64,000 bases of DNA from Limonium bicolor (Eukaryota > Streptophyta > Magnoliopsida > Caryophyllales > Plumbaginaceae), in assembly GCA_023374045.1 (NCBI GenBank), contig CM041783.1:96011298-96075297 (forward strand), given 5' to 3'. Every line of letters starts with the position of its first letter. Positions within the stretch are counted from its first letter, which is position 1. The notes under the pieces are model-generated. The model was not told the origin of the DNA, did no database searches, and saw only the letters and a program-made list of their open reading frames with translations. This document shows positions 1 through 64,000 of the stretch, one piece after another. A program made the position numbers and the translations under genes.

Positions 1-3000
1 ATGGTAATCCCGCAGCCCGCATGCTACCGGGCCACACACAACTAATTGTCGTCTTAGCATGCGGTTGATTTTATTTAAAACATGCACACATTACACATAA
101 ACGTCATGCTTAAAGGCACACATCCGTTAATAGAACACAAACACAAGGTTAGCACACACAACATAACAACACACTTCACTAATTAACATACACAAACTTA
201 TTTCCATTCTTCTTAGAGAACATAAACTTTACTTAGGGAGTGCCGGGGTGATATAAGCCCGAGCACAACATACATACATTTTCTTTACTTAGGCGTGGCG
301 GCCTCATATAGGACCGATCACACCTTACACAATTTCCCCCTAGCACCAATAGTGATGAGGTAGGTAAGCCTTGGTTAAGCTTGTGGGTGGTTGTAATTCA
401 AGGAGGAAAAACAACCGTAACATAATAAAGAGGGAGTCGAAGCGAACTTAGGCATCAACACCCTACCAACATTACACATAATTTCCCCCTAACCCGATTG
501 GAATTTGGGTAGGTAAGCTTTGGCTAAGCTAGTGGGAGGTCGAAATCCAATGAAGGAAAGCAACCCTTAACATAACAGGATGGGAGTTAATTCACATATA
601 TACATCAACTCCCGAACAACACGCGCGACCGGAACGACCGGATTCCTCACCATACAAACATATACATATTAGTTAAAGGTTCCTTTATGAACTTATCACA
701 TACATACATCACATAGTGTTACTAACTCTGTTAGACACATAAGGGAAGTAACATCCCTTTCTAACAAACATGGATAACTGCATCCGATAACAAACACACA
801 AAACAAGGTCACATACTTCATACATAGTCACAACATACACAAACGCACGGATAGCCATAGTTAGAACGTTCCCGTGGGTTGGGACTTTACTCCGAATACC
901 GATTCTTTATGTGAACCTAAGGTCGGTTAACTATTATTTAAACACATAAAGGTTAAGCGGTATCGGAGTTTAATTACGCCACAATAATGAATTACTATAA
1001 ACTCATTTCATGCTTTATCTTGCGGTGGCAAACACACAGAAAACACATGGCATACAAGCGGGTAATCGGTAGGACACAGGTTGCAAGAAAACCATACCTT
1101 ACACCATGGGTTTATCTTTCCTCGGGGGTTCTCATGCTCCTCGGTTATACTTGTTCCTCGTGTCTTACTCTTGAACCACTATTTACATGTCAAATGGTTC
1201 AATTAATATTAAGGCACTACGGTACGCACATAATCGCTACTCCCGTACTTACCCCGTTATCCCGTTATTTCGGTTTAACTTAGCGTACTTAATTTCTTAA
1301 CTTACTCACTTACTTCCAACACTTGTTTATACTTCTTAGGACCTTTATAAGCCACCAAACAACTCCTATACAACATCTAAAACCAATACCATTCAATCCC
1401 CCATGTTTAGAACCCTTTAAAACACTTTCTAGGCAATTCTGGGGGTGGTCCGGGACTTGGTCCTCACCCTAGGTCCCGGACCAATCAAAGAATGAACTCT
1501 CGGCCTATTTTCAGACACTGGTCCGGGACTTGGTCCTGGACTTAAGTCCCGGACCAATTCCTGCACTTACTCTCGGCTTGTTTTTTGATGCGGTCCGGGA
1601 CTTGGTACATATCCTAAGTCCCGGACCCTGCTAAAAACTGCTATTGAGGTACTTTTTAAGCCCCAAATCCACCTTTAAACCACACTCAAACTTTCCCTAA
1701 TCTTTCCACAAGTTTTATACATAATTAATCACCTCAAAACATACTCTAAACCACTCCAAATCCTTGGCTTAATCCACCACCCAATTCTTGCTCAAATTCA
1801 ACAAACTCACTTTTCACATTCTTGCATTTTGCACACTTGTGCATTCCTATTTCCTTTTGATAGTTCTTACCTTCTACCAATCTCACCAAAACCATCAATG
1901 ACCATTATAAATCATTCCTACATAAATGCACTTCTAAAACCCACATTCAATCTTCGTTTCACCAATTACAAACACCAACTCTTTTCCTTGAAATTCCAAG
2001 TTACCTAGCACCATTATGCTACAGATTTGTACTCTCTTATCATTAAACATCCCATTTGAATACCTAAGTTCTCTCATCCATCAACCATCATCAAACATCA
2101 TCTTTCTACCAATATTTTGCCATAATCTCCCCATAAACTTTACACATCCATCCTCATCAACTTTCATCCTTCTCATCCCTAATCTAGCCACACCCTTTCA
2201 AGGGTCCTAACAGCACATAACAAAATCCTCAAATTCACCAACAACAACAACACAATCACCAAAATCTCCATAATCTCAATAACCACATTATCAATCACAA
2301 ACTCACAACATTTGGCTCTTAAGGCCCTCAACTCAACATTAATTCACAAACCTCTCCAAACCAATTAAACACATTTTCAACATATATTTCAATCCATCAT
2401 TTTGGGTTCATTACTTTGTTTACCCACCCCAAACACTTAAACAATTATAAACAAGGTTCAAGGTGGATTCCTTACCTTAATTTCACAAGTCTCTTTAATT
2501 CTCTTCTTGCTCCTCATCTCTTCCAAAGTCGGTTAAAAGGGTGTGGAGTTTCCAAACTCCACCCCAACATCCAAGAGCACAAACACACTCAATTAATTAT
2601 CTAAACCCTTAGAAAACTCAATTCAATCAAAGGGCTTAGAACACAAGTTAGGGTTTACCTTTTTGAAGCTTTTAAGAGGGATTCTCTCCCTTGAATCAAG
2701 AAGGGAATTACTCCACCATTGAAGGATTAATTTGGAGCTCAAGAACAAGAAGAAAAACAAGGTATCAAAATGGTGAAAAATCGATTACACCAAGAGGTGA
2801 ATGAAAGATGACTTTTTCTTGGGAATTTTTACCTTAGAATGAAGAGGAGACTCCAAGCTATCTTTTGATGTCATTTTCTCTTCAAATGGGAAAAACCCAT
2901 GGAGATGAAACTCATCCTTTTCGAATTTTGAAAAGAGGGAATGATAGAGGAGGATGAGGGGATTACAAATATGTAATTATTTTTGAGTTTGGAGCATGAA

Positions 3001-3781
3001 TGGAGCTTGTACAAGGAGAGGAAGTGAGGCTGCCATGGAGGAGCTTCAAAATCGCCATACTTGGCTGGAGGAAGAAGGAGAGTTCAGATGGGGGAAAAAA
3101 ACGTGAGTGAGGGAATAGGAATGGGAGAGAGAGAGTGTTAAAGTGATTTGTACTTTTCTTTCTACTTTTTGCTTTTCTCTTTCTTTTCTTTTCTTTCTTG
3201 TTTACTAATAAAAGAAGGGGAGGCTGCTTACTAGTTACAAAACCAGCCCCACTAATATAATACCAGCTGGAGTGTTTTTCGTTTTTTTTTTACAGAAAAA
3301 CGCTCGTTAATTTACCCGGTTTTAGCACTATTCACTAACCGGGCCCGTTTCTCGGATTTTTCTCGTTTCTTTAATTTTGATAGCCCTTAGGCTTCCATTA
3401 ATGGTTCATTATAGTTATATATTTGACTATAATTTTTACGGGGTCGTTTAACCGTTTAAAGTCACGTTTTCGGGTTTTCTCGAAAAACGCGCTTTAAGAC
3501 TCCGTTAGTGTTTTAACGCATTGTTCGGATTCGTTTTCTTCCGGGATTTTTCCCACATGTTTCTTAGTGTGTAATTAGGGTATAGAAATATTTTTATAAC
3601 CCTAACGAAGGTTATGTACCTCCTAAAAAAATTAAATACGCGTTTTCACGTTTTGTGACTTTCACGCGCTTTCTTTTTCTTTTTGGTTTTTATTTCTTCA
3701 CCAATGATCTTAAGGACTTAATTAGCCTTAGAAATTCATAATTAAATAATTAATTAACATATTAAGATTTGGGGTATTTCA
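1..3781 (-). repeat. 3' LTR of element 1 (partial)
   Basis: It matches 9302-13087 along its whole length with scattered single-base gaps. It ends GGGGTATTTCA on the plus strand, directly followed by the polypurine tract at 3782. Short ORFs within it (for example 2016-2210, also present in the other LTR) are AT-rich low-complexity readings without protein character. Confidence 0.93.
1447..1627 (-). repeat. Inverted-repeat (hairpin) array in element 1 3' LTR
   Basis: Three units occur here, each starting GGTCCGGGACTTGG and closing with AAGTCCCGGACC or AGGTCCCGGACC, so each unit can fold into a stem of about 12 bp. Spacers of about 30-40 bp separate the units. The same array is at 10761-10941 in the other LTR. 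Confidence 0.85.
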
Positions 3782-3818
3782 ATCTACCCCCCTTAAAAGA
3801 ACTTCGTCCTCGAAGTTC
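3782..3818 (-). promoter_or_regulatory. 3' polypurine tract plus adjacent hairpin, element 1
   Basis: On the minus strand the tract CTTTTAAGGGGGGTAGAT directly abuts the LTR start TGAAATACCCC, which is where plus-strand DNA synthesis is primed. Immediately upstream of it in the transcript is a perfect 8-bp stem, arms GAACTTCG and CGAAGTTC, at 3799-3818. Confidence 0.85.
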
Positions 3819-5313
3819 ACACTTCCCAAGCATCATTTGAATTAGAACACAGGGATTACTTGCAACATAGAACTTCCAAAACCAACATATTTTACATCAT
3901 AACCTCGGACTTAACGGTCCGGGTAACGCATCCATACATAACATAACATACTTACATGATAACCTCGGACTCAATGGTCCGGGTACCTTAACAACGTTGT
4001 ACTTACATAACAACCCTTAGACTCTTTGGTCTGGGTAACATAACAACATTTAGACACTTAGGTCTTGATAACATAACAACCTTTAGACACATGGTCCTAG
4101 TAACATAACACTTTCGGAATTCCATCACATTAGGACTCGAGGTCAAGGTAATAATTGTTTATCACATATACCACACAACATGTCTTAGCATGTATATCAA
4201 CCAGAAATTTCTTTTCCATCTCTTCATGGGTTCGAGACCCATGTTGAGTACATATACACTGTGATCCCGCAGAACCCGGTCGCGATGGACACCTTCTGGT
4301 CCTCGTTCCTTTGGGAGATCAAAACAATTGCATACATCTTTAAAATATACTTCTCATGTCACCGGTCCGAAGACAAAGGCTCATACGTCCTCAGCTCGTG
4401 AGCAAGTAATACGAAAATACTCTATATGAGGTTAAGTATAATGAAATCCTTTATTGGAAGGATATTAATTGAAAATCCTTTACAAGGTCAAATCAAAGTA
4501 GTCCTTCCTTTGAAAATACCACTTAAGGATCTTAAAAATATTTATTGAAGTCTTGAAAATACCAATTGCAAATTTGAAACCACCAATTTAAAATTCTTTT
4601 GAAAACACCATACAACTCCAAGTCCAATTATTGTTAACTGCATCTCATTCTTGATGTGATTATTTATGACCACTTATAGGGAGTTTCAAGAATCATCCAA
4701 CCCTGATGTGATCAGCATCAGTGTTGAACTATCTTTTCACCCCAATTTGTGTTCGGCTTCCCTTGATCTCATGATAATCAAGTTTCACCTCCCACTTCAT
4801 TTTCAAACAACGACTAATTCAAGCATGTACCATTTTCTATCTTTTAAACCATCTAGTCATAATCATTACATCTCCAAGGGTGGAACTCTGTCCATCGATC
4901 ATCTTCCAGATTCATCTTAAGTCAAGTTACCTAGGTAATTTAATTCTCACTAGGTTCTATGTTGGTGTCATACCTCTTCATAAATCACAATACTGTATAT
5001 ATATATACTTTTATCAAAATACAATACACGGTTTTACATTTAGTATTATATGAACATACATAGTCAGGGTTTTAGTTCTCCTGTAGTTTATTACTCCCTT
5101 ACACTTGTACTCTCACACATAACAGTTGACAAGGTACATACATTTATCACAATGGTATTCGCATCTTCTGTGCGCAATTACCACAATTCAACCATGAATG
5201 AATGCGCATGTTCATATTATATACGCACCAATCATCAAAACAGATTATTTTGTGCTATGCACAACATAGTTCACGTACACTTGTACAGTAAAACACACTA
5301 AACGGTTTTGCGC

Positions 5314-5349
5314 TCTACCCCCCTTAAAAGGGATTACGCCCACGTAATC
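5314..5349 (-). promoter_or_regulatory. Second (internal) polypurine tract with hairpin, element 1
   Basis: The motif CTTTTAAGGGGGGTAGA recurs here about 1.5 kb inside the interior, again preceded in the transcript by a stem (arms GATTACG and CGTAATC with a 4-nt loop). It repeats the design of the 3' polypurine tract module. A role as an additional plus-strand primer is inferred. Confidence 0.65.
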
Positions 5350-8300
5350 GATCACTTAATCACTGGTTCAAACGTTCTACCGTCGTGAAGTGTTTTATCT
5401 CCGCGCGGTTTATTGTACAATGTGTTCTGGTTTGAGGATCTTAGCCATAATGGCGGTTTAGTCCCTAACCAAGAATTCTCCTTAGAGCTTATTTAATTCA
5501 TAACCAGTTTCGATTCTGGCCTGTGAAACTTCTAGGCGTTAATAATTAGCCTTTCACGCATATTCACAACGCGTGTCCAACACTCGAATTGCTGGCTCAC
5601 TAGTTTCTGCTGCGCGACTCTGATAATTCAGGGCTTGGTTTGTCCCATACATTATTCTTACTATATTGTACATCCTCGATTATCACATTTATCTTGGCAA
5701 TAACGGTTTCTCTACCGACGCGTGGTATCACTTACCATGAGCGAACTCGGTGAGTTACAGACTTACTATCCACTTCCATGATAATTTATTGTATTCCACA
5801 ATGACTTACTTGATTTATTCCGACTTACTGTCGGTTGGGTTTGAGCTACTACCTATTGTGTAGTACTCTGTCGGTTATTTCCAACACTTGAGGTATATTC
5901 CATACCGATATTTAATAATCGTGTTACTGTAGTCACTTATGCCAATCAAGTACTCTTTGATTGGTAAGACCGTGCTTCTCTTATGCATCAGTTTTATCAC
6001 ACCATAAGTCTTGTTCTTCCATCACAATTGACATTACCCAAACTTCCTAGCTATCTCACTTGATCATTACCGCGCAAGCGCAATACCAAACACTCAGTCC
6101 TACAGAGTGGAGAGGCGTAAACTCTTGACAGTAAATCTCTTATGCGATTGCAATAGGAATTCACACTGAGTTCCTTATCACATAGTACCGACCGTGGCTT
6201 ATTGCCCGTCTGTTTATCACCACTTACTTGTATGTCCCTTGAGTTTTACTCATCACTGGTCTTATTTGCCACACTATTATTTAACAATACTTATGCAACG
6301 GTCGCTTACTGCGCACCGTGCTCTTACTCATTGTATAACATTAACTTACACTGCATCCGCTATTATATTAGCTTCTGCCATTACACTGTGTTTCGCTACT
6401 TGTTTGGCTGATTGCTGAATACTCTATTCTTCGAGTCTTTATGCCCCTTGAGCGTTGTTCATTACACATTTAGCATCCCCCACCTATGGTGGTTGCCATT
6501 AGGCTTATCACCCTTTCAGTCTGCACAACTGGTACAAATACTTCCTTTCGTAGTAACAACATGATCAACTCCTAACACCTTCTCTGAATTTAGTTCACAT
6601 AACTACAGCTGTTGCGGTCTCACAATATCAAGAGGTATCCCCACCCTTTAAGTAGTGGTTCGTTATCCGCTTACTTACTTATATAACATAAACTTCTATG
6701 ATCAATAACATTTTCTTAACACATCCGATTTGTGGCTTTTGAGCCTTATTGCCTCGAGCTCTGCCCGTTGTAGGCTGTCCACACACATTACATGGTTTAG
6801 ATTGGTATTGGGCTCCATGACAAGGTCGTAGTATCACGGTTCCTTTCATGGGATGCCCCTTCAAGGATGTCAGACTTCCCTCTAACGACTTGTGTTTAAA
6901 CTTGGTGTTAATTTCAGCCTTTACGTTTCCGTCACGTATCTTGTTCAACCATTGTTGACCCAAACACCCTTTTAAGGATAACTCCTGGGTGTTATTAGGT
7001 CATGCCATTACATCTGGCTTGCACTTGTGAGTACATTTAATTAACTGTATTGCCTTACGTTCTTGGCTGGTTAATTATCCTCTCCAGTGAGATTGATATC
7101 CCTAGTGATCTTTCTGGGAGTTTCGTCCCGTTCGTTGCATCTTAACATGTCCACATTAGGCATCTGCCTCACCATGTGTAGGCTGGGTATTTACTCCAGC
7201 TATTACGTTCATCCATCCGGATTCTTAAGACATATTCGATGTCTTTACTTATTAATCACTGCACTTCACACTTCCAGATTCTTAAACATTTCCTTGCGAA
7301 TAACTCGCTAATTCCTTTAGTCCTCTTAACTTAACTGGGTTCTTTTACTTCAACCATTCGATGGTAATCCATTGCTCTTGCCTGTCTTTCACTTCGGACC
7401 GTAGTATGGAGTCAACTACTTCCCGTGTTCTAGACTCCACTCGTATACATACGTGGGGTACCCTACTGATACATTGCTACTTACCCGACTAACCCATAAG
7501 AAGGTCTGTCAGGCCCACAAGCTCCTATCGAAGTGTGGTCGTCCCACATTACTGTTGGTACACTCGTAGTGTCCGTCACACGCCTAGGTGAAGTATTCTG
7601 TTGTTAACTCCCTTATATTATCCCGTGATAATATGCATTCCGTGGTTCCCGAACTTAATCCAGGGAAAGTTTATCCACCGTTGTATTATTATGAACTCAA
7701 TCCATTCCTCGGGTCGTTACCCTTGGGTTTACCGGTTTCCATCCGGTTATTCGAAAATAACTGGGTATAACTTACCTACCATGTGGCACTGAGGCCGGTG
7801 TAGGTCTTCTGGTCTGGTTTTAAAAGAAGAATTAAAACAGGTTGGGTTTGAAAGAAAATTTGGTTTTGGAAAAAAGTTGAAAATAAATTTAGGTTGAAAG
7901 AAAATTTTCGTGGCTTCATAACATTCTCTCGCCTCAACCAAGTCTAGCTTCTTGCTGACTGGTGTATTTCCAATTACAGAGGTCAGGCTGCTAAGCCTTT
8001 CCACAATTATGATGATCTCACTTTACTTCATGGTACTTTACCAAGTACTTTATAGTTGCTAATAATTTGCCGCCAGCCTTGTTGTAGTAGCACTTGCCTT
8101 GGCAAGTGCGCCATGCTGACTGGCTACTGGTTCAATACACATCGGTTGCGGCACTGCTTTGACCCGCTCTAACATCAGTGGCCTTGCCGGCCCTTACTTG
8201 ATCTTACAGTCTTAACAACAATCTTCTGAGTACTTCTCACTGTCTTCACATGATAACCATTAACTAGGGTGTCTCCCATTCTGGGAGTCCCCTTTTTACT

Positions 8301-8872
8301 TAATATTGTATCCTCCTCGCACAACGTTGTAGTTCCTTAATCCGGTTGGTATACCGTTGGTGTACTAGTTAACATTGTAGTCCCGTAGACGCTCGTCTCT
8401 AGTTTCATTACTTCGCTTCCTGCCTGTTGCACAGTTGGTGCGTTGCAAGCTGGTTGTCCTCGACTGCTCCGCATGTCGACCCAGGTTGCCGGAAATTCTA
8501 TTTTTCTTACGCTTAAGATCCTTTACTTTTCGCTACCTCAAGCGGCAGACATTGCTAAATTGGGAACCGTCTTCGGGATTCACGTCCTTCGGAATCTACC
8601 GTATGACAGGTTCTCCGTGCTTTAAGGACACTTAATAACAGCCAGATCGGGTATTCCCGAGTAAGAGAGGACTTTTCATCTCTCTGGCGTTCTTTCCGAG
8701 TTATAAAATAGGGTTTGTGGAGGGCGGGATGGATATCGTAGGTATCCAGTACACACTGGTATTTCCTAACTTGCGTACTTCTCACGCTATCACTCAACCC
8801 TTAACCCAAAGCACTAAACTCTTAACTCGGTACTTCCTAAGCTCGGTAATTCAGTCATCAGAGCGATAGTTC

Positions 8873-8884
8873 ACTCTGATACCA
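8873..8884 (-). promoter_or_regulatory. Primer binding site (tRNA-iMet), element 1
   Basis: On the minus strand, TGGTATCAGAGT lies a few bases after the LTR end. It matches the complement of the 3' end of plant initiator tRNA-Met except for its last base, which is C in the other elements. This primes minus-strand DNA synthesis and fixes the element's orientation. Confidence 0.9.
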
Positions 8885-8982
8885 CTTTTTGTAACACCCC
8901 AACTACTAACAACACACTTAACAACACCTTGCAACGGAAATCACAACTCACAACATAATTTAACTCCTTGGTGTTACACGCC

Positions 8983-9004
8983 GTTAGCCACCCACGTGGC
9001 TAAC
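8983..9004 (-). promoter_or_regulatory. LTR 3'-end hairpin, element 1 (contains a CACGTG core)
   Basis: The arms GTTAGCCAC and GTGGCTAAC form a perfect 9-bp stem with a 4-nt loop about 100 bp from the LTR 3' end. It recurs in the LTRs of elements 2, 3, 4 and 6 with stem-preserving substitutions. It also contains CACGTG, the plant G-box core, so a DNA-level role is an alternative. Confidence 0.7.
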
Positions 9005-10760
9005 AAGGCTAACATACATACATTGTACCGGTCTGATGGACCAAACTCCCGAGCAACTACACATAAATCCCGTTCCATGTCCAACAATCATTATACACTT
9101 ACATTACAACTGTACCGAGTAACTACCAATTAACGCCGATACATTTTCGGTCTTACTACACCTACCATACTTACACAATTCTCATGACTACCACATACAA
9201 ACAACTACCCCGTCCTACTCTCGAACGGCTTTCAGTTCCTTGTACCTGAAACAGGAAAAGAAGAAAGGGTGGCCCCCAGGGGGCTCAGCACCTTTGCTGG
9301 TATGGTAATCCCGCAGCCCGCATGCTACCGGGCCACACACAACTAATTGTCGTCTTAGCATGCGGTTGATTTTATTTAAAACATGCACACATTACACATA
9401 AACGTCATGCTTAAAGGCACACATCCGTTAATAGAACACAAACACAAGGTTAGCACACACAACATAACAACACACTTCACTAATTAACATACACAAACTT
9501 ATTTCCATTCTTCTTAGAGAACATAAACTTTACTTAGGGAGTGCCGGGGTGATATAAGCCCGAGCACAACATACATACATTTTCTTTACTTAGGCGTGGC
9601 GGCCTCATATAGGACCGATCACACCTTACACAATTTCCCCCTAGCTCCAATAGTGATGAGGTAGGTAAGCCTTGGTTAAGCTTGTGGGTGGTTGTAATTC
9701 AAGGAGGAAAAACAACCGTAACATAATAAAGAGGGAGTCGAAGTGAACTTAGGCATCAACACCCTACCAACATTACACATAATTTCCCCCTAACCCGATT
9801 GGAATTTGGGTAGGTAAGCTTTGGCTAAGCTAGTGGGAGGTCGAAATCCAATGAAGGAAAGCAACCTTTAACAAAACAGGATGGGAGTTAATTCACATAT
9901 ATACATCAACTCCCGAACAACACGCGCGACCGGAACGACCGGATTCCTCACCATACATAACATATACATATTAGTTAAAGGTTCCTTTATGGAACTTATC
10001 ACACACATACATCACATAGTGTTACTAACTCTGTTAGACACATAAGGGAAGTAACATCCCTTTCTAACAAACATGGATAACTGCATCCGATAACAACAAC
10101 ACACAAAACAAGGTCACATACTTCATACATAGTCACAACATACACAAACTCATGGATAGCCATAGTTAGAACGTTCCCGTGGGTTGGGACGTTTACTCCG
10201 AATACCGATTCTCTTATGTGAACCTAAGGTCGGTTAACTATTATTTAACACATAATAAGGTTAAGCGGTATCGGAGTTAATTACGCCACAATAATGAATT
10301 ACTATAAACTCATTTCATGCTTTATCTTGCAAGGTGGCAAACACACAGAAAAACACATTGGCATACAAGCCGGTGTAATCCGGTAGGACACATATTGCAA
10401 GAAAACCATACCTTACACCATGGGTTTATCTTTACCGGGGGTTCTCATGCTCCTCGGTTCATACTTGTTCCTCGTGTCTTACTCTTGAACCACTATTTAC
10501 ATGTCAAATGGTTCAATTAATATTAAGGCACTACGGTACGCACATAATCGCTACTCCCGTACTTACCCCGTTATCCCGTTATTTCGGTTTAACTTAGCGT
10601 ACTTAATTTCTTAACTTACTCACTTACTTCCAACACTTGTTTATACTTCTTAGGACCTTTATAAGCCACCAAACAACTCCTATACAACATCTAAAACCAA
10701 TACCATTCAATCCCCCATGTTTAGAACCCTTTAAAACACTTTCTAGGCAATTCTGGGGGT

Positions 10761-10941
10761 GGTCCGGGACTTGGTCCTCACCCTAGGTCCCGGACCAATC
10801 AAAGAATGAACTCTCGGCCTATTTTCAGACACTGGTCCGGGACTTGGTCCTGGACTTAAGTCCCGGACCAATTCCTGCACTTACTCTCGGCTTGTTTTTT
10901 GATGCGGTCCGGGACTTGGTACATATCCTAAGTCCCGGACC
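10761..10941 (-). repeat. Inverted-repeat (hairpin) array in element 1 5' LTR
   Basis: It is the same three-unit GGTCCGGGACTTGG array as at 1447-1627, about 1.9 kb from the LTR 3' end. Confidence 0.85.
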
Positions 10942-13087
10942 CTGCTAAAAACTGCTATTGAGGTACTTTTAAGCCCCAAATCCACCCTTAAACCACCTCA
11001 AACTTTCCCTAATCTTTCCACAAGTTTTATACATAATTAATCACCTCAAAACATACTCTAAACCACTCCAAATCCTTGGCTTAATCCACCACCCAATTCT
11101 TGCTCAAATTCAACAAACTCACTTTTCACATTCTTGCATTTTGCACACTTGTGCATTCCTATTTCCTTTTGATAGTTCTTACCTTCTACCAATCTCACCA
11201 AAACCATCAATGACCATTATAAATCATTCCTACATAAATGCACTTCTAAAACCCACATTCAATCTTCGTTTCACCAATTACAAACACCAACTCTTTTCCT
11301 TGAAATTCCAAGTTACCTAGCACCATTATGCTACAGATTTGTACTCTCTTATCATTAAACATCCCATTTGAATACCTAAGTTCTCTCATCCATCAACCAT
11401 CATCAAACATCATCTTTCTACCAATATTTTGCCATAATCTCCCCATAAACTTTACACATCCATCCTCATCAACTTTCATCCTTCTCATCCCTAATCTAGC
11501 CACACCCTTTCAAGGGTCCTAACAGCACATAACAAAATCCTCAAATTCACCAACAACAACAACACAATCACCAAAATCTCCATAATCTCAATAACCACAT
11601 TATCAATCACAAACTCACAACATTTGGCTCTTAAGGCCCTCAACTCAACATTAATTCACAAACCTCTCCAAACCATTAAACACATTTTCAACATATATTT
11701 CAATCCATCATTTTGGGTTCATTACTTTGTTTACCCACCCCAAACACTTAAACAATTATAAACAAGGTTCAAGGTGGATTCCTTACCTTAATTTCACAAG
11801 TCTTTTTAATTCTCTTCTTGCTCCTCATCTCTTTCAAAGTCGGTTAAAAGGGTGTGGAGTTTCCAAACTCCACCCCAACATCCAAGAGCACAAAACACAC
11901 TCAATTAATTATCTAAACCCTTAGAAAACTCAATTCAATCAAAGGGCTTAATACACAAGTTAGGGTTTACCTTTTTGAAGCTTTTAAGAGGGATTCTCTC
12001 CCTTGAATCAAGAAGGAAATTACTCCACCATTGAAGGATTAATTTGGAGCTCAAGAACAAGAAGAAAAACAAGGTATCAAAATGGTGAAAAATCGATTAC
12101 ACCAAGAGGTGAATGAAAGATGACTTTTTCTTGGGAATTTTTACCTTAGAATGAAGAGGAGACTCCAAGCTATCTTTTGATGTCATTTTCTCTTCAAATG
12201 GGAAAAACCCATGGAGATGAAACTCATCCTTTTCGAATTTTGAAAAGAGGGAACGATAGAGGAGGATGAGGGGATTACAAATATGTAATTATTTTTGAGT
12301 TTGGAGCATGAATGGTGCTTGTACAAGGAGAGGAAGTGAGGCTGCCATGGAGGAGCTTCAAAATCGCCATACTTGGCTGGAGGAAGAAGGAGAGTTCAGA
12401 TGGGGAAAAAAAAACATGAGTGAGGGAATAGGAATGGGAGAGAGAGAGTGTTAAAGTGATTTGTACTTTTCTTTCTACTTTTTGCTTTTCTCTTTCTTTT
12501 CTTTTCTTTCTTGTTTACTAATAAAAGAGAGGGGAGGCTGCTTACTAGTTACAAAACCGGCCCCACTAATATAATACCAGCTGGAGTGTTTTTCGTTTTT
12601 TTTTTAGAAAAACGCTCGTTAATTTACTCGGTTTTAGCACTATTCACTAACCGGGCCCGTTTCTCGGATTTTTCGTTTCTTTAATTTTGATAGCCCTTAG
12701 GCTTCCATTAATGGTTCATTATAGTTATATATTTGACTATAATTTTTACGGGTCGTTTAACCGTTTAAAGTCACGTTTTCGGGTTTTCTCGAAAACGCGC
12801 TTTAAGACTCCGTTAGTGTTTTAACGCATTGTTCGGATTCGTTTTCTTCCGGGATTTTCCCACATGTTTCTTAGTGTGTAATTAGGGTATAGAAATATTT
12901 TTATAACCCTAACAAAGGTTATGTACCTCCTAAAAAATTAAATACGCGTTTTCACGTTTTGTGACTTTCACGCGCTTTCTTTTTCTTTTTGGTTTTTATT
13001 TCTTCACCAATGATCTTAAGGACTTAATTAGCCTTAGAAAATCATAATTAAATAATTAATTAACATATTAAGATTTGGGGTATTTCA

Positions 13088-13641
13088 CTCTCTTTGATGA
13101 AAAATCCTGTTTTCACTTTCTTTCTAGGTGGCAACTCGAGTTCCAATTGTTATTCCCCAAATTTTTTCTCAACCCTAACTAACATTCTTATAGCTCTTGG
13201 AAAAACAAAGTTGTAGCCTTGAATGTCGTTTGAATCTTTGCGGATGCTTAGAGAAATCCATCTCACTTATCTACAGGAAATGCAAGAGGTGAGACTGGCT
13301 TTCATTTTCTTGCTATCTTGATTTTTTCAGGTTCCCAATTGCTAATCACTAATTTATTTACAACCCCAACCTGCGTTTTTTTCTCCCAGAAAAAAAAAGC
13401 TCTGGCTCTATTGTTTGAATGCCTTGCGAGTTATTTGTTGACACACAAGAAGTACTTCATCTCATTCTTGGATTGCATACATAATGGTGAAATTTCCTTT
13501 CTTCTCTCTTTGTTCCGCGCTTTTCTCCCGATGCTCGACGAACAAACTACCACTACTCTTCTCACAAAATATTCACTGGCAATCAAAGCCGACGGGTTTG
13601 CTCCTAACATTGCCGTCTTGTCATGTACCTCCCTTCATCTC
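13088..13641 (+). pseudogene. Host-like spacer with possible gene fragment interrupted by element 2
   Basis: This 554-bp stretch lies between elements 1 and 2 and matches neither. From about 13390 to 13641 the plus strand reads an open, non-repetitive frame (starting around KKALALLFECLASYLL and reaching KADGFAPNIAVLSC) with ordinary amino-acid composition. It is preceded by pyrimidine-rich tracts ending in CAG at about 13337 and 13389 and by a GTGAG donor-like site near 13289, which suggests exon and intron pieces. Element 2 inserted exactly at 13637-13641. If element 2 is removed, the frame reads two more codons and stops. I do not recognise the protein family, and this could be an unrelated chance ORF. 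Confidence 0.35.
13637..13641. repeat. Target site duplication of element 2, left copy
   Basis: ATCTC directly precedes the left LTR and is repeated exactly at 26799-26803 after the right LTR. Confidence 0.9.
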
Positions 13642-13734
13642 TGTAACACCCCAACTACAACAACGTACTTGAACAATACTTTGCAGCGGAAATCATAACT
13701 CACAACATTACTTAACTCCTTGGTGTTACACGCC

Positions 13735-13756
13735 GTTAGCCACCCACGTGGCTAAC
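13735..13756 (-). promoter_or_regulatory. LTR 3'-end hairpin, element 2 3' LTR
   Basis: The arms GTTAGCCAC and GTGGCTAAC form the same stem as in element 1, near the LTR 3' end. Confidence 0.7.
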
Positions 13757-15443
13757 AAGGCTAACATACATACATCGTACCGGTCTGATGGACTAACTCC
13801 CGAGCAACTACACATTAATCCCGTTCCATGTCCAACATTTAATATACACTTACATTACAACTGTACCGAGTATTTACAAACTAATGCCGATAACAATTTC
13901 GGTCTTACTACACCTACAATACACTCTCAGTTTGAATGACCACCCAGGTGCAACAACTACCCGTCCTAACTCTCGAACAGCTTGCAGCTCCTTCGTACCT
14001 GTAGAGTAATGGGGGCCCCCAGAGGGGGTCAGCACCTTTGCTGGTATGGTAATCCCGCAGCCCGCATGCTACCGGGCCACGCACAACTATTTGTCATCTT
14101 AGCATGCGGTTGATTTATTTCAAACATGCGCAACTCACACATACTTCATGCTTAAAGGCACACATCATTTAAGGTACACCACACAAGGTTAACACACACT
14201 ATAACCACACACTTCATTTAACAACATACACAACTTAATTTCTCTCTTCTTAGAGTTCATAAACTTTACTTAGGGGTGAGGGGTGACATAAGCCCGAGCA
14301 CAACATACATACATTTTCCTTACTTGAGTGGCGGCCTCATATAGGACGATCAAACATACATAATTTTCCCCTAGCTCCAATAATGATGAGTTAGGTAAGC
14401 CTTGGTTAAGCTTGTGGGTGGTTGTGATTCAAGGATGAAAAACAACCGTAACATAACAAAGAGGGAGTCGAAGCGAACTTAGGCATCGACACCCTACCAA
14501 CATTAATAATTTCCCTCCTAGCCCGATGTGGAGGTCGGGTAGGTAAGCTTTGGCTAAAGTAGGAGGTCAAATCCAATGAAGGAAAACAACCCTAACATAA
14601 CAGGATGGGAGTTAATTTACATATATATATATTAACTCCCAAACAATACGCGCGACCGGAACAACCGGATTCCATCTCCATACATAACATATACTTATTA
14701 GTTAGAGGTTCCCTTATGGAACTTACCACATACATACATCACATAGTGTTACTAACTCGGTTAGACACAAGGGGTGTAATATCCCTTTTTAACAAACATG
14801 GATAATGTATCCAGTAACAACAACAACATATCCAACAAGCCACTACAACACATAATCCAACAACATACACTAACGCAGGATAGCGTAGTTAGAACGTTCC
14901 CATGGGTTGGGACGTTTATTCCGAATACCGATCTCTTATGTGAACCTAAGGTCGGTTAACTATTATTTAACACATAACTAAGGTTAAGCGGTATCGGAAT
15001 TAATTACGCCACAATAATGAATTACTGTAAACTCATTTCATGCTTTATCTTGCAAGGTGGCAAACACACAGAAAAACACATTGGCATACAAGCCGGTGTA
15101 ATCCGGTAGGACACAGGTTGCAAGAAAACCATACCTGTCACCGAAGGTGCACTCTAGTGTGCCATCACATGTTCCTTGAATCTCTTTGAATAACTGATAA
15201 CATTATTACTATCTTTATCAACATCGGGGTATAATATAATTATTTAACGTCTAATGCGCCCATGATTAACCTCGTTCGGTAGTTTATAACTTTACATTTT
15301 TATTACAACTTTTCACCACTCAATTACCTTTATAACTCACTTAATTTATCCTTAACAACCTTATAACATCATCGCATATTAATCCCCATCATTTGATATC
15401 ATTTCCTACCCTTAAACAAAATTTTTGGTCAACATTACCCTGT

Positions 15444-15834
15444 GTCCGAACTTGTGTCCGGACATCCAAGGTCGGACACAAGTCGAAACAAATTCTGGGA
15501 AAATTTTCAAGGCGTCCGAACTTGTGTCCGGACATCTAAGGTCGGACACAAGTCGAAACAGAAATCTGAAAAAAATTTTCAACATGTCCGAACTTGTGTC
15601 CGGACATCTAAGGTCGGACACAAGTCGAACAAAATCTGGAAAAATTCATACACGCGTCCGAACTTGTGTCCGGACATATAAGGTCGGACACAAGTCGAGA
15701 CTCAATTCTGGGAAAATTTTTAGACGCGTCCGAACTTCGAAGGTCGGACAGAAGTCCGGACATCACTCAACTCCGAAAAATTTTTAACGCGACGGGGCAT
15801 GTCCGAACTTCCAAGTCCGGACGGAAGTTCGGAC
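15444..15834 (-). repeat. Inverted-repeat (hairpin) array in element 2 3' LTR
   Basis: About six units of roughly 70 bp occur, most of the form GTCCGAACTTGTGTCCGGAC followed by GGTCGGACACAAGTCG, so ACTTGTGTCCG pairs with CGGACACAAGT. The last unit has 12-bp arms, GTCCGAACTTCC and GGAAGTTCGGAC. The chance ORFs that cross this array on both strands (15412-15926) simply translate the repeat. Confidence 0.88.
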
Positions 15835-17681
15835 GTGCCCAGAATTTCAATAAACAGAGGCAATTTCTATCTATGTTTACACTCCCAAAAATCCACACTC
15901 ACTCATTAAAATCCCAAGTCATCTAGCACCATTTTGCTATCATTCTTGCACTCTCCTAACTCCATTATTTATCCACCATTACAAAACCAAAACTTCACTC
16001 ATTTCGACACTAAATAACCCAATTAAACGCCTTAGTCCTCTCATCCATAAAATCATCATCAAACACCCATTTCCCAATGAAATTTTGACATAACTTCCCC
16101 ATAATCTTTACATATTCATCCTCATCAATTATCATCAAAACACAACCTCTTCACTCCTAATCTAGCCACACCCTTCCAAGGGTCCTAACAGCACTTAACA
16201 CAATCCTCAAAGTCATCAACACACAACCTACTAACCATAATCTCCATGAACACAATACAAACACAACCTCCAAACATTTGGCTCTTAAGGCCCTCAATTC
16301 AACATTAATTCACAAATTTGGGTTCATTAAATTGTTTACCCATCCCAAACAACTTAAACAATTATACACAAGGTTTAAGGTGAATTCCTTACCTTAATTT
16401 CACAAGTCTCTCACATTCTCCTCTTGCTCCTCATCTCTTCCAAAATCAATTTAGAGGGTATGGAGTTTCCAAACTCCATCCCAACATCCATGAACACAAA
16501 ACATACACAATTAATTATCTAAACCCTTAGAACTCAATTTAATCAAAGGGCTAGAATTAGGGTTTACCTTTTGAAGCTTTTAAGAGGGATTTTCTCCCTT
16601 GAATCAAGAAGGAAACTACTCCACCATTGAAGGATAAATTTGGAGCTCAAGAACAAGGAGAAAACAAGGTATCAAAAATGGAGAAAAATCAATTACACCA
16701 AGAGATGAAGAGGGAATGACTTTTTCTTGGAAATTTTTACCTTAGAAGAAAGAGGAGACTCCAAGCTTCTCATTGGTGCCATTTTCTCCTCAAATGGTGA
16801 AAACCCATGGAGGTCAACTTCATCCTTTTGGAATTTTGAAAAGAGAGGATAATAGAGGAGGATGAGAGGAAGAAGAATATGTAATTTGTTTTTGATTTGG
16901 AGCTCAAATGGAGCTTGGGGATGAAGAGGAAGTGGAGAAGCCATTGTTGGCTAGGTTGGAGAGCTCCATCGGCAGAGAGGAGGAAGGGAGCCGGCTGGGA
17001 GAGAAAGAGAGGAAGAGAGAGAGGGAAAAAGAAAAATAATGGAGGAGAGAGATGGGTGGGGGTATATGTACCCCTTTGTTATTTTAGCTCTTTTGACTTA
17101 ATTAATTAGTTAACTAGTCTCATGTGAGTAGGCTGTCTACATTAATAAAACCGGCCCACTAGTATAAACACGCCGGAGCGTTTTTCGTCTTTTAACAGAA
17201 AACGCTCATTTAATTGCCCGGTTTAGTACCATTCACTAACCGGGACTGTTTACCGGAATTTTCTCGTTCCTTTCATTTTAATGGTTATTAAACTCCCATT
17301 AATGATTAATTATAGTTATATATTCAACTATAATTTTTACGGGGTCGTTTAACTGTTTAAAGTCGCGTTTTCGGGTTTTCTCGAAAAACGCGTTTTAAGA
17401 CTCCGTTAGCGTTATAACGCGTTGTTTGAATTCGTTTCCTTCCGGAATTTTTCCCACACGTTCCAAGTGTGTAATTAAGGTATAAAAATATATTTATGAC
17501 CCTAATGAATGTTATGTACTTCCTAAAATAATTAAATACGTATTTTCACCTTTTGTGACCTTTACGCATTTTCTTTTTCTTTTTGGTTTCTATTTCTTCA
17601 TCAATCATCTTAAGGACTTATTTAGCCTTAGAAGATTATAATTATACATTTAATTAACACATTAAGGTTTGGGGTATTTCA

Positions 17682-17718
17682 ATCTACCCCCCTTAAAAGA
17701 ACTTCGTCCTCGAAGTTC
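17682..17718 (-). promoter_or_regulatory. 3' polypurine tract plus hairpin, element 2
   Basis: CTTTTAAGGGGGGTAGAT (minus strand) abuts the LTR. The stem GAACTTCG/CGAAGTTC at 17699-17718 is identical to that of element 1. Confidence 0.85.
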
Positions 17719-19240
17719 ACACTTCCCTAGCATCATTTGAATTAGAACACCGGGATTACTTGCAACATAAACTTCCATAACAAACATACCTTACATTACA
17801 ACCTCGGACTTGACGGTCCGGGTAACACATCCACATCCATATATATATAACATACTTACATAGTAATCTCGGACTTGATGATCCGGCTACCTTAACAACA
17901 TTTGCACATGTATAACAACCCTTAGACTCTTAGGTCTGGGTAACATAACAACATTTGGACTCGTAGGTCCTGATAACATAGCATCCATTAGACACTTAGG
18001 TCTTGATAACATATCAACCTTTAGACACATAGGTCCAGGTAACATAACACTTCTGGAATTTAATCACATTAGGACTCAAGGTCCAAAATAATAATTATTA
18101 CACATACCACACAACATGTCATAGCATGTATATCAACCAGAAATTCCTTTTCCATCTCTTCATGGGTTCGAGACCCATGTTGAGTACATATACACTGTGA
18201 TCCCGCAGAACCGGTCGCGATGGACACTCTGGTCCCCGTTCCTTTGGGAGATCAAAACAATTGCATACATCTTTAAAATATACTTCTCATGTCACCGGTC
18301 CTAAGACAAAGGCTCATACGTCCTCAGCTCGTGAGCAAGTAGTAGGAAAATACCCTCTATGAGGTTAAGTATAATGAAATCCTTTATTGGAAGGATACAA
18401 GTTGAAAGTCCTCTACGAGGTCACATAAAGGTAGTCCTTCCTTTAAAAATACCACTTAAGAATCTTAAAAGTATTAATTGAAGTCTTGAAAATACCATAT
18501 GAAAGTTTAAAACCCAATTTAAAATTCTTTGAAAACTCAATACAACTCCAAGTCCAATTATCGTTAACTGCATCTTATTCTTGATGTGGTTATTTGTGAC
18601 CACTTATAGGGAGTTTCAAGAATCATCCAACCCTAATGTGATCAGCATCGGAGTTGAACTATCTTTCCACCCCAATTTGTGTTTGGCTTCCCTTGATCTC
18701 ATGATAATCAAGTTCCACCTCCCACTTCATTTTCAAACAACAGCTATTTCAAACATGTACCATTTTCTATCTTTAATCCTTCTAGTCGTAATCATTACAT
18801 CTCCAAGTGATAGAACTCTGTCTATCAATCATCTTCCAGATTTATTTTAAATCAAGTTACCTAGGGAATTTAATTCTCACTAGGTTCTATGTTGGTGTCA
18901 CACCTCTTCATAAATCACAATACTGTATATATATATGCTTTTATAAAAATACAATACACGGTTTTACATTTAGTATTGTATGAACATACATAGTCGGGGT
19001 TTAGTTCCCCGGGAGTTTCTTACTCCCTTATACTTATACTTTCACACACATCCGTTAACACAACAAACACACTTATCACAATGGTATTCGCATCTTCTGT
19101 GCGCAATTACCACAATTAACCATGAATGAATGCGTATGTTTATGTAACACGCGCACCAATCATCAAAACAAATCGTTTTATGCTATGCACATCATAGTTC
19201 ACGTACACTTGTACGGTAAAACATACTAAACGGTTTGCGC

Positions 19241-19276
19241 TCTACCCCCCTTAAAAGGGATTACGCCCACGTAATC
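19241..19276 (-). promoter_or_regulatory. Second (internal) polypurine tract with hairpin, element 2
   Basis: CTTTTAAGGGGGGTAGA (minus strand) lies next to the stem GATTACG/CGTAATC at 19259-19276, in the same place as in element 1. Confidence 0.65.
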
Positions 19277-22200
19277 AATCACTTAATCACTGGTTTATAA
19301 CGGTCTACCGTCGTGAAGTGTTTTATCTCCACGCGGTTTATTACACCATGTGTTCTGGTTTGAGGATCTTAGCTATATGGGCGGTTTAGTCCCTAACCAA
19401 GACTTCTCACTAGAGCTTATTTTAGCTCTTAACTGGTTTCGATTCTGGCCTGTGAGGCTATAGGCGTTAATAATTAGCCATCCACTCATGTTCACTACAC
19501 ACATTTAACACTTGAATTGCTGGCTCACTACCTTCTGCTGCGCAACTCTTGATAACTTTAGAGCTTAGTTTGCCCATACATTATTCTTACCGTATTGTAC
19601 ATCTCCGATTATCACCTTCATCTTGGTAATAACGGTTTCTCAACCGACGCGTGGTATTTCTTACCGTGAGCGAATTTGGTGAGTTACAAAACTTACTATC
19701 CATTTCCATGATACTTACTGTATTTCACACTGATTTACTTAATTTCTTCCGACTTACCGTCGGTTATGTTTGAGCTACTGCCTATTGTGGGGTACTCTGT
19801 TGGTTATTCCCAACACTTGAGGTATATTCCATACCGATGTTTAATAATCGTGTTACTGTAGTCACTTATGTCAACCAAGTACCCTTTGATTGGTACTACC
19901 GTGCTTATCTTATGCATCGGTTTTATCACATCATAAATCTTGTTCTTCTATCACACTCAACATTTCCAATTTCCTAGCTATCTCACTTGATCATTACTGT
20001 ACAAGCGCAATACCAAAACACTCAGTCATACAGAGTGCAGAGGCGTAAACTCTTGACAGTAAATCTCTTATGCGATTGCAATAGGAATTCATACTGTGTT
20101 CCTTATCACATAGTACCGACCGTTGGCTTATTGCCCGGTCTGTGTATCATCACTTACTTGTATGTCCATTGAGTTTCACTCATAACTGGTCTTATTGCCA
20201 CATTACTATTTAACAATACTTATGCAACGGTCGCTTACTGCGCACCGCGCTCTTACTTATTGTACAACATTAACTTACACTACATCCGCTATTACATTAG
20301 CTTCTGCCATTGCACCGTGTTTCGCCACTTGTTTGGCTGATTGCTGAATACTCCATTCTTCGAGTCTTTATGCTCCTTGAGCGTTGTTCATTACACACTT
20401 AGCATCCCACAACTATGGTGGTTGCTACTTGACTTTTCACTCATCTGGTCTCCACAACTGGTACAAACACTTCTTTTCGTATTATTCCTACTCACATTAT
20501 TCTTGGGTAATAACAACATGGTCGACTCTTAACACATTCCCTGAACTTAGTTCACATAACTACCGCTGTTGCGGTCTCACATATCAAGAGGTATCCCCAC
20601 TCTTAAAGCAGTGGTTCGTTATCCGCTTTACTTACTTGTATAACATAAACTTCCGCAATCAATAAAATTTCCTTAACACATTTTACCTGTGGCTTATAAG
20701 CCCTATTGCTTCGAGCTCTGCTCATTGTAGGCTGTCCACACACATTTACTTCTCCGTACCATATTACATGGTTCCTTTCATGGGATGCCCCTTCAAGGAT
20801 GTCAGACTTCGTCCTGACGACTTGTATTTAAACTGGGTGTTAGTTTCAACCCTTGCGTTTCTGCCACGTATTCTCGTTCAACCATTGTTGGTCCAAACAC
20901 CCTTTTAAGGATATTTCCTGGGTGTTACAAGGTCGTGCCATTGCATCTGACTTGTACTTATGAGTACGTTTAATTAACTACAATGCCTTACATTCTTGGC
21001 TGGTTAAATATCCTCTCCCGTGAGATTGATATCTCCTTAGTTTAAGTGATCATTCTGGGAGTCCCCTCCCGATCGTTGCACATTGACGTGTCCATAGTAG
21101 GCATCTGCCTCGCCATATGTAGGCTGGGTACTTACTCCAGCTATTATGTTCATCCTTCAGGATTCCTAAGACATATTCTGTGTCTTTACTTACTAACCAG
21201 TGCACTTCGCACTTGTTCACCTTTAAACATTTCCTTAAAATAAACTTACTAATTCCTTTAGTCTTCCTTAACTTATCTGGGTTCCTTTACTTCCATCATT
21301 TGATGTAATTCATTACTCTTGTCTGACTTTTACTTCGGACCGTAGTATGGAGTCGACTACTTCCCGTGTTCCAGACTCCACTCGTATACATATATGGGGT
21401 ATCCTACTGATACATTGCTACTTACCCGATTAACCTATAAGAAGGTTTATCAGGCCCACAAGCTCCTATCGGAGTGCGGTCGTCCCACATTACTGTTGGT
21501 ACACTCGTAGTGTTCGTCACACGCCTAGGTGAAGTATTCTGTTGTCAACTCCTCTTATATTATCCTTTGATAATATGCATTCCGTGCTTCCCGAGGGTTG
21601 TTACCCTTGGGTTTACCGGTTTCCATCCGGTTATTTAAAAGTAACTGGGTAAAACTTACCTATCATGTGGCACTGAGGCCCGTGTAGGTCTTCTGGTTTG
21701 GTTTAAAAGAAAGTTGGAAATAAAATGGGTTTGAAAGAAACTTTGGTTTTGAAAAGGGTTTTGAAAATAATTTTAGGTTGAAAGAAAAATTTTCGTGGTT
21801 TTACAATGTTTCCTTGCCTTAACCAAGTCTAGCTTCTTGCTGACTGGTATATTTCCAAGTACAGTGGTCAGGCTATTAAGCCCTTCCACGGTTATGATAA
21901 TCCCACTTAACTTCATGGTGCTTTACTGAGTACTTTGTAGTTGCTAAAAATCTCCCACACAACCTTGTTGTAGCAGCACTTGCCATGGCAAGTGCGCCAT
22001 GCAATCTGGTTATCGGTTCAATAATCTCTGGTTGCGGTATTGCTTTCATCCGTACCGACATCAGTGGCTTTGCTGGCCCTTACTTGATCTTACAGTCTTA
22101 ACAATAAATCCTCTGGACACTTCTCACTGTCCTCACATGACAACCATTAACTAGGGTGTTCCCCACTCTGGGAGACCCCTTTTACTTGGTATTGTATCCT

Positions 22201-22757
22201 CCTCGTACTACGTTGTAGTTCTTTGATCGGTTGCTATACCGTCGGTGTATTAGTCAACTTGTAGTCCCGTAGACATTCGTCTCGGGTTTCATTACCTCGC
22301 TCCCTGCCTGTTGCACGCTTGGTGCGTTGCAAGCTGGTTGTCCTCGACTGCTCCGCATGTCGACCCAGGGTGCTGGAAATTCCATTCTCTTGTGCATAAG
22401 ATTCTTCACTTTCGCTAACAAGAGCGGTTAATATTGTTAAAATGGAGACCGTCTTCGGGATTCACACCTTTTTGGGATCTACCGTGTGACAGGTTCTCCG
22501 TACTTATAAGGATACATAGTAACAGCCAGATCGGGTATTCCCGAGTAAGAGAGGACTTTCATCTCTCTGGCGTTCTTTTTCCAAGTTATAAAGTAGGGTT
22601 TGTGGAGGGCGGGATGGATACTGTAGGTATCCAGTACACACTGGTATTCCCTAACTAGCGTACTTCTCACGCTATCACTCGACCCTTAACCCAAAGTACT
22701 AAACTCATAACTCGGTACTTCCTAAGCTCGGTATTTCAGTCATCAGAGCGATACTTC

Positions 22758-22769
22758 GCTCTGATACCA
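22758..22769 (-). promoter_or_regulatory. Primer binding site (tRNA-iMet), element 2
   Basis: TGGTATCAGAGC on the minus strand, 5 bases past the LTR, is a full 12-nt complement to the 3' end of plant initiator tRNA-Met. The next bases form a hairpin with it: CAGAGCGA pairs with TCGCTCTG. Confidence 0.93.
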
Positions 22770-22867
22770 CTTTTTGTAACACCCCAACTACAACAACGTA
22801 CTTGAACAATACTTTGCAGCGGAAATCATAACTCACAACATTACTTAACTCCTTGGTGTTACACGCC

Positions 22868-22889
22868 GTTAGCCACCCACGTGGCTAAC
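22868..22889 (-). promoter_or_regulatory. LTR 3'-end hairpin, element 2 5' LTR
   Basis: The same 9-bp stem GTTAGCCAC/GTGGCTAAC is found, about 100 bp from the LTR 3' end. Confidence 0.7.
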
Positions 22890-24599
22890 AAGGCTAACAT
22901 ACATACATCGTACCGGTCTGATGGACTAACTCCCGAGCAACTACACATTAATCCCGTTCCATGTCCAACATTTAATATACACTTACATTACAACTGTACC
23001 GAGTATTTACAAACTAATGCCGATAACAATTTCGGTCTTACTACACCTACAATACACTCTCAGTTTGAATGACCACCCAGGTGCAACAACTACCCGTCCT
23101 ACTCTCGAACGGCTTGCAGCTCCTTCGTACCTGTAGAGTAATGGGGGCCCCCAGAGGGGGTCAGCACCTTTGCTGGTATGGTAATCCCGCAGCCCGCATG
23201 CTACCGGGCCACGCACAACTATTTGTCATCTTAGCATGCGGTTGATTTATTTCAAACATGCGCAACTCACACACGTACTTCATGCTTAAAGGCACACATT
23301 CATTTAAGGTACACCACACAAGGTTAACACACACAATATAACCACACACTTCATTTAACAACATACACAACTTAATTTCTCTCTTCTTAGAGTTCATAAA
23401 CTTTACTTAGGGAGTGCCGGGGTGACATAAGCCCGAGCACAACATACATACATTTTCCTTACTTGAGTGGCGGCCTCATATAGGACCGATCACAACATAC
23501 ATAATTTCCCCCTAGCTCCAATAATGATGAGTTAGGTAAGCCTTGGTTAAGCTTGTGGGTGGTTGTGATTCAAGGATGAAAAACAACCGTAACATAACAA
23601 AGAGGGAGTCGAAGCGAACTTAGGCATCGACACCCTACCAACATTATACATAATTTCCCTCCTAGCCCGATGTGGAGGTCGGGTAGGTAAGCTTTGGCTA
23701 AGCTAGTAGGAGGTCAAAATCCAATGAAGGAAAACAACCCTAACATAACAGGATGGGAGTTAATTTACATATATATATATATTAACTCCCAAACAATACG
23801 CGCAACCGGAACAACTGGATTCCTCCATACATAACATCTCCTTATTGTTAGAGGTTCCCTTATGGTTATTACTTCCCTTAGAACTTACCACTACATCTCA
23901 CATAGTGTTACTAACTCGGTTAGACACATAAGGGGTGTAATATCCCTTTTTAACAAACATGGATAACTGTATCCAGTAACAACACAACATATCCAACAAG
24001 CCACATACATCACACATATCACAACATAACACTAACGCACGGATAGCCGTAGTTAGAACGTTCCCATGGGTTGGACGTTTTATTCCGAATACCGATCTCT
24101 TAGTGAACCTAAGGTCGGTTAACTATTATTTAACACATAACTAAGGTTAAGCGGTATCGGAATTAATTACGCCACAATAATGAATTACTGTAAACTCATT
24201 TCATGCTTTATCTTGCAAGGTGGCAAACACACAGAAAAACACATTGGCATACAAGCGGTGTAATCCGGTAGGACACAGGTTGCAAGAAACCATACCTGTC
24301 ACCGAAGGTGCACTCTAGTGTGCCATCACATGTTCCTTGAATCTCTTTGAATACTGATAACATTATTACTATCTTATCAACATCGGGTATAATATATTAT
24401 TTAACGTCTAATGCGCCCATGATTAACCCCGTTCGGTAGTTTATAACTTTACATTTTTATTACAACTTTCACCACTCAATTACCTTTATAACTCACTTAA
24501 TTTATCCTTAACAACCTTATAACATCATCGCATATTAATCCCCATCATTTGATATCATTTCCTACCCTTAAACAAAATTTTTGGTCAACATTACCCTGT

Positions 24600-24980
24600 G
24601 TCCGAACTTGTCCGGACATCCAAGGTCGGACACAAGTCGAAACAAATTCTGGGAAATTTTCAAGGCGTCCGAACTTGTGTCCGGACATCTAAGGTCGGAC
24701 ACAAGTCGAAAGAAATCTGAAAAAATTTTCAACATGTCCGAACTTGTGTCCGGACATCCAAGGTCGGACACAAGTCGAACAAAATCTGAAAAATTCATAC
24801 ACGCGTCCGAACTTGTGTCCGGACATTAAGGTCGGACACAAGTCGAGACTCAATTCTGGGAAAATTTTTAGACGCGTCCGAACTTCGAAGGTCGGACAGA
24901 AGTCCGGACATCACTCAACTCCGAAAATTTTTAACGCGACGGGGCATGTCCGAACTTCAAGTCCGGACGGAAGTTCGGAC
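24600..24980 (-). repeat. Inverted-repeat (hairpin) array in element 2 5' LTR
   Basis: It is the copy of the 15444-15834 array, with small gaps. Confidence 0.88.
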
Positions 24981-26798
24981 GTGCCCAGAATTTCAAACAG
25001 AGGGCAATTTCTATCTATGTTTACACTCCCAAAATCCAACTCACATTAAAATCCCAAGTCATCTAGCACCATTTTGCTATCATTCTTGCACTCTCCTAAC
25101 TCCATTATTTCCACCATTACAACCAAAACTTCACTCATTTCACACTAAACAACCCAATTAAACGCCTTAGTCCTCTCATCCATAAATCATCATCAACACT
25201 CATTTCCCAATGAAATTTTGACATAACTTCCCCATAATCTTTACATATTCATCCTCATCAATTATCATCAAAACACAACCTCTTCACTCCTAATCTAGCC
25301 ACACCCTTCCAAGGGTCCTAACACACTTACACAATCCTCAAAGTCATCAACACACAACCTACTAACCATAATCTCCATGAACACAATACAAACACAACCT
25401 CCAAACATTTGGCTCTTAAGGCCCTCAATTCAACATTATTCACAAATTTGGGTTCATTAAATTGTTTACCCATCCCAAACAACTTAAACAATTATACACA
25501 AGGTTTAAGGTGAATTCCTTACCTTAATTTCACAAGTCTCTCACATTCTCCTCTTGCTCCTCATCTCTTCCAAAATCAATTTAGAGGGTATGGAGTTTCC
25601 AAACTCCATCCCAACATCCATGAACACAAAACATACACAATTAATTATCTAAACCCTTAGAACTCAATTTAATCCAAGGGCTAGAATTAGGGTTTACCTT
25701 TTGAAGCTTTTAAGAGGATTTTCTCCCTTGAATCAAGAAGGAAACTACTCCACCATTGAAGGATAATTTGGAGCTCAAGAACAAGAGAAAAACAAGGTAT
25801 CAAAATGAGAAAATCAATTACACCAAGATGAAATGGAATGACTTTTCTTGGAATTTTTACCTTAGAAGAAAAGAGACTCCAAGCTTCTCATTGGTGCCAT
25901 TTTCTCCTCAAATGGTGAAAACCCATGGAGGTCAACTTCATCCTTTGGAATTTTGAAAAGAGAGGATAATAGAGGAAGGATGGAGGAAGAAGAATATGTA
26001 ATTTGTTTTTGATTTGGAGCTCAAATGGAGCTTGGGGATGAAGAGGAAGTGGAGAAGCCATTGTTGGCTAGGTTGGAGAGCTCCATCGGCAGAGAGGAGG
26101 AAGGGAGCCGGCTGGGAGAGAAAGAGAGGAAGAGAGAGAGGGAAAAAGAAAAATAATGGAGGAGAGAGATGGGTGGGGGTATATGTACCCCTTTGTTATT
26201 TTAGCTCTTTTGACTTAATTAATTAGTTAACTAGTCTCATGTGAGTGGGCTGTCTACATTAATAAAACCGGCCCACTAGTATAAACACGCCGGAGCGTTT
26301 TTCGTCTTTTAACAGAAAACGCTCGTTTAATTGCCCGGTTTAGTACCATTCACTAACCGGGACTGTTTACCGGAATTTTCTCGTTCCTTTCATTTTAATG
26401 GTTATTAAACTCCCATTAATGATTAATTATAGTTATATATTCAACTATAATTTTTACGGGGTCGTTTAACTGTTTAAAGTCGCGTTTTCGGGTTTTCTCG
26501 AAAAACGCGTTTTAAGACTCCGTTAGCGTTATAACGCGTTGTTTGAATTCGTTTCCTTCCGGAATTTTTCCCACACGTTCCAAGTGTGTAATTAAGGTAT
26601 AAAAATATATTTATGACCCTAATGAAGGTTATGTACTTCCTAAAATAATTAAATACGTATTTTCACCTTTTGTGACCTTTACGCATTTTCTTTTTCTTTT
26701 TGGTTTCTATTTCTTCATCAATCATCTTAAGGACTTATTTAGCCTTAGAAGATTATAATTATACATTTAATTAACACATTAAGGTTTGGGGTATTTCA

Positions 26799-26803
26799 AT
26801 CTC
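26799..26803. repeat. Target site duplication of element 2, right copy
   Basis: ATCTC, identical to 13637-13641. Confidence 0.9.
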
Positions 26804-27024
26804 CTTTGAAAGCCCTAACCGATGAAAGACTAAGAAGCTGCAACCCATGACCGGCGAACGACGAACAAACGACACCAGTAGCTGTTGTTGTTTTCGATTT
26901 CATCTGAGAAGGTAATTTATTGTCTATCGTCACGCACTGTACCAAATTCCGGGCGGTGGTGTAGCAACAATAGCTACTTGACTACACGTACTAGTAGAGG
27001 AATATTTGTTGTTGTAGAAGTGTA
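26804..27024. other. Unassigned host-like spacer
   Basis: This is the right flank of the element 2 insertion. I see no ORF of note and no similarity to the retroelements. It would have been contiguous with 13641 before insertion. Confidence 0.6.
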
Positions 27025-27661
27025 GAGGCGGAGACAAGGGGGCGGGTGGGTGTTTGCCCCCTAACTCTCTCGAGTACATGCTGAAATTAGTTTAGGTTTT
27101 TTTTGTTATATAGTTTTTTATGTTATTAGATATTTGTTCGCCCCCATAACAATTTGTAAAATATCAATATGATATCACTAAATTCTATTAATATGTAATA
27201 TTTGTTCTGAAAATATATTGTAAAAAATCATTTTTAGTCTATAGCAACATAGTCTAAAGTAAACCTAATTATTATGTCGGGATTAGTAATCATGTACCCC
27301 TACTATCTATAATACAAGTGTTTTTAGTTTTTTATTACAGATCTTGCAAATAAAAATAATATTAGAATTACTCAAAATATTTGTTACAAGAAGTTTTTAG
27401 AAAAAACTACTAGTTTAGAACTATTGTTCTATATTATTGGCAGTAACTTATAATTTAGTTTTACCTCATTTACTAATTTATATATTTCAATTTTAATGTA
27501 ATTTTTATGTCAAGCTATATATCTAATATCAATTTTTAAAATATAATTATATATATTGAAATTTTATATTAATTTAAAAATTAAAATTAATTTTAAAATA
27601 TTAATTAATATTATTAAAAAAATTATCGCCCCCTTATACAAATTTTCTGGCTTCGCCCCTG
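27025..27661. mobile_element. Candidate MITE-like insertion with imperfect terminal inverted repeats
   Basis: An AT-rich block of about 637 bp is bounded by GGCGGAGACAAGGGGGCG on the left and, on the right, a stretch whose reverse complement reads CCAGGGGCGAAGCCAG, with a further AGGGGGCG inward. It has no coding capacity. The ends are imperfect and I could not assign a clear target duplication, so its class is uncertain. Confidence 0.4.
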
Positions 27662-28077
27662 GTCTAACTATGAGGGAAGACGGTGCTGTCAATTAGAGAT
27701 TGCCGTGCAAAAACCCAGTGCTACAAGGCAGCATTCCAGACTCAATTAGCGTAGCTTGGTTGCGGTGTGGACTTTAAGTTGCACCTGCATAAAATACTAG
27801 AAGCAGCCAACTACAAACGGGGTTAAAAGTTAGCAAAAACAAAATCAAAGGAGAACTTGCCAAATTAAGATAAATGAAAATGAAAGAAAATCATCCGGGT
27901 TGCCTCCCAGGAAGCTGTCCTTCTTTAAGGTCTTTGGCTAGACTGTACCGCATTGAAGTCCTCCAGGATCGAAAATGAATGTTGAAGTGGGCTTCAACGG
28001 GTGGGTTGGGCGCGCATCATTTTTCATTGAAGAATGACCCAAGTATTGAGGTGATGATCCTTGGTGCGAGGATCATC

Positions 28078-28956
28078 TTATGGTGGAGACTCCTCTTCAA
28101 ATTTAAGGACGAAGACATCCTTATCTTCAATGAGCGGTGCAGGGAGAACTCCGGGGCGGACTTTGTCTTCAAACTCTGGTCCATGATCAATGGGAAAGGT
28201 GGACTCCACACTTAGTGGGTGAACTTTGAGTTTCCACCCTACTTCATTAGTGCACGGGTGGGGAAAGCCTTGATCCTCCAGGTGAAGATCAAAGTTTGAT
28301 GGCTCATCCTCCTCAAATTTGAGGATGTAAATGTCCTCAACTTCTTGGTGAGGCTCATTGGAAGAGCCTTGATGAAAATCAACTTCAAAGGGAGGTGACT
28401 CCTTGAAGTTGATTATAGCACTCTCCTCTGATGGCTCGGAGGGAGGCAGAATCTCCTCCTCCTCAAGGTTGAGGATGTATCCATCCTCATCTTCTGGGTA
28501 GAGCACGGAGAAGGAAGGGGAATAATAGTAGTTGACTTCAGAGGGAGGAGACTCCATGAAGTCATTGTAGAAGCCATCCTCTGATGGCTTGTCTTCAAGC
28601 TCAGGCAGATGGTTGAATGGCTTTTGCTCATGTTTAAACAGGGGAGGAAATAGAGGGAAACCCAAGTCCTCAGTAGGATGATCTACCCTTGCTGTGATCT
28701 CAGAACAGTGAGCACTCTCGTGGTCTCCTCCACTCTCTTGGCACCCGATCCATAGGTTGATGTCTTGTTGGGTGGGGTTTGGATCGACAGATAAGAACCG
28801 GTCCTCCATGAGAGCCTTTGATCTTGGGATTAGATCCCCATAAGGAGGGCACATATGGAAGGATCCACACCCTTGACAATCAACGTATTGGCCGTAGGTT
28901 GCTCCAGAGGTGTAGCCGTAACAATCCTTTCCTTGATCATCATGACCATCCATCAA
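28078..28956 (-). CDS. Acidic repeat-containing ORF of unknown function in the tRNA-Asp-primed element
   Basis: This 292-residue uninterrupted ORF begins about 110 nt downstream of the primer site, where gag would normally start. I do not recognise a family. The N-terminal 40 residues include a YVDCQGCGSFHMC cysteine cluster (C-x2-C-x5-C). The middle and C-terminal parts are strongly acidic and proline-rich, with a degenerate repeat built around D-x-(Y/F)-(I/V)-L-(K/N)-(F/L)-E-E-E, seen near residues 172, 233 and 281, and ESPP modules between them. There is no capsid-type hydrophobic helix pattern and no CCHC knuckle. It could be a highly diverged gag-like protein, a captured host segment, or an element-specific protein. 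Full-length openness in a truncated element supports real coding in the recent past. Confidence 0.6.
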   Translation of the reverse strand: MMDGHDDQGKDCYGYTSGATYGQYVDCQGCGSFHMCPPYGDLIPRSKALMEDRFLSVDPNPTQQDINLWIGCQESGGDHESAHCSEITARVDHPTEDLGFPLFPPLFKHEQKPFNHLPELEDKPSEDGFYNDFMESPPSEVNYYYSPSFSVLYPEDEDGYILNLEEEEILPPSEPSEESAIINFKESPPFEVDFHQGSSNEPHQEVEDIYILKFEEDEPSNFDLHLEDQGFPHPCTNEVGWKLKVHPLSVESTFPIDHGPEFEDKVRPGVLPAPLIEDKDVFVLKFEEESPP

Positions 28957-29063
28957 AGATAGGTTCCTAAAAAAACCAAAAAATTATACACAAATGGGCA
29001 AATAAAAGAAATGAAAATATGCACGAAAACTAAGCAGTAATAAACCAGATAGTTGAATCCAAG

Positions 29064-29081
29064 TCCCCGGCAACGGCGCCA
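29064..29081 (-). promoter_or_regulatory. Primer binding site (tRNA-Asp)
   Basis: The minus strand reads TGGCGCCGTTGCCGGGGA, an 18-nt complement to the 3' end of plant tRNA-Asp(GUC). It lies 6 bases from the LTR fragment at 29088. Confidence 0.85.
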
Positions 29082-29087
29082 AAAACT

Positions 29088-29567
29088 TGTTGTGCAAAAT
29101 AGTAGTGAAACTAAATTGCTAACTATGGGCAATGAACCCAATCATTGTAGTACAATAAGGTCGTATCCACAGGGACTTCGTAACTATCTAGGATAGGCGT
29201 AGCCCGTGATGGATAGTTTGCACCCGTCCTCCTTTTACTTCCGATTGTCGAACCTCGAACTCATAGCTAAACACGGGAACACTTAACTAATTAACAATCC
29301 AATCTAGGCCTACTAATCCTAACCAATTTAACCAAAACTTCTCATCAGCTATCCCGGGTCAATCGACAGCACTAAGCTCATTTCCACTAAGTTGCAATGT
29401 AGTCTAATCTCAATCATCGAAATCAGAGTACACCGTTTTAGTCTCTAACATTTAGGTTTCTATCTCAGAATATCATTTTGATAGAATCCCACAATAATGC
29501 TAACTAATCGGTAGGCCAAACCAACCAATTTACACACATAATTGATAATTTGGGTAAAAACCCTAAA
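29088..29567 (-). repeat. Partial 5' LTR of the tRNA-Asp-primed element
   Basis: It starts TGTTGTGC on the plus strand beside the primer site and runs to a junction with unrelated LTR-like sequence at 29568. Its U3 end is missing. It contains no ORF. Confidence 0.6.
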
Positions 29568-29707
29568 TGAAATACCCCTCATATAAATAATTAAATATAA
29601 ATAAATAAATATTATTTGAGGAATTATAAATTTATTTTAAGGATTATGAAACCTGAGAAGTATATAAACACTTAAGCGTTAAGACGCACCAAACTTCTTA
29701 AGGTTAG
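29568..29707 (+). repeat. LTR start fragment left of element 3
   Basis: TGAAATACCCC followed by very AT-rich sequence is a typical start of a plus-oriented LTR of this superfamily. The fragment ends where element 3 begins. A possible end of such an LTR appears on the other side of element 3 (43509-43565), but the two need not belong together. Confidence 0.45.
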
Positions 29708-29798
29708 TGTAACACCCCTACTACGCGCCTAACAATAAATACAGTCGCAGCGGAAATGACCAACTATACAACAACTAACAAATTGGTGTTACAACGCC

Positions 29799-29820
29799 GT
29801 TAACCACCCACGTGGTTAAC
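29799..29820 (-). promoter_or_regulatory. LTR 3'-end hairpin, element 3 3' LTR
   Basis: The arms GTTAACCAC and GTGGTTAAC differ from the element 1 stem at one base pair, G-C replaced by A-T on both sides, so pairing is kept. Confidence 0.7.
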
Positions 29821-31073
29821 TAGGCAGAATAAATAACAACGTATCGGTCTGATGATCAGACTCCCGAGCAATAGGACCCAACATCCAAGCATAACCATAA
29901 CCATTAAAACCGAGTATTTAATTACATACCGTCTACAACATAACATCCTCCACCGTCAACTAACAGTACCAAAATATAACGCCACGGGAGCACAGGCGCA
30001 TCCCGGGCCAACATCCAAAATAAACAAAAGTATCATGGTCTAAACCTACAACCATTCCGCCTCCTCAAGTCTCATCCTGCAATGAAAAAGAAAATGGAGC
30101 CCCCGAGGGGGTCAGCACCTTTGCTGGTATGGCTAACGCGCAGCCCATCGGCTACCGGGATACGCGCAAACCACTTGTCATGATAACATGGAGTTCCTTA
30201 AAACAACCAACATCATATACATGTATTTATTCACCATAACATAGCACATTAACAATCCATAACACCACAAGGTCGGTTCTCACAAGGAACATTCCATCAT
30301 GGTTAGAATACCAAGTGAGCCTAAGGATTTTCATTAATCCCATGTTAAGCTCGTTACATACCTCGTTACCATCCCGTTATTTGAATGGTTAACTTAATCC
30401 CAAGGTGTGTCGGATATAGTGATCCCAAGCACACCGAATAATATACGTATGCCCCTGTGGCCCGACGTGAGTCAGTAACTAGCTTTGGATAAGCTAAGGG
30501 AAGGTTGAAAACCAAATTGGAGAACAACCTATACATACACCAAGAGAGTCGAACCGGATATGATATCGACCCCCGTCCTCACACGCGTGGCCGGAACAGA
30601 CCGGACTCCTCACTCCCCCGGTTAGCACTTGTTAGTGATCATACAAGTGATCTTGTTAAGTCACACACAAGCAAGCATATAGGTCTTGTTAGACACGCCA
30701 AGGGATAGGAGTCACAATAATACATCATCATAATATAACAACCGTAAACTCTTTTCATGCCTTAATCTTGTAAGGTCGTAAACACACAGAAAAGCAAAAC
30801 AGCACAGGCCGGTGTAAACCGGTAGGCAACAGACTGCAAGAAAACCATACCTTGGCCCTTGCCTTGTTTCGTTCCCACCTTGAGTGAATCCTATACACAT
30901 TAGTAAGGTCGGTTAATTAATTATTTAACTTCACACTTACTTTGTATTCCACATGCTTGTATGACATGTTTTAATGCCTATATTACCCTAGGTTACCTTC
31001 ATTAACAACCTAGGGTTAACTACATAAGTCACATTCTTTTCTGTTTTTTTTTTTACAAGTTTTGGTCCGACCG

Positions 31074-31324
31074 ACCCACCGTCCGACCCACAACTGGGTC
31101 GGACCCTCCCAGTGGTCTTCGGGTCTGAAAAACTTTACCTTGACCGACCACGTCCGACCCAACCTTCTGGGTCGGTCCATGTGCGAACATTTTCCTAACT
31201 TTTACAGAGGCTCGACCGACCCATGTCCGACCCACCCTTCTGGGTCGGACCGTCACCGAACATCTTCCTAACATTTTACAGAGACTCGACCGACCCACAA
31301 ACTGGGTCGGCCCCTGGGTCGGTC
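31074..31324 (-). repeat. Hairpin array in element 3 3' LTR (GGGTCGG class)
   Basis: About four units of the form CCGACCCA...TGGGTCGG are separated by short spacers, just after a poly-T run at about 31043. This class is not found in the other LTR of the same element. Confidence 0.85.
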
Positions 31325-33425
31325 GCCTACTAAACTTACCTAAACTTGCCAATTCTTCACCAAACTTCTCCTAAGGCCTCTTAATGCTTCCTAGCAACAT
31401 TTGGTAACCTTACATCCACATACAACATCCATGAAACTCATTTTCTAATTCCTTAAACATTTACTTATTTCCTTGTAAAAATTCCTTAACACTTATGTTA
31501 TTTTATACTAGGTTCCTAGATGGTGTTTCTCACCTATGGTAACTACTATCCCAAAATGCTTTCTCACCACCACAACATCATCTCTAAAGCATTATTTCTC
31601 ACCAACCTAAACTCTAGTTAATGTCTAAGTCCTTTTGTTTACCTAGAACACTCTAACATAGTTTCTCCTCTAGTAACACCTAGTCATTTTCTAACATCTC
31701 TAGTTCACCAACCCTACATTAATACCTAGAACTCCTTAGATATTTCCTAAATTTTGACATGGGTTCTCCTAGAACATTACTAAGCCTAAACACTTTGTTT
31801 TCTTCATGAAACACACAAGAATACCTAAAATCACCAAGAACACTCTCATACACCAAACTTCACCAAGTTTACACTACACCACAATATTGTGCATAATTTA
31901 AATTTGCATGGCACTTAGGCCCTTAAATTGCTCAAACCATAAACACTGAATTTCCTCACAATATATATGCCTTTAACCTGCAAATACACTCAACAACATA
32001 TATGCCCCTTTACTAAGTTCTTGAGAACACTTTACTAAGTCATTCACCATTTGCTCTTTAGGTAGTTTTAATAAGCATTTATAAGTTCATTTCTCCTAAG
32101 GCATTAAACAACATTAGGTTAGTATTTTTACCTCTTTTCCAACCAAACTTCTTTCTTGTTTCCTTTAGAAAACCGATAGAGTACTTGATTCTTTGACAAG
32201 CTCTAAACAATATACAAACATTATAATGAGTATTCAAGCTATAAGCTCCATCTCATTGTAAACCCTAGTTTCACATTATTTCAAAAACATCAATGTGATT
32301 GTTTTACCTTGATCTTTGAAGAGAGTTTGAATGTCTATGAAGAGAGGACTCCACCTAGTCCAAGAAGGGTTGAAATGAAGCTAGAACAAGGTCACATAAA
32401 GAGCTCCTTCAATATGTATTTTCGGTTATGGCAAAAACAAGGAGGAAACTTGATTTTTATTTGAGATTCCTTACCTAGAAGCCAAGGAGAGTAATAATAT
32501 GTAGAAGAACAAGCTCAAGCTCCTTCAATGGTGGAACTCCATGGCACCGAAATGGTTGTCTTGAAGTTTTAAGGAGATAGAAATGAAGAGCTTGATGCAA
32601 GGAAGAGAATGGTGGTTGTTTGTTCTTGATTTGGACAAATGAGCAAGATTTGACAAGAGCTTGAAGTTGGAGTTTCAATGGTGGTAGTGGTATTACCGAG
32701 AGAGAGCAAGAAGAGAGGTAGAGGTGGTGTTTGCAAACCGTGGGAATGAAGAAAGAAATGAGAATGAGATAGGATTTGCTTTTGTAAGATATTTGTTAAT
32801 AAAGTAAGTAAATAGTACTTAACTTGTCATCTTTATTTAACTAATGAGCTAACAAGAGTGGTGAGTCACCACCCTTAAAAAACCGGCCCCCAATAGTAAT
32901 ATGAGGGTGTTTTAGTCTTTGTTTGTCAATTTAATTACTTAATACAACATATGTTATAAACTAGCTTGTAAAAGTTACTATTCACAATACAAGGCACATA
33001 GAAGTGAAATTTTTGATTTCCCACTAATATAGCCACCCAAATGTGATACTATATAGTACACATATATATTTAAGAGTAATGATGGACATTTAGCCATTCA
33101 AAACTCATTTACAAGACAATTTTTCAAAAACGTGCTTTAAGACTTCTTAAAGCACATTTTGTGTTTTAACTTGTTTTCAAGCTTGGTTTTCTTTGGTAAT
33201 TGATTTAATATGTTCATTAATATATAAATGAAGTCTTGGTAAGCTTACCAAGCCTTAACCAAGCTTATCCCAAGCTTAGAGCATTTTTCGCCCTAAATAA
33301 CCTTTAAGGTAATTACTTGTATTTTCTGTGTTTTAAATTGTTTGCTAATGTTTCTAAGACTCTTTTTAGTCTTAATAAATCATGTTTTAATGTTTAAATA
33401 ACATTTTAAGGTTTGGGGTATTTCA

Positions 33426-33462
33426 ATCTACCCCCCTTAAAAGAACTTTGTCCCCAAAGTTC
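33426..33462 (-). promoter_or_regulatory. 3' polypurine tract plus hairpin, element 3
   Basis: CTTTTAAGGGGGGTAGAT abuts the LTR on the minus strand. The adjacent stem at 33443-33462 has arms GAACTTTG and CAAAGTTC, a compensated version of the element 1 stem. Confidence 0.85.
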
Positions 33463-33668
33463 ACATTCCCACATATTCTAATGTTAGAACGCCGGGAATA
33501 ACTTATGAAGCAATGCTTCCAAATACCACATTACCAACATCCACAATATGTTCACATAACAACGGACTCAAGGTCCAACCATATAATACCATTCAGACAC
33601 AATGGTCTGTACATAACATAGACAATGTATGCGAATACATGTCGTACACACATCCAAACCGAAACGGC

Positions 33669-33701
33669 TCTACCCCCCTTAAAGGGGTACGCCCCGTACC
33701 C
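33669..33701 (-). promoter_or_regulatory. Second polypurine tract with hairpin, element 3
   Basis: A purine run CCTTTAAGGGGGGTAGA (minus strand) lies in the short stretch between the pol stop and the 3' tract. The neighbouring stem at 33685-33701 has arms GGGTACG and CGTACCC, differing from that of elements 1 and 2 at paired positions. Confidence 0.65.
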
Positions 33702-33715
33702 TATACATATAAACA

Positions 33716-35224
33716 CTAAGAAGTAAACAATGACGGGTACTTCGCCTTCATCTTGTCTTCCAGCTCCCAGGTGGCCTCCTCGACGTCCTGGTTAGACCAG
33801 AGAACCTTCACCAGTCTCACGGACTTATGGCGAGTGTCTCGAGTCTTAGTATCCAGAATCTGTACGGGAGTCTCCACTGATCGCATGGTCGGCTCTAGGG
33901 TTAGCCTCTCAGGCTGAAGCACATGAGACGGATGAGATATATACTTCTTCAGCTGGGACCATGAAATACATCATGTACCTTGCCCAGCTCGGCGGGTAGG
34001 TCAAGTCTGTAAGCTACCGGGCCGATCCGCTCCGTCACACATAAGGACCTACATATTTCGGGCTCAATTTGCCCTTCTGGCCAAAACGAAATACTCCCTT
34101 CATGGGGGACACTCTCAAAATACCTGATCGCCTACAGCGAACTCCAGGTCACGTCTGCGTACATCAGCGTACGACTTCTGTCTATCCTGAGCTGCTTTCA
34201 TATTAGCCCTGATCTGGCGAACTTCTGCCTGAACTTGCTCAAGATACTCTGGTCCTATAATGACCGTCTCACTCGACTCATCCCAGCATAAAGGCGTGCG
34301 GCACGGTCTACCGTACAATGCCTGGAAGGGAGACATCTGATCGAAGCGTGATAACTGTTGTTGTAACTAAACTCGATCAGATGTAACTTATCAATCCAGC
34401 TGGTCTGAAAGTCAAGTGCACATGCACGTAGCATATCCTCAAGTGTCTGTATAGTGCGCTCACTCTGACCATCTGTCTGTGGGTGAAACGCCGTACTCAA
34501 TTTCAGCTCAGTACCCAAGTGCTCTCTTGTAGACTTCCAATCTCATAAATATCTGGATTATCTGGTATCTCTATCAGATACTATCGTCTTGGGTACACCA
34601 TGATGTCTTACAATCTCTTTGTCAAATAGCTTCTGCAACTTTGCCACTTTCCAGGTGTCCCTCATCGGAATGAATCGGGCCACCTTGGTCAGTCGGTCTA
34701 CCACCACCCAAATCATATTCAGACCTCCCCTTGTAGGCGGAAGCCCTACTACAAAATCCATAGATATGTCATGAAATTTCCACTCTGGCACTGGCATTGC
34801 TGCACCATACCACCAGGCCGTCGGTGCTCAAACTTGACCTTCTGACAAGTGAGACACCTCAACACATAATCATTAACATCCTTTTTCATACCGGTCCACC
34901 AAAAATAACGTTTCATGCCCTTATACATCTTTGAAGCTCCGGGTGAATCGAAGTCGTAGAACTATGGGATTCACTGAGTATGCGCTCCTTCAGCTCAGCG
35001 CTACTCCTCGGTATACACAACCGGCCATTAAGCCTAATCAGGTCATCATCGTGGAGTCTGAAGTCGTACTTCTGACCCTCGAATGTGCCATCAATAAGCT
35101 TCTGTCTAATCTCCACCATATACTGATCTGCCATCTGAGCACTCCGCACCTCTTCAACCAAGCTAGTATGAGAGACTAGCGAATGGAGAGAGTGAGCTCG
35201 GCGACTCAGTGCGTCAGCTACCAC
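33716..35224 (-). pseudogene. Integrase with chromodomain-like tail, element 3 (frameshifted)
   Basis: Catalyses insertion of the retrotransposon cDNA. Pieces appear in several frames: the RNase H end and linker ([12 protein letters not shown], 34913-35224), an H2C2 zinc-binding region around 34840-34950 (YFWWTGM and CLTCQKVK are readable), the catalytic core (VVVDRLTKVARFIP and IVSDRDTR at 34558-34797; HPQTDGQSERTIQTLEDMLR at 34255-34518), a further core and linker part (34115-34336), and a C-terminal segment at 33716-33922 with VLWSNQDVEEATWELE, typical of the chromodomain of these elements. The core acidic residues D, D and E are all present, but in different reading frames. As read, no functional protein is possible. 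Confidence 0.85.
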
Positions 35225-35511
35225 ATTTGCTTTCCCCTCCTTGTATTGTAAGTTAATTCATAATCATTTAAGAATTCAACCCACCTTCTCTGCCTCATGT
35301 TCAACTCTTTCTGAGTGAACAAGTATTTCAAACTCTTGTGGTCAGAATAGATCGTCACACTTACCCCATACAAATAATGTCGCCACATCTTCAATGCGAA
35401 GACGATGGCACCCAATTCCAAGTCGTGGGTAGGATAGTTCTCCTCGTGCTTCTTCAGCTGTCGGGAGGCGTATGCTACGACCTTCCCGTGCTGCATCAAC
35501 ACACAACCCAT
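35218..35511 (-). CDS. RNase H domain of pol, element 3
   Basis: Degrades the RNA strand during reverse transcription. The 97-residue ORF reads through the typical chromovirus RNase [39 protein letters not shown] with the conserved D-x-E-L element, and [20 protein letters not shown] with its Asp. It is separated from RT by a frameshift near 35590 and from the integrase by another near 35230, so it is a fragment of the pol polyprotein rather than an independent gene. Confidence 0.85.
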
Positions 35512-35585
35512 ACCTCTGCCTGATGCGTCGCAGTAGACCTCAAAACCATCTGGACCGTCTGGTATAGTCAGAACTGGTGCAGATG

Positions 35586-36272
35586 TCAGAGCATCCTTGA
35601 GACTCTGAAAGAGATCTCACAGTCGTCTGTCCACTCGAATGGTGCATCCTTCTTCATCAAGGAAGTCATCGGCTTCGAGACACTGGAGAAGTCCTTCACA
35701 AATCTCCTATAATAACCTGCCAGACCGAGGAAGCTCCTGATATCGGTAACTGTCTTCGGCCTTGGCCAGGTGCGCACAGCATCTATCTTTGCCGGATCCA
35801 CAGCGATTCCGGCCTCAGAAATAACATGTCCAAGGAAAGATACTTGGTTCAACCAAAACTCACACTTTGAAAATTTTGCATACAGCTGATTCTTTCTCAA
35901 TGTTTGTAGCACATCTCTCAGGTGGCTTTCATGCTCACCTCTCGATTTCGAATATATAAGTATGTCGTCGATGAAGACTACCACTGATTTGTCCAACTGA
36001 TCTTGGAACAAACGGTTCATTAAGTCCATGAACTTCGCTGGTGCATTTGACAAGCCAAACGGCATAACTGTGAACTCATAATGCCCATACCTAGTTCTGA
36101 ATGCTGTTTTCTCAATGTCACTGTCACGGATGGCAATCTGATGATATCCTGACCGTAGGTCTATCTTAGAGAATACTGATGCTCCCCTAAGCTGATCAAA
36201 TAGATCGTCGATGCGTGGTAAGGGGTAACGGTTTTCACCGTAACAGCATTCAGCTCTCGATAATCTATACAT
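35586..36272 (-). CDS. Reverse transcriptase palm and thumb, element 3
   Basis: Copies the element RNA into DNA. Homology starts at about 36230 ([15 protein letters not shown]) and runs through [11 protein letters not shown], the [20 protein letters not shown] region and the catalytic [13 protein letters not shown] (an F-x-D-D box, usual for gypsy RT), then [11 protein letters not shown] and the thumb [20 protein letters not shown]. The first residues of the ORF are out of frame for RT and come from the neighbouring frame. The catalytic acidic residues are all present. The frame breaks before RNase H. Confidence 0.92.
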
Positions 36273-36535
36273 AGGCGGAGGCTACCGTCCTTCTTCTTCA
36301 CGAAGAGGACCGGCGCTCCCCATGGTGACACACTAGGGCGGATAAAGCCCTTGTCCAGTAGGTCTCTCAGCTGCTCCTTGAGCTCTGTCATTTCTGCTGG
36401 AGCCATACGGTATGGTGCTTTCGCAATTGGTCCGGTGCCCGGAATCAAGTCAATCTCGAATTCAACCTCTCGTGCTGGCGGCATGCCCGGCAGTTCCTTA
36501 GGAAATACATCAGGAAACTCCGAGACTACCGGCAC
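36161..36535 (-). CDS. N-terminal part of reverse transcriptase, element 3
   Basis: It reads [20 protein letters not shown], a hallmark of the protease-RT linker, then [37 protein letters not shown] and [16 protein letters not shown], the finger subdomain of gypsy RT. At about 36225 a frameshift moves the homology into the frame of 35586-36272. Just upstream, another frame change separates it from the protease ORF at about 36530-36540. Confidence 0.92.
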
Positions 36536-37173
36536 ATCTGGCTAAACTCAGGGTCTCTCTCTATGTCCTGGACATAGCAGAGGTATACATCATTTCCCCG
36601 TCGTAACTCACGATACATGGCCATGGCGGTGATGATCTGTGTCGAAGGCTCCCTGGGCCTCTGGCGGTAAGATATAGTAACCCCAGATGGACTCCTAAGA
36701 AGCAGTCGATGCTCGGCACATAGGATTCTGCCCTTGTACCGCTCCAACCAGTTCATCCCGACAATCACATCAAAACCCAGTCCGTCGAACTCTATCAAGT
36801 CGATCGGAAACTCCTCATCCATGATTCGAACAATAGCATCTCGGTAGTAGCGGGTACATCTGATCTGCTCTTTCGACGGGAGAGTGACCACGAAGTCTGG
36901 CATCTCTTCACCGTCTAACCCCAGCCTCTTCGCAAATGATAGCGAAATGAATGTGTGTGAGGCTCCAGAGTCGAACAAGATCGATGCATCCACGCCATTC
37001 ACTGGAAAGGTACCGGTGAGGATTGTGCCGCTCTTGCCGGCTTCTGCCTTATTGCAGACACTCAGTATACCTCCCGTTCCGAGTGCACAGCCTAGTTTAA
37101 TTGGCAAACGTATAAGTATACGGTAGTAACACGATTGATATACTCCAAAACACATCCCTTTATTTATTAACAT
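36526..37173 (-). CDS. Aspartic protease domain, element 3
   Basis: Processes the polyprotein. The 215-residue ORF has the retropepsin active-site motif [11 protein letters not shown] (catalytic Asp68) after [14 protein letters not shown], and the second conserved strand [13 protein letters not shown] at about residue 133. The first 30 residues do not look like gag-pol; they read from the non-coding stretch left of the AlkB stop, so the ATG is probably not a native start. An AG at 37092-37093 (minus-strand CTAG) lies just before the part that looks genuine ([19 protein letters not shown]), which would fit a splice acceptor. Confidence 0.88.
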
Positions 37174-37270
37174 ACTTCCTTACACCATAAGTTGGTTACA
37201 TTGTGGATATTGCTACGTATAGCATCCTTAACACATAACTGGATTAATAGATTACATGATTACATAGGGC

Positions 37271-37645
37271 TTAAAACTGCCTGAAAGTCAAATTCAAACG
37301 TCCTGGTTTCATATGCGTGGCATTGATCACTGCCGACGGTGCGGTATTCAGTTTGATCTTCTTGATACCGTGGTATAACATCCTTGATTGTCCTCCCATT
37401 ATTAACACATCACCTGATTTCAACACTAGCTTCCTTGCGAGATCACCACGCTTCTGCTCGCCATAGTTAAATACTGCTGTGTCACCAATGGACCAAGACA
37501 CCACGGGTACTCCCTTACTTAGAGACTCGGGTGACTCGTCCTTATCTTGGTGTAATCCTAGTCTTCCACCTTTCTGGTAGAAGTTCACAATACATAGGTC
37601 CGCTTTAACACTTGGAATTGAATCCTTTTTCAGCTTGCTGAGCAA
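37271..37645 (-). CDS. AlkB-like 2-oxoglutarate/Fe(II) dioxygenase domain captured in element 3
   Basis: AlkB-family enzymes oxidatively remove methyl groups from nucleic acid bases using Fe(II) and 2-oxoglutarate. This 124-residue ORF is the catalytic C-terminal half of such a domain. N21-F-Y23 occupies the position of the Asn/Tyr pair that binds 2-oxoglutarate, H32-Q-D34 is the H-x-D iron motif within LGLHQDKDES, H92 in LYHGI is the distal iron ligand, and R116 and R122 in GRLNLTFRQF are the two closing arginines. SGDVLIMGGQSR matches the family's conserved strand. The ending GRLNLTFRQF and the SLSKGVP stretch resemble plant ALKBH1-type proteins more than bacterial AlkB (from memory of the family). 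It lies in the same orientation as gag and pol, has its own stop codon and no visible intron. Activity is unproven, since the N-terminal half is frameshifted. Confidence 0.9.
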   Translation of the reverse strand: MLSKLKKDSIPSVKADLCIVNFYQKGGRLGLHQDKDESPESLSKGVPVVSWSIGDTAVFNYGEQKRGDLARKLVLKSGDVLIMGGQSRMLYHGIKKIKLNTAPSAVINATHMKPGRLNLTFRQF

Positions 37646-37909
37646 TTCCTACGGTGTGGTTAACAACCGCAAGGAACTCCTCAGGTATACCTGGTACAGT
37701 TGCTCCAAGTTCTCCTTGCATCGCCTGATGATGTGGATTTGCGCTTCGGGTGTCATGTATCCCAAAATTTTTTAAGAGGATACCATACCTGGTTGGATAA
37801 CCTGACATTGCTCCATTGGAAAGTCGGTGATGCTGATAGTGGTTTCTTCAGGGTTTGGTGTGGGCGGGATTGGATAACAGATATTGAAGGTTCCTAAGGT
37901 TTCCAACAT
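37646..37909 (-). pseudogene. Frameshifted N-terminal part of the AlkB-like protein
   Basis: From an ATG at 37909 the minus strand reads METLG-like residues only after one codon (MLETLGTFNICYPIPP), then VIQPGMV. The next homologous stretch ILLKNFG is in another frame, and TPEAQIHIIRRCKE is back in the first. GIPEEFLAVVNHTVGIAQ then leads to the core ORF, which is in yet another frame at about 37640. Between RRCKE and IPEEF there are only a few residues, where ALKBH1-type proteins have several tens that include part of the substrate-binding lid, so an internal deletion is likely. Confidence 0.6.
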
Positions 37910-38067
37910 TGTCTAGTTTAGGTGTCTTTTATATTATTCCTTAACTCATTAGTTAGGTGGGTGTGTATTTAGACTCTCTAATACACTCATGCATGAAATG
38001 CGGTAAGCAATCACTTTCTCATGTAACAGTTTAGGCGGTACCTGGTCTAGAAGAGGAGCCTGGCGCC

Positions 38068-38391
38068 TCAGACCGGTCCACCACGTTCAGGGCGGCCTTG
38101 CGGACCCCGTACCCTTCCCCTTCTGGGCATCCGTGTACTTCCTGTCAGAGGGCTGCTGGGTGATCGCCTTCGGGCTATCAGTGGTCGCGGTAGTCTTACC
38201 CTTCCACTGACCCTTTGGCCTGTAGTTCTTACTGTTGGGGTTGTGCCAGCACTCAAACTCACGGTGCCCCATCTTCTCACAGTATGACACTTCACGTCAT
38301 TCCCCTTGCAGTCTTTGCCGGGGTGGTCTCCATTGCACCACTTGCAGTAAAAGTGGCGCTCCGGTCCAGAACCCGCGCTAGCTGCGTTCAC
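38068..38391 (-). pseudogene. Gag nucleocapsid zinc knuckles, element 3 (frameshifted)
   Basis: It binds and packages RNA. The first knuckle reads CKWCNGDHPGKDC (C-x2-C-x3-H-x4-C, one residue shorter than the common spacing). The second, CEKMGHREFEC, completes the classical C-x2-C-x4-H-x4-C but is in a different frame (38087-38290), so a one-base shift lies between them at about 38290. A basic tail follows (RPKGQWKGK). A third frame leads to SSSRPG at 38042, next to the intron-like boundary. Confidence 0.75.
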
Positions 38392-38463
38392 AATACATCA
38401 TCAATACTCACTTCCAACTCAAGAACTCATATCTCAATTTATCACACATGTTTAGGTAATTAC
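38382..38463 (-). other. Possible second gag intron (82 nt)
   Basis: The minus strand has AAGG|GTAATT at 38463 and CGCAG|CTAG at 38382, with AT-rich sequence between. Splicing would join two gag parts, but the frames are off by one as read, so this is weaker than the 104-nt case. Confidence 0.3.
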
Positions 38464-38724
38464 CCTTAGGCGGGTGAGAGCGTAAGGCTTCGCCGCATAC
38501 GCGTACGTAAGCTTCAGAGGCTCCTCAGCTGTGGTGGTCTGGGCTTGGCCCTTATCACCCTGATGCTGATTCTTCTGGGGCTGAGGGTAGTGCTTCTTTT
38601 CTTCTTCCCTCCCCCGTATCCTTGCTGGACTTGGCCCTCGTTTGTGGCCTTGCGCTTGTGCGCATTCTCCTCGTCCCTCAGACGGACGGTAATTCTCCAC
38701 CTTAGCAGCGGCATGATAGCACTC
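38464..38724 (-). CDS. Gag middle segment, element 3
   Basis: From 38724 the minus strand reads ECYHAAAKVENYRPSEGRGE and continues open to 38464 with a basic, Gln-rich stretch (GREEEKKHYPQPQKNQHQGD). The HAAAKVENYR-type segment normally follows the gag capsid domain in these elements, just before the knuckles. It connects in frame to the upstream capsid ORF if the 104-nt intron-like segment is removed. Whether that junction is splicing or damage is not proven. Confidence 0.6.
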
Positions 38725-38828
38725 CTGAATTTTAGGACGTCAGTCATGCCCCGCAACACAAAACTCACTAACTCACATTAACATTCACTATCAGTATTAA
38801 CTGATTCATATCACGGTATTTTAATTAC
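38725..38828 (-). other. Intron-like segment inside gag (104 nt, frame-restoring)
   Basis: It is bounded by TTGCAG|GTAATT (38828) and AATTCAG|GAG (38725) on the minus strand and is AT-rich. At 104 nt it is not a multiple of three, and it contains stops. Removal joins ...TLQ to ECYHAAAK... in frame. Its length suits a plant intron. Confidence 0.5.
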
Positions 38829-39503
38829 CTGCAAGGTAGTATACTCAGCTGGTCCCATCCCGTAGCGAAGACGGTAGTTGAGACCATTGTAGAACCGGTT
38901 CACCAACACTCGGTTCGAATATCCAAGGTCTGGCAACAGGTGGATAAGGCCGGTGAATGCTGTATAGTAGTCATCAACCGACATCTTATCCCCCTGCTTC
39001 AGACTGTCAAGCTCGAGGCGCTTGGCCTCCTGCACATGCACCGGGTAATACTTGGCTCGCAGCAGAGCCGTGTACTCCCTCCATCCAAACTCAGGATCAG
39101 TCATCCTGTCCTCCCTCACCAGTTTCCACCAACTCTGTGCCGACCCCTTCAAGTAGTAGGCGGCAAGTCGGACCTTAGCCTCAGCAGGTACGGCCAAAGT
39201 CTCGTAGGCGGTCTCCAGCTCGGAGATGTACGCCTCTAGCTTACGGGGATCGGTCTCCCCATGGAATGATGGCGGCCTCAGATCAGCCAGCGCCTTGACC
39301 CAATTGGTCTCACGTGGCGGTGGTGGTGGTGGCTGAACTCCGGGCTGATGCCCCTGCTGCACCGCAGCTACAATCTGGGGGACCATCTGGGCTACGGCGG
39401 CTGCAACTGCCTCAGCCATAGTCTGTGCCGTAGGGTTCTCGCCCTGGTCACCCATATCTCCAGTACCGCGTCCGCGGCCTCGACCTCGCGGTCTACCTGC
39501 CAT
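38811..39503 (-). CDS. Gag capsid region, element 3
   Basis: Forms the virus-like particle of the retrotransposon. The start ATG is about 200 nt past the primer site, the usual leader length. Residues 3-14 are Arg/Gly-rich (GRPRGRGRGRG). An Ala/Val helix and a proline run (PPPPPP, near 60) follow, and then a Retrotrans_gag-type domain at about residues 75-215 with PPSFHGETDPRKLEAYI, LKGSAQSWWKLV and FGWREYTALLRAKYYP as readable landmarks. The last residues after TLQ (VIKIP) probably read into an intron-like segment. The ORF is open and close to the family's usual gag capsid length. Confidence 0.9.
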   Translation of the reverse strand: MAGRPRGRGRGRGTGDMGDQGENPTAQTMAEAVAAAVAQMVPQIVAAVQQGHQPGVQPPPPPPRETNWVKALADLRPPSFHGETDPRKLEAYISELETAYETLAVPAEAKVRLAAYYLKGSAQSWWKLVREDRMTDPEFGWREYTALLRAKYYPVHVQEAKRLELDSLKQGDKMSVDDYYTAFTGLIHLLPDLGYSNRVLVNRFYNGLNYRLRYGMGPAEYTTLQVIKIP

Positions 39504-39702
39504 CTGAATTCATATGAACATTCATTAGCAACACGCTTGCACACTTATCGGTCCAACGGTAGTAACGTCTCCCGATTATAAGTATTCCCACACTTAGTTA
39601 GTGGTTAACCCGTCCATAACTGCTCACTCCATAAGTATAGTTAGATTTCCTAACTCGGTTTACTCCTATGCTCGGTATTCTAGTCATCAGAGCGATACTT
39701 TC

Positions 39703-39714
39703 GCTCTGATACCA
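39703..39714 (-). promoter_or_regulatory. Primer binding site (tRNA-iMet) within a hairpin, element 3
   Basis: TGGTATCAGAGC (minus strand) lies five bases from the LTR. The half ATCAGAGCGA pairs with TCGCTCTGAT just downstream, a perfect 10-bp stem with a 5-nt loop. Confidence 0.92.
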
Positions 39715-39810
39715 CTTTTTGTAACACCCCTACTACGCGCCTAACAATAAATACAGTCGCAGCGGAAATGACCAACTAAACAACAACTAACAAATTGGTG
39801 TTACAACGCC

Positions 39811-39832
39811 GTTAACCACCCACGTGGTTAAC
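39811..39832 (-). promoter_or_regulatory. LTR 3'-end hairpin, element 3 5' LTR
   Basis: The arms GTTAACCAC and GTGGTTAAC are the same compensated stem as at 29799-29820. Confidence 0.7.
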
Positions 39833-41080
39833 TAGGCAGAATAAATAACAACGTATCGGTCTGATGATCAGACTCCCGAGCAATAGGACCCAACATCCAA
39901 CATAACCATAACCATTAAAACCGAGTATTTAATTTACATACCGTCTACAACATAACATCCTCCACCGTCAACTAACAGTACCAAAATATAACGCCACGGG
40001 AGCACAGGCGCATCCCGGGCCAACATCCAAATAAACAAAAGTATCATGGTCTAAAACCTACAACCATTCCGCCTCTTCAAGTCTCATCCTGCAATGAAAA
40101 AGAAAATGGAGCCCCCGAGGGGGTCAGCACCTTTGCTGGTATGGCTAACGCGCAGCCCATCGGCTACCGGGATACGCGCAAACCACTTGTCATGATAACA
40201 TGGAGTTCTTTAAAACAACCAACATCATATACATGTATTTATTCACCATACATAGCATTAACAATCCATACACCACAAGGTCGGTTCTCACAAGGAACAT
40301 TCCATCATGGTTAGAATACCAAGTGAGCCTAAGGATTTTCATTAATCCCATGTTAAGCTCGTTACATACCTCGTTACCATCCCGTTATTTGAATGGTTAA
40401 CTTAATCCCAAGGTGTGTCGGATATAGTGATCCCAAGCACACCGAAATAATATACGTATGCCCCTGTGGCCCGACGTGAGTCAGTAACTAGCTTTGGATA
40501 AGCTAAGGGAAGGTTGAAAACCAAATTGGAGAACAACCTATACATACACCAAGAGAGTCGAACCGGATATGAATCGACCCCCGTCCTCACACGCGTGGCC
40601 GGAACAGACCGGACTCCTCACTCCCGGTTAGCACTTGTTATGATCATACATGGAGTCGTTTGTTAGTCACACACACAAGCATATAAGTCTTGTTAGACAC
40701 GCCAAGGGATAGGAGTCACATTCATACATCATCATAATATAAACAACCGTAAACTCTTTTCATGCCTTAATCTTGTAAGGTCGTAAACACACAGAAAAGC
40801 AAACAGCACACAGGCCGGTGTAAACCGGTAGGCAACAGACTGCAAGAAAACCATACCTTGGCCCTTGCCTTGTTTCGTTCCCACCTTGAGAGAATCCTAT
40901 ACACATTAGTAAGGTCGGTTAATTAATTATTTAACTTCACACTTACTTTGTATTCCACATGCTTGTATGACATGTTTTAATGCCTATATTACCCTAGGTT
41001 ACCTTCATTAAACACCCTAGGGTTAACTACATAAGTCACATTCTTTTCTGTTTTTTTTTTTTTTTTTTTTACAAGTTTAG

Positions 41081-41410
41081 GTCCGACCGACCTTGCCGAC
41101 CGAACTTACCCAAGTTCGGTCGATTCCAGAATACATTTCCGTTAAAATTATTTCCTACTCCGACCGAACTTACCAAGTCCGTCCTATGTTCGGTCTTTTC
41201 CCGAGAGTTTCTCCCCTTTGTAAATTTAGCCCGACCGAACTTACCAAGTCCGGTCCTAAGTTCGGCCTTTTCCAGTAAGTCAATCCGTACTCAAAATACA
41301 GGCCCGACCGACCTTGCAAGTCCGGTCCCCAATCGGTCTTTTCCAGAAGCCAATTCTCGCAGGGTAAACTGGGCTCGACCGAACTTGCAATTTCGTCGCA
41401 AGTTCGGTCT
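41081..41410 (-). repeat. Hairpin array in element 3 5' LTR (AAGTTCGGTC class)
   Basis: About five units of the form GACCGAACTT...AAGTTCGGTC follow a long poly-T run (41051-41070). Both the units and their spacers match the array at 59059-59386 in element 6 (reverse complement) and not the array in the other LTR of element 3. Confidence 0.85.
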
Positions 41411-43508
41411 GCCCCCAGACCCTTTGTTTTTTCCTTTTTACATTCAACTCCAACTTCACCCCCATATAACCTAACACTCCCTAACCTCATTTGGGCACTT
41501 TAAACACACCTTAAGACATCCTTAAACACTCATAAAACTCATTTTCTAATTCCTTAAGCCTTTTATTCCTTCACAAATTTCCTAACACTTATGTTATTCT
41601 ATACTAGGTTCCTAGATGTGTGTTTCTCACCTATGGTAACTACTATCCCAAAATGCTTTCTCACACCACTACAACATCATCTCTAAAGCATTATTTCTCA
41701 CCAACCTAAACTCTAGTTAATGTCTAAGTCCTTTTGTTACCTAGAACACTCTAAGACATAGTTTCTCCCTCTAGTAACACCTAGTCATTTTCTAACATCT
41801 CTAGTTCACCAAACCCTTACATTAATACCTAGAACTCCTTAGATATTCCTAAATTTTGACATGGGTTCTCCTAGAACATTACTAAGCCTAAACACTAACT
41901 TTGTTTTCTTCATCAAACACACAAGAATACCTAAAATCACCAAGACACTCTCATACACCAAAACTTCACCAAGTTTACACTACACCACAAATTTGCATAT
42001 TTAAATTTGCATGGCACTTAGGCCCTTAATTGCTCAAACCCATAAACACTGAATTTCCTCAACAATATATATGCCTTTAACCTGCAAATACACTCAACAA
42101 CATATATGCCGCCCCTTTTACTAAGTTCTTGAGAACACTTTACTAAGTCATTCACCATTTGCTCTTTAGGTAGTTTTAATAAGCATTTATAAGTTCATTT
42201 CTCCTAAGGCATTAAACAACATTAGGTTAGTATTTTTTACCTACCTCTTTTCCAACCAAACTTCTTTCTTGTTTCCTTTAGAAAACCGATAGAGTACTTG
42301 ATTCTTTGACAAGCTCTAAACAATACAAACATTATAAGAGTATTCAAGCTAGCTCCATCTCAATTGTAACCCCTAGTTTCACATTATTTCAAAAACTCAA
42401 TGTGATTGGTTTTACTTGATCTTTGAAGAGAGTTTGAATGTCATGAAGAGAGGACTCCACCTAGTCCAAGAAGGGTTGAAATGAAGCTGAACAAGGTCAC
42501 ATAAAGAGCTCCTTCAATATGTATTTTCGGTTATGGCAAAAACAAGGAAACTTGACTTTTATTTGAGATTCCTTACCTAGAACCAAGGAGAGTAATAATA
42601 TGTAGAAGAACAAGCTCAAGCTCCTTCAATGGTGGAACTCCATGGCACCGAGATGGTTGTCTTGAAGTTTTAAGAAGATAGAAATGAAGAGCTTGATGCA
42701 AGGAAGAGAATGGTGGTGTTTGTTCTTGATTTGGACAAGTGAGGAAGATTTGCAAGAGATTGAAGTTGGAGTTTCAATGGTGTAGTGGTATTACCGAGAG
42801 AGAGCAAGAAGAGAGGTAGAAGGTGGTGTTTGCAAACCGTGGGAATGAAGGAAAGAAATGAAATGAGATGGATTGCTTTTGTAGATATTTGTTAATAAAG
42901 TAAGTAAATAGTACTTAACTTGTCATCTTATTTAACTAATGAGCTAACAAGAGTGGTGAGTCACCACCCTTAAAAACCGGCCCCCAATAGTAATATGAGG
43001 GTGTTTTAGTCTTTGTTTGTCAATTTAAATTACTTAATACAACATATGTATAACTAGCTTGTAAAAGTTACTATTCACTTATACAAGGCACATAGAAGTG
43101 AAATTTTTGATTTCCCACTAATATAGCCACCCAAATGTGATACTATATAGACACTATATATTTAAGAGTAATGATGGACATTTAGCCATTCCAAACCATT
43201 TACAACAATTTTCAAAACGTGCTTTAAGACTTCTTAACACATTTGTGTTTTTAACTTGTTTTCAAAGCTTGTTTTCTTTGGTAATTGATTTAATATGTTC
43301 ATTAATATATAAATGAAGTCTTGGTAAGCTTACCAAGCCTTAACCAAGCTTCCCAAGCTTAGAGCATTTTTCGCCCTAAATAACCTTTAAGGTAATTACT
43401 TGTATTTTCTGTGTTTTAAATTGTTTGCTAATGTTTCTAAGACTCTTTTTAGTCTTAATAAATCATGTTTTAATGTTTAAATAACATTTTAAGGTTTGGG
43501 GTATTTCA

Positions 43509-43565
43509 ATGGTAAATTGTGACAGTTTAAGAGGTAATGACGAGTTTAGCAGTTGGGGTGTTACA
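43509..43565 (+). repeat. LTR end fragment right of element 3
   Basis: This short piece ends TTGGGGTGTTACA, the 3' terminus of a plus-oriented LTR of this superfamily. It is joined directly to the middle of the element 4 LTR. It may be the far end of the fragment at 29568-29707 or of a different LTR. Confidence 0.45.
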
Positions 43566-44520
43566 AAGGTGGACTAAAAGGACATGGGAGCATTGTTCTG
43601 TGTAATTGTAGGTTGAAGGCATTTAAATGTGGAAATTCAGTGTTTAAGTTTAATGCAATTTAAGGGCCTAAGAGCCATGTCATTAAAGGGCCTAAGTGCC
43701 AAGCAATTTAAGTTTGTGCACTATATTGTGATGTAGTGTAGTTTAAAGGTTTAGTTGTGTGTAACGAACATTTTTTGTGAAGATGAATGTCTTTGATGGT
43801 TAAAGGATGAAAAACCATGTGTTTGTGTGTAAGGATGTGTATTAAGAGATTGAGTGTTCTTGATTGTCTAAAGGTGAAAAAAACTAAGTGTTTGGGTGTA
43901 AAGGTGTACTAGGGAAGCTATGGTAAAAATTTAGTTGATAAACAAAGAAGTTTATGTGTTCTAATGAGATTTTATGACCTAGAAGGTACTAGGAATTGTT
44001 AAGTGTTGAGATGGTGAAAGAAAGTGAATTAAGGTGTTCTTAAGTGTTAAGATGCCTTGGGCATAGTCTTGGAGATTTAGAGAACTAATGGATGATTTCT
44101 AGATACACCAAGGTCATGGTGGAGATGTGGTAAAGTCTTGTGCAAACTTGGTAACAAGGAGGTAAAATGCCTTGTAAAGGATTAAGTATGAACTTGTGGA
44201 AAAATCTTAATGAATTGTGTAAAGGAGGTGTTTGTGTGAAAGAATGATTTTGGAGTAATGGTAATGTTTGTGAGGCAACACTTTGGTTAGTGATTTTGTA
44301 GGCATGATTCACCACTTAGAAATCCTAAGGAAAAATGTCATAAGTGTTAGGAATTTTTGTAAGAAATTGAGTAACAAGTTAGTGATGATTTAGGAAGGGT
44401 TAGTGCATGTTTTAAGGTGTTTAAACATGTAGGAAACATGTGGGAAGATTATGAAATGATTAGGTAAGGTTTAAGGATGGATAGGGCTTGAAAAATGGTG
44501 TTTTGACAACTTATTAACAA

Positions 44521-44712
44521 GGTCCTGGACTTAGCCTTTGTATAGGTACCCGGACCACCCTTAAAAATGAGCCGAAAATCAAGTTTGTAAGTGGTCCGGG
44601 TCCTTAGTCCAAGACCAAGACCCGGACCAAGTGAAAATAAGGGCTGAGAGTACATTTCAGTGATGGTCCAGGACCTTGGGTCCGGCCCAAGTACCGGACC
44701 AAGTCTCGGACC
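44521..44712 (+). repeat. Hairpin array in element 4 LTR
   Basis: Diverged units with GGTCCGGGTC, ACCCGGACC and GGTCCAGGACC arms occur here, of the same class as element 1. Confidence 0.75.
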
Positions 44713-46424
44713 AGGGCACAAATTGTCCAAAATGTGTTTTAATGACTTCTAATGATGGGGGATTGAATGGTAATGGTTTCAGGTGATGTTTAGGCCTTTT
44801 TTGGTGACATGTAAAGGCCTTAAAAAGTGTAAACAAGTGCTAGGTTGGATGTGAGAGTTGTGAACTTAAGATCACAAGAGTAAAATTAAGTATAACGGGA
44901 TAACGGGGTTAACTATGGGCGCATTAGTCGTTAAACAATTATGTTACCCCAATGTTAATGAAAGTAATTGTAATGTTACCAGTTGTTCGAGAATTATTCG
45001 AGGAACATAAGAGGGCACAATAGAGTGGACCTTGGTGACAGGTATGGTTTTCTTGCAACCTGTGTTCTACCGGATTACACCGGCTTGTATGCCAATGTGG
45101 TTTTCTGAATGTTGCCACCTTATAAGCTAAAAACATGTAATGAGTTTACGGTAATTCAATTATGTGGCGTGTTTAGTTCTGATACCGTTTAACCTCGAAA
45201 GTGTTAAACCATAGCTAACCAAACCTAGGATCACATAAGAGATCGGTATTCGGATTTAACGACCCAAACCATGGGAACATTCTAACCACGGCAATGCGTG
45301 AGTTAGTTGTGTGTTGTCTATGCGTGTAAGTATGTTCACCACACCTGTGTGTTTAACCCGGTTGTAATACCTTATAGTGTGTGGATGTGATAGGTTCCAT
45401 AACGGATCTCTTAAATATATATATATATATATTATGGGGGGTGAGGAATCCGGTCATTCTGGTCGCGCGTTGTTTGAGAGTTGATGTATACAGTTTCTTT
45501 AACTCTCTCTCTGTTGGATTGTTTTCCTTTTTGGTCTTCAATCACCCTCAAGCTTAACCAAGGCTGTTTTCTGACTCACGTCGGATTCGGGGGATATGTA
45601 CGGTGTGTTCGGTACTATATTGAGACCGACACATCTTAGGTAGATGTATATTCTCTATGTAGAACAATAGGTTATTGTATAACGAGCTTAGCATGGGAAT
45701 AAAAAGATTCTCTAGGCTCCAATGAGATTACTAACTCACATCTCGGGGTACGTGTCCTCACGTGACCCTCTCCAAGTTATGTTGTATGTGCGTTAAAATG
45801 TGATATGAGCTGTTATGTGGAGTATGTGGATCATGGGTATCAATCCCAGGTTATAATAAGAGAAATTTAAGTATAACCCGACTAGTGGGTAAGTGTCGTC
45901 TAACAAGAAAATAACTCCATTAGAGGAGAAACCCTCAAGGGTTAAATAACACAATGAGTGATCTAACGAGTATTGATGTGTTGACTGACTTGTTGAGCCC
46001 TATTGTTGTGGGTATGTAATGTGTTGTGTGTTATAGTTTTCATGCATGATTTAATTATAATCAACCGCATGCTTAGACGACAATTAGTTGTGCGTGGCCC
46101 GGTAGTATGCGGGCTGCATGATTACCATACCAGCAAAGGTGCTGAGCCCTGGGGGGCCACCCTTTCTTTCCTTTTCAGGTACAAGGAGCTGGAAGCCGTT
46201 CGAGAGTAGGACGGGGTAGTTGTTTGTGCGTGGGTAGTTCATTTAAATTACTTATGGATTGTAGGTGTAGTAAGACCGAAAGTGTTGTCGACATTAGTTT
46301 GTAAATACTCGGTACAGTTAGATTGTAAATGTGTAATTATTGCCGGATATGGAAAGAGATTGTAATGTGTAGTTGCTCGGGAATCTGGTCCATCAGACCG
46401 ATACAATGTATATGTATTAGCCTA

Positions 46425-46446
46425 GTTAGCCACGTGGGTGGTTAAC
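46425..46446 (+). promoter_or_regulatory. LTR 3'-end hairpin, element 4
   Basis: The arms GTTAGCCAC and GTGGTTAAC give the intermediate state at the varying pair (G with T, a G-U wobble in RNA). Confidence 0.65.
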
Positions 46447-46543
46447 GGCGTGTAACACCATTAAGTTAAGTAATGTGATGTGTTGTGTTTTCTGCTGTAA
46501 GTGGTTGTTAAGTGTATTGTTGTGGTTGGGGTGTTACAAAAAG

Positions 46544-46555
46544 TGGTATTAGAGC
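46544..46555 (+). promoter_or_regulatory. Primer binding site, element 4 (one mismatch)
   Basis: TGGTATTAGAGC has one change from the tRNA-iMet complement. The downstream TCGCTCTG half of the hairpin is kept. Confidence 0.85.
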
Positions 46556-49500
46556 GAAGTATCGCTCTGTTGACTGGAAATACCGAGCTTAGGAAGTACT
46601 GAGTTAGGATTTTAGTACTTGGGGTTAAGGGTTGAGTGATAACATGAGAGATACGCTAGTTAGGAATTACCAGCGAGTACTGGAAACCTACAATATCCTT
46701 CCCGCCCTCCACAATCCCTATTTTATAACTTGGGAAAGAACACCAGAGAGATGAAAGTCCTCTCTTACTCAGGAATACCCGATCTGGCTGTTATTAAGTA
46801 CCACTGTAAGTACGGAGAACCTGTCATACGGGAGATTCCGAAAACTAGGAATCCCAGGGACGGTTTCCATCTGAACAATGTTAGCCGCATTTAATAGCGA
46901 TGAATGAAGGATCCTATGCATAGGAGAATGGAATTTCTGGCAACCTGGGTCGACATGCCGAGCAGTCGAGAACAACCAGCTTGCAACACACCAACCGTGC
47001 AACAGGCAAGAAGTGAAGTAACGGAACCCGAGACGCGTGTCTGCGGGACCACGATTATTAAATAATGTCGCCAACGGTATACCAACCGACTAAGGAACTG
47101 CAACATAGTACCCAAACAAGAGACAAGTCTGAGTAACCATGACAAATGCGTGGAACAGGCTACGAAGAAGATACAATACTAAGTAAAAAGGGGACTTCAA
47201 GAATGGGGAACACCCTAGTTACTGATTATCATGTGAAGACAATGAGAAGTTGTGCAGAATATTAGTTACCAATTAGAGTATCCAAGTAAGGGCCTATAAG
47301 GCCACTGATGACAGTGTGGGTAAAAGCAATACCGCAACCTGTAAGTGTTCAGCCGATAAGCCAGTTAACATGGCGCACTTGCCATGACAAGTGCTGCTAT
47401 AACAGGGCTGTTCGGGGAAAATTTTTAACAACTACAAAGTACTTAGCAAGTACCACGAAGTTAAGTGAGATCATCATAACTGTGGAAGGGCTTAACAGCC
47501 TAACCTCTGTGATTGGAAATACACCAGTCAGCAAGAAGCTAGACTCGGTTAAGGCAAGAAGACATTGTAATACCATGAGAATTTTTCTTTCAAACTCGGA
47601 TTTTCAAACTCTTTTTCATAACAAAATTTTCTTTCAAACCAATACTTATTTCTAACCTTCTTTAAAACCAAACCAGAGAACCTACACCGGCCTCAGCGCC
47701 ACATAGTAGGTAAGTTACACCCAGTTCACTTTTGAACAACCGAACAGAAGTCGGATAACCCGAGGGTATTAACCCGAAGGAGAAAACCTATGTTAAATAC
47801 AATGAGAAAGTAGGACATGCCTAAGAGCACAGTAGTTGGAATTCCCTCAATTAAGTTCGGGAAGCACGAAATGCATATTATCATAGGATAATATAAGGGA
47901 GTTGACAACAGAATACTTCACCTAGGCGTGTGACAGACACTACGAGTTTACAAAAATGAAATGTGGGACGACCGCACTCCGATAGGAGCTTGTGGGTCTG
48001 ACAGACCTACTTATGGGTTAGTCGGGTAAGTAGCAATGTATCAGTAGGGTACCCCACATATGTATACAAGTAGAGTCAGAAACACGGGAAGTAGTCGACT
48101 CCATACTACGGTCAGCAGTAAAGTCGAACAAGAACAACGGATTACCACGAATGATTGAAGTAAAAGAGTTCAGTTAGTTAACGAGACTAAGGAATTAGTG
48201 GATTTGTTCAAGGAAATGTTTAAGAGTCAGGAAGTGCAAAGTGCACTGACTGTTATGTAAAGACATCATATATGTCTTAAGAATCCTCAGGGATAAACAT
48301 GATAGCTGGAACGGTGACCCAGTATGTACATGGCAAGGCAGATGCCTGATATGGACATGTTAATGTGCAACGAACGGGATGAAACTCCCGGAATGATCAC
48401 CTAGACTACCAGGGAATATCGATCTTCACAGAAGAGGATAGTAAACCCAGCTAAGAACGTAAAACGACATAGTTAACTAAACATACAAATAAGTGCAAGC
48501 CAGGTGTGATGGCATAACTTAGTAACACCCAGGAGCAATCCTTGAGGGGTGATTGGATCAACAATTGTTGAACGAAATAATGTGATAGAAACACAAGGGT
48601 TGAAACTTACACTCAGTAAAACATAAGTCGTCAGGAGGCAGACTGACATTCCTAAGGGGCATCCCATGAAAGGAAGCGTGATGCAACGACCTTGTCATGG
48701 AGCCCAATATAACCTCCAAACCATGTGATGGCATATGAAGGAGTAAATGTGTGTGAACATCCTACAATGAGCAGAGCTCGAGGCAGTAAGGCTTATAAGC
48801 CACAAACAAAATGTGTTATGTAAATTTGATCAATTGCAGGAGTTTATGTTATACAAGTAAATAGAGCGGAGAACGAACCACTGCTTTAAGAGTGGGCATA
48901 CCTCTCGATATTGTGAGACCGCGGGAGCGGTAGTTATGTGAACAAAGTTCAAGAAATATGTTAAGGATTGAATGAGTTGAAGAAGAATAATACCAAAAGA
49001 AGTGTTTGTAACAGTTGTGGAGACCGGGGGAGTAATAAGTCTAATAGCAACCACCATAGGCGTGTGATGCTAAATTAAGAATGAACAACGCCCAAGGAGA
49101 ATAAAGACTCGAGGAATATTGTATTCAGTAATCATTCAAATGAATGACGAACCATGATACGAATAATGAAAGTACATGTGCGGAAGCTAATATGACAGTG
49201 GATGCCATGTAAGTTAGTGTTATACAATGAGTAAGAGCACGGTGTGCAGTAAGCGATCGTTGTATAAGTATTGTTAAATGATAATATGGCAAATAAGTAG
49301 AGTTATGAGTTATACTCAGTGGAGATACAATGGTAAGTGATAGCAAATAAACTAGGCAGTAAGCTAGTAGCCAGTATTATGAGATAAGGATCTTAGTGAA
49401 ACACAGTGTGAATTCCATTGCAATCGCATAAGAGATTTACTGCCAAGGGTTTACGCCTCTGCACTTTGTATGACTGAGTGTTTTGGTATTGCACTTGCGC

Positions 49501-50296
49501 AGTAATGATCAAGTGAGATAGTTAGGAATTTGGAAAATGTTAATTGTGGTCGAAGAAGAAAGAGACCTATAACGCAATAAGACCGAGGCATAGGAAATGC
49601 AAGGTCGTACCAACGAAAGAGTACTTGTACGAAACCAAATGTAAAGGCATGATTAGGAATAAGTGACTACGGTAACACAGAATACCAGATACCAATATGG
49701 GATATACCTAAAGTGTGGGAAATAATCGAGAGAGCACTACACATTAGGTAGTAGCTCAATCTCAACCGACAGTAAGTCAGAAGAAATCAAGTCAATCATT
49801 GTGAAATACATAGTAGTATACGCTGGAAATTATCATGGAAGTGGATAGAAAGTTTGTAACCCACCGAATTCGCTCACGGTAAGAGATACCATGCGTCGGT
49901 TGAGAAACCGTAATTCACAAGATAAAGATGGTAAATCGGAGATGTACAATACATTAAGAATAACGAATGAGGCAAACTAAGCTCTAAAGTTATCAGAGTT
50001 GCGCAACAGAGGCCAGTGAACTCATGCTTCAACAGCAGAGGCCAGTGAACTCATGCTTCAAATGTTAATGTGCGTAGTGAATATGAGTAAATGGCTAATT
50101 ATTAACACCTAGAAGCCTCACAGGCTAGAGTCGAAACCGATTATGAGTTAAACAAACTCCAATGAGAATTCTAGGTTTAGGGACTAAACCCCCAATATGG
50201 TTAAGACCCTCTAACCAGAACGCATTGTATAACAGACCGCGTGGAAGTTAAAACACTTCACGGCGGCTGAACATTTTAAACCAATGTTCAGTGATA

Positions 50297-50332
50297 GATT
50301 ACGTGGGCGTAATCCCTTTTAAGGGGGGTAGA
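50297..50332 (+). promoter_or_regulatory. Internal polypurine tract with hairpin, element 4
   Basis: The stem GATTACG/CGTAATC (50297-50314) is followed by CTTTTAAGGGGGGTAGA, the same module as in elements 1 and 2. Confidence 0.65.
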
Positions 50333-51415
50333 GCCTAAAACCACTTAGTGTGTTTTAACGTACAAGTGTACGTGAACTATGGTTGCATAGCATAAAATAA
50401 TTTGTTTTGATGATTGGTGCGTGCGTTACATAAACATTCGCATTCGTTAATGGTTTAATTGTGGTAATTTTGCACAGAAGATGCAAAATACCATTGTGAT
50501 AAGTGTGTCTACTTTGTTAACTGTTGTGTGTTAGTACAAGTGTTAGGGAGTAAAGAAACTCCCGGGGGAACAAAAACGCTGACAGTATATAAATGTAAAC
50601 CGTGTATTGTATTTTGACAATATATATAAATATACAGTATTGTGATATATGAAGAGGTAAGAAACCGACACAGAACCTAGTGAGAAATAATTTCCTAGGT
50701 AATTTGATTAAAAGTGAATGGAGATAACTGATAGACGGAGTTCTATCCCTTGGAGATGTAGTGATTATGACTAGAATGACTAAAAAGATAGAAAATTGGA
50801 AATGAGTGTGCTATCTGATGCTTGAAAATGAAGTGGGAGGTGGAACTTGATTTGCATGCGATCAAGGGAAGCCGAACACAAATTGGGGTGGAAGGATAGT
50901 TCAACACTGATGCTGATCACATCAGGGTTGGATGACTCTCGAAGCTCCCTATAAGTGGTCACAAATAACCACGCTAAGAAAAGATGCAATGAGCATAAAG
51001 TTGGACTTGGAGTTGTATTAAGTTTTCAAAAGGATTTTCAATTGGTATTTTCAAAACTTTCGATTGATACTTTAAATAAAGAAGCTTCTTCTACTTAACC
51101 TCACAAAGAATATTTTTGTAGTACTTGCTCACGAGCTGAGGATGTATGAGCCTTTGTCTTCGGACCGGTGATATGAGAAGTATATATGTTAGAAATTAAG
51201 TGATTGTTTTGATCTCCCAAAGGAATCCGCGGGATCACAGTGTATATAAAAGGTATTTCTGGTTGCTATACATGCTAAGACATGTTGTGTGGTATGTGTA
51301 ACAAATATTATCCCGACCAATGAGTCTAAATGTTGTTATGTTACCCAGACCTGAGAGTCTGAGGGTTGATATGTGGATACAAACATGGTTATGTTACCCG
51401 GACCTTTGAGTCCGA

Positions 51416-53684
51416 TGTAACACCCCCAACACTGGCCTAGGAGTTAGGAATGTTACACGCCACGTATTATTACATAATAACGCAAGGCTCTAATTATCGA
51501 ACGCAAACAACAAAATAAAGGCCCAAAACAGAATACTTATATAAAAGTGTAGTCAATGTGATGTTGAAACATCCCAAAAGTTAATACAAAACCCACAAGC
51601 GAATAACAAAAGCGGAAGCTAACTTCAGAGGCCCAAAGACTACAAGTCAAATATAAATATCCTAAAGAACTGAATAAATCAATAGCTAAACTCCAGGAGC
51701 TGAACAAAGTGATTCTCGCCGATCAATATGCAAGGTTAGAGTAAGTTGGGGAATGAGCACACAACTATGCCCTGTAGATGACTAACTTCATCAACCAGCA
51801 TGCTTAAAACAATTTATAGAATATTATCAAATCAGAATAGGACAGAAGGAATCTATAATCCATGTCATAAATCAGAAGCGAAAGTCCAACCATAAAAGGG
51901 ACTAAACAGAGTTAGAAACAGACAGATTCAAAAAACAGAAAGGGACACTAGTTGATCACAGCATTCAGACGGAACGAGTGACAACTCATGAACAAAACGA
52001 GGAAACCTCACTCGTAAACAGAACAGGTGGAACACCTGTGAACAGAACGGGGAAGACACCCGTGAAACAAAAGGATATCCTACATAGCGCGCTATGAGAC
52101 AGCTAAACCAACCATCCAAAGGTTCAGATACAGAGATAACTAGGTCCCAAAATGGAAGCTTAAATGTATATAAGCACATGTGCACCAAACGCACCAGAAA
52201 GCATATAGAAAGCTGAGTAATCAGAAGGGGAATCCAACCCCGCAAACAGAAGTCACGGAATTCGGAAGCTTGTTGAAGACTTTCAAATCATAGAACACAT
52301 AACCATGTGCTAAAACATATGTAAACAGATAGTACTTGAAAAGAGGAATCCAATGCCGCAAACGACACCCAAAACGGAGCCTAAGCGAGCAAGTTAAGGC
52401 GAAAACAGTGTGTTGTCCGAACTTGTGTCCGAACGTCGAAGTCCGGACGCAAGTCGAATGAAAACAGGTCGAAAATTTCACAGTGTCCGAACTTCAACGT
52501 CCGGACTGAAGTTCGGACAATTTCTCAAAAAAAAAACCCGTGGTGAAGTCCGGACTTTAAAGTTCGAGTTATTTCAGAAAATAGAGGGTGTCCGAACTTC
52601 AAAGTTCGGACTGAAGTTCGGACATCTGCAGAACTCGAAAATAAAAAACACAGCAGAGGCCTGTCCGAACTTCAAAGCTCAGACTAAAGTTCGGACAGCC
52701 CGAAAAATGCAATCTCCTAAACTTAACAGAAACGAACAGAAACACCAATACAAATCCAAATCGACACACACTTTCAGAAAACAACCTTGGGGGTTTAATC
52801 CATTGAAAAGGCATTAAATCAGACATAAATCAAACACAACACGAAGTCAATTCATCAAGTTAATTTGTAGAAACCAAACTCCCCAAGGCCGAACACACAA
52901 GCCGAATCCGAGAGCCACCTACCTCATATACAACAAACAAATCCTTCAAATCCGAATAGCACAATCAACCAACGAACAGCAGCAGCGCAGACCCAAACGC
53001 AATCCAATTTGTACCTTTGATCAGCCACTGAATTTCCATAACAACACAGAGAAAGAATCCCATAATCAGACACTGATGGAACCACCAAAGCTGAACCTGA
53101 AACGGAGAACGAAATTGAACTCTCACCTGAATCCGACAGCGAGATTGTAGAGTACGCCAGCCGTAGGTGAATTCGACAGAGGAAGAGAAGATTACTGATC
53201 CACAATCTGAATGTAGAAACACAATTAGGGATTGGTGGATATACAAAATACGGAATCGAAGAGAGACAACCGTTACGAATTACCTTGACTGATCACAACG
53301 TCGTAGAGGGAGAGCAATCCACACGCGGACCTCGATATGTACAGCAGCAACAGCTAGGGTTCGACAGATCGATCAATTAAGAAGAGAGAGTTGAGAGAGA
53401 GAGAGAGGGAAGAAGGAAGGCTCAATGTCTCTGAGGAAATGATCGGGAATAAGGGTTGAGAATAGAACGTGATTAGGAAGTGGATGAAATACCAATTAGA
53501 ATTGTATTTAGAGAATTATAAATATCACTCAATATTAATAATAATCCTTACCAAAAATCTGAAACGAAAAGGACCACCTCGCCCTTGTCTTTAATCAAAA
53601 GGACTTCCACATCCTGAATCATAATGCACCAACTTAAAATAAGTTGTGACGGAATAAGTTATAACGAAATCTTGGGTTATAACA
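51416..53684 (-). repeat. 3' LTR of element 5
   Basis: It starts TGTAACACCCCC and ends TTGGGTTATAACA on the plus strand. Outside the hairpin array it does not resemble the LTRs of the other elements. A GA-rich run lies at about 53383-53412. Confidence 0.88.
52415..52695 (-). repeat. Hairpin array in element 5 LTR
   Basis: About four units with GTCCGAACTT...AAGTTCGGAC arms occur about 1 kb from the LTR 3' end, the same stem class as element 2. Confidence 0.82.
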
Positions 53685-53720
53685 TCACCTCCCCCTTAAA
53701 AGAATTTCATCCTCGAAATT
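53685..53720 (-). promoter_or_regulatory. 3' polypurine tract, element 5
   Basis: CTTTTAAGGGGGAGGTGA (minus strand) abuts the LTR. Next to it is a short stem with arms close to AATTTC and GAAATT. Confidence 0.8.
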
Positions 53721-53729
53721 AACACGTAC

Positions 53730-54773
53730 CTACTGCTCGAAATGGGCGGGAAACTTGGATCGCACTTCACTCTCCAACTCCCAAGTCGCTTCCTGCTCTG
53801 ACTGACCCGACCACTGGATCTTGACCAAAGGCATGGTCTTACTCCGGAGCTTACGAACAGCTCGAGCCAAAATCTTTAGAGGCACTGCTTCATAAGTGAA
53901 GTCCTCTCTAAGCTGAAGCGGACCGAACTCTATCACATGAGATGGGTCCGGAATATACTTCCTCAGCATAGACACGTGCAAGACACTGTGAACTCTAGCC
54001 AACGATGGTGGCAATGCTAAACGATAGGCAACCGGTCCGATCCTCTCTAAGATCTCAAAAGGACCCACAAAACGAGGGCTAAGCTTGCCTCTCTTCCCAA
54101 ACATCACAACACCTCGGACTGAGGAGACCTTCAAACAAACGTGATCGCCCACCTCAAACTCTAAAGGTCGTATCTTCTGATTGACATAGCTCTTCTGACG
54201 ACTCTGAGCCACAAGCAAGCGCTCCCTGATAGTCTGTATCTTCCCCACAGCATCCTGGACCAGGTCTGGTCCAACCATGGCCCTCTCCTTCAGATCATCC
54301 CAACAGATGGGTGATCTGCATCTCCTACCATACAAGGCCTCGAACGGGGCCATCCCGATGCTAGTCTGGAAGCTATTATTATAGACGAACTCTATCAAGG
54401 CAACGTGCTGGTCCCAGCTGCCTCCAAAGTCAAGCACACATGCTCTGAGCATATCCTCAAGGACCTGATTCGTCCTCTCTGTCTGCCCATCTAACTGAGG
54501 ATGATACGCTGAACTGAAAGACAACTTCGTCCCCAAAGCCTGATGCAAACTCTGCCAGAATCTGGACACGAACCTCGGGTCTCTATCAGACACAATAGTA
54601 GCAGGAACTCCATGAAGGCGTATGATCTCGTCTATATATAACTGAGCCAGGCTATGCAAATTGTAGGTCTTCCTGACTGGCAAGAAATGGGCACTCTTCG
54701 TGAGTCTATCCACAGTAACCCATACGACGTCGAAACCTGTCAGAGTTTTAGGCAGACCCATGACAAAATCCAT
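53730..54773 (-). CDS. Integrase core and chromodomain, element 5
   Basis: Inserts element cDNA into the genome. The 347-residue ORF is intact through the catalytic core: D22 in VTVDRLTKSAHFLPV, D63 in IVSDRDPRF and E99 in HPQLDGQTERTNQ, with the 35-residue gap expected for DD35E. It continues with FEALYGRRCRSPICW, VGDHVCLKVS and the GPY/F-type region (FVGPFEILERIGPVAYRLAL, about 240-260). The C-terminal segment VKIQWSGQSEQEATWELESE is the readable part of a chromodomain, a module that steers integration to marked chromatin. The ORF's ATG is internal to the polyprotein; a stop or frameshift separates it from the zinc-binding part upstream. Confidence 0.95.
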   Translation of the reverse strand: MDFVMGLPKTLTGFDVVWVTVDRLTKSAHFLPVRKTYNLHSLAQLYIDEIIRLHGVPATIVSDRDPRFVSRFWQSLHQALGTKLSFSSAYHPQLDGQTERTNQVLEDMLRACVLDFGGSWDQHVALIEFVYNNSFQTSIGMAPFEALYGRRCRSPICWDDLKERAMVGPDLVQDAVGKIQTIRERLLVAQSRQKSYVNQKIRPLEFEVGDHVCLKVSSVRGVVMFGKRGKLSPRFVGPFEILERIGPVAYRLALPPSLARVHSVLHVSMLRKYIPDPSHVIEFGPLQLREDFTYEAVPLKILARAVRKLRSKTMPLVKIQWSGQSEQEATWELESEVRSKFPAHFEQ

Positions 54774-54882
54774 GCTGACACTCTCTCATTTCCACTCTGA
54801 AACTGGAAGAGACTGAAGCAGACCTGCTGGTCTCTGATGCTCCGCCTGGACCTGCTGGCAGGTCTGGCATCTGGACACAAAA

Positions 54883-55325
54883 TCAGATATATCTCTCTTC
54901 ATATTGCTCCCACCAAAAGGTCTCTCGAAGGTCTCGGTACATCTTCACACCTCCTGGGTGTACCAAGTACGGAGCTTCATGAGCCTCCTGCATGATCACT
55001 CGCCTCAAGGCATCATCAGCAGGCACACAGACATGGTCATTGAATCTCAGACAGCCATCCTCTGAAATTCTGAACTCAGACTCCTGACCAGAAGTAATAC
55101 TCTCTCTGATCTTACCCAAACTGGCGTCGAGCTCCTGACTGCCAACATCCCAGACCTCTCTGGACGGACGACCCAGATACCCATACGCTGCAACTCGAGA
55201 GCAGACATCTGCACACCAGACAAGGCACAAACAGCTCCAAATGGACCCATCCTACTGAGCGCATCAGCAACTACATTCGCTCTACCAGGATGGTAGAGGA
55301 TCTCCAAATCGTAATCGTGCAGCAA
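54883..55325 (-). pseudogene. RNase H end, linker and integrase zinc-binding region, element 5
   Basis: Two overlapping frames carry it. In 55047-55325 it reads [25 protein letters not shown], the end of the RNase H and linker. After a frame change, 54883-55230 reads CLRFNDHVCVPADDALRRVI and [20 protein letters not shown], the H..H half of the H2C2 zinc finger. The C..C half follows beyond a stop at about 54880. A few small indels or errors are enough to explain the breaks. Confidence 0.8.
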
Positions 55326-55351
55326 CTCTAGCCACCTCCTCTACCTCAAGT

Positions 55352-56170
55352 TCAACTCCTTCTGAGTGAACAAGTACTTGAGGTCTTGTGGTCCATATAT
55401 ACCTTGCACGATGCCCCATAAAGGTAGTGCCTCCATATCTTCAGGGCAAATACAACAGCAGCTAACTCCAGATCATGGGTCGGGTAATTCTTCTCATATG
55501 GCTTCAACCGACGAGAGCCATATGCAACCACCTTCCCATGCTCCATTAGAACGCACCCAAGTCCCTTATGGGACAGATAACAGAAAACCTCCAGTCCGTC
55601 AGTACCCTCTGGAAGGGTCAGAATCGGTGCAGTAGTCAACCTCTTCTTCAGCTCCTGAAAACACTGCTCACAGGCCTCACTCCACTCAAACTTCACATCC
55701 TTCTGTAGCAGATGAGTCAAAGGGATCACTAGCTTGGAGAAGCCCTCCACAAACTTACGATAATAGCCCGCTAATCCAAGGAAGCTACGAATATCTCCAA
55801 CATTAGTGGGCATGGCCCACTCTATAATGGCTCTAATCTTCTCCGGGTCCATGGAGATACCATCCTTGGAGACAACATGTCCCAAGAACACCACTTGATC
55901 CAACCAGAACTCACACTTCTTCAGCTTCGCGTACAATTCCTTCTCCCTCAGAGTCTGGAGAACAGTCCTCAGATGCTCCTCGTGCTCCTCAGCACTCTTG
56001 GAATACACCAAGATGTCATCAATAAACACCACCACGAACTGGTCTAGAAATGGCTTGAACACCCGGTTCATCATATCCATAAATACAGAAGGCGGATTCG
56101 TCAGACCGAATGGCATCACTAGGAACTCGTAGTGTCCATAACGAGTCATGAAAGCGAACTTAGGCATCAT
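55352..56170 (-). CDS. Reverse transcriptase and RNase H, element 5
   Basis: The 272-residue ORF covers [20 protein letters not shown], the catalytic [24 protein letters not shown], the thumb [20 protein letters not shown], the connection [18 protein letters not shown] and the RNase H start ([34 protein letters not shown]). It ends in a frameshift after MDHKT, where the next RNase H Asp region should follow. Upstream, the finger domain is in another frame. Confidence 0.93.
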
Positions 56171-56579
56171 CTGCCTTAATCCTCAGCTGATGGTAACCAG
56201 ACCTCAGATCGATCTTAGAAAACACCTTAGCTCCAGCTAGCTGATCGAACAAGTCATCAATGCGCGGGAGAGGATACCTATTCTTAACGGTAACCTTACT
56301 GAGCTCCCTATAGTCAATGCACAAGCGCATGCTACTATCCTTCTTCTTAACAAATAAAACGGGCGCTCCCCAAGGTGACACACTAGGGCGAATAACGCCC
56401 TTGTCCAACAGCTCCTGCAACTGGATCTTCAGCTCCTTAAGCTCAGCAGGCACCATCCGGTATGGGGCCTTAGAAATCGGCTGAGTCTCAGGTGCGAGTT
56501 CGATCGAGAACTCCAACTTTCTGATAGGGGGAAGCCCAGGCACGTCATCTTGGAACACGTCGGGGTAGTCTCTGACCAC
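56160..56579 (-). CDS. N-terminal reverse transcriptase, element 5
   Basis: It reads [18 protein letters not shown] (the protease-RT linker hallmark), [54 protein letters not shown] and [14 protein letters not shown]. The same frame is open upstream to 56634 ([16 protein letters not shown]) and is cut there by element 6. Continuation into the palm needs a one-base frame change near 56165. Confidence 0.93.
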
Positions 56580-59058
56580 TGGTATGTCCTCCAGCTTCGC
56601 ATCCTTGCGAACCTCAGGGATGTAGCATAGATATTGAAATACCCCAAACCTTGGTATGTTGTGTAAATGTTAAACTATGGTATTTAAAGGCTAAAAAGTG
56701 CCTTAGAAACATAAATGAAACATTTAAACCATGGTAAAACACAATAAAACACTAAGACACGGTTTGAGCAAAAACATGCTCTAGCTTGGAGTGAACTTGG
56801 TTAGGACCCAAAGAGCCTACCAAGACTTGATAATGTTTTAATTATGATCTTATAGGGCTAATTAAGTCCTTAGGAAACTTTGGTAGACAATGAAACCAAA
56901 CAAAACACAAATAAATACCTTAAGGTCAATATGGGCTAAAAGGTGCTCTAAGCTTGGGATAAATGTGTATAAGGCCTAATGGTCATACCTATGCCTTAAT
57001 TATATGTTAATGAACATATTAAATCAATTACCAAAGAAAACCAAGCTTGAAACAATTAAACGCAAAATGTGCTTTAAGGAGTCTTAAAGCACGTTTTTTG
57101 AAAATTGTCTTGTAAATGAGTTTTGAATGGCTAAATGTCCATCATTACTCTTTAATTAACATGTGTACTATATAGTATCACATTTGGGTGGCTATATCAA
57201 TGGGAAATCAAAAATTTCACTTCTATGTGCCTTGTTTTTGGTGAATAGTGATTTTTATACTAGTTTGTAACATATAGTGTTATAAGTGAGACAATTGACT
57301 AATAAAGTCTAAAGTACCCCTAGGTACTATTTGGGGCCGGTTTTTAAGGTGTTGTGACTCACCACCCTTGTTAGTTTACTAAGAAAAGAAAGAATGACTA
57401 ATTAGTATACTATTTGCTTTATAAGGATAATATCTTAACAAAAGCAAACTTATCTCCTCATTCTCTTCTTCCTTTCATTTCCCACGGTGGCCACCTTCTT
57501 CTTCCTCTCTCCATCGGTTTCCAACAGAGCCATACCATTCTCATCCTTCCTCACTTGTAACTTATGACTCCATGCTCCGAATTTAATTCCGAGACTACCG
57601 TTCTCTTAGTTGGAGCAAGCTCTACAACCTTGTCCTTTCAAATCCTCAAAACCACCATTTTGGTGCCAAGGAGAACTTCCATGGAAGGGGCTTGAGCTAA
57701 TATTTTTATGCCTTGTTGATCACCTTTGCTTCAAGGTAAGGAAAAACCAAAGAAAACTCCATTTCCTCTCTTTTTAGTACATGGCCGAAAATTAACCTCA
57801 CCATGGTGTCTTTACCTTGCTTGTTTAGCTTCATTTAAATCTTCCAAGGGCTAGGAGGAGTCCTCTCTTGATATATATTCAAGCTCTCTTTCCATTCCAA
57901 GGTAAAACAATCATGTTAATACCTTAAGATAATATATGTAACTAGGGTTTACAATGAGATAAGCTTAAAGCTTATATACTCATTTCAATGTTGGTATATT
58001 GTTTAGTTGTTGGCAAGGAACCAAATGCCTTACCGGTTTTACAAGGAGACAAGAAAGAAATTTGTGAGGAAAAAAGTAAACAAGCTATCTCAATGTGGTT
58101 TAATGCCTTAGGAGAAATAAGCTTATAATGCTTGTTAAAACTACCTAAAGAGCAAATGGTGAATGACCTAGTAAAGTGTTCTCAAGGAGACTAGTAAAAG
58201 AACATATGTATTGGTGTATGTATTTGCAGGTCAAAGGCATTATTTATGTGGGAAATTCAGTGTTTAAGGATTATGCAATTTAAGGGCCTAAGAGCCATGT
58301 TATTTAAGGGCCTAAGTGCCAAGCAAGTTTAATTATGCACTATATTGTGATGTAGTGTAAATTTGGTGAAGTTTTGTGAGTGATAATGTTTTGATGGATC
58401 TAGGTGTTCTTGAATGTTTAGTGGTGAAAACTATGAGTTTTGGAATGATGATGTGCTAAGAGAACCCATGGCGAAATTTGTAAAATGTATAAGGAGTTCT
58501 AGGTGTTTAAATGAACTTGGGTGAACTAGGAATGGTTAGGAATGGACACATGCTTCACTAAGGAAGAACACATGCATTAAGGTGTTCTAAGGTGCTATAA
58601 GGATTTAAGTGTTATCTTGAAAGTTCTAGGAATTCCATGTGTGTTTTGGGAATGCATTAAAGTCTTGGAGGAGTTTGTTTAAGGTTTAGGTTATGTGATG
58701 TGCAAGGTGGGAATAAGGTATAGATAAGGTTTTGAGAAAGGAATTTAAGGAGTTGTGAAAGAGAAGGTTTGGCTAGTAAGAGGAGATGCTTGGGAGATGA
58801 TGTTAAGGTGTAGAGGAACACCTTGGTGTGGTCATTATTGGTGAACTACCACTTAGAAATCTTAAGGAGAAAACATCCTAAGTGCTAGGAATTTTGTAAG
58901 AAACTTGTGAATGATAAGATGGTTTTGGTGAGTGATTTAAAGAGTTTAGCACATGGCTAAAGGTGTGTTTGAAGTGCCCAAATGAGGTTAGGGGGTACTA
59001 GGTTATATGGGGTGAAGTTTGGAGTTGAATGTAAAAAGGAAAACAAAGGTCTGGGGCA

Positions 59059-59386
59059 GACCGAACTTGCGACCGGACTTGCAAGTTCGGTCGAGCCCAG
59101 TTTACCCTGCGAGAATTGGTTTCTGGAAAAGGCCGACCTTGGGGACCGGACTTGCAAGGTCGGTCGGGCTTGTATTCTGTGTACGGATTGAGTTACTGGA
59201 ACCGACCGAACATGGGACCGGACCTGGTAAGTTCGGTCGGGCTAAATTTACAAAGGGGAGAAACTCTCGGGAAAAGGCCGAACATAGGACCGGACTTATA
59301 AGTTCGGTCGGAGTGAAAATTTTGACGGAAATGTGTTCTGGAATGGACCGAACTGGACAAGTTCGGTCGGTAAGGTCGGTCGGACC
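59059..59386 (+). repeat. Hairpin array in element 6 LTR
   Basis: About five GACCGAACTT...AAGTTCGGTCGG units occur. Spacers match those in the 5' LTR of element 3. ORFs crossing it on either strand (58957-59408) only translate the repeat. Confidence 0.85.
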
Positions 59387-61206
59387 AAAAATGTTGTTAA
59401 GGTTATAAAAATGTAATGATGGGGATTGATAGGTAATGATGTTATAAGGTTGTTAAGGATATGTTAGGTGAGTTTTAAATGGCAATTAAGTGGGTGAAAA
59501 GTTGTATCAAAATGTAAAGTAAAACAAGTTAAAAATGTAAGTTATGTAACTAAGTTAACGGGGAAAGTTAAGCATTAGACATTAAATAATCAAGCAAACC
59601 CCGATGTTAATAACACATGTGATGTTAACAGTTGTTCGAGAATCGCTCGAGGAACATAAGTGGACGTGGTAAAGTGGACTCCGGTGACAGGTATGGTTTT
59701 CTTGCAACCTGTGTCCTACCGGATTACACCGGCTTGTATGCCAATATGTTTTACTGAGTGTTTGCCACCTTGTAAGATTAAAACATGTAATGAGTTTATA
59801 GTAATTCATTTATGTGGCGAATTTGGCCTCCGATACCATTTAACCTCAAATATGTGTTAAACCTTAGCTAACCAAATCTAGGAACACATGAGTGATCGGT
59901 ATTCGGAGTTGACGGCCCAAACCTTGGGAACGTGCTAACCACGGCTATGTGTGAGTTAGTTGGACATTGTTGTTGTATGCAAGTGTGTGAACCTCCCTTG
60001 TGTGCTTAACTCGGTTATGATACCGTATGGTGTGTGGATGTGGTAGGCTCCATAATGGATCTCTAACTACTTATTTAAAGTATGTGTACTATGGGGGGTG
60101 AGGAGTCCGGTTGTTCCGGCCACGCGTGTGATGGACGGGAGTCGATATCATATCCGGTTCGGCTCTCTTGGTGTATGTATAGGTGGTATTCCAATTTGGT
60201 TTCTACCTTCCCTTAGCTTATCCAAAGCTAGTTACTGACTCACGTCGGGCCACAGGGGCATACGATGTTATTTCGGTGTGCTTGGGATTACTATATCCGA
60301 CACACCTTGGGTATAAGTTAACCGTTCTATATAACCGGACGGAACGAGAGTTGGTAACGAGCTTAACATGGGATTGGTAAAAATCCTAGGCTCACTGGTA
60401 TACTAACTATGGTGGAAGGTTCCTTGTGAGAACCGATTTTATGGTGTTATGTAATGTTATGGTGCTATGCAAATTCCCTTGCTATGCTATGGTATATATA
60501 TATATATATTGTTTTAAATGATGGTGATGTTATCATGTGTACGTCGAAACAAAAGGTTTGTTATGTTTTGTTATATGAGGAATGAGATATGTTGTAGGAT
60601 ATGGAGTGTGGATCATGGAAATGAATCCCAGTTGTGACAAGAGGCGTTTAAGGATAACCCGATTAATGGGTACATGTCGTTCGTTAAGGAAGTAGCTCCG
60701 TTTAGAGGAGAGCCACTCTAGGGTTTAAGGAATCATTGGATGGTTGGTTAAGTGTGGATGTGTTGGTTATAGGTTGAGCCCATTGAGGCGAAATGTTATG
60801 TGTTGTATGTTATGGCTTGTATGCATGATTTAAATATAATCAACTGCATGCTAAGACGACAATTAGTTGTGCGTGGCCCGGTAGCATGTGGGCTGCGGGA
60901 TTACCATACCAGCAAAGGTGCTGAGCCCCTTGGGGGCCACCCTTTCTCTCCTTTTCTATTTCAGGTACAAGGAGCTGGAAGCCGTTCGAGAGTAGGACGG
61001 GGCAGATGTTTATACATGGGTAGCCATTTAAATGGCGTGAGTATGATAGGCGTAGTAAGACCGAAATTGTTATCGGCAGTAGTTTGTAAATACTCGGTAC
61101 AGGGGAGTATGTATAATAATATGTTGAAATGGAATGAGGATTGTATTGTGTAGTTGCTCGGGAATCTAGTCCATCAGACCGATACAAATGTATATGTATT
61201 AGCCTT

Positions 61207-61228
61207 GTTAGCCACGTGGGTGGTTAAC
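61207..61228 (+). promoter_or_regulatory. LTR 3'-end hairpin, element 6
   Basis: The arms GTTAGCCAC and GTGGTTAAC form the G-U intermediate version, as in element 4. Confidence 0.65.
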
Positions 61229-61314
61229 GGCGTGTAACACCATTGGAATAAGTAATGTGATGAGTTGAGTTTCCGCTGCAATGTGTTTTATGTATGTGTA
61301 GTTGGGGTGTTACA

Positions 61315-64000
61315 AAAAGTGGTATCAGAGCGAAGTATCGCTCTGATGACTGAATTACCGAGCTTAGGAAGTACCGAGTTAGGATTTAGTACTTTGGGTT
61401 AAGGGTTGAGTGATAGCGTGAGAGATACGCTAGTAAGGAACTACCAGTGAATACTGGAAACCTACTATATCCATCCCACCCTCCACAATCCCTGTTTTAT
61501 AACTTGGGAACAACGCCAGAGAGATGGGAGTCCACTCTCATACTCGGGAATACCCGATCTGGCTGTTATTAAATACCTTTAGGGTACGGGGAACCTGTCA
61601 TACGGTAGATCCCGAAAACTGGGAATCCCGGAGACGGTCTCCATCTAACAGTGTTAACCGCATTTATAGCGAGAGAATGAAGAATCTTGTGTATAGAAGA
61701 ATAGAATTTCCAGCAACCTGGGTCGACATGCCGAGCAGTCGAGAACAACCAGCTTGCAACGCACCAACCGTGCAACAGGCAAGAAATGGATTAATAAAAC
61801 CCGAGACGAATGTCTATGGGACCACAGTTGATAAATAAAACACCAACGGTATACCAACCGTCAAGGAACTACAACGTAGTGCCCAAACAAGAGACAAGTC
61901 TCAGTAACCACGACAAGTGCGTGGAACGGGCTATAAAGAGGATACGATACTAAGTAAAGGGGACTCCAAGAATGGGAACACCCCAGTTGATAACTACTAT
62001 GTGAATACAGTGAGAAGTCACCTATAGGAGTATTTATCAAGGCAGTAAGATCAGTGGGGGCCAACAAGGCCACTGATGACAATATGTGTCAAAACAATAC
62101 CACAATCGGTAGGTGTCAAACCGATAGCCAGTTAGCATGGCGCACTTGCCATAGCAAGTGCTGCTATAACAGGGCTGTTCGGGAAATTCATAACCACTAC
62201 AGGTACTTGGAAAAGTACCATGGAGTTAAATGTGATCGTCATAACAGTGGAAGGGCCTGTTAGCCTAACCTCTGTAATTGGAAGTACACACCAGTCAGCA
62301 AGAAGCTAGACTTGGCTAAGGTAAGAAGATGTTGTGAAACCATGGAAATTTTCTTTCAAACCCAAATTTATTCAAACCCTTTCTTTTCAAAACAAGATTT
62401 TCTTTCAAACCAACACTTCTTTCCAACCTTCTTTTAAACCAAACCAGTGAAACCAGGGCAATTGACAAGGATACAACAGTGGATAAACTTCCCTCGATTA
62501 AGTTCGGGAAGCAAGGAATGAATATTGTCACGGGACAATATAAGGGAGTTGACAACAGAATACTTCACCTAGGCGTGTGACGGACACTACAAGTGTACCA
62601 ACTGTGTTGTGGGACGACCGCACTCCGATAGGAGCATGTGGGCCTGACAGACCTACTTATAGGTTAGTTGGGTAAGTAGTAATGTATCAGTATGATACCC
62701 CATACATGTATACGAGTAGAGTCCGAAACACGGGAAGTAGTCGACTCCGTCTACGGTCAGCAGTATAAAACAAAGGAGCTAAAATACAAGGAATGCTTGA
62801 AGTTAAGGAACTCAGTTAAGTTAACTAGACTAAAGTTAGTGAATTTTTCAAGGAAATGTTTAAGTTAGAAGTGCGAAGTGCACAACTGTTATGTAAAGAC
62901 GCATATGTCTTAAGGATCCTCAGGGATAAACATGATAGCTGGAACGCAGGCAAGGCAGATGCCTAATGTGGACACATTAATGTGCAATGAACGGGATGAA
63001 TCCCAGAATGAGTACCTACTATCAGGAAATGTTGATCTTCACAGAAGAAGATAATAACCGGTAAGAACGCAAAAGGCGTGGCTAACTGGAATGTACCAAT
63101 AAGTGAACCAGATGTAAGGCATAACTTAACAACCCCGGAGAATCCTTGAAGGGTGTTCGCATCAACAATTGTTGAACGAAATGCATGACAGAAACACAAG
63201 GGTTGAAATTAACACCCAGTTTAGACATAAGTTGTCAGGAGACGGACTGACAAACCTAAGGGACATCCCATGAAAGGAAACGGAATGCAACGACCTTGTC
63301 ATGGAGCCCACTACAACCTCTAAACATGTAATGGTTGTACAGAGAAGTACATGTGTGGACAGCCTACAAGCCCAGCTCAAGGCAAATAAGGCTTATAACC
63401 ATAAGCAAGATATGTTATATAAATTCGATTGATTGTAGAAGTTTATATGTATAAGTGGTAAAGTGGTAAAGAACCACTACACTAAGAGTGGGGATACCTC
63501 TCGATATTGTGAGACCGCAGAAGCGGTAGTTATGTGAAGCAAGTACAAGAATATGTGGAGTATGGACCACGTAGTTTACCCCAGGATGATTGGAATAAAA
63601 TGATACGAAAGGAAGTACTCGTACCAGTTGAGTACACAGGAGGAATGATAAGTCTGATAGCAATCACCATAGGTGTGTGAAGCTAAATGTGTAGCGAACA
63701 ACGCACAAGAAACATAAAGGTTCAAAAAAATATAGTAGTATATTCAAAAATCAGCCAAATAAGTGGCCAGATAAACCCAGTGTAATGGCGGAAGCTAATA
63801 TAATAGCGGATGCAGTATAAGTTGATGTATATTAAGTAAGGATACGGTGCGCAATAAGCGACTGTTGCCTGAATATTGTTAGATGATAAAATGGGGAATG
63901 AGCAGAGTTATGAGTTAAACCCAGTGGAGGCACAACAGTAAGCGATAGCAAACGAACCGAGCAGTAAGCCGGTGGCAAGTGTTAAATGATAAGGATTTCA
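61315..64000 (+). other. Non-coding interior of element 6 (partial)
   Basis: It is colinear with 46539 onward in element 4. Only short, unconserved ORFs occur, with no retroviral motif in the visible part. Confidence 0.85.
61320..61331 (+). promoter_or_regulatory. Primer binding site (tRNA-iMet), element 6
   Basis: TGGTATCAGAGC lies 5 bases after the LTR. It overlaps the stem CAGAGCGA/TCGCTCTG. Confidence 0.93.

What the first reader, a model, noticed from the sequence alone, without database searches (positions are those of the whole stretch)
37271..37909. An AlkB-type demethylase domain carried inside a Ty3/gypsy retrotransposon, between gag and protease
Seen: in sense orientation within element 3, a 124-residue ORF has the 2-oxoglutarate pair N-x-Y, iron ligands H-x-D and a distal His, and the R-x5-R motif ending GRLNLTFRQF, with N-terminal homologous pieces upstream. 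Known: AlkB enzymes demethylate bases in DNA or RNA; AlkB domains occur in some plant RNA viruses, and host ALKBH proteins can affect RNA methylation. Inference: the element captured a plant ALKBH1-like transcript, which could help its RNA or cDNA escape methyl marks. I know of no established plant gypsy family with this module.
Basis: partly seen in the sequence, partly recalled or inferred. Interest (0 to 1): 0.92.

Follow-up and report, generated by a model that had tools for sequence, protein, structure and literature searches.

The report
Retrotransposon that splices in a demethylase
Thousands of copies of a jumping gene in an unnamed, likely plant, genome carry an AlkB-type enzyme, predicted to strip methyl groups from RNA or DNA, between their shell-protein gene and their protease gene, and rare genomic copies with exact joins indicate that RNA splicing likely either attaches the enzyme to the shell protein or skips it to make the replication enzymes.

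Summary
In detail: window 37909-37271 (minus strand) encodes an AlkB domain between gag and protease of a Ty3/gypsy element with LTRs at 43508-39720 and 33425-29708. It is a family trait. In the window's own 2.92-Gb genome an AlkB DNA pattern has 8,834 matches and a protease-start pattern 6,672. AlkB precedes protease in 24 of 24 AlkB-selected copies and in 8 of 8 copies chosen by protease alone. All seven catalytic residues are kept in 33 of 33 copies; dN/dS among sampled copies is 0.10-0.19.

AlkB lies in a GT-AG intron and has no start codon at its front. One donor at the end of gag faces two in-frame acceptors, before AlkB and before protease. The genome holds 12 exact gag|AlkB joins and 13 exact gag|protease joins; a false join gives 0. 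Both gag|protease copies read lost all three introns. So alternative splicing likely makes Gag-AlkB or Gag-Pol.

AlkB-bearing Gypsy elements are known in Phalaenopsis (ALKBH5-like separate ORF, Ogre/Tat-related). This is a separate ALKBH1-type acquisition with a new expression design. Substrate and benefit are untested.

The parts
39720..43508 (-). 5' LTR of element 3 (sense TGAAATACCCC...GGGGTGTTACA)
   Evidence: Alignment of the two LTRs, K2P 0.0233 over 3,225 sites; ends located. No matching 5-bp target duplication at the outer ends (read).
39703..39714 (-). primer binding site TGGTATCAGAGC, just inside the 5' LTR
   Evidence: recognition as the initiator-tRNA-Met type is recalled.
38829..39509 (-). 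gag exon 1 (capsid domain)
   Evidence: Pfam Retrotrans_gag 2.7e-18; frame open to the intron 1 donor.
38725..38828 (-). gag intron 1 (CAG|GTAAT...TCAG|GAGTG)
   Evidence: both sites found in 18 of 24 loci scanned; exactly missing in joined copies L060 and L061.
38464..38724 (-). gag exon 2
38382..38463 (-). gag intron 2 (AAGG|GTAATT...GCAG|CTAGC)
   Evidence: acceptor found in 17 of 24 loci scanned, donor too in 14 of them; missing in L060 and L061, retained in L062.
38042..38381 (-). gag exon 3 with zinc knuckle(s), ends ...SSRP at the shared splice donor
   Evidence: frame disrupted in this copy.
37092..38041 (-). intron 3, donor CCAG|GTACC, acceptor for protease AACTAG|GCTGTG; contains the AlkB exon
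   Evidence: donor CAG|GTA in 23 of 24 loci and protease acceptor in 22 of 24; exact gag|protease joins at 13 genomic places.
37271..37893 (-). N-terminal third broken in this copy; C-terminal 125 residues intact
   Evidence: exact gag|AlkB joins at 12 genomic places.
36526..37091 (-). protease exon, start of the pol frame
   Evidence: RVP_2 8.8e-29.
35586..36541 (-). reverse transcriptase (frame broken in this copy)
   Evidence: RVT_1 1.3e-30 for 35586-36281.
35218..35616 (-). RNase H
   Evidence: RT_RNaseH 1.3e-36.
34115..34827 (-). integrase pieces
   Evidence: rve 0.0012, 19.5 bits, below the cut-off 32.6.
33716..33970 (-). C-terminal chromodomain-like piece
   Evidence: Pfam Chromo 6.8e-5, 23.2 bits against cut-off 25.1.
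33427..33438 (-). polypurine tract AAGGGGGGTAGA
29708..33425 (-). 3' LTR of element 3

Best explanation
A Ty3/gypsy family, likely a plant chromovirus, carries an ALKBH1-type AlkB exon between gag and protease inside a predicted intron, and alternative splicing from one donor at the end of gag likely makes either a Gag-AlkB fusion or the Gag-Pol polyprotein. Shown: AlkB sits at this place in every copy examined; its catalytic residues and protein sequence are under purifying selection; the AlkB frame has no start codon ahead of its conserved front motif in the copies that could be read; donor and both acceptors are conserved and mostly phase-matched; and genomic copies exist with the exact gag|AlkB join and with the exact gag|protease join, two of the latter read and found to lack all three introns. 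Inferred: those copies come from reverse transcription of spliced element RNA; RNA that keeps intron 3 gives Gag alone, because a gag-frame stop follows soon after the donor; Gag would carry AlkB into the virus-like particle; and there AlkB would remove N-methyl groups from the element's RNA or cDNA, relieving host silencing or damage that blocks reverse transcription.
For: Recurrence: 8,834 AlkB-pattern and 6,672 protease-start-pattern matches in the own genome, reversed controls 0; zinc knuckle, AlkB, protease and RT in this order in 24 of 24 AlkB-selected loci (a gag capsid match lies upstream in 20 of 24); AlkB upstream of 8 of 8 protease-selected places. Selection: dN/dS 0.19 among those 8 (28 pairs) and 0.10-0.12 between subfamilies; 33 of 33 copies keep the seven catalytic residues; the window's own changes avoid conserved columns. 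Wiring: donor 23/24, AlkB acceptor 23/24, protease acceptor 22/24, and a gag-frame stop within 60 bases of the donor in 23 of 23; AlkB acceptor phase 1 in 17 of 20 and protease acceptor phase 1 in 14 of 15 placed; no Met before the AlkB anchor in 18 of 18 readable copies, no in-frame ATG in 20 of 23 by a second count. Joins: gag|protease 13 places, gag|AlkB 12 places, false join 0; L060 and L061 lack introns 1-3 exactly; L062 reads gag into AlkB in frame. Fold: OsALKBH1 TM 0.93, on an intact relative from another source.
Against: No transcript, protein or activity was seen. The joins are in genomic copies, so a precise deletion is not formally excluded, and the places are not all independent (C2:386603596 and C2:386613665 lie 10 kb apart, C2:353436698 and C2:353445878 9 kb apart). 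Only 2 of 13 gag|protease and 1 of 12 gag|AlkB places were read. L062 keeps intron 2 and at least the end of intron 1, so the RNA of that copy was only partly spliced. Another possible AlkB acceptor 18 bases upstream, my first guess, was not searched. In subfamily A an internal Met ahead of the full Pfam domain could start a shorter AlkB without any fusion. 3 of 23 copies show an ATG in the tested stretch. Of the 8 protease-selected copies only 2 have an AlkB frame free of stops and shifts. The gag phase in subfamily B is unclear. The substrate is unknown.
Confidence: 0.68

Rival explanations
1. AlkB is expressed as a free protein from intron-retaining RNA, for example from the internal Met in subfamily A, and the gag|AlkB join is a by-product.
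For: In subfamily A (for example L006) the first Met lies just ahead of the full Pfam domain. The Phalaenopsis AlkB is a separate ORF (PMC9289625).
Against: In subfamily B as read in L011 the first Met lies inside the lid region. Codons ahead of the first Met in A are themselves constrained, dN/dS 0.15 among the 8 protease-selected copies, though on only 25 codons and 0.33 in the AlkB-selected set. The acceptor is conserved and mostly in phase, and its exact join to gag is found at 12 places.
Confidence: 0.2
2. AlkB acts on host RNA or DNA (m6A, or 6mA as proposed for rice ALKBH1), weakening host silencing in trans, rather than on the element's own nucleic acids.
For: Closest solved relative is OsALKBH1, reported as a 6mA eraser, active on ssDNA and possibly RNA (PMC8118384 passages).
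Against: Fusion to Gag would place it with the element's own RNA. Not tested here.
Confidence: 0.3
3. AlkB repairs alkylation damage (1-methyladenine, 3-methylcytosine) in element RNA or cDNA, as proposed for AlkB of plant RNA viruses.
For: The fold of P0001 is also close to E. coli AlkB (TM 0.80-0.88 by target); repair was proposed for viral AlkB (cited in PMC9289625).
Against: No damage assay possible; does not explain why a plant ALKBH1 type was kept.
Confidence: 0.3
4. AlkB is a passenger: the segment matters only as an intron that tunes the Gag to Gag-Pol ratio.
For: Intron 3 does separate gag from pol, as in Ogre where an intron lies between GAG-PROT and RT (PMC6317226 passage).
Against: dN/dS 0.10-0.19 and 33 of 33 copies with all catalytic residues are not expected of a spacer.
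Confidence: 0.03
5. A single accidental insertion or retrogene inside one dead element.
For: Only one copy in the window, broken in its N-terminal part.
Against: Thousands of pattern matches, 8 of 8 protease-selected copies with AlkB at the same junction, no flanking duplication.
Confidence: 0.01

Closest known systems
Phalaenopsis Gypsy_Pa_2799 family (PMC9289625; outline, abstract and sections 4, 12, 13, 14, 17 read)
   Same: A plant Ty3/gypsy family that amplified an AlkB domain with all cofactor residues; about 88 Mb of the P. aphrodite assembly.
   Different: There: Ogre/Tat-related, about 25 kb, gag-pol in one ORF, AlkB C-terminal in a separate ORF2, ALKBH5/9/10-like with tested m6A activity. 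Here: chromodomain-like piece, about 13.8 kb in the window, AlkB between gag and protease within an intron, ALKBH1-type, gag split by two further introns.
Ogre elements of legumes (PMC6317226 passages; the 2008 splicing paper was not held)
   Same: An intron interrupts the coding region and splicing of a subset of transcripts allows the whole polyprotein.
   Different: Ogre's intron lies between GAG-PROT and RT and is not described there as holding an enzyme; here it lies between gag and protease and holds an alternative AlkB exon.
EVADE Ty1/copia element (review PMC12786077, passages)
   Same: Alternative splicing generates a subgenomic RNA of an LTR element.
   Different: Different superfamily; no captured enzyme mentioned in the passages seen.
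Rice OsALKBH1 (5xeg, 5xoi)
   Same: Closest solved structure, 1.9e-70 for L006 AlkB, TM 0.93 for relative P0001.
   Different: A host gene; the element clade stands apart with 100/100 support.
AlkB domains of plant RNA viruses (as cited in PMC9289625)
   Same: A selfish element that carries AlkB.
   Different: RNA viruses; no sequence comparison made here.

Membership tests
AlkB family (2OG-Fe(II) dioxygenase, PF13532) | Pfam match over the curated cut-off, full domain | tested here: met
   Window C-terminal part 125.2 bits vs 31.2, model 82-194 of 194; 150 of 150 scored own-genome matches span model 1-194 above cut-off, 149 without a stop inside.
AlkB family (2OG-Fe(II) dioxygenase, PF13532) | N-x-Y, H-x-D...H and R-x5-R | tested here: met
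   33 of 33 copies, broken frames read in pieces.
AlkB family (2OG-Fe(II) dioxygenase, PF13532) | demethylase activity | not testable with these tools
   No assay.
plant ALKBH1 type (OsALKBH1-like) | closest to OsALKBH1 by sequence and fold | tested here: met
plant ALKBH1 type (OsALKBH1-like) | descent from a particular host ALKBH1 gene | tested here: inconclusive
   Clade 100/100 on a long stem (0.73, 0.58), place among land-plant ALKBH1s unresolved; the own host gene could not be searched.
ALKBH5/9/10 type (that of Phalaenopsis elements) | closest to ALKBH5 by sequence or fold | tested here: not met
   No ALKBH5 chain among 21 PDB sequence matches at E <= 0.01; ALKBH5 folds match P0001 only at TM 0.57-0.61 by target, 15-16% identity.
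Ty3/gypsy chromovirus | gag, PR-RT-RH-INT order, LTRs, PBS, PPT | tested here: met
   the integrase match is weak in this copy.
Ty3/gypsy chromovirus | chromodomain | tested here: inconclusive
   Chromo 6.8e-5 but 23.2 bits, under the cut-off 25.1, in this broken copy.
Tekay/Del clade | RT phylogeny | not tested
   Resemblance recalled only; no reference RT tree was run.
Phalaenopsis Gypsy_Pa_2799 family | AlkB in a separate ORF2; gag-pol in one ORF; Tat/Ogre RT with dual RNase H | tested here: not met
   AlkB between gag and protease; introns in gag; RT placement and dual RNase H were not tested.
Ogre-type intron regulation | intron between PROT and RT | tested here: not met
   Intron 3 lies between gag and protease.

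The most novel reading that the evidence does not exclude
An LTR retrotransposon family has wired a captured ALKBH1-type demethylase as an alternative terminal exon, so that one splice choice decides between Gag-Pol and a Gag-AlkB fusion that is packaged into the particle to clean methyl marks off the genome it carries. It would be an arms-race epitranscriptomic weapon delivered by the capsid, evolved independently of the orchid case.
Probability: 0.45. Interest if true: 0.9.

Novelty: new variant of a known kind. Interest (0 to 1): 0.83.

Why it matters
It is a second, independent capture of an AlkB enzyme by Gypsy elements, from a different AlkB branch and in a differently built element, which suggests that AlkB capture is a recurrent solution and fits the view that methylation of RNA or DNA restrains retrotransposons. 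The splice wiring was not found described for a captured enzyme in the full-text searches made (the library lacks most subscription journals). It makes a direct test possible: Gag-AlkB predicts an enzyme inside the particle. It also shows a method: rare intron-less genomic copies record which RNAs an element splices, without transcript data.

Tried and rejected
Single accidental insertion: rejected by recurrence. Own transposition of the segment: no duplication at the intron ends; one search lists only short or weak repeats in the region. A gag-AlkB-pol fused polyprotein in the protein database: none of 37 long AlkB proteins listed carries a gag, protease or RT Pfam domain. More members of the AlkB clade: among the 120 listed of 2,282 hits I recognised only P0001-P0004 and P0008, with P0005 coming; all are unnamed ENA or Logan contigs whose context could not be read, and not every listed protein was put in a tree. 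Viral contigs: 3 distant loci at 32-35%, not followed. Host ALKBH1 gene in the own genome: not answered. In one search the acceptor was set one base off, so its printed join was in the wrong frame; corrected. In one search the AlkB part was void because of a wrong program flag; one search replaces it. LTR dating: 7 of 10 elements gave 1.5 kb or more (L014 only 1,517 bp), K2P 0.0034-0.0242; L006 gave 562 bp (0.0496) and L010 and L022 none. Sampling bias: the 24 loci are 4 of the 8 cut plus 20 fetched places (which include the other 4), all from the 150 top-scored AlkB matches; the 8 are the first 8 of 100 listed of 6,672 places, exact protease-start matches on one chromosome. Dropped before counts: 4 of 24 loci had no AlkB acceptor placed, 9 no protease acceptor with anchor and 6 no AlkB anchor, pairs with dS of 0.02 or less.

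Full report
1. The observation. The stretch 37271-37909 lies on the minus strand, in the sense of a Ty3/gypsy element with LTRs at 43508-39720 and 33425-29708 (K2P 0.0233 over 3,225 sites). Domains in order are gag, AlkB, protease, RT, RNase H, weak integrase pieces and a weak chromodomain. The C-terminal 125 residues of AlkB are open and match PF13532 at 5e-36 and rice ALKBH1 at 1.1e-39. The N-terminal third is broken in this copy. Are the small frame breaks real? Several repeat pairs show unusually many indels: element 3 LTRs 57 indels (38 of one base) against 74 substitutions, two other window pairs 22 against 22 and 69 against 24, and elements L021, L009 and L015 likewise. That suggests assembly errors. 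Against this, only 4 of the 38 one-base indels lie in runs of 4 or more, and elements L014, L016 and L017 have few gaps (2, 6 and 9 openings). I leave it open.

2. It is a family trait. All 150 scored PF13532 matches there cover the whole domain above the cut-off and 149 have no stop inside; the 38,325 first-look candidates are loose and are not a copy count. An AlkB 26-mer has 8,834 matches and a protease-start 33-mer 6,672, each with up to 3 mismatches and none for the reversed control. The 24 distinct loci (they include the 8) carry zinc knuckle, AlkB, protease and RT in this order in 24 of 24; a gag capsid match lies upstream in 20 (L010, L023 and L024 have none, and that of L031 belongs to the next element of an array). 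To avoid selecting on AlkB I took the first 8 places of the protease-start search: 8 of 8 have AlkB directly upstream, 2 of 8 without stop or frame change. Two subfamilies exist: A (with the window) and B, about 67-71% identical in AlkB.

3. It is under selection. Pairwise NG86 dN/dS is 0.12 between A and B (median of 97 pairs, dS near saturation), 0.17 within A (169 pairs) and 0.17 within B (10 pairs); these loci were picked by AlkB score. The 8 protease-selected copies give 0.19 (28 pairs pooled) and 0.10 against B. The window's C-terminal part gives 0.14 against A; pooled over all readable codons the window gives 0.25 against the 8. Its 15 differences from the clade majority at 98 columns hit 1 of 46 conserved columns (permutation p 0.0012). 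All seven catalytic residues are kept in 33 of 33 copies: 24, 8 and the window. LTR divergence in 7 datable elements of 10 is 0.0034-0.0242; with a recalled rate of 1.3e-8 this is roughly 0.1-0.9 million years, so the family was recently active, while the A-B divergence says that the capture is old.

4. How it is wired. In subfamily A the gag frame runs to ...SSRP at CCAG|GTACCGCCTAA, so a stop begins at the ninth base of the intron; a stop in that frame follows within 60 bases in 23 of 23 loci with a donor. AlkB starts after a conserved AG|GAA acceptor and has no Met before its conserved front motif in 18 of 18 readable copies of 24 (20 of 23 by a second count). A second acceptor TTAG|G opens the protease frame. 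Donor, AlkB acceptor and protease acceptor are found in 23, 23 and 22 of 24 loci; phases fit in 17 of 20 and 14 of 15 placed. In subfamily B the donor CCAG|GTA and acceptor TAG|GAAGC are kept although the bases between have diverged; the gag phase is less clear there, and one B locus, L024, has no donor. Two smaller introns, about 95 and 83 bases, lie in gag.

5. Genomic record of splicing. If element RNA is spliced, some spliced RNA should have been reverse-transcribed. The predicted gag|protease join is found at 13 places, the predicted gag|AlkB join at 12, both with reversed control 0, and a join of the same donor to another AG inside AlkB at 0, all with up to 3 mismatches. The places fall into several sequence variants, so more than one event is likely, but they are not all independent. 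Two gag|protease copies were read; L060 resembles L006 and L061 resembles L020, and both lack introns 1, 2 and 3 exactly. The one gag|AlkB copy read, L062, joins gag to AlkB in frame (...SSRP-GTFNICYP...) but keeps intron 2 and at least the end of intron 1. The first candidate was not searched.

6. Reading. One donor and two acceptors give Gag-AlkB or Gag-Pol; RNA that keeps intron 3 gives Gag (inferred). Fusion to Gag would bring the enzyme into the particle. The enzyme type is OsALKBH1-like: best solved match 1.9e-70 for L006 and TM 0.93 for the intact relative P0001, modelled at mean pLDDT 84.2. OsALKBH1 is described as a 6mA eraser, active on ssDNA and perhaps RNA (PMC8118384 passages). 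Which base is its target here is open.

7. What is known. PMC9289625 (outline, abstract and sections 4, 12, 13, 14 and 17 read) reports Phalaenopsis Gypsy elements with an ALKBH5-like ORF2 and in vitro m6A demethylation; apart from the two Phalaenopsis genomes, none of the 121 angiosperm genomes screened there gave the domain. The review PMC12786077 (passages) names Ogre and EVADE as notable intron-bearing plant LTR elements. [quoted passage not shown] Searches for AlkB with LTR retrotransposon and gypsy, ALKBH with retrotransposon and captured, demethylase domain, spliced Tekay chromoviruses and Gag fusion with alternative splicing and ALKBH listed no other such element by title and abstract; most listed papers were not opened. 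One search found no paper. The library lacks most subscription journals.

8. Verdict. The finding is real and larger than reported. It is a new variant of a known kind: an AlkB-bearing Gypsy family, independent of the orchid one, with an alternative-exon design supported by genomic splice records. Function remains inferred.

Noticed in passing
own genome C1:497439466-497470353: Four AlkB matches with almost equal spacing of about 10.1 kb, which looks like a tandem array of elements sharing LTRs; other pairs about 10 kb apart appear.
   Followed up: partly
window 54265-56480 (minus): Pieces of a related pol (RT 64% identical) without detectable gag or AlkB, next to element-3-like LTR sequence of opposite orientation at 56633-60469.
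   Followed up: no
window 1-26851: Several long repeats 9.1-9.3 kb apart, 97-98.5% identical with gaps, probably other LTR elements, with a further PBS-like site at 22769-22758.
   Followed up: no
whole window and L009, L012, L015, L021: Several repeat pairs have about as many or more gap openings as mismatches (22 and 22, 69 and 24; L021 38 and 16), while L014, L016 and L017 have few; assembly errors in places are possible.
   Followed up: partly
window 31142-31298: A 73-base tandem repeat, 2.1 copies, inside the 3' LTR, in the part where the two LTRs align worst.
   Followed up: no
P0001-P0005, P0008: AlkB proteins of the same clade on unnamed ENA contigs of up to 26.6 kb and a Logan contig: the family may live in other genomes too.
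   Followed up: partly
L001-L003: AlkB relatives at 32-35% identity on IMG/VR viral contigs.
   Followed up: no
C2:386603596 and 11 other places: Copies with the gag|AlkB join have lost the shared donor, so they should not make Gag-Pol by this splice; some may still have multiplied (a neighbour 10 kb away), perhaps helped in trans (inference).
   Followed up: no
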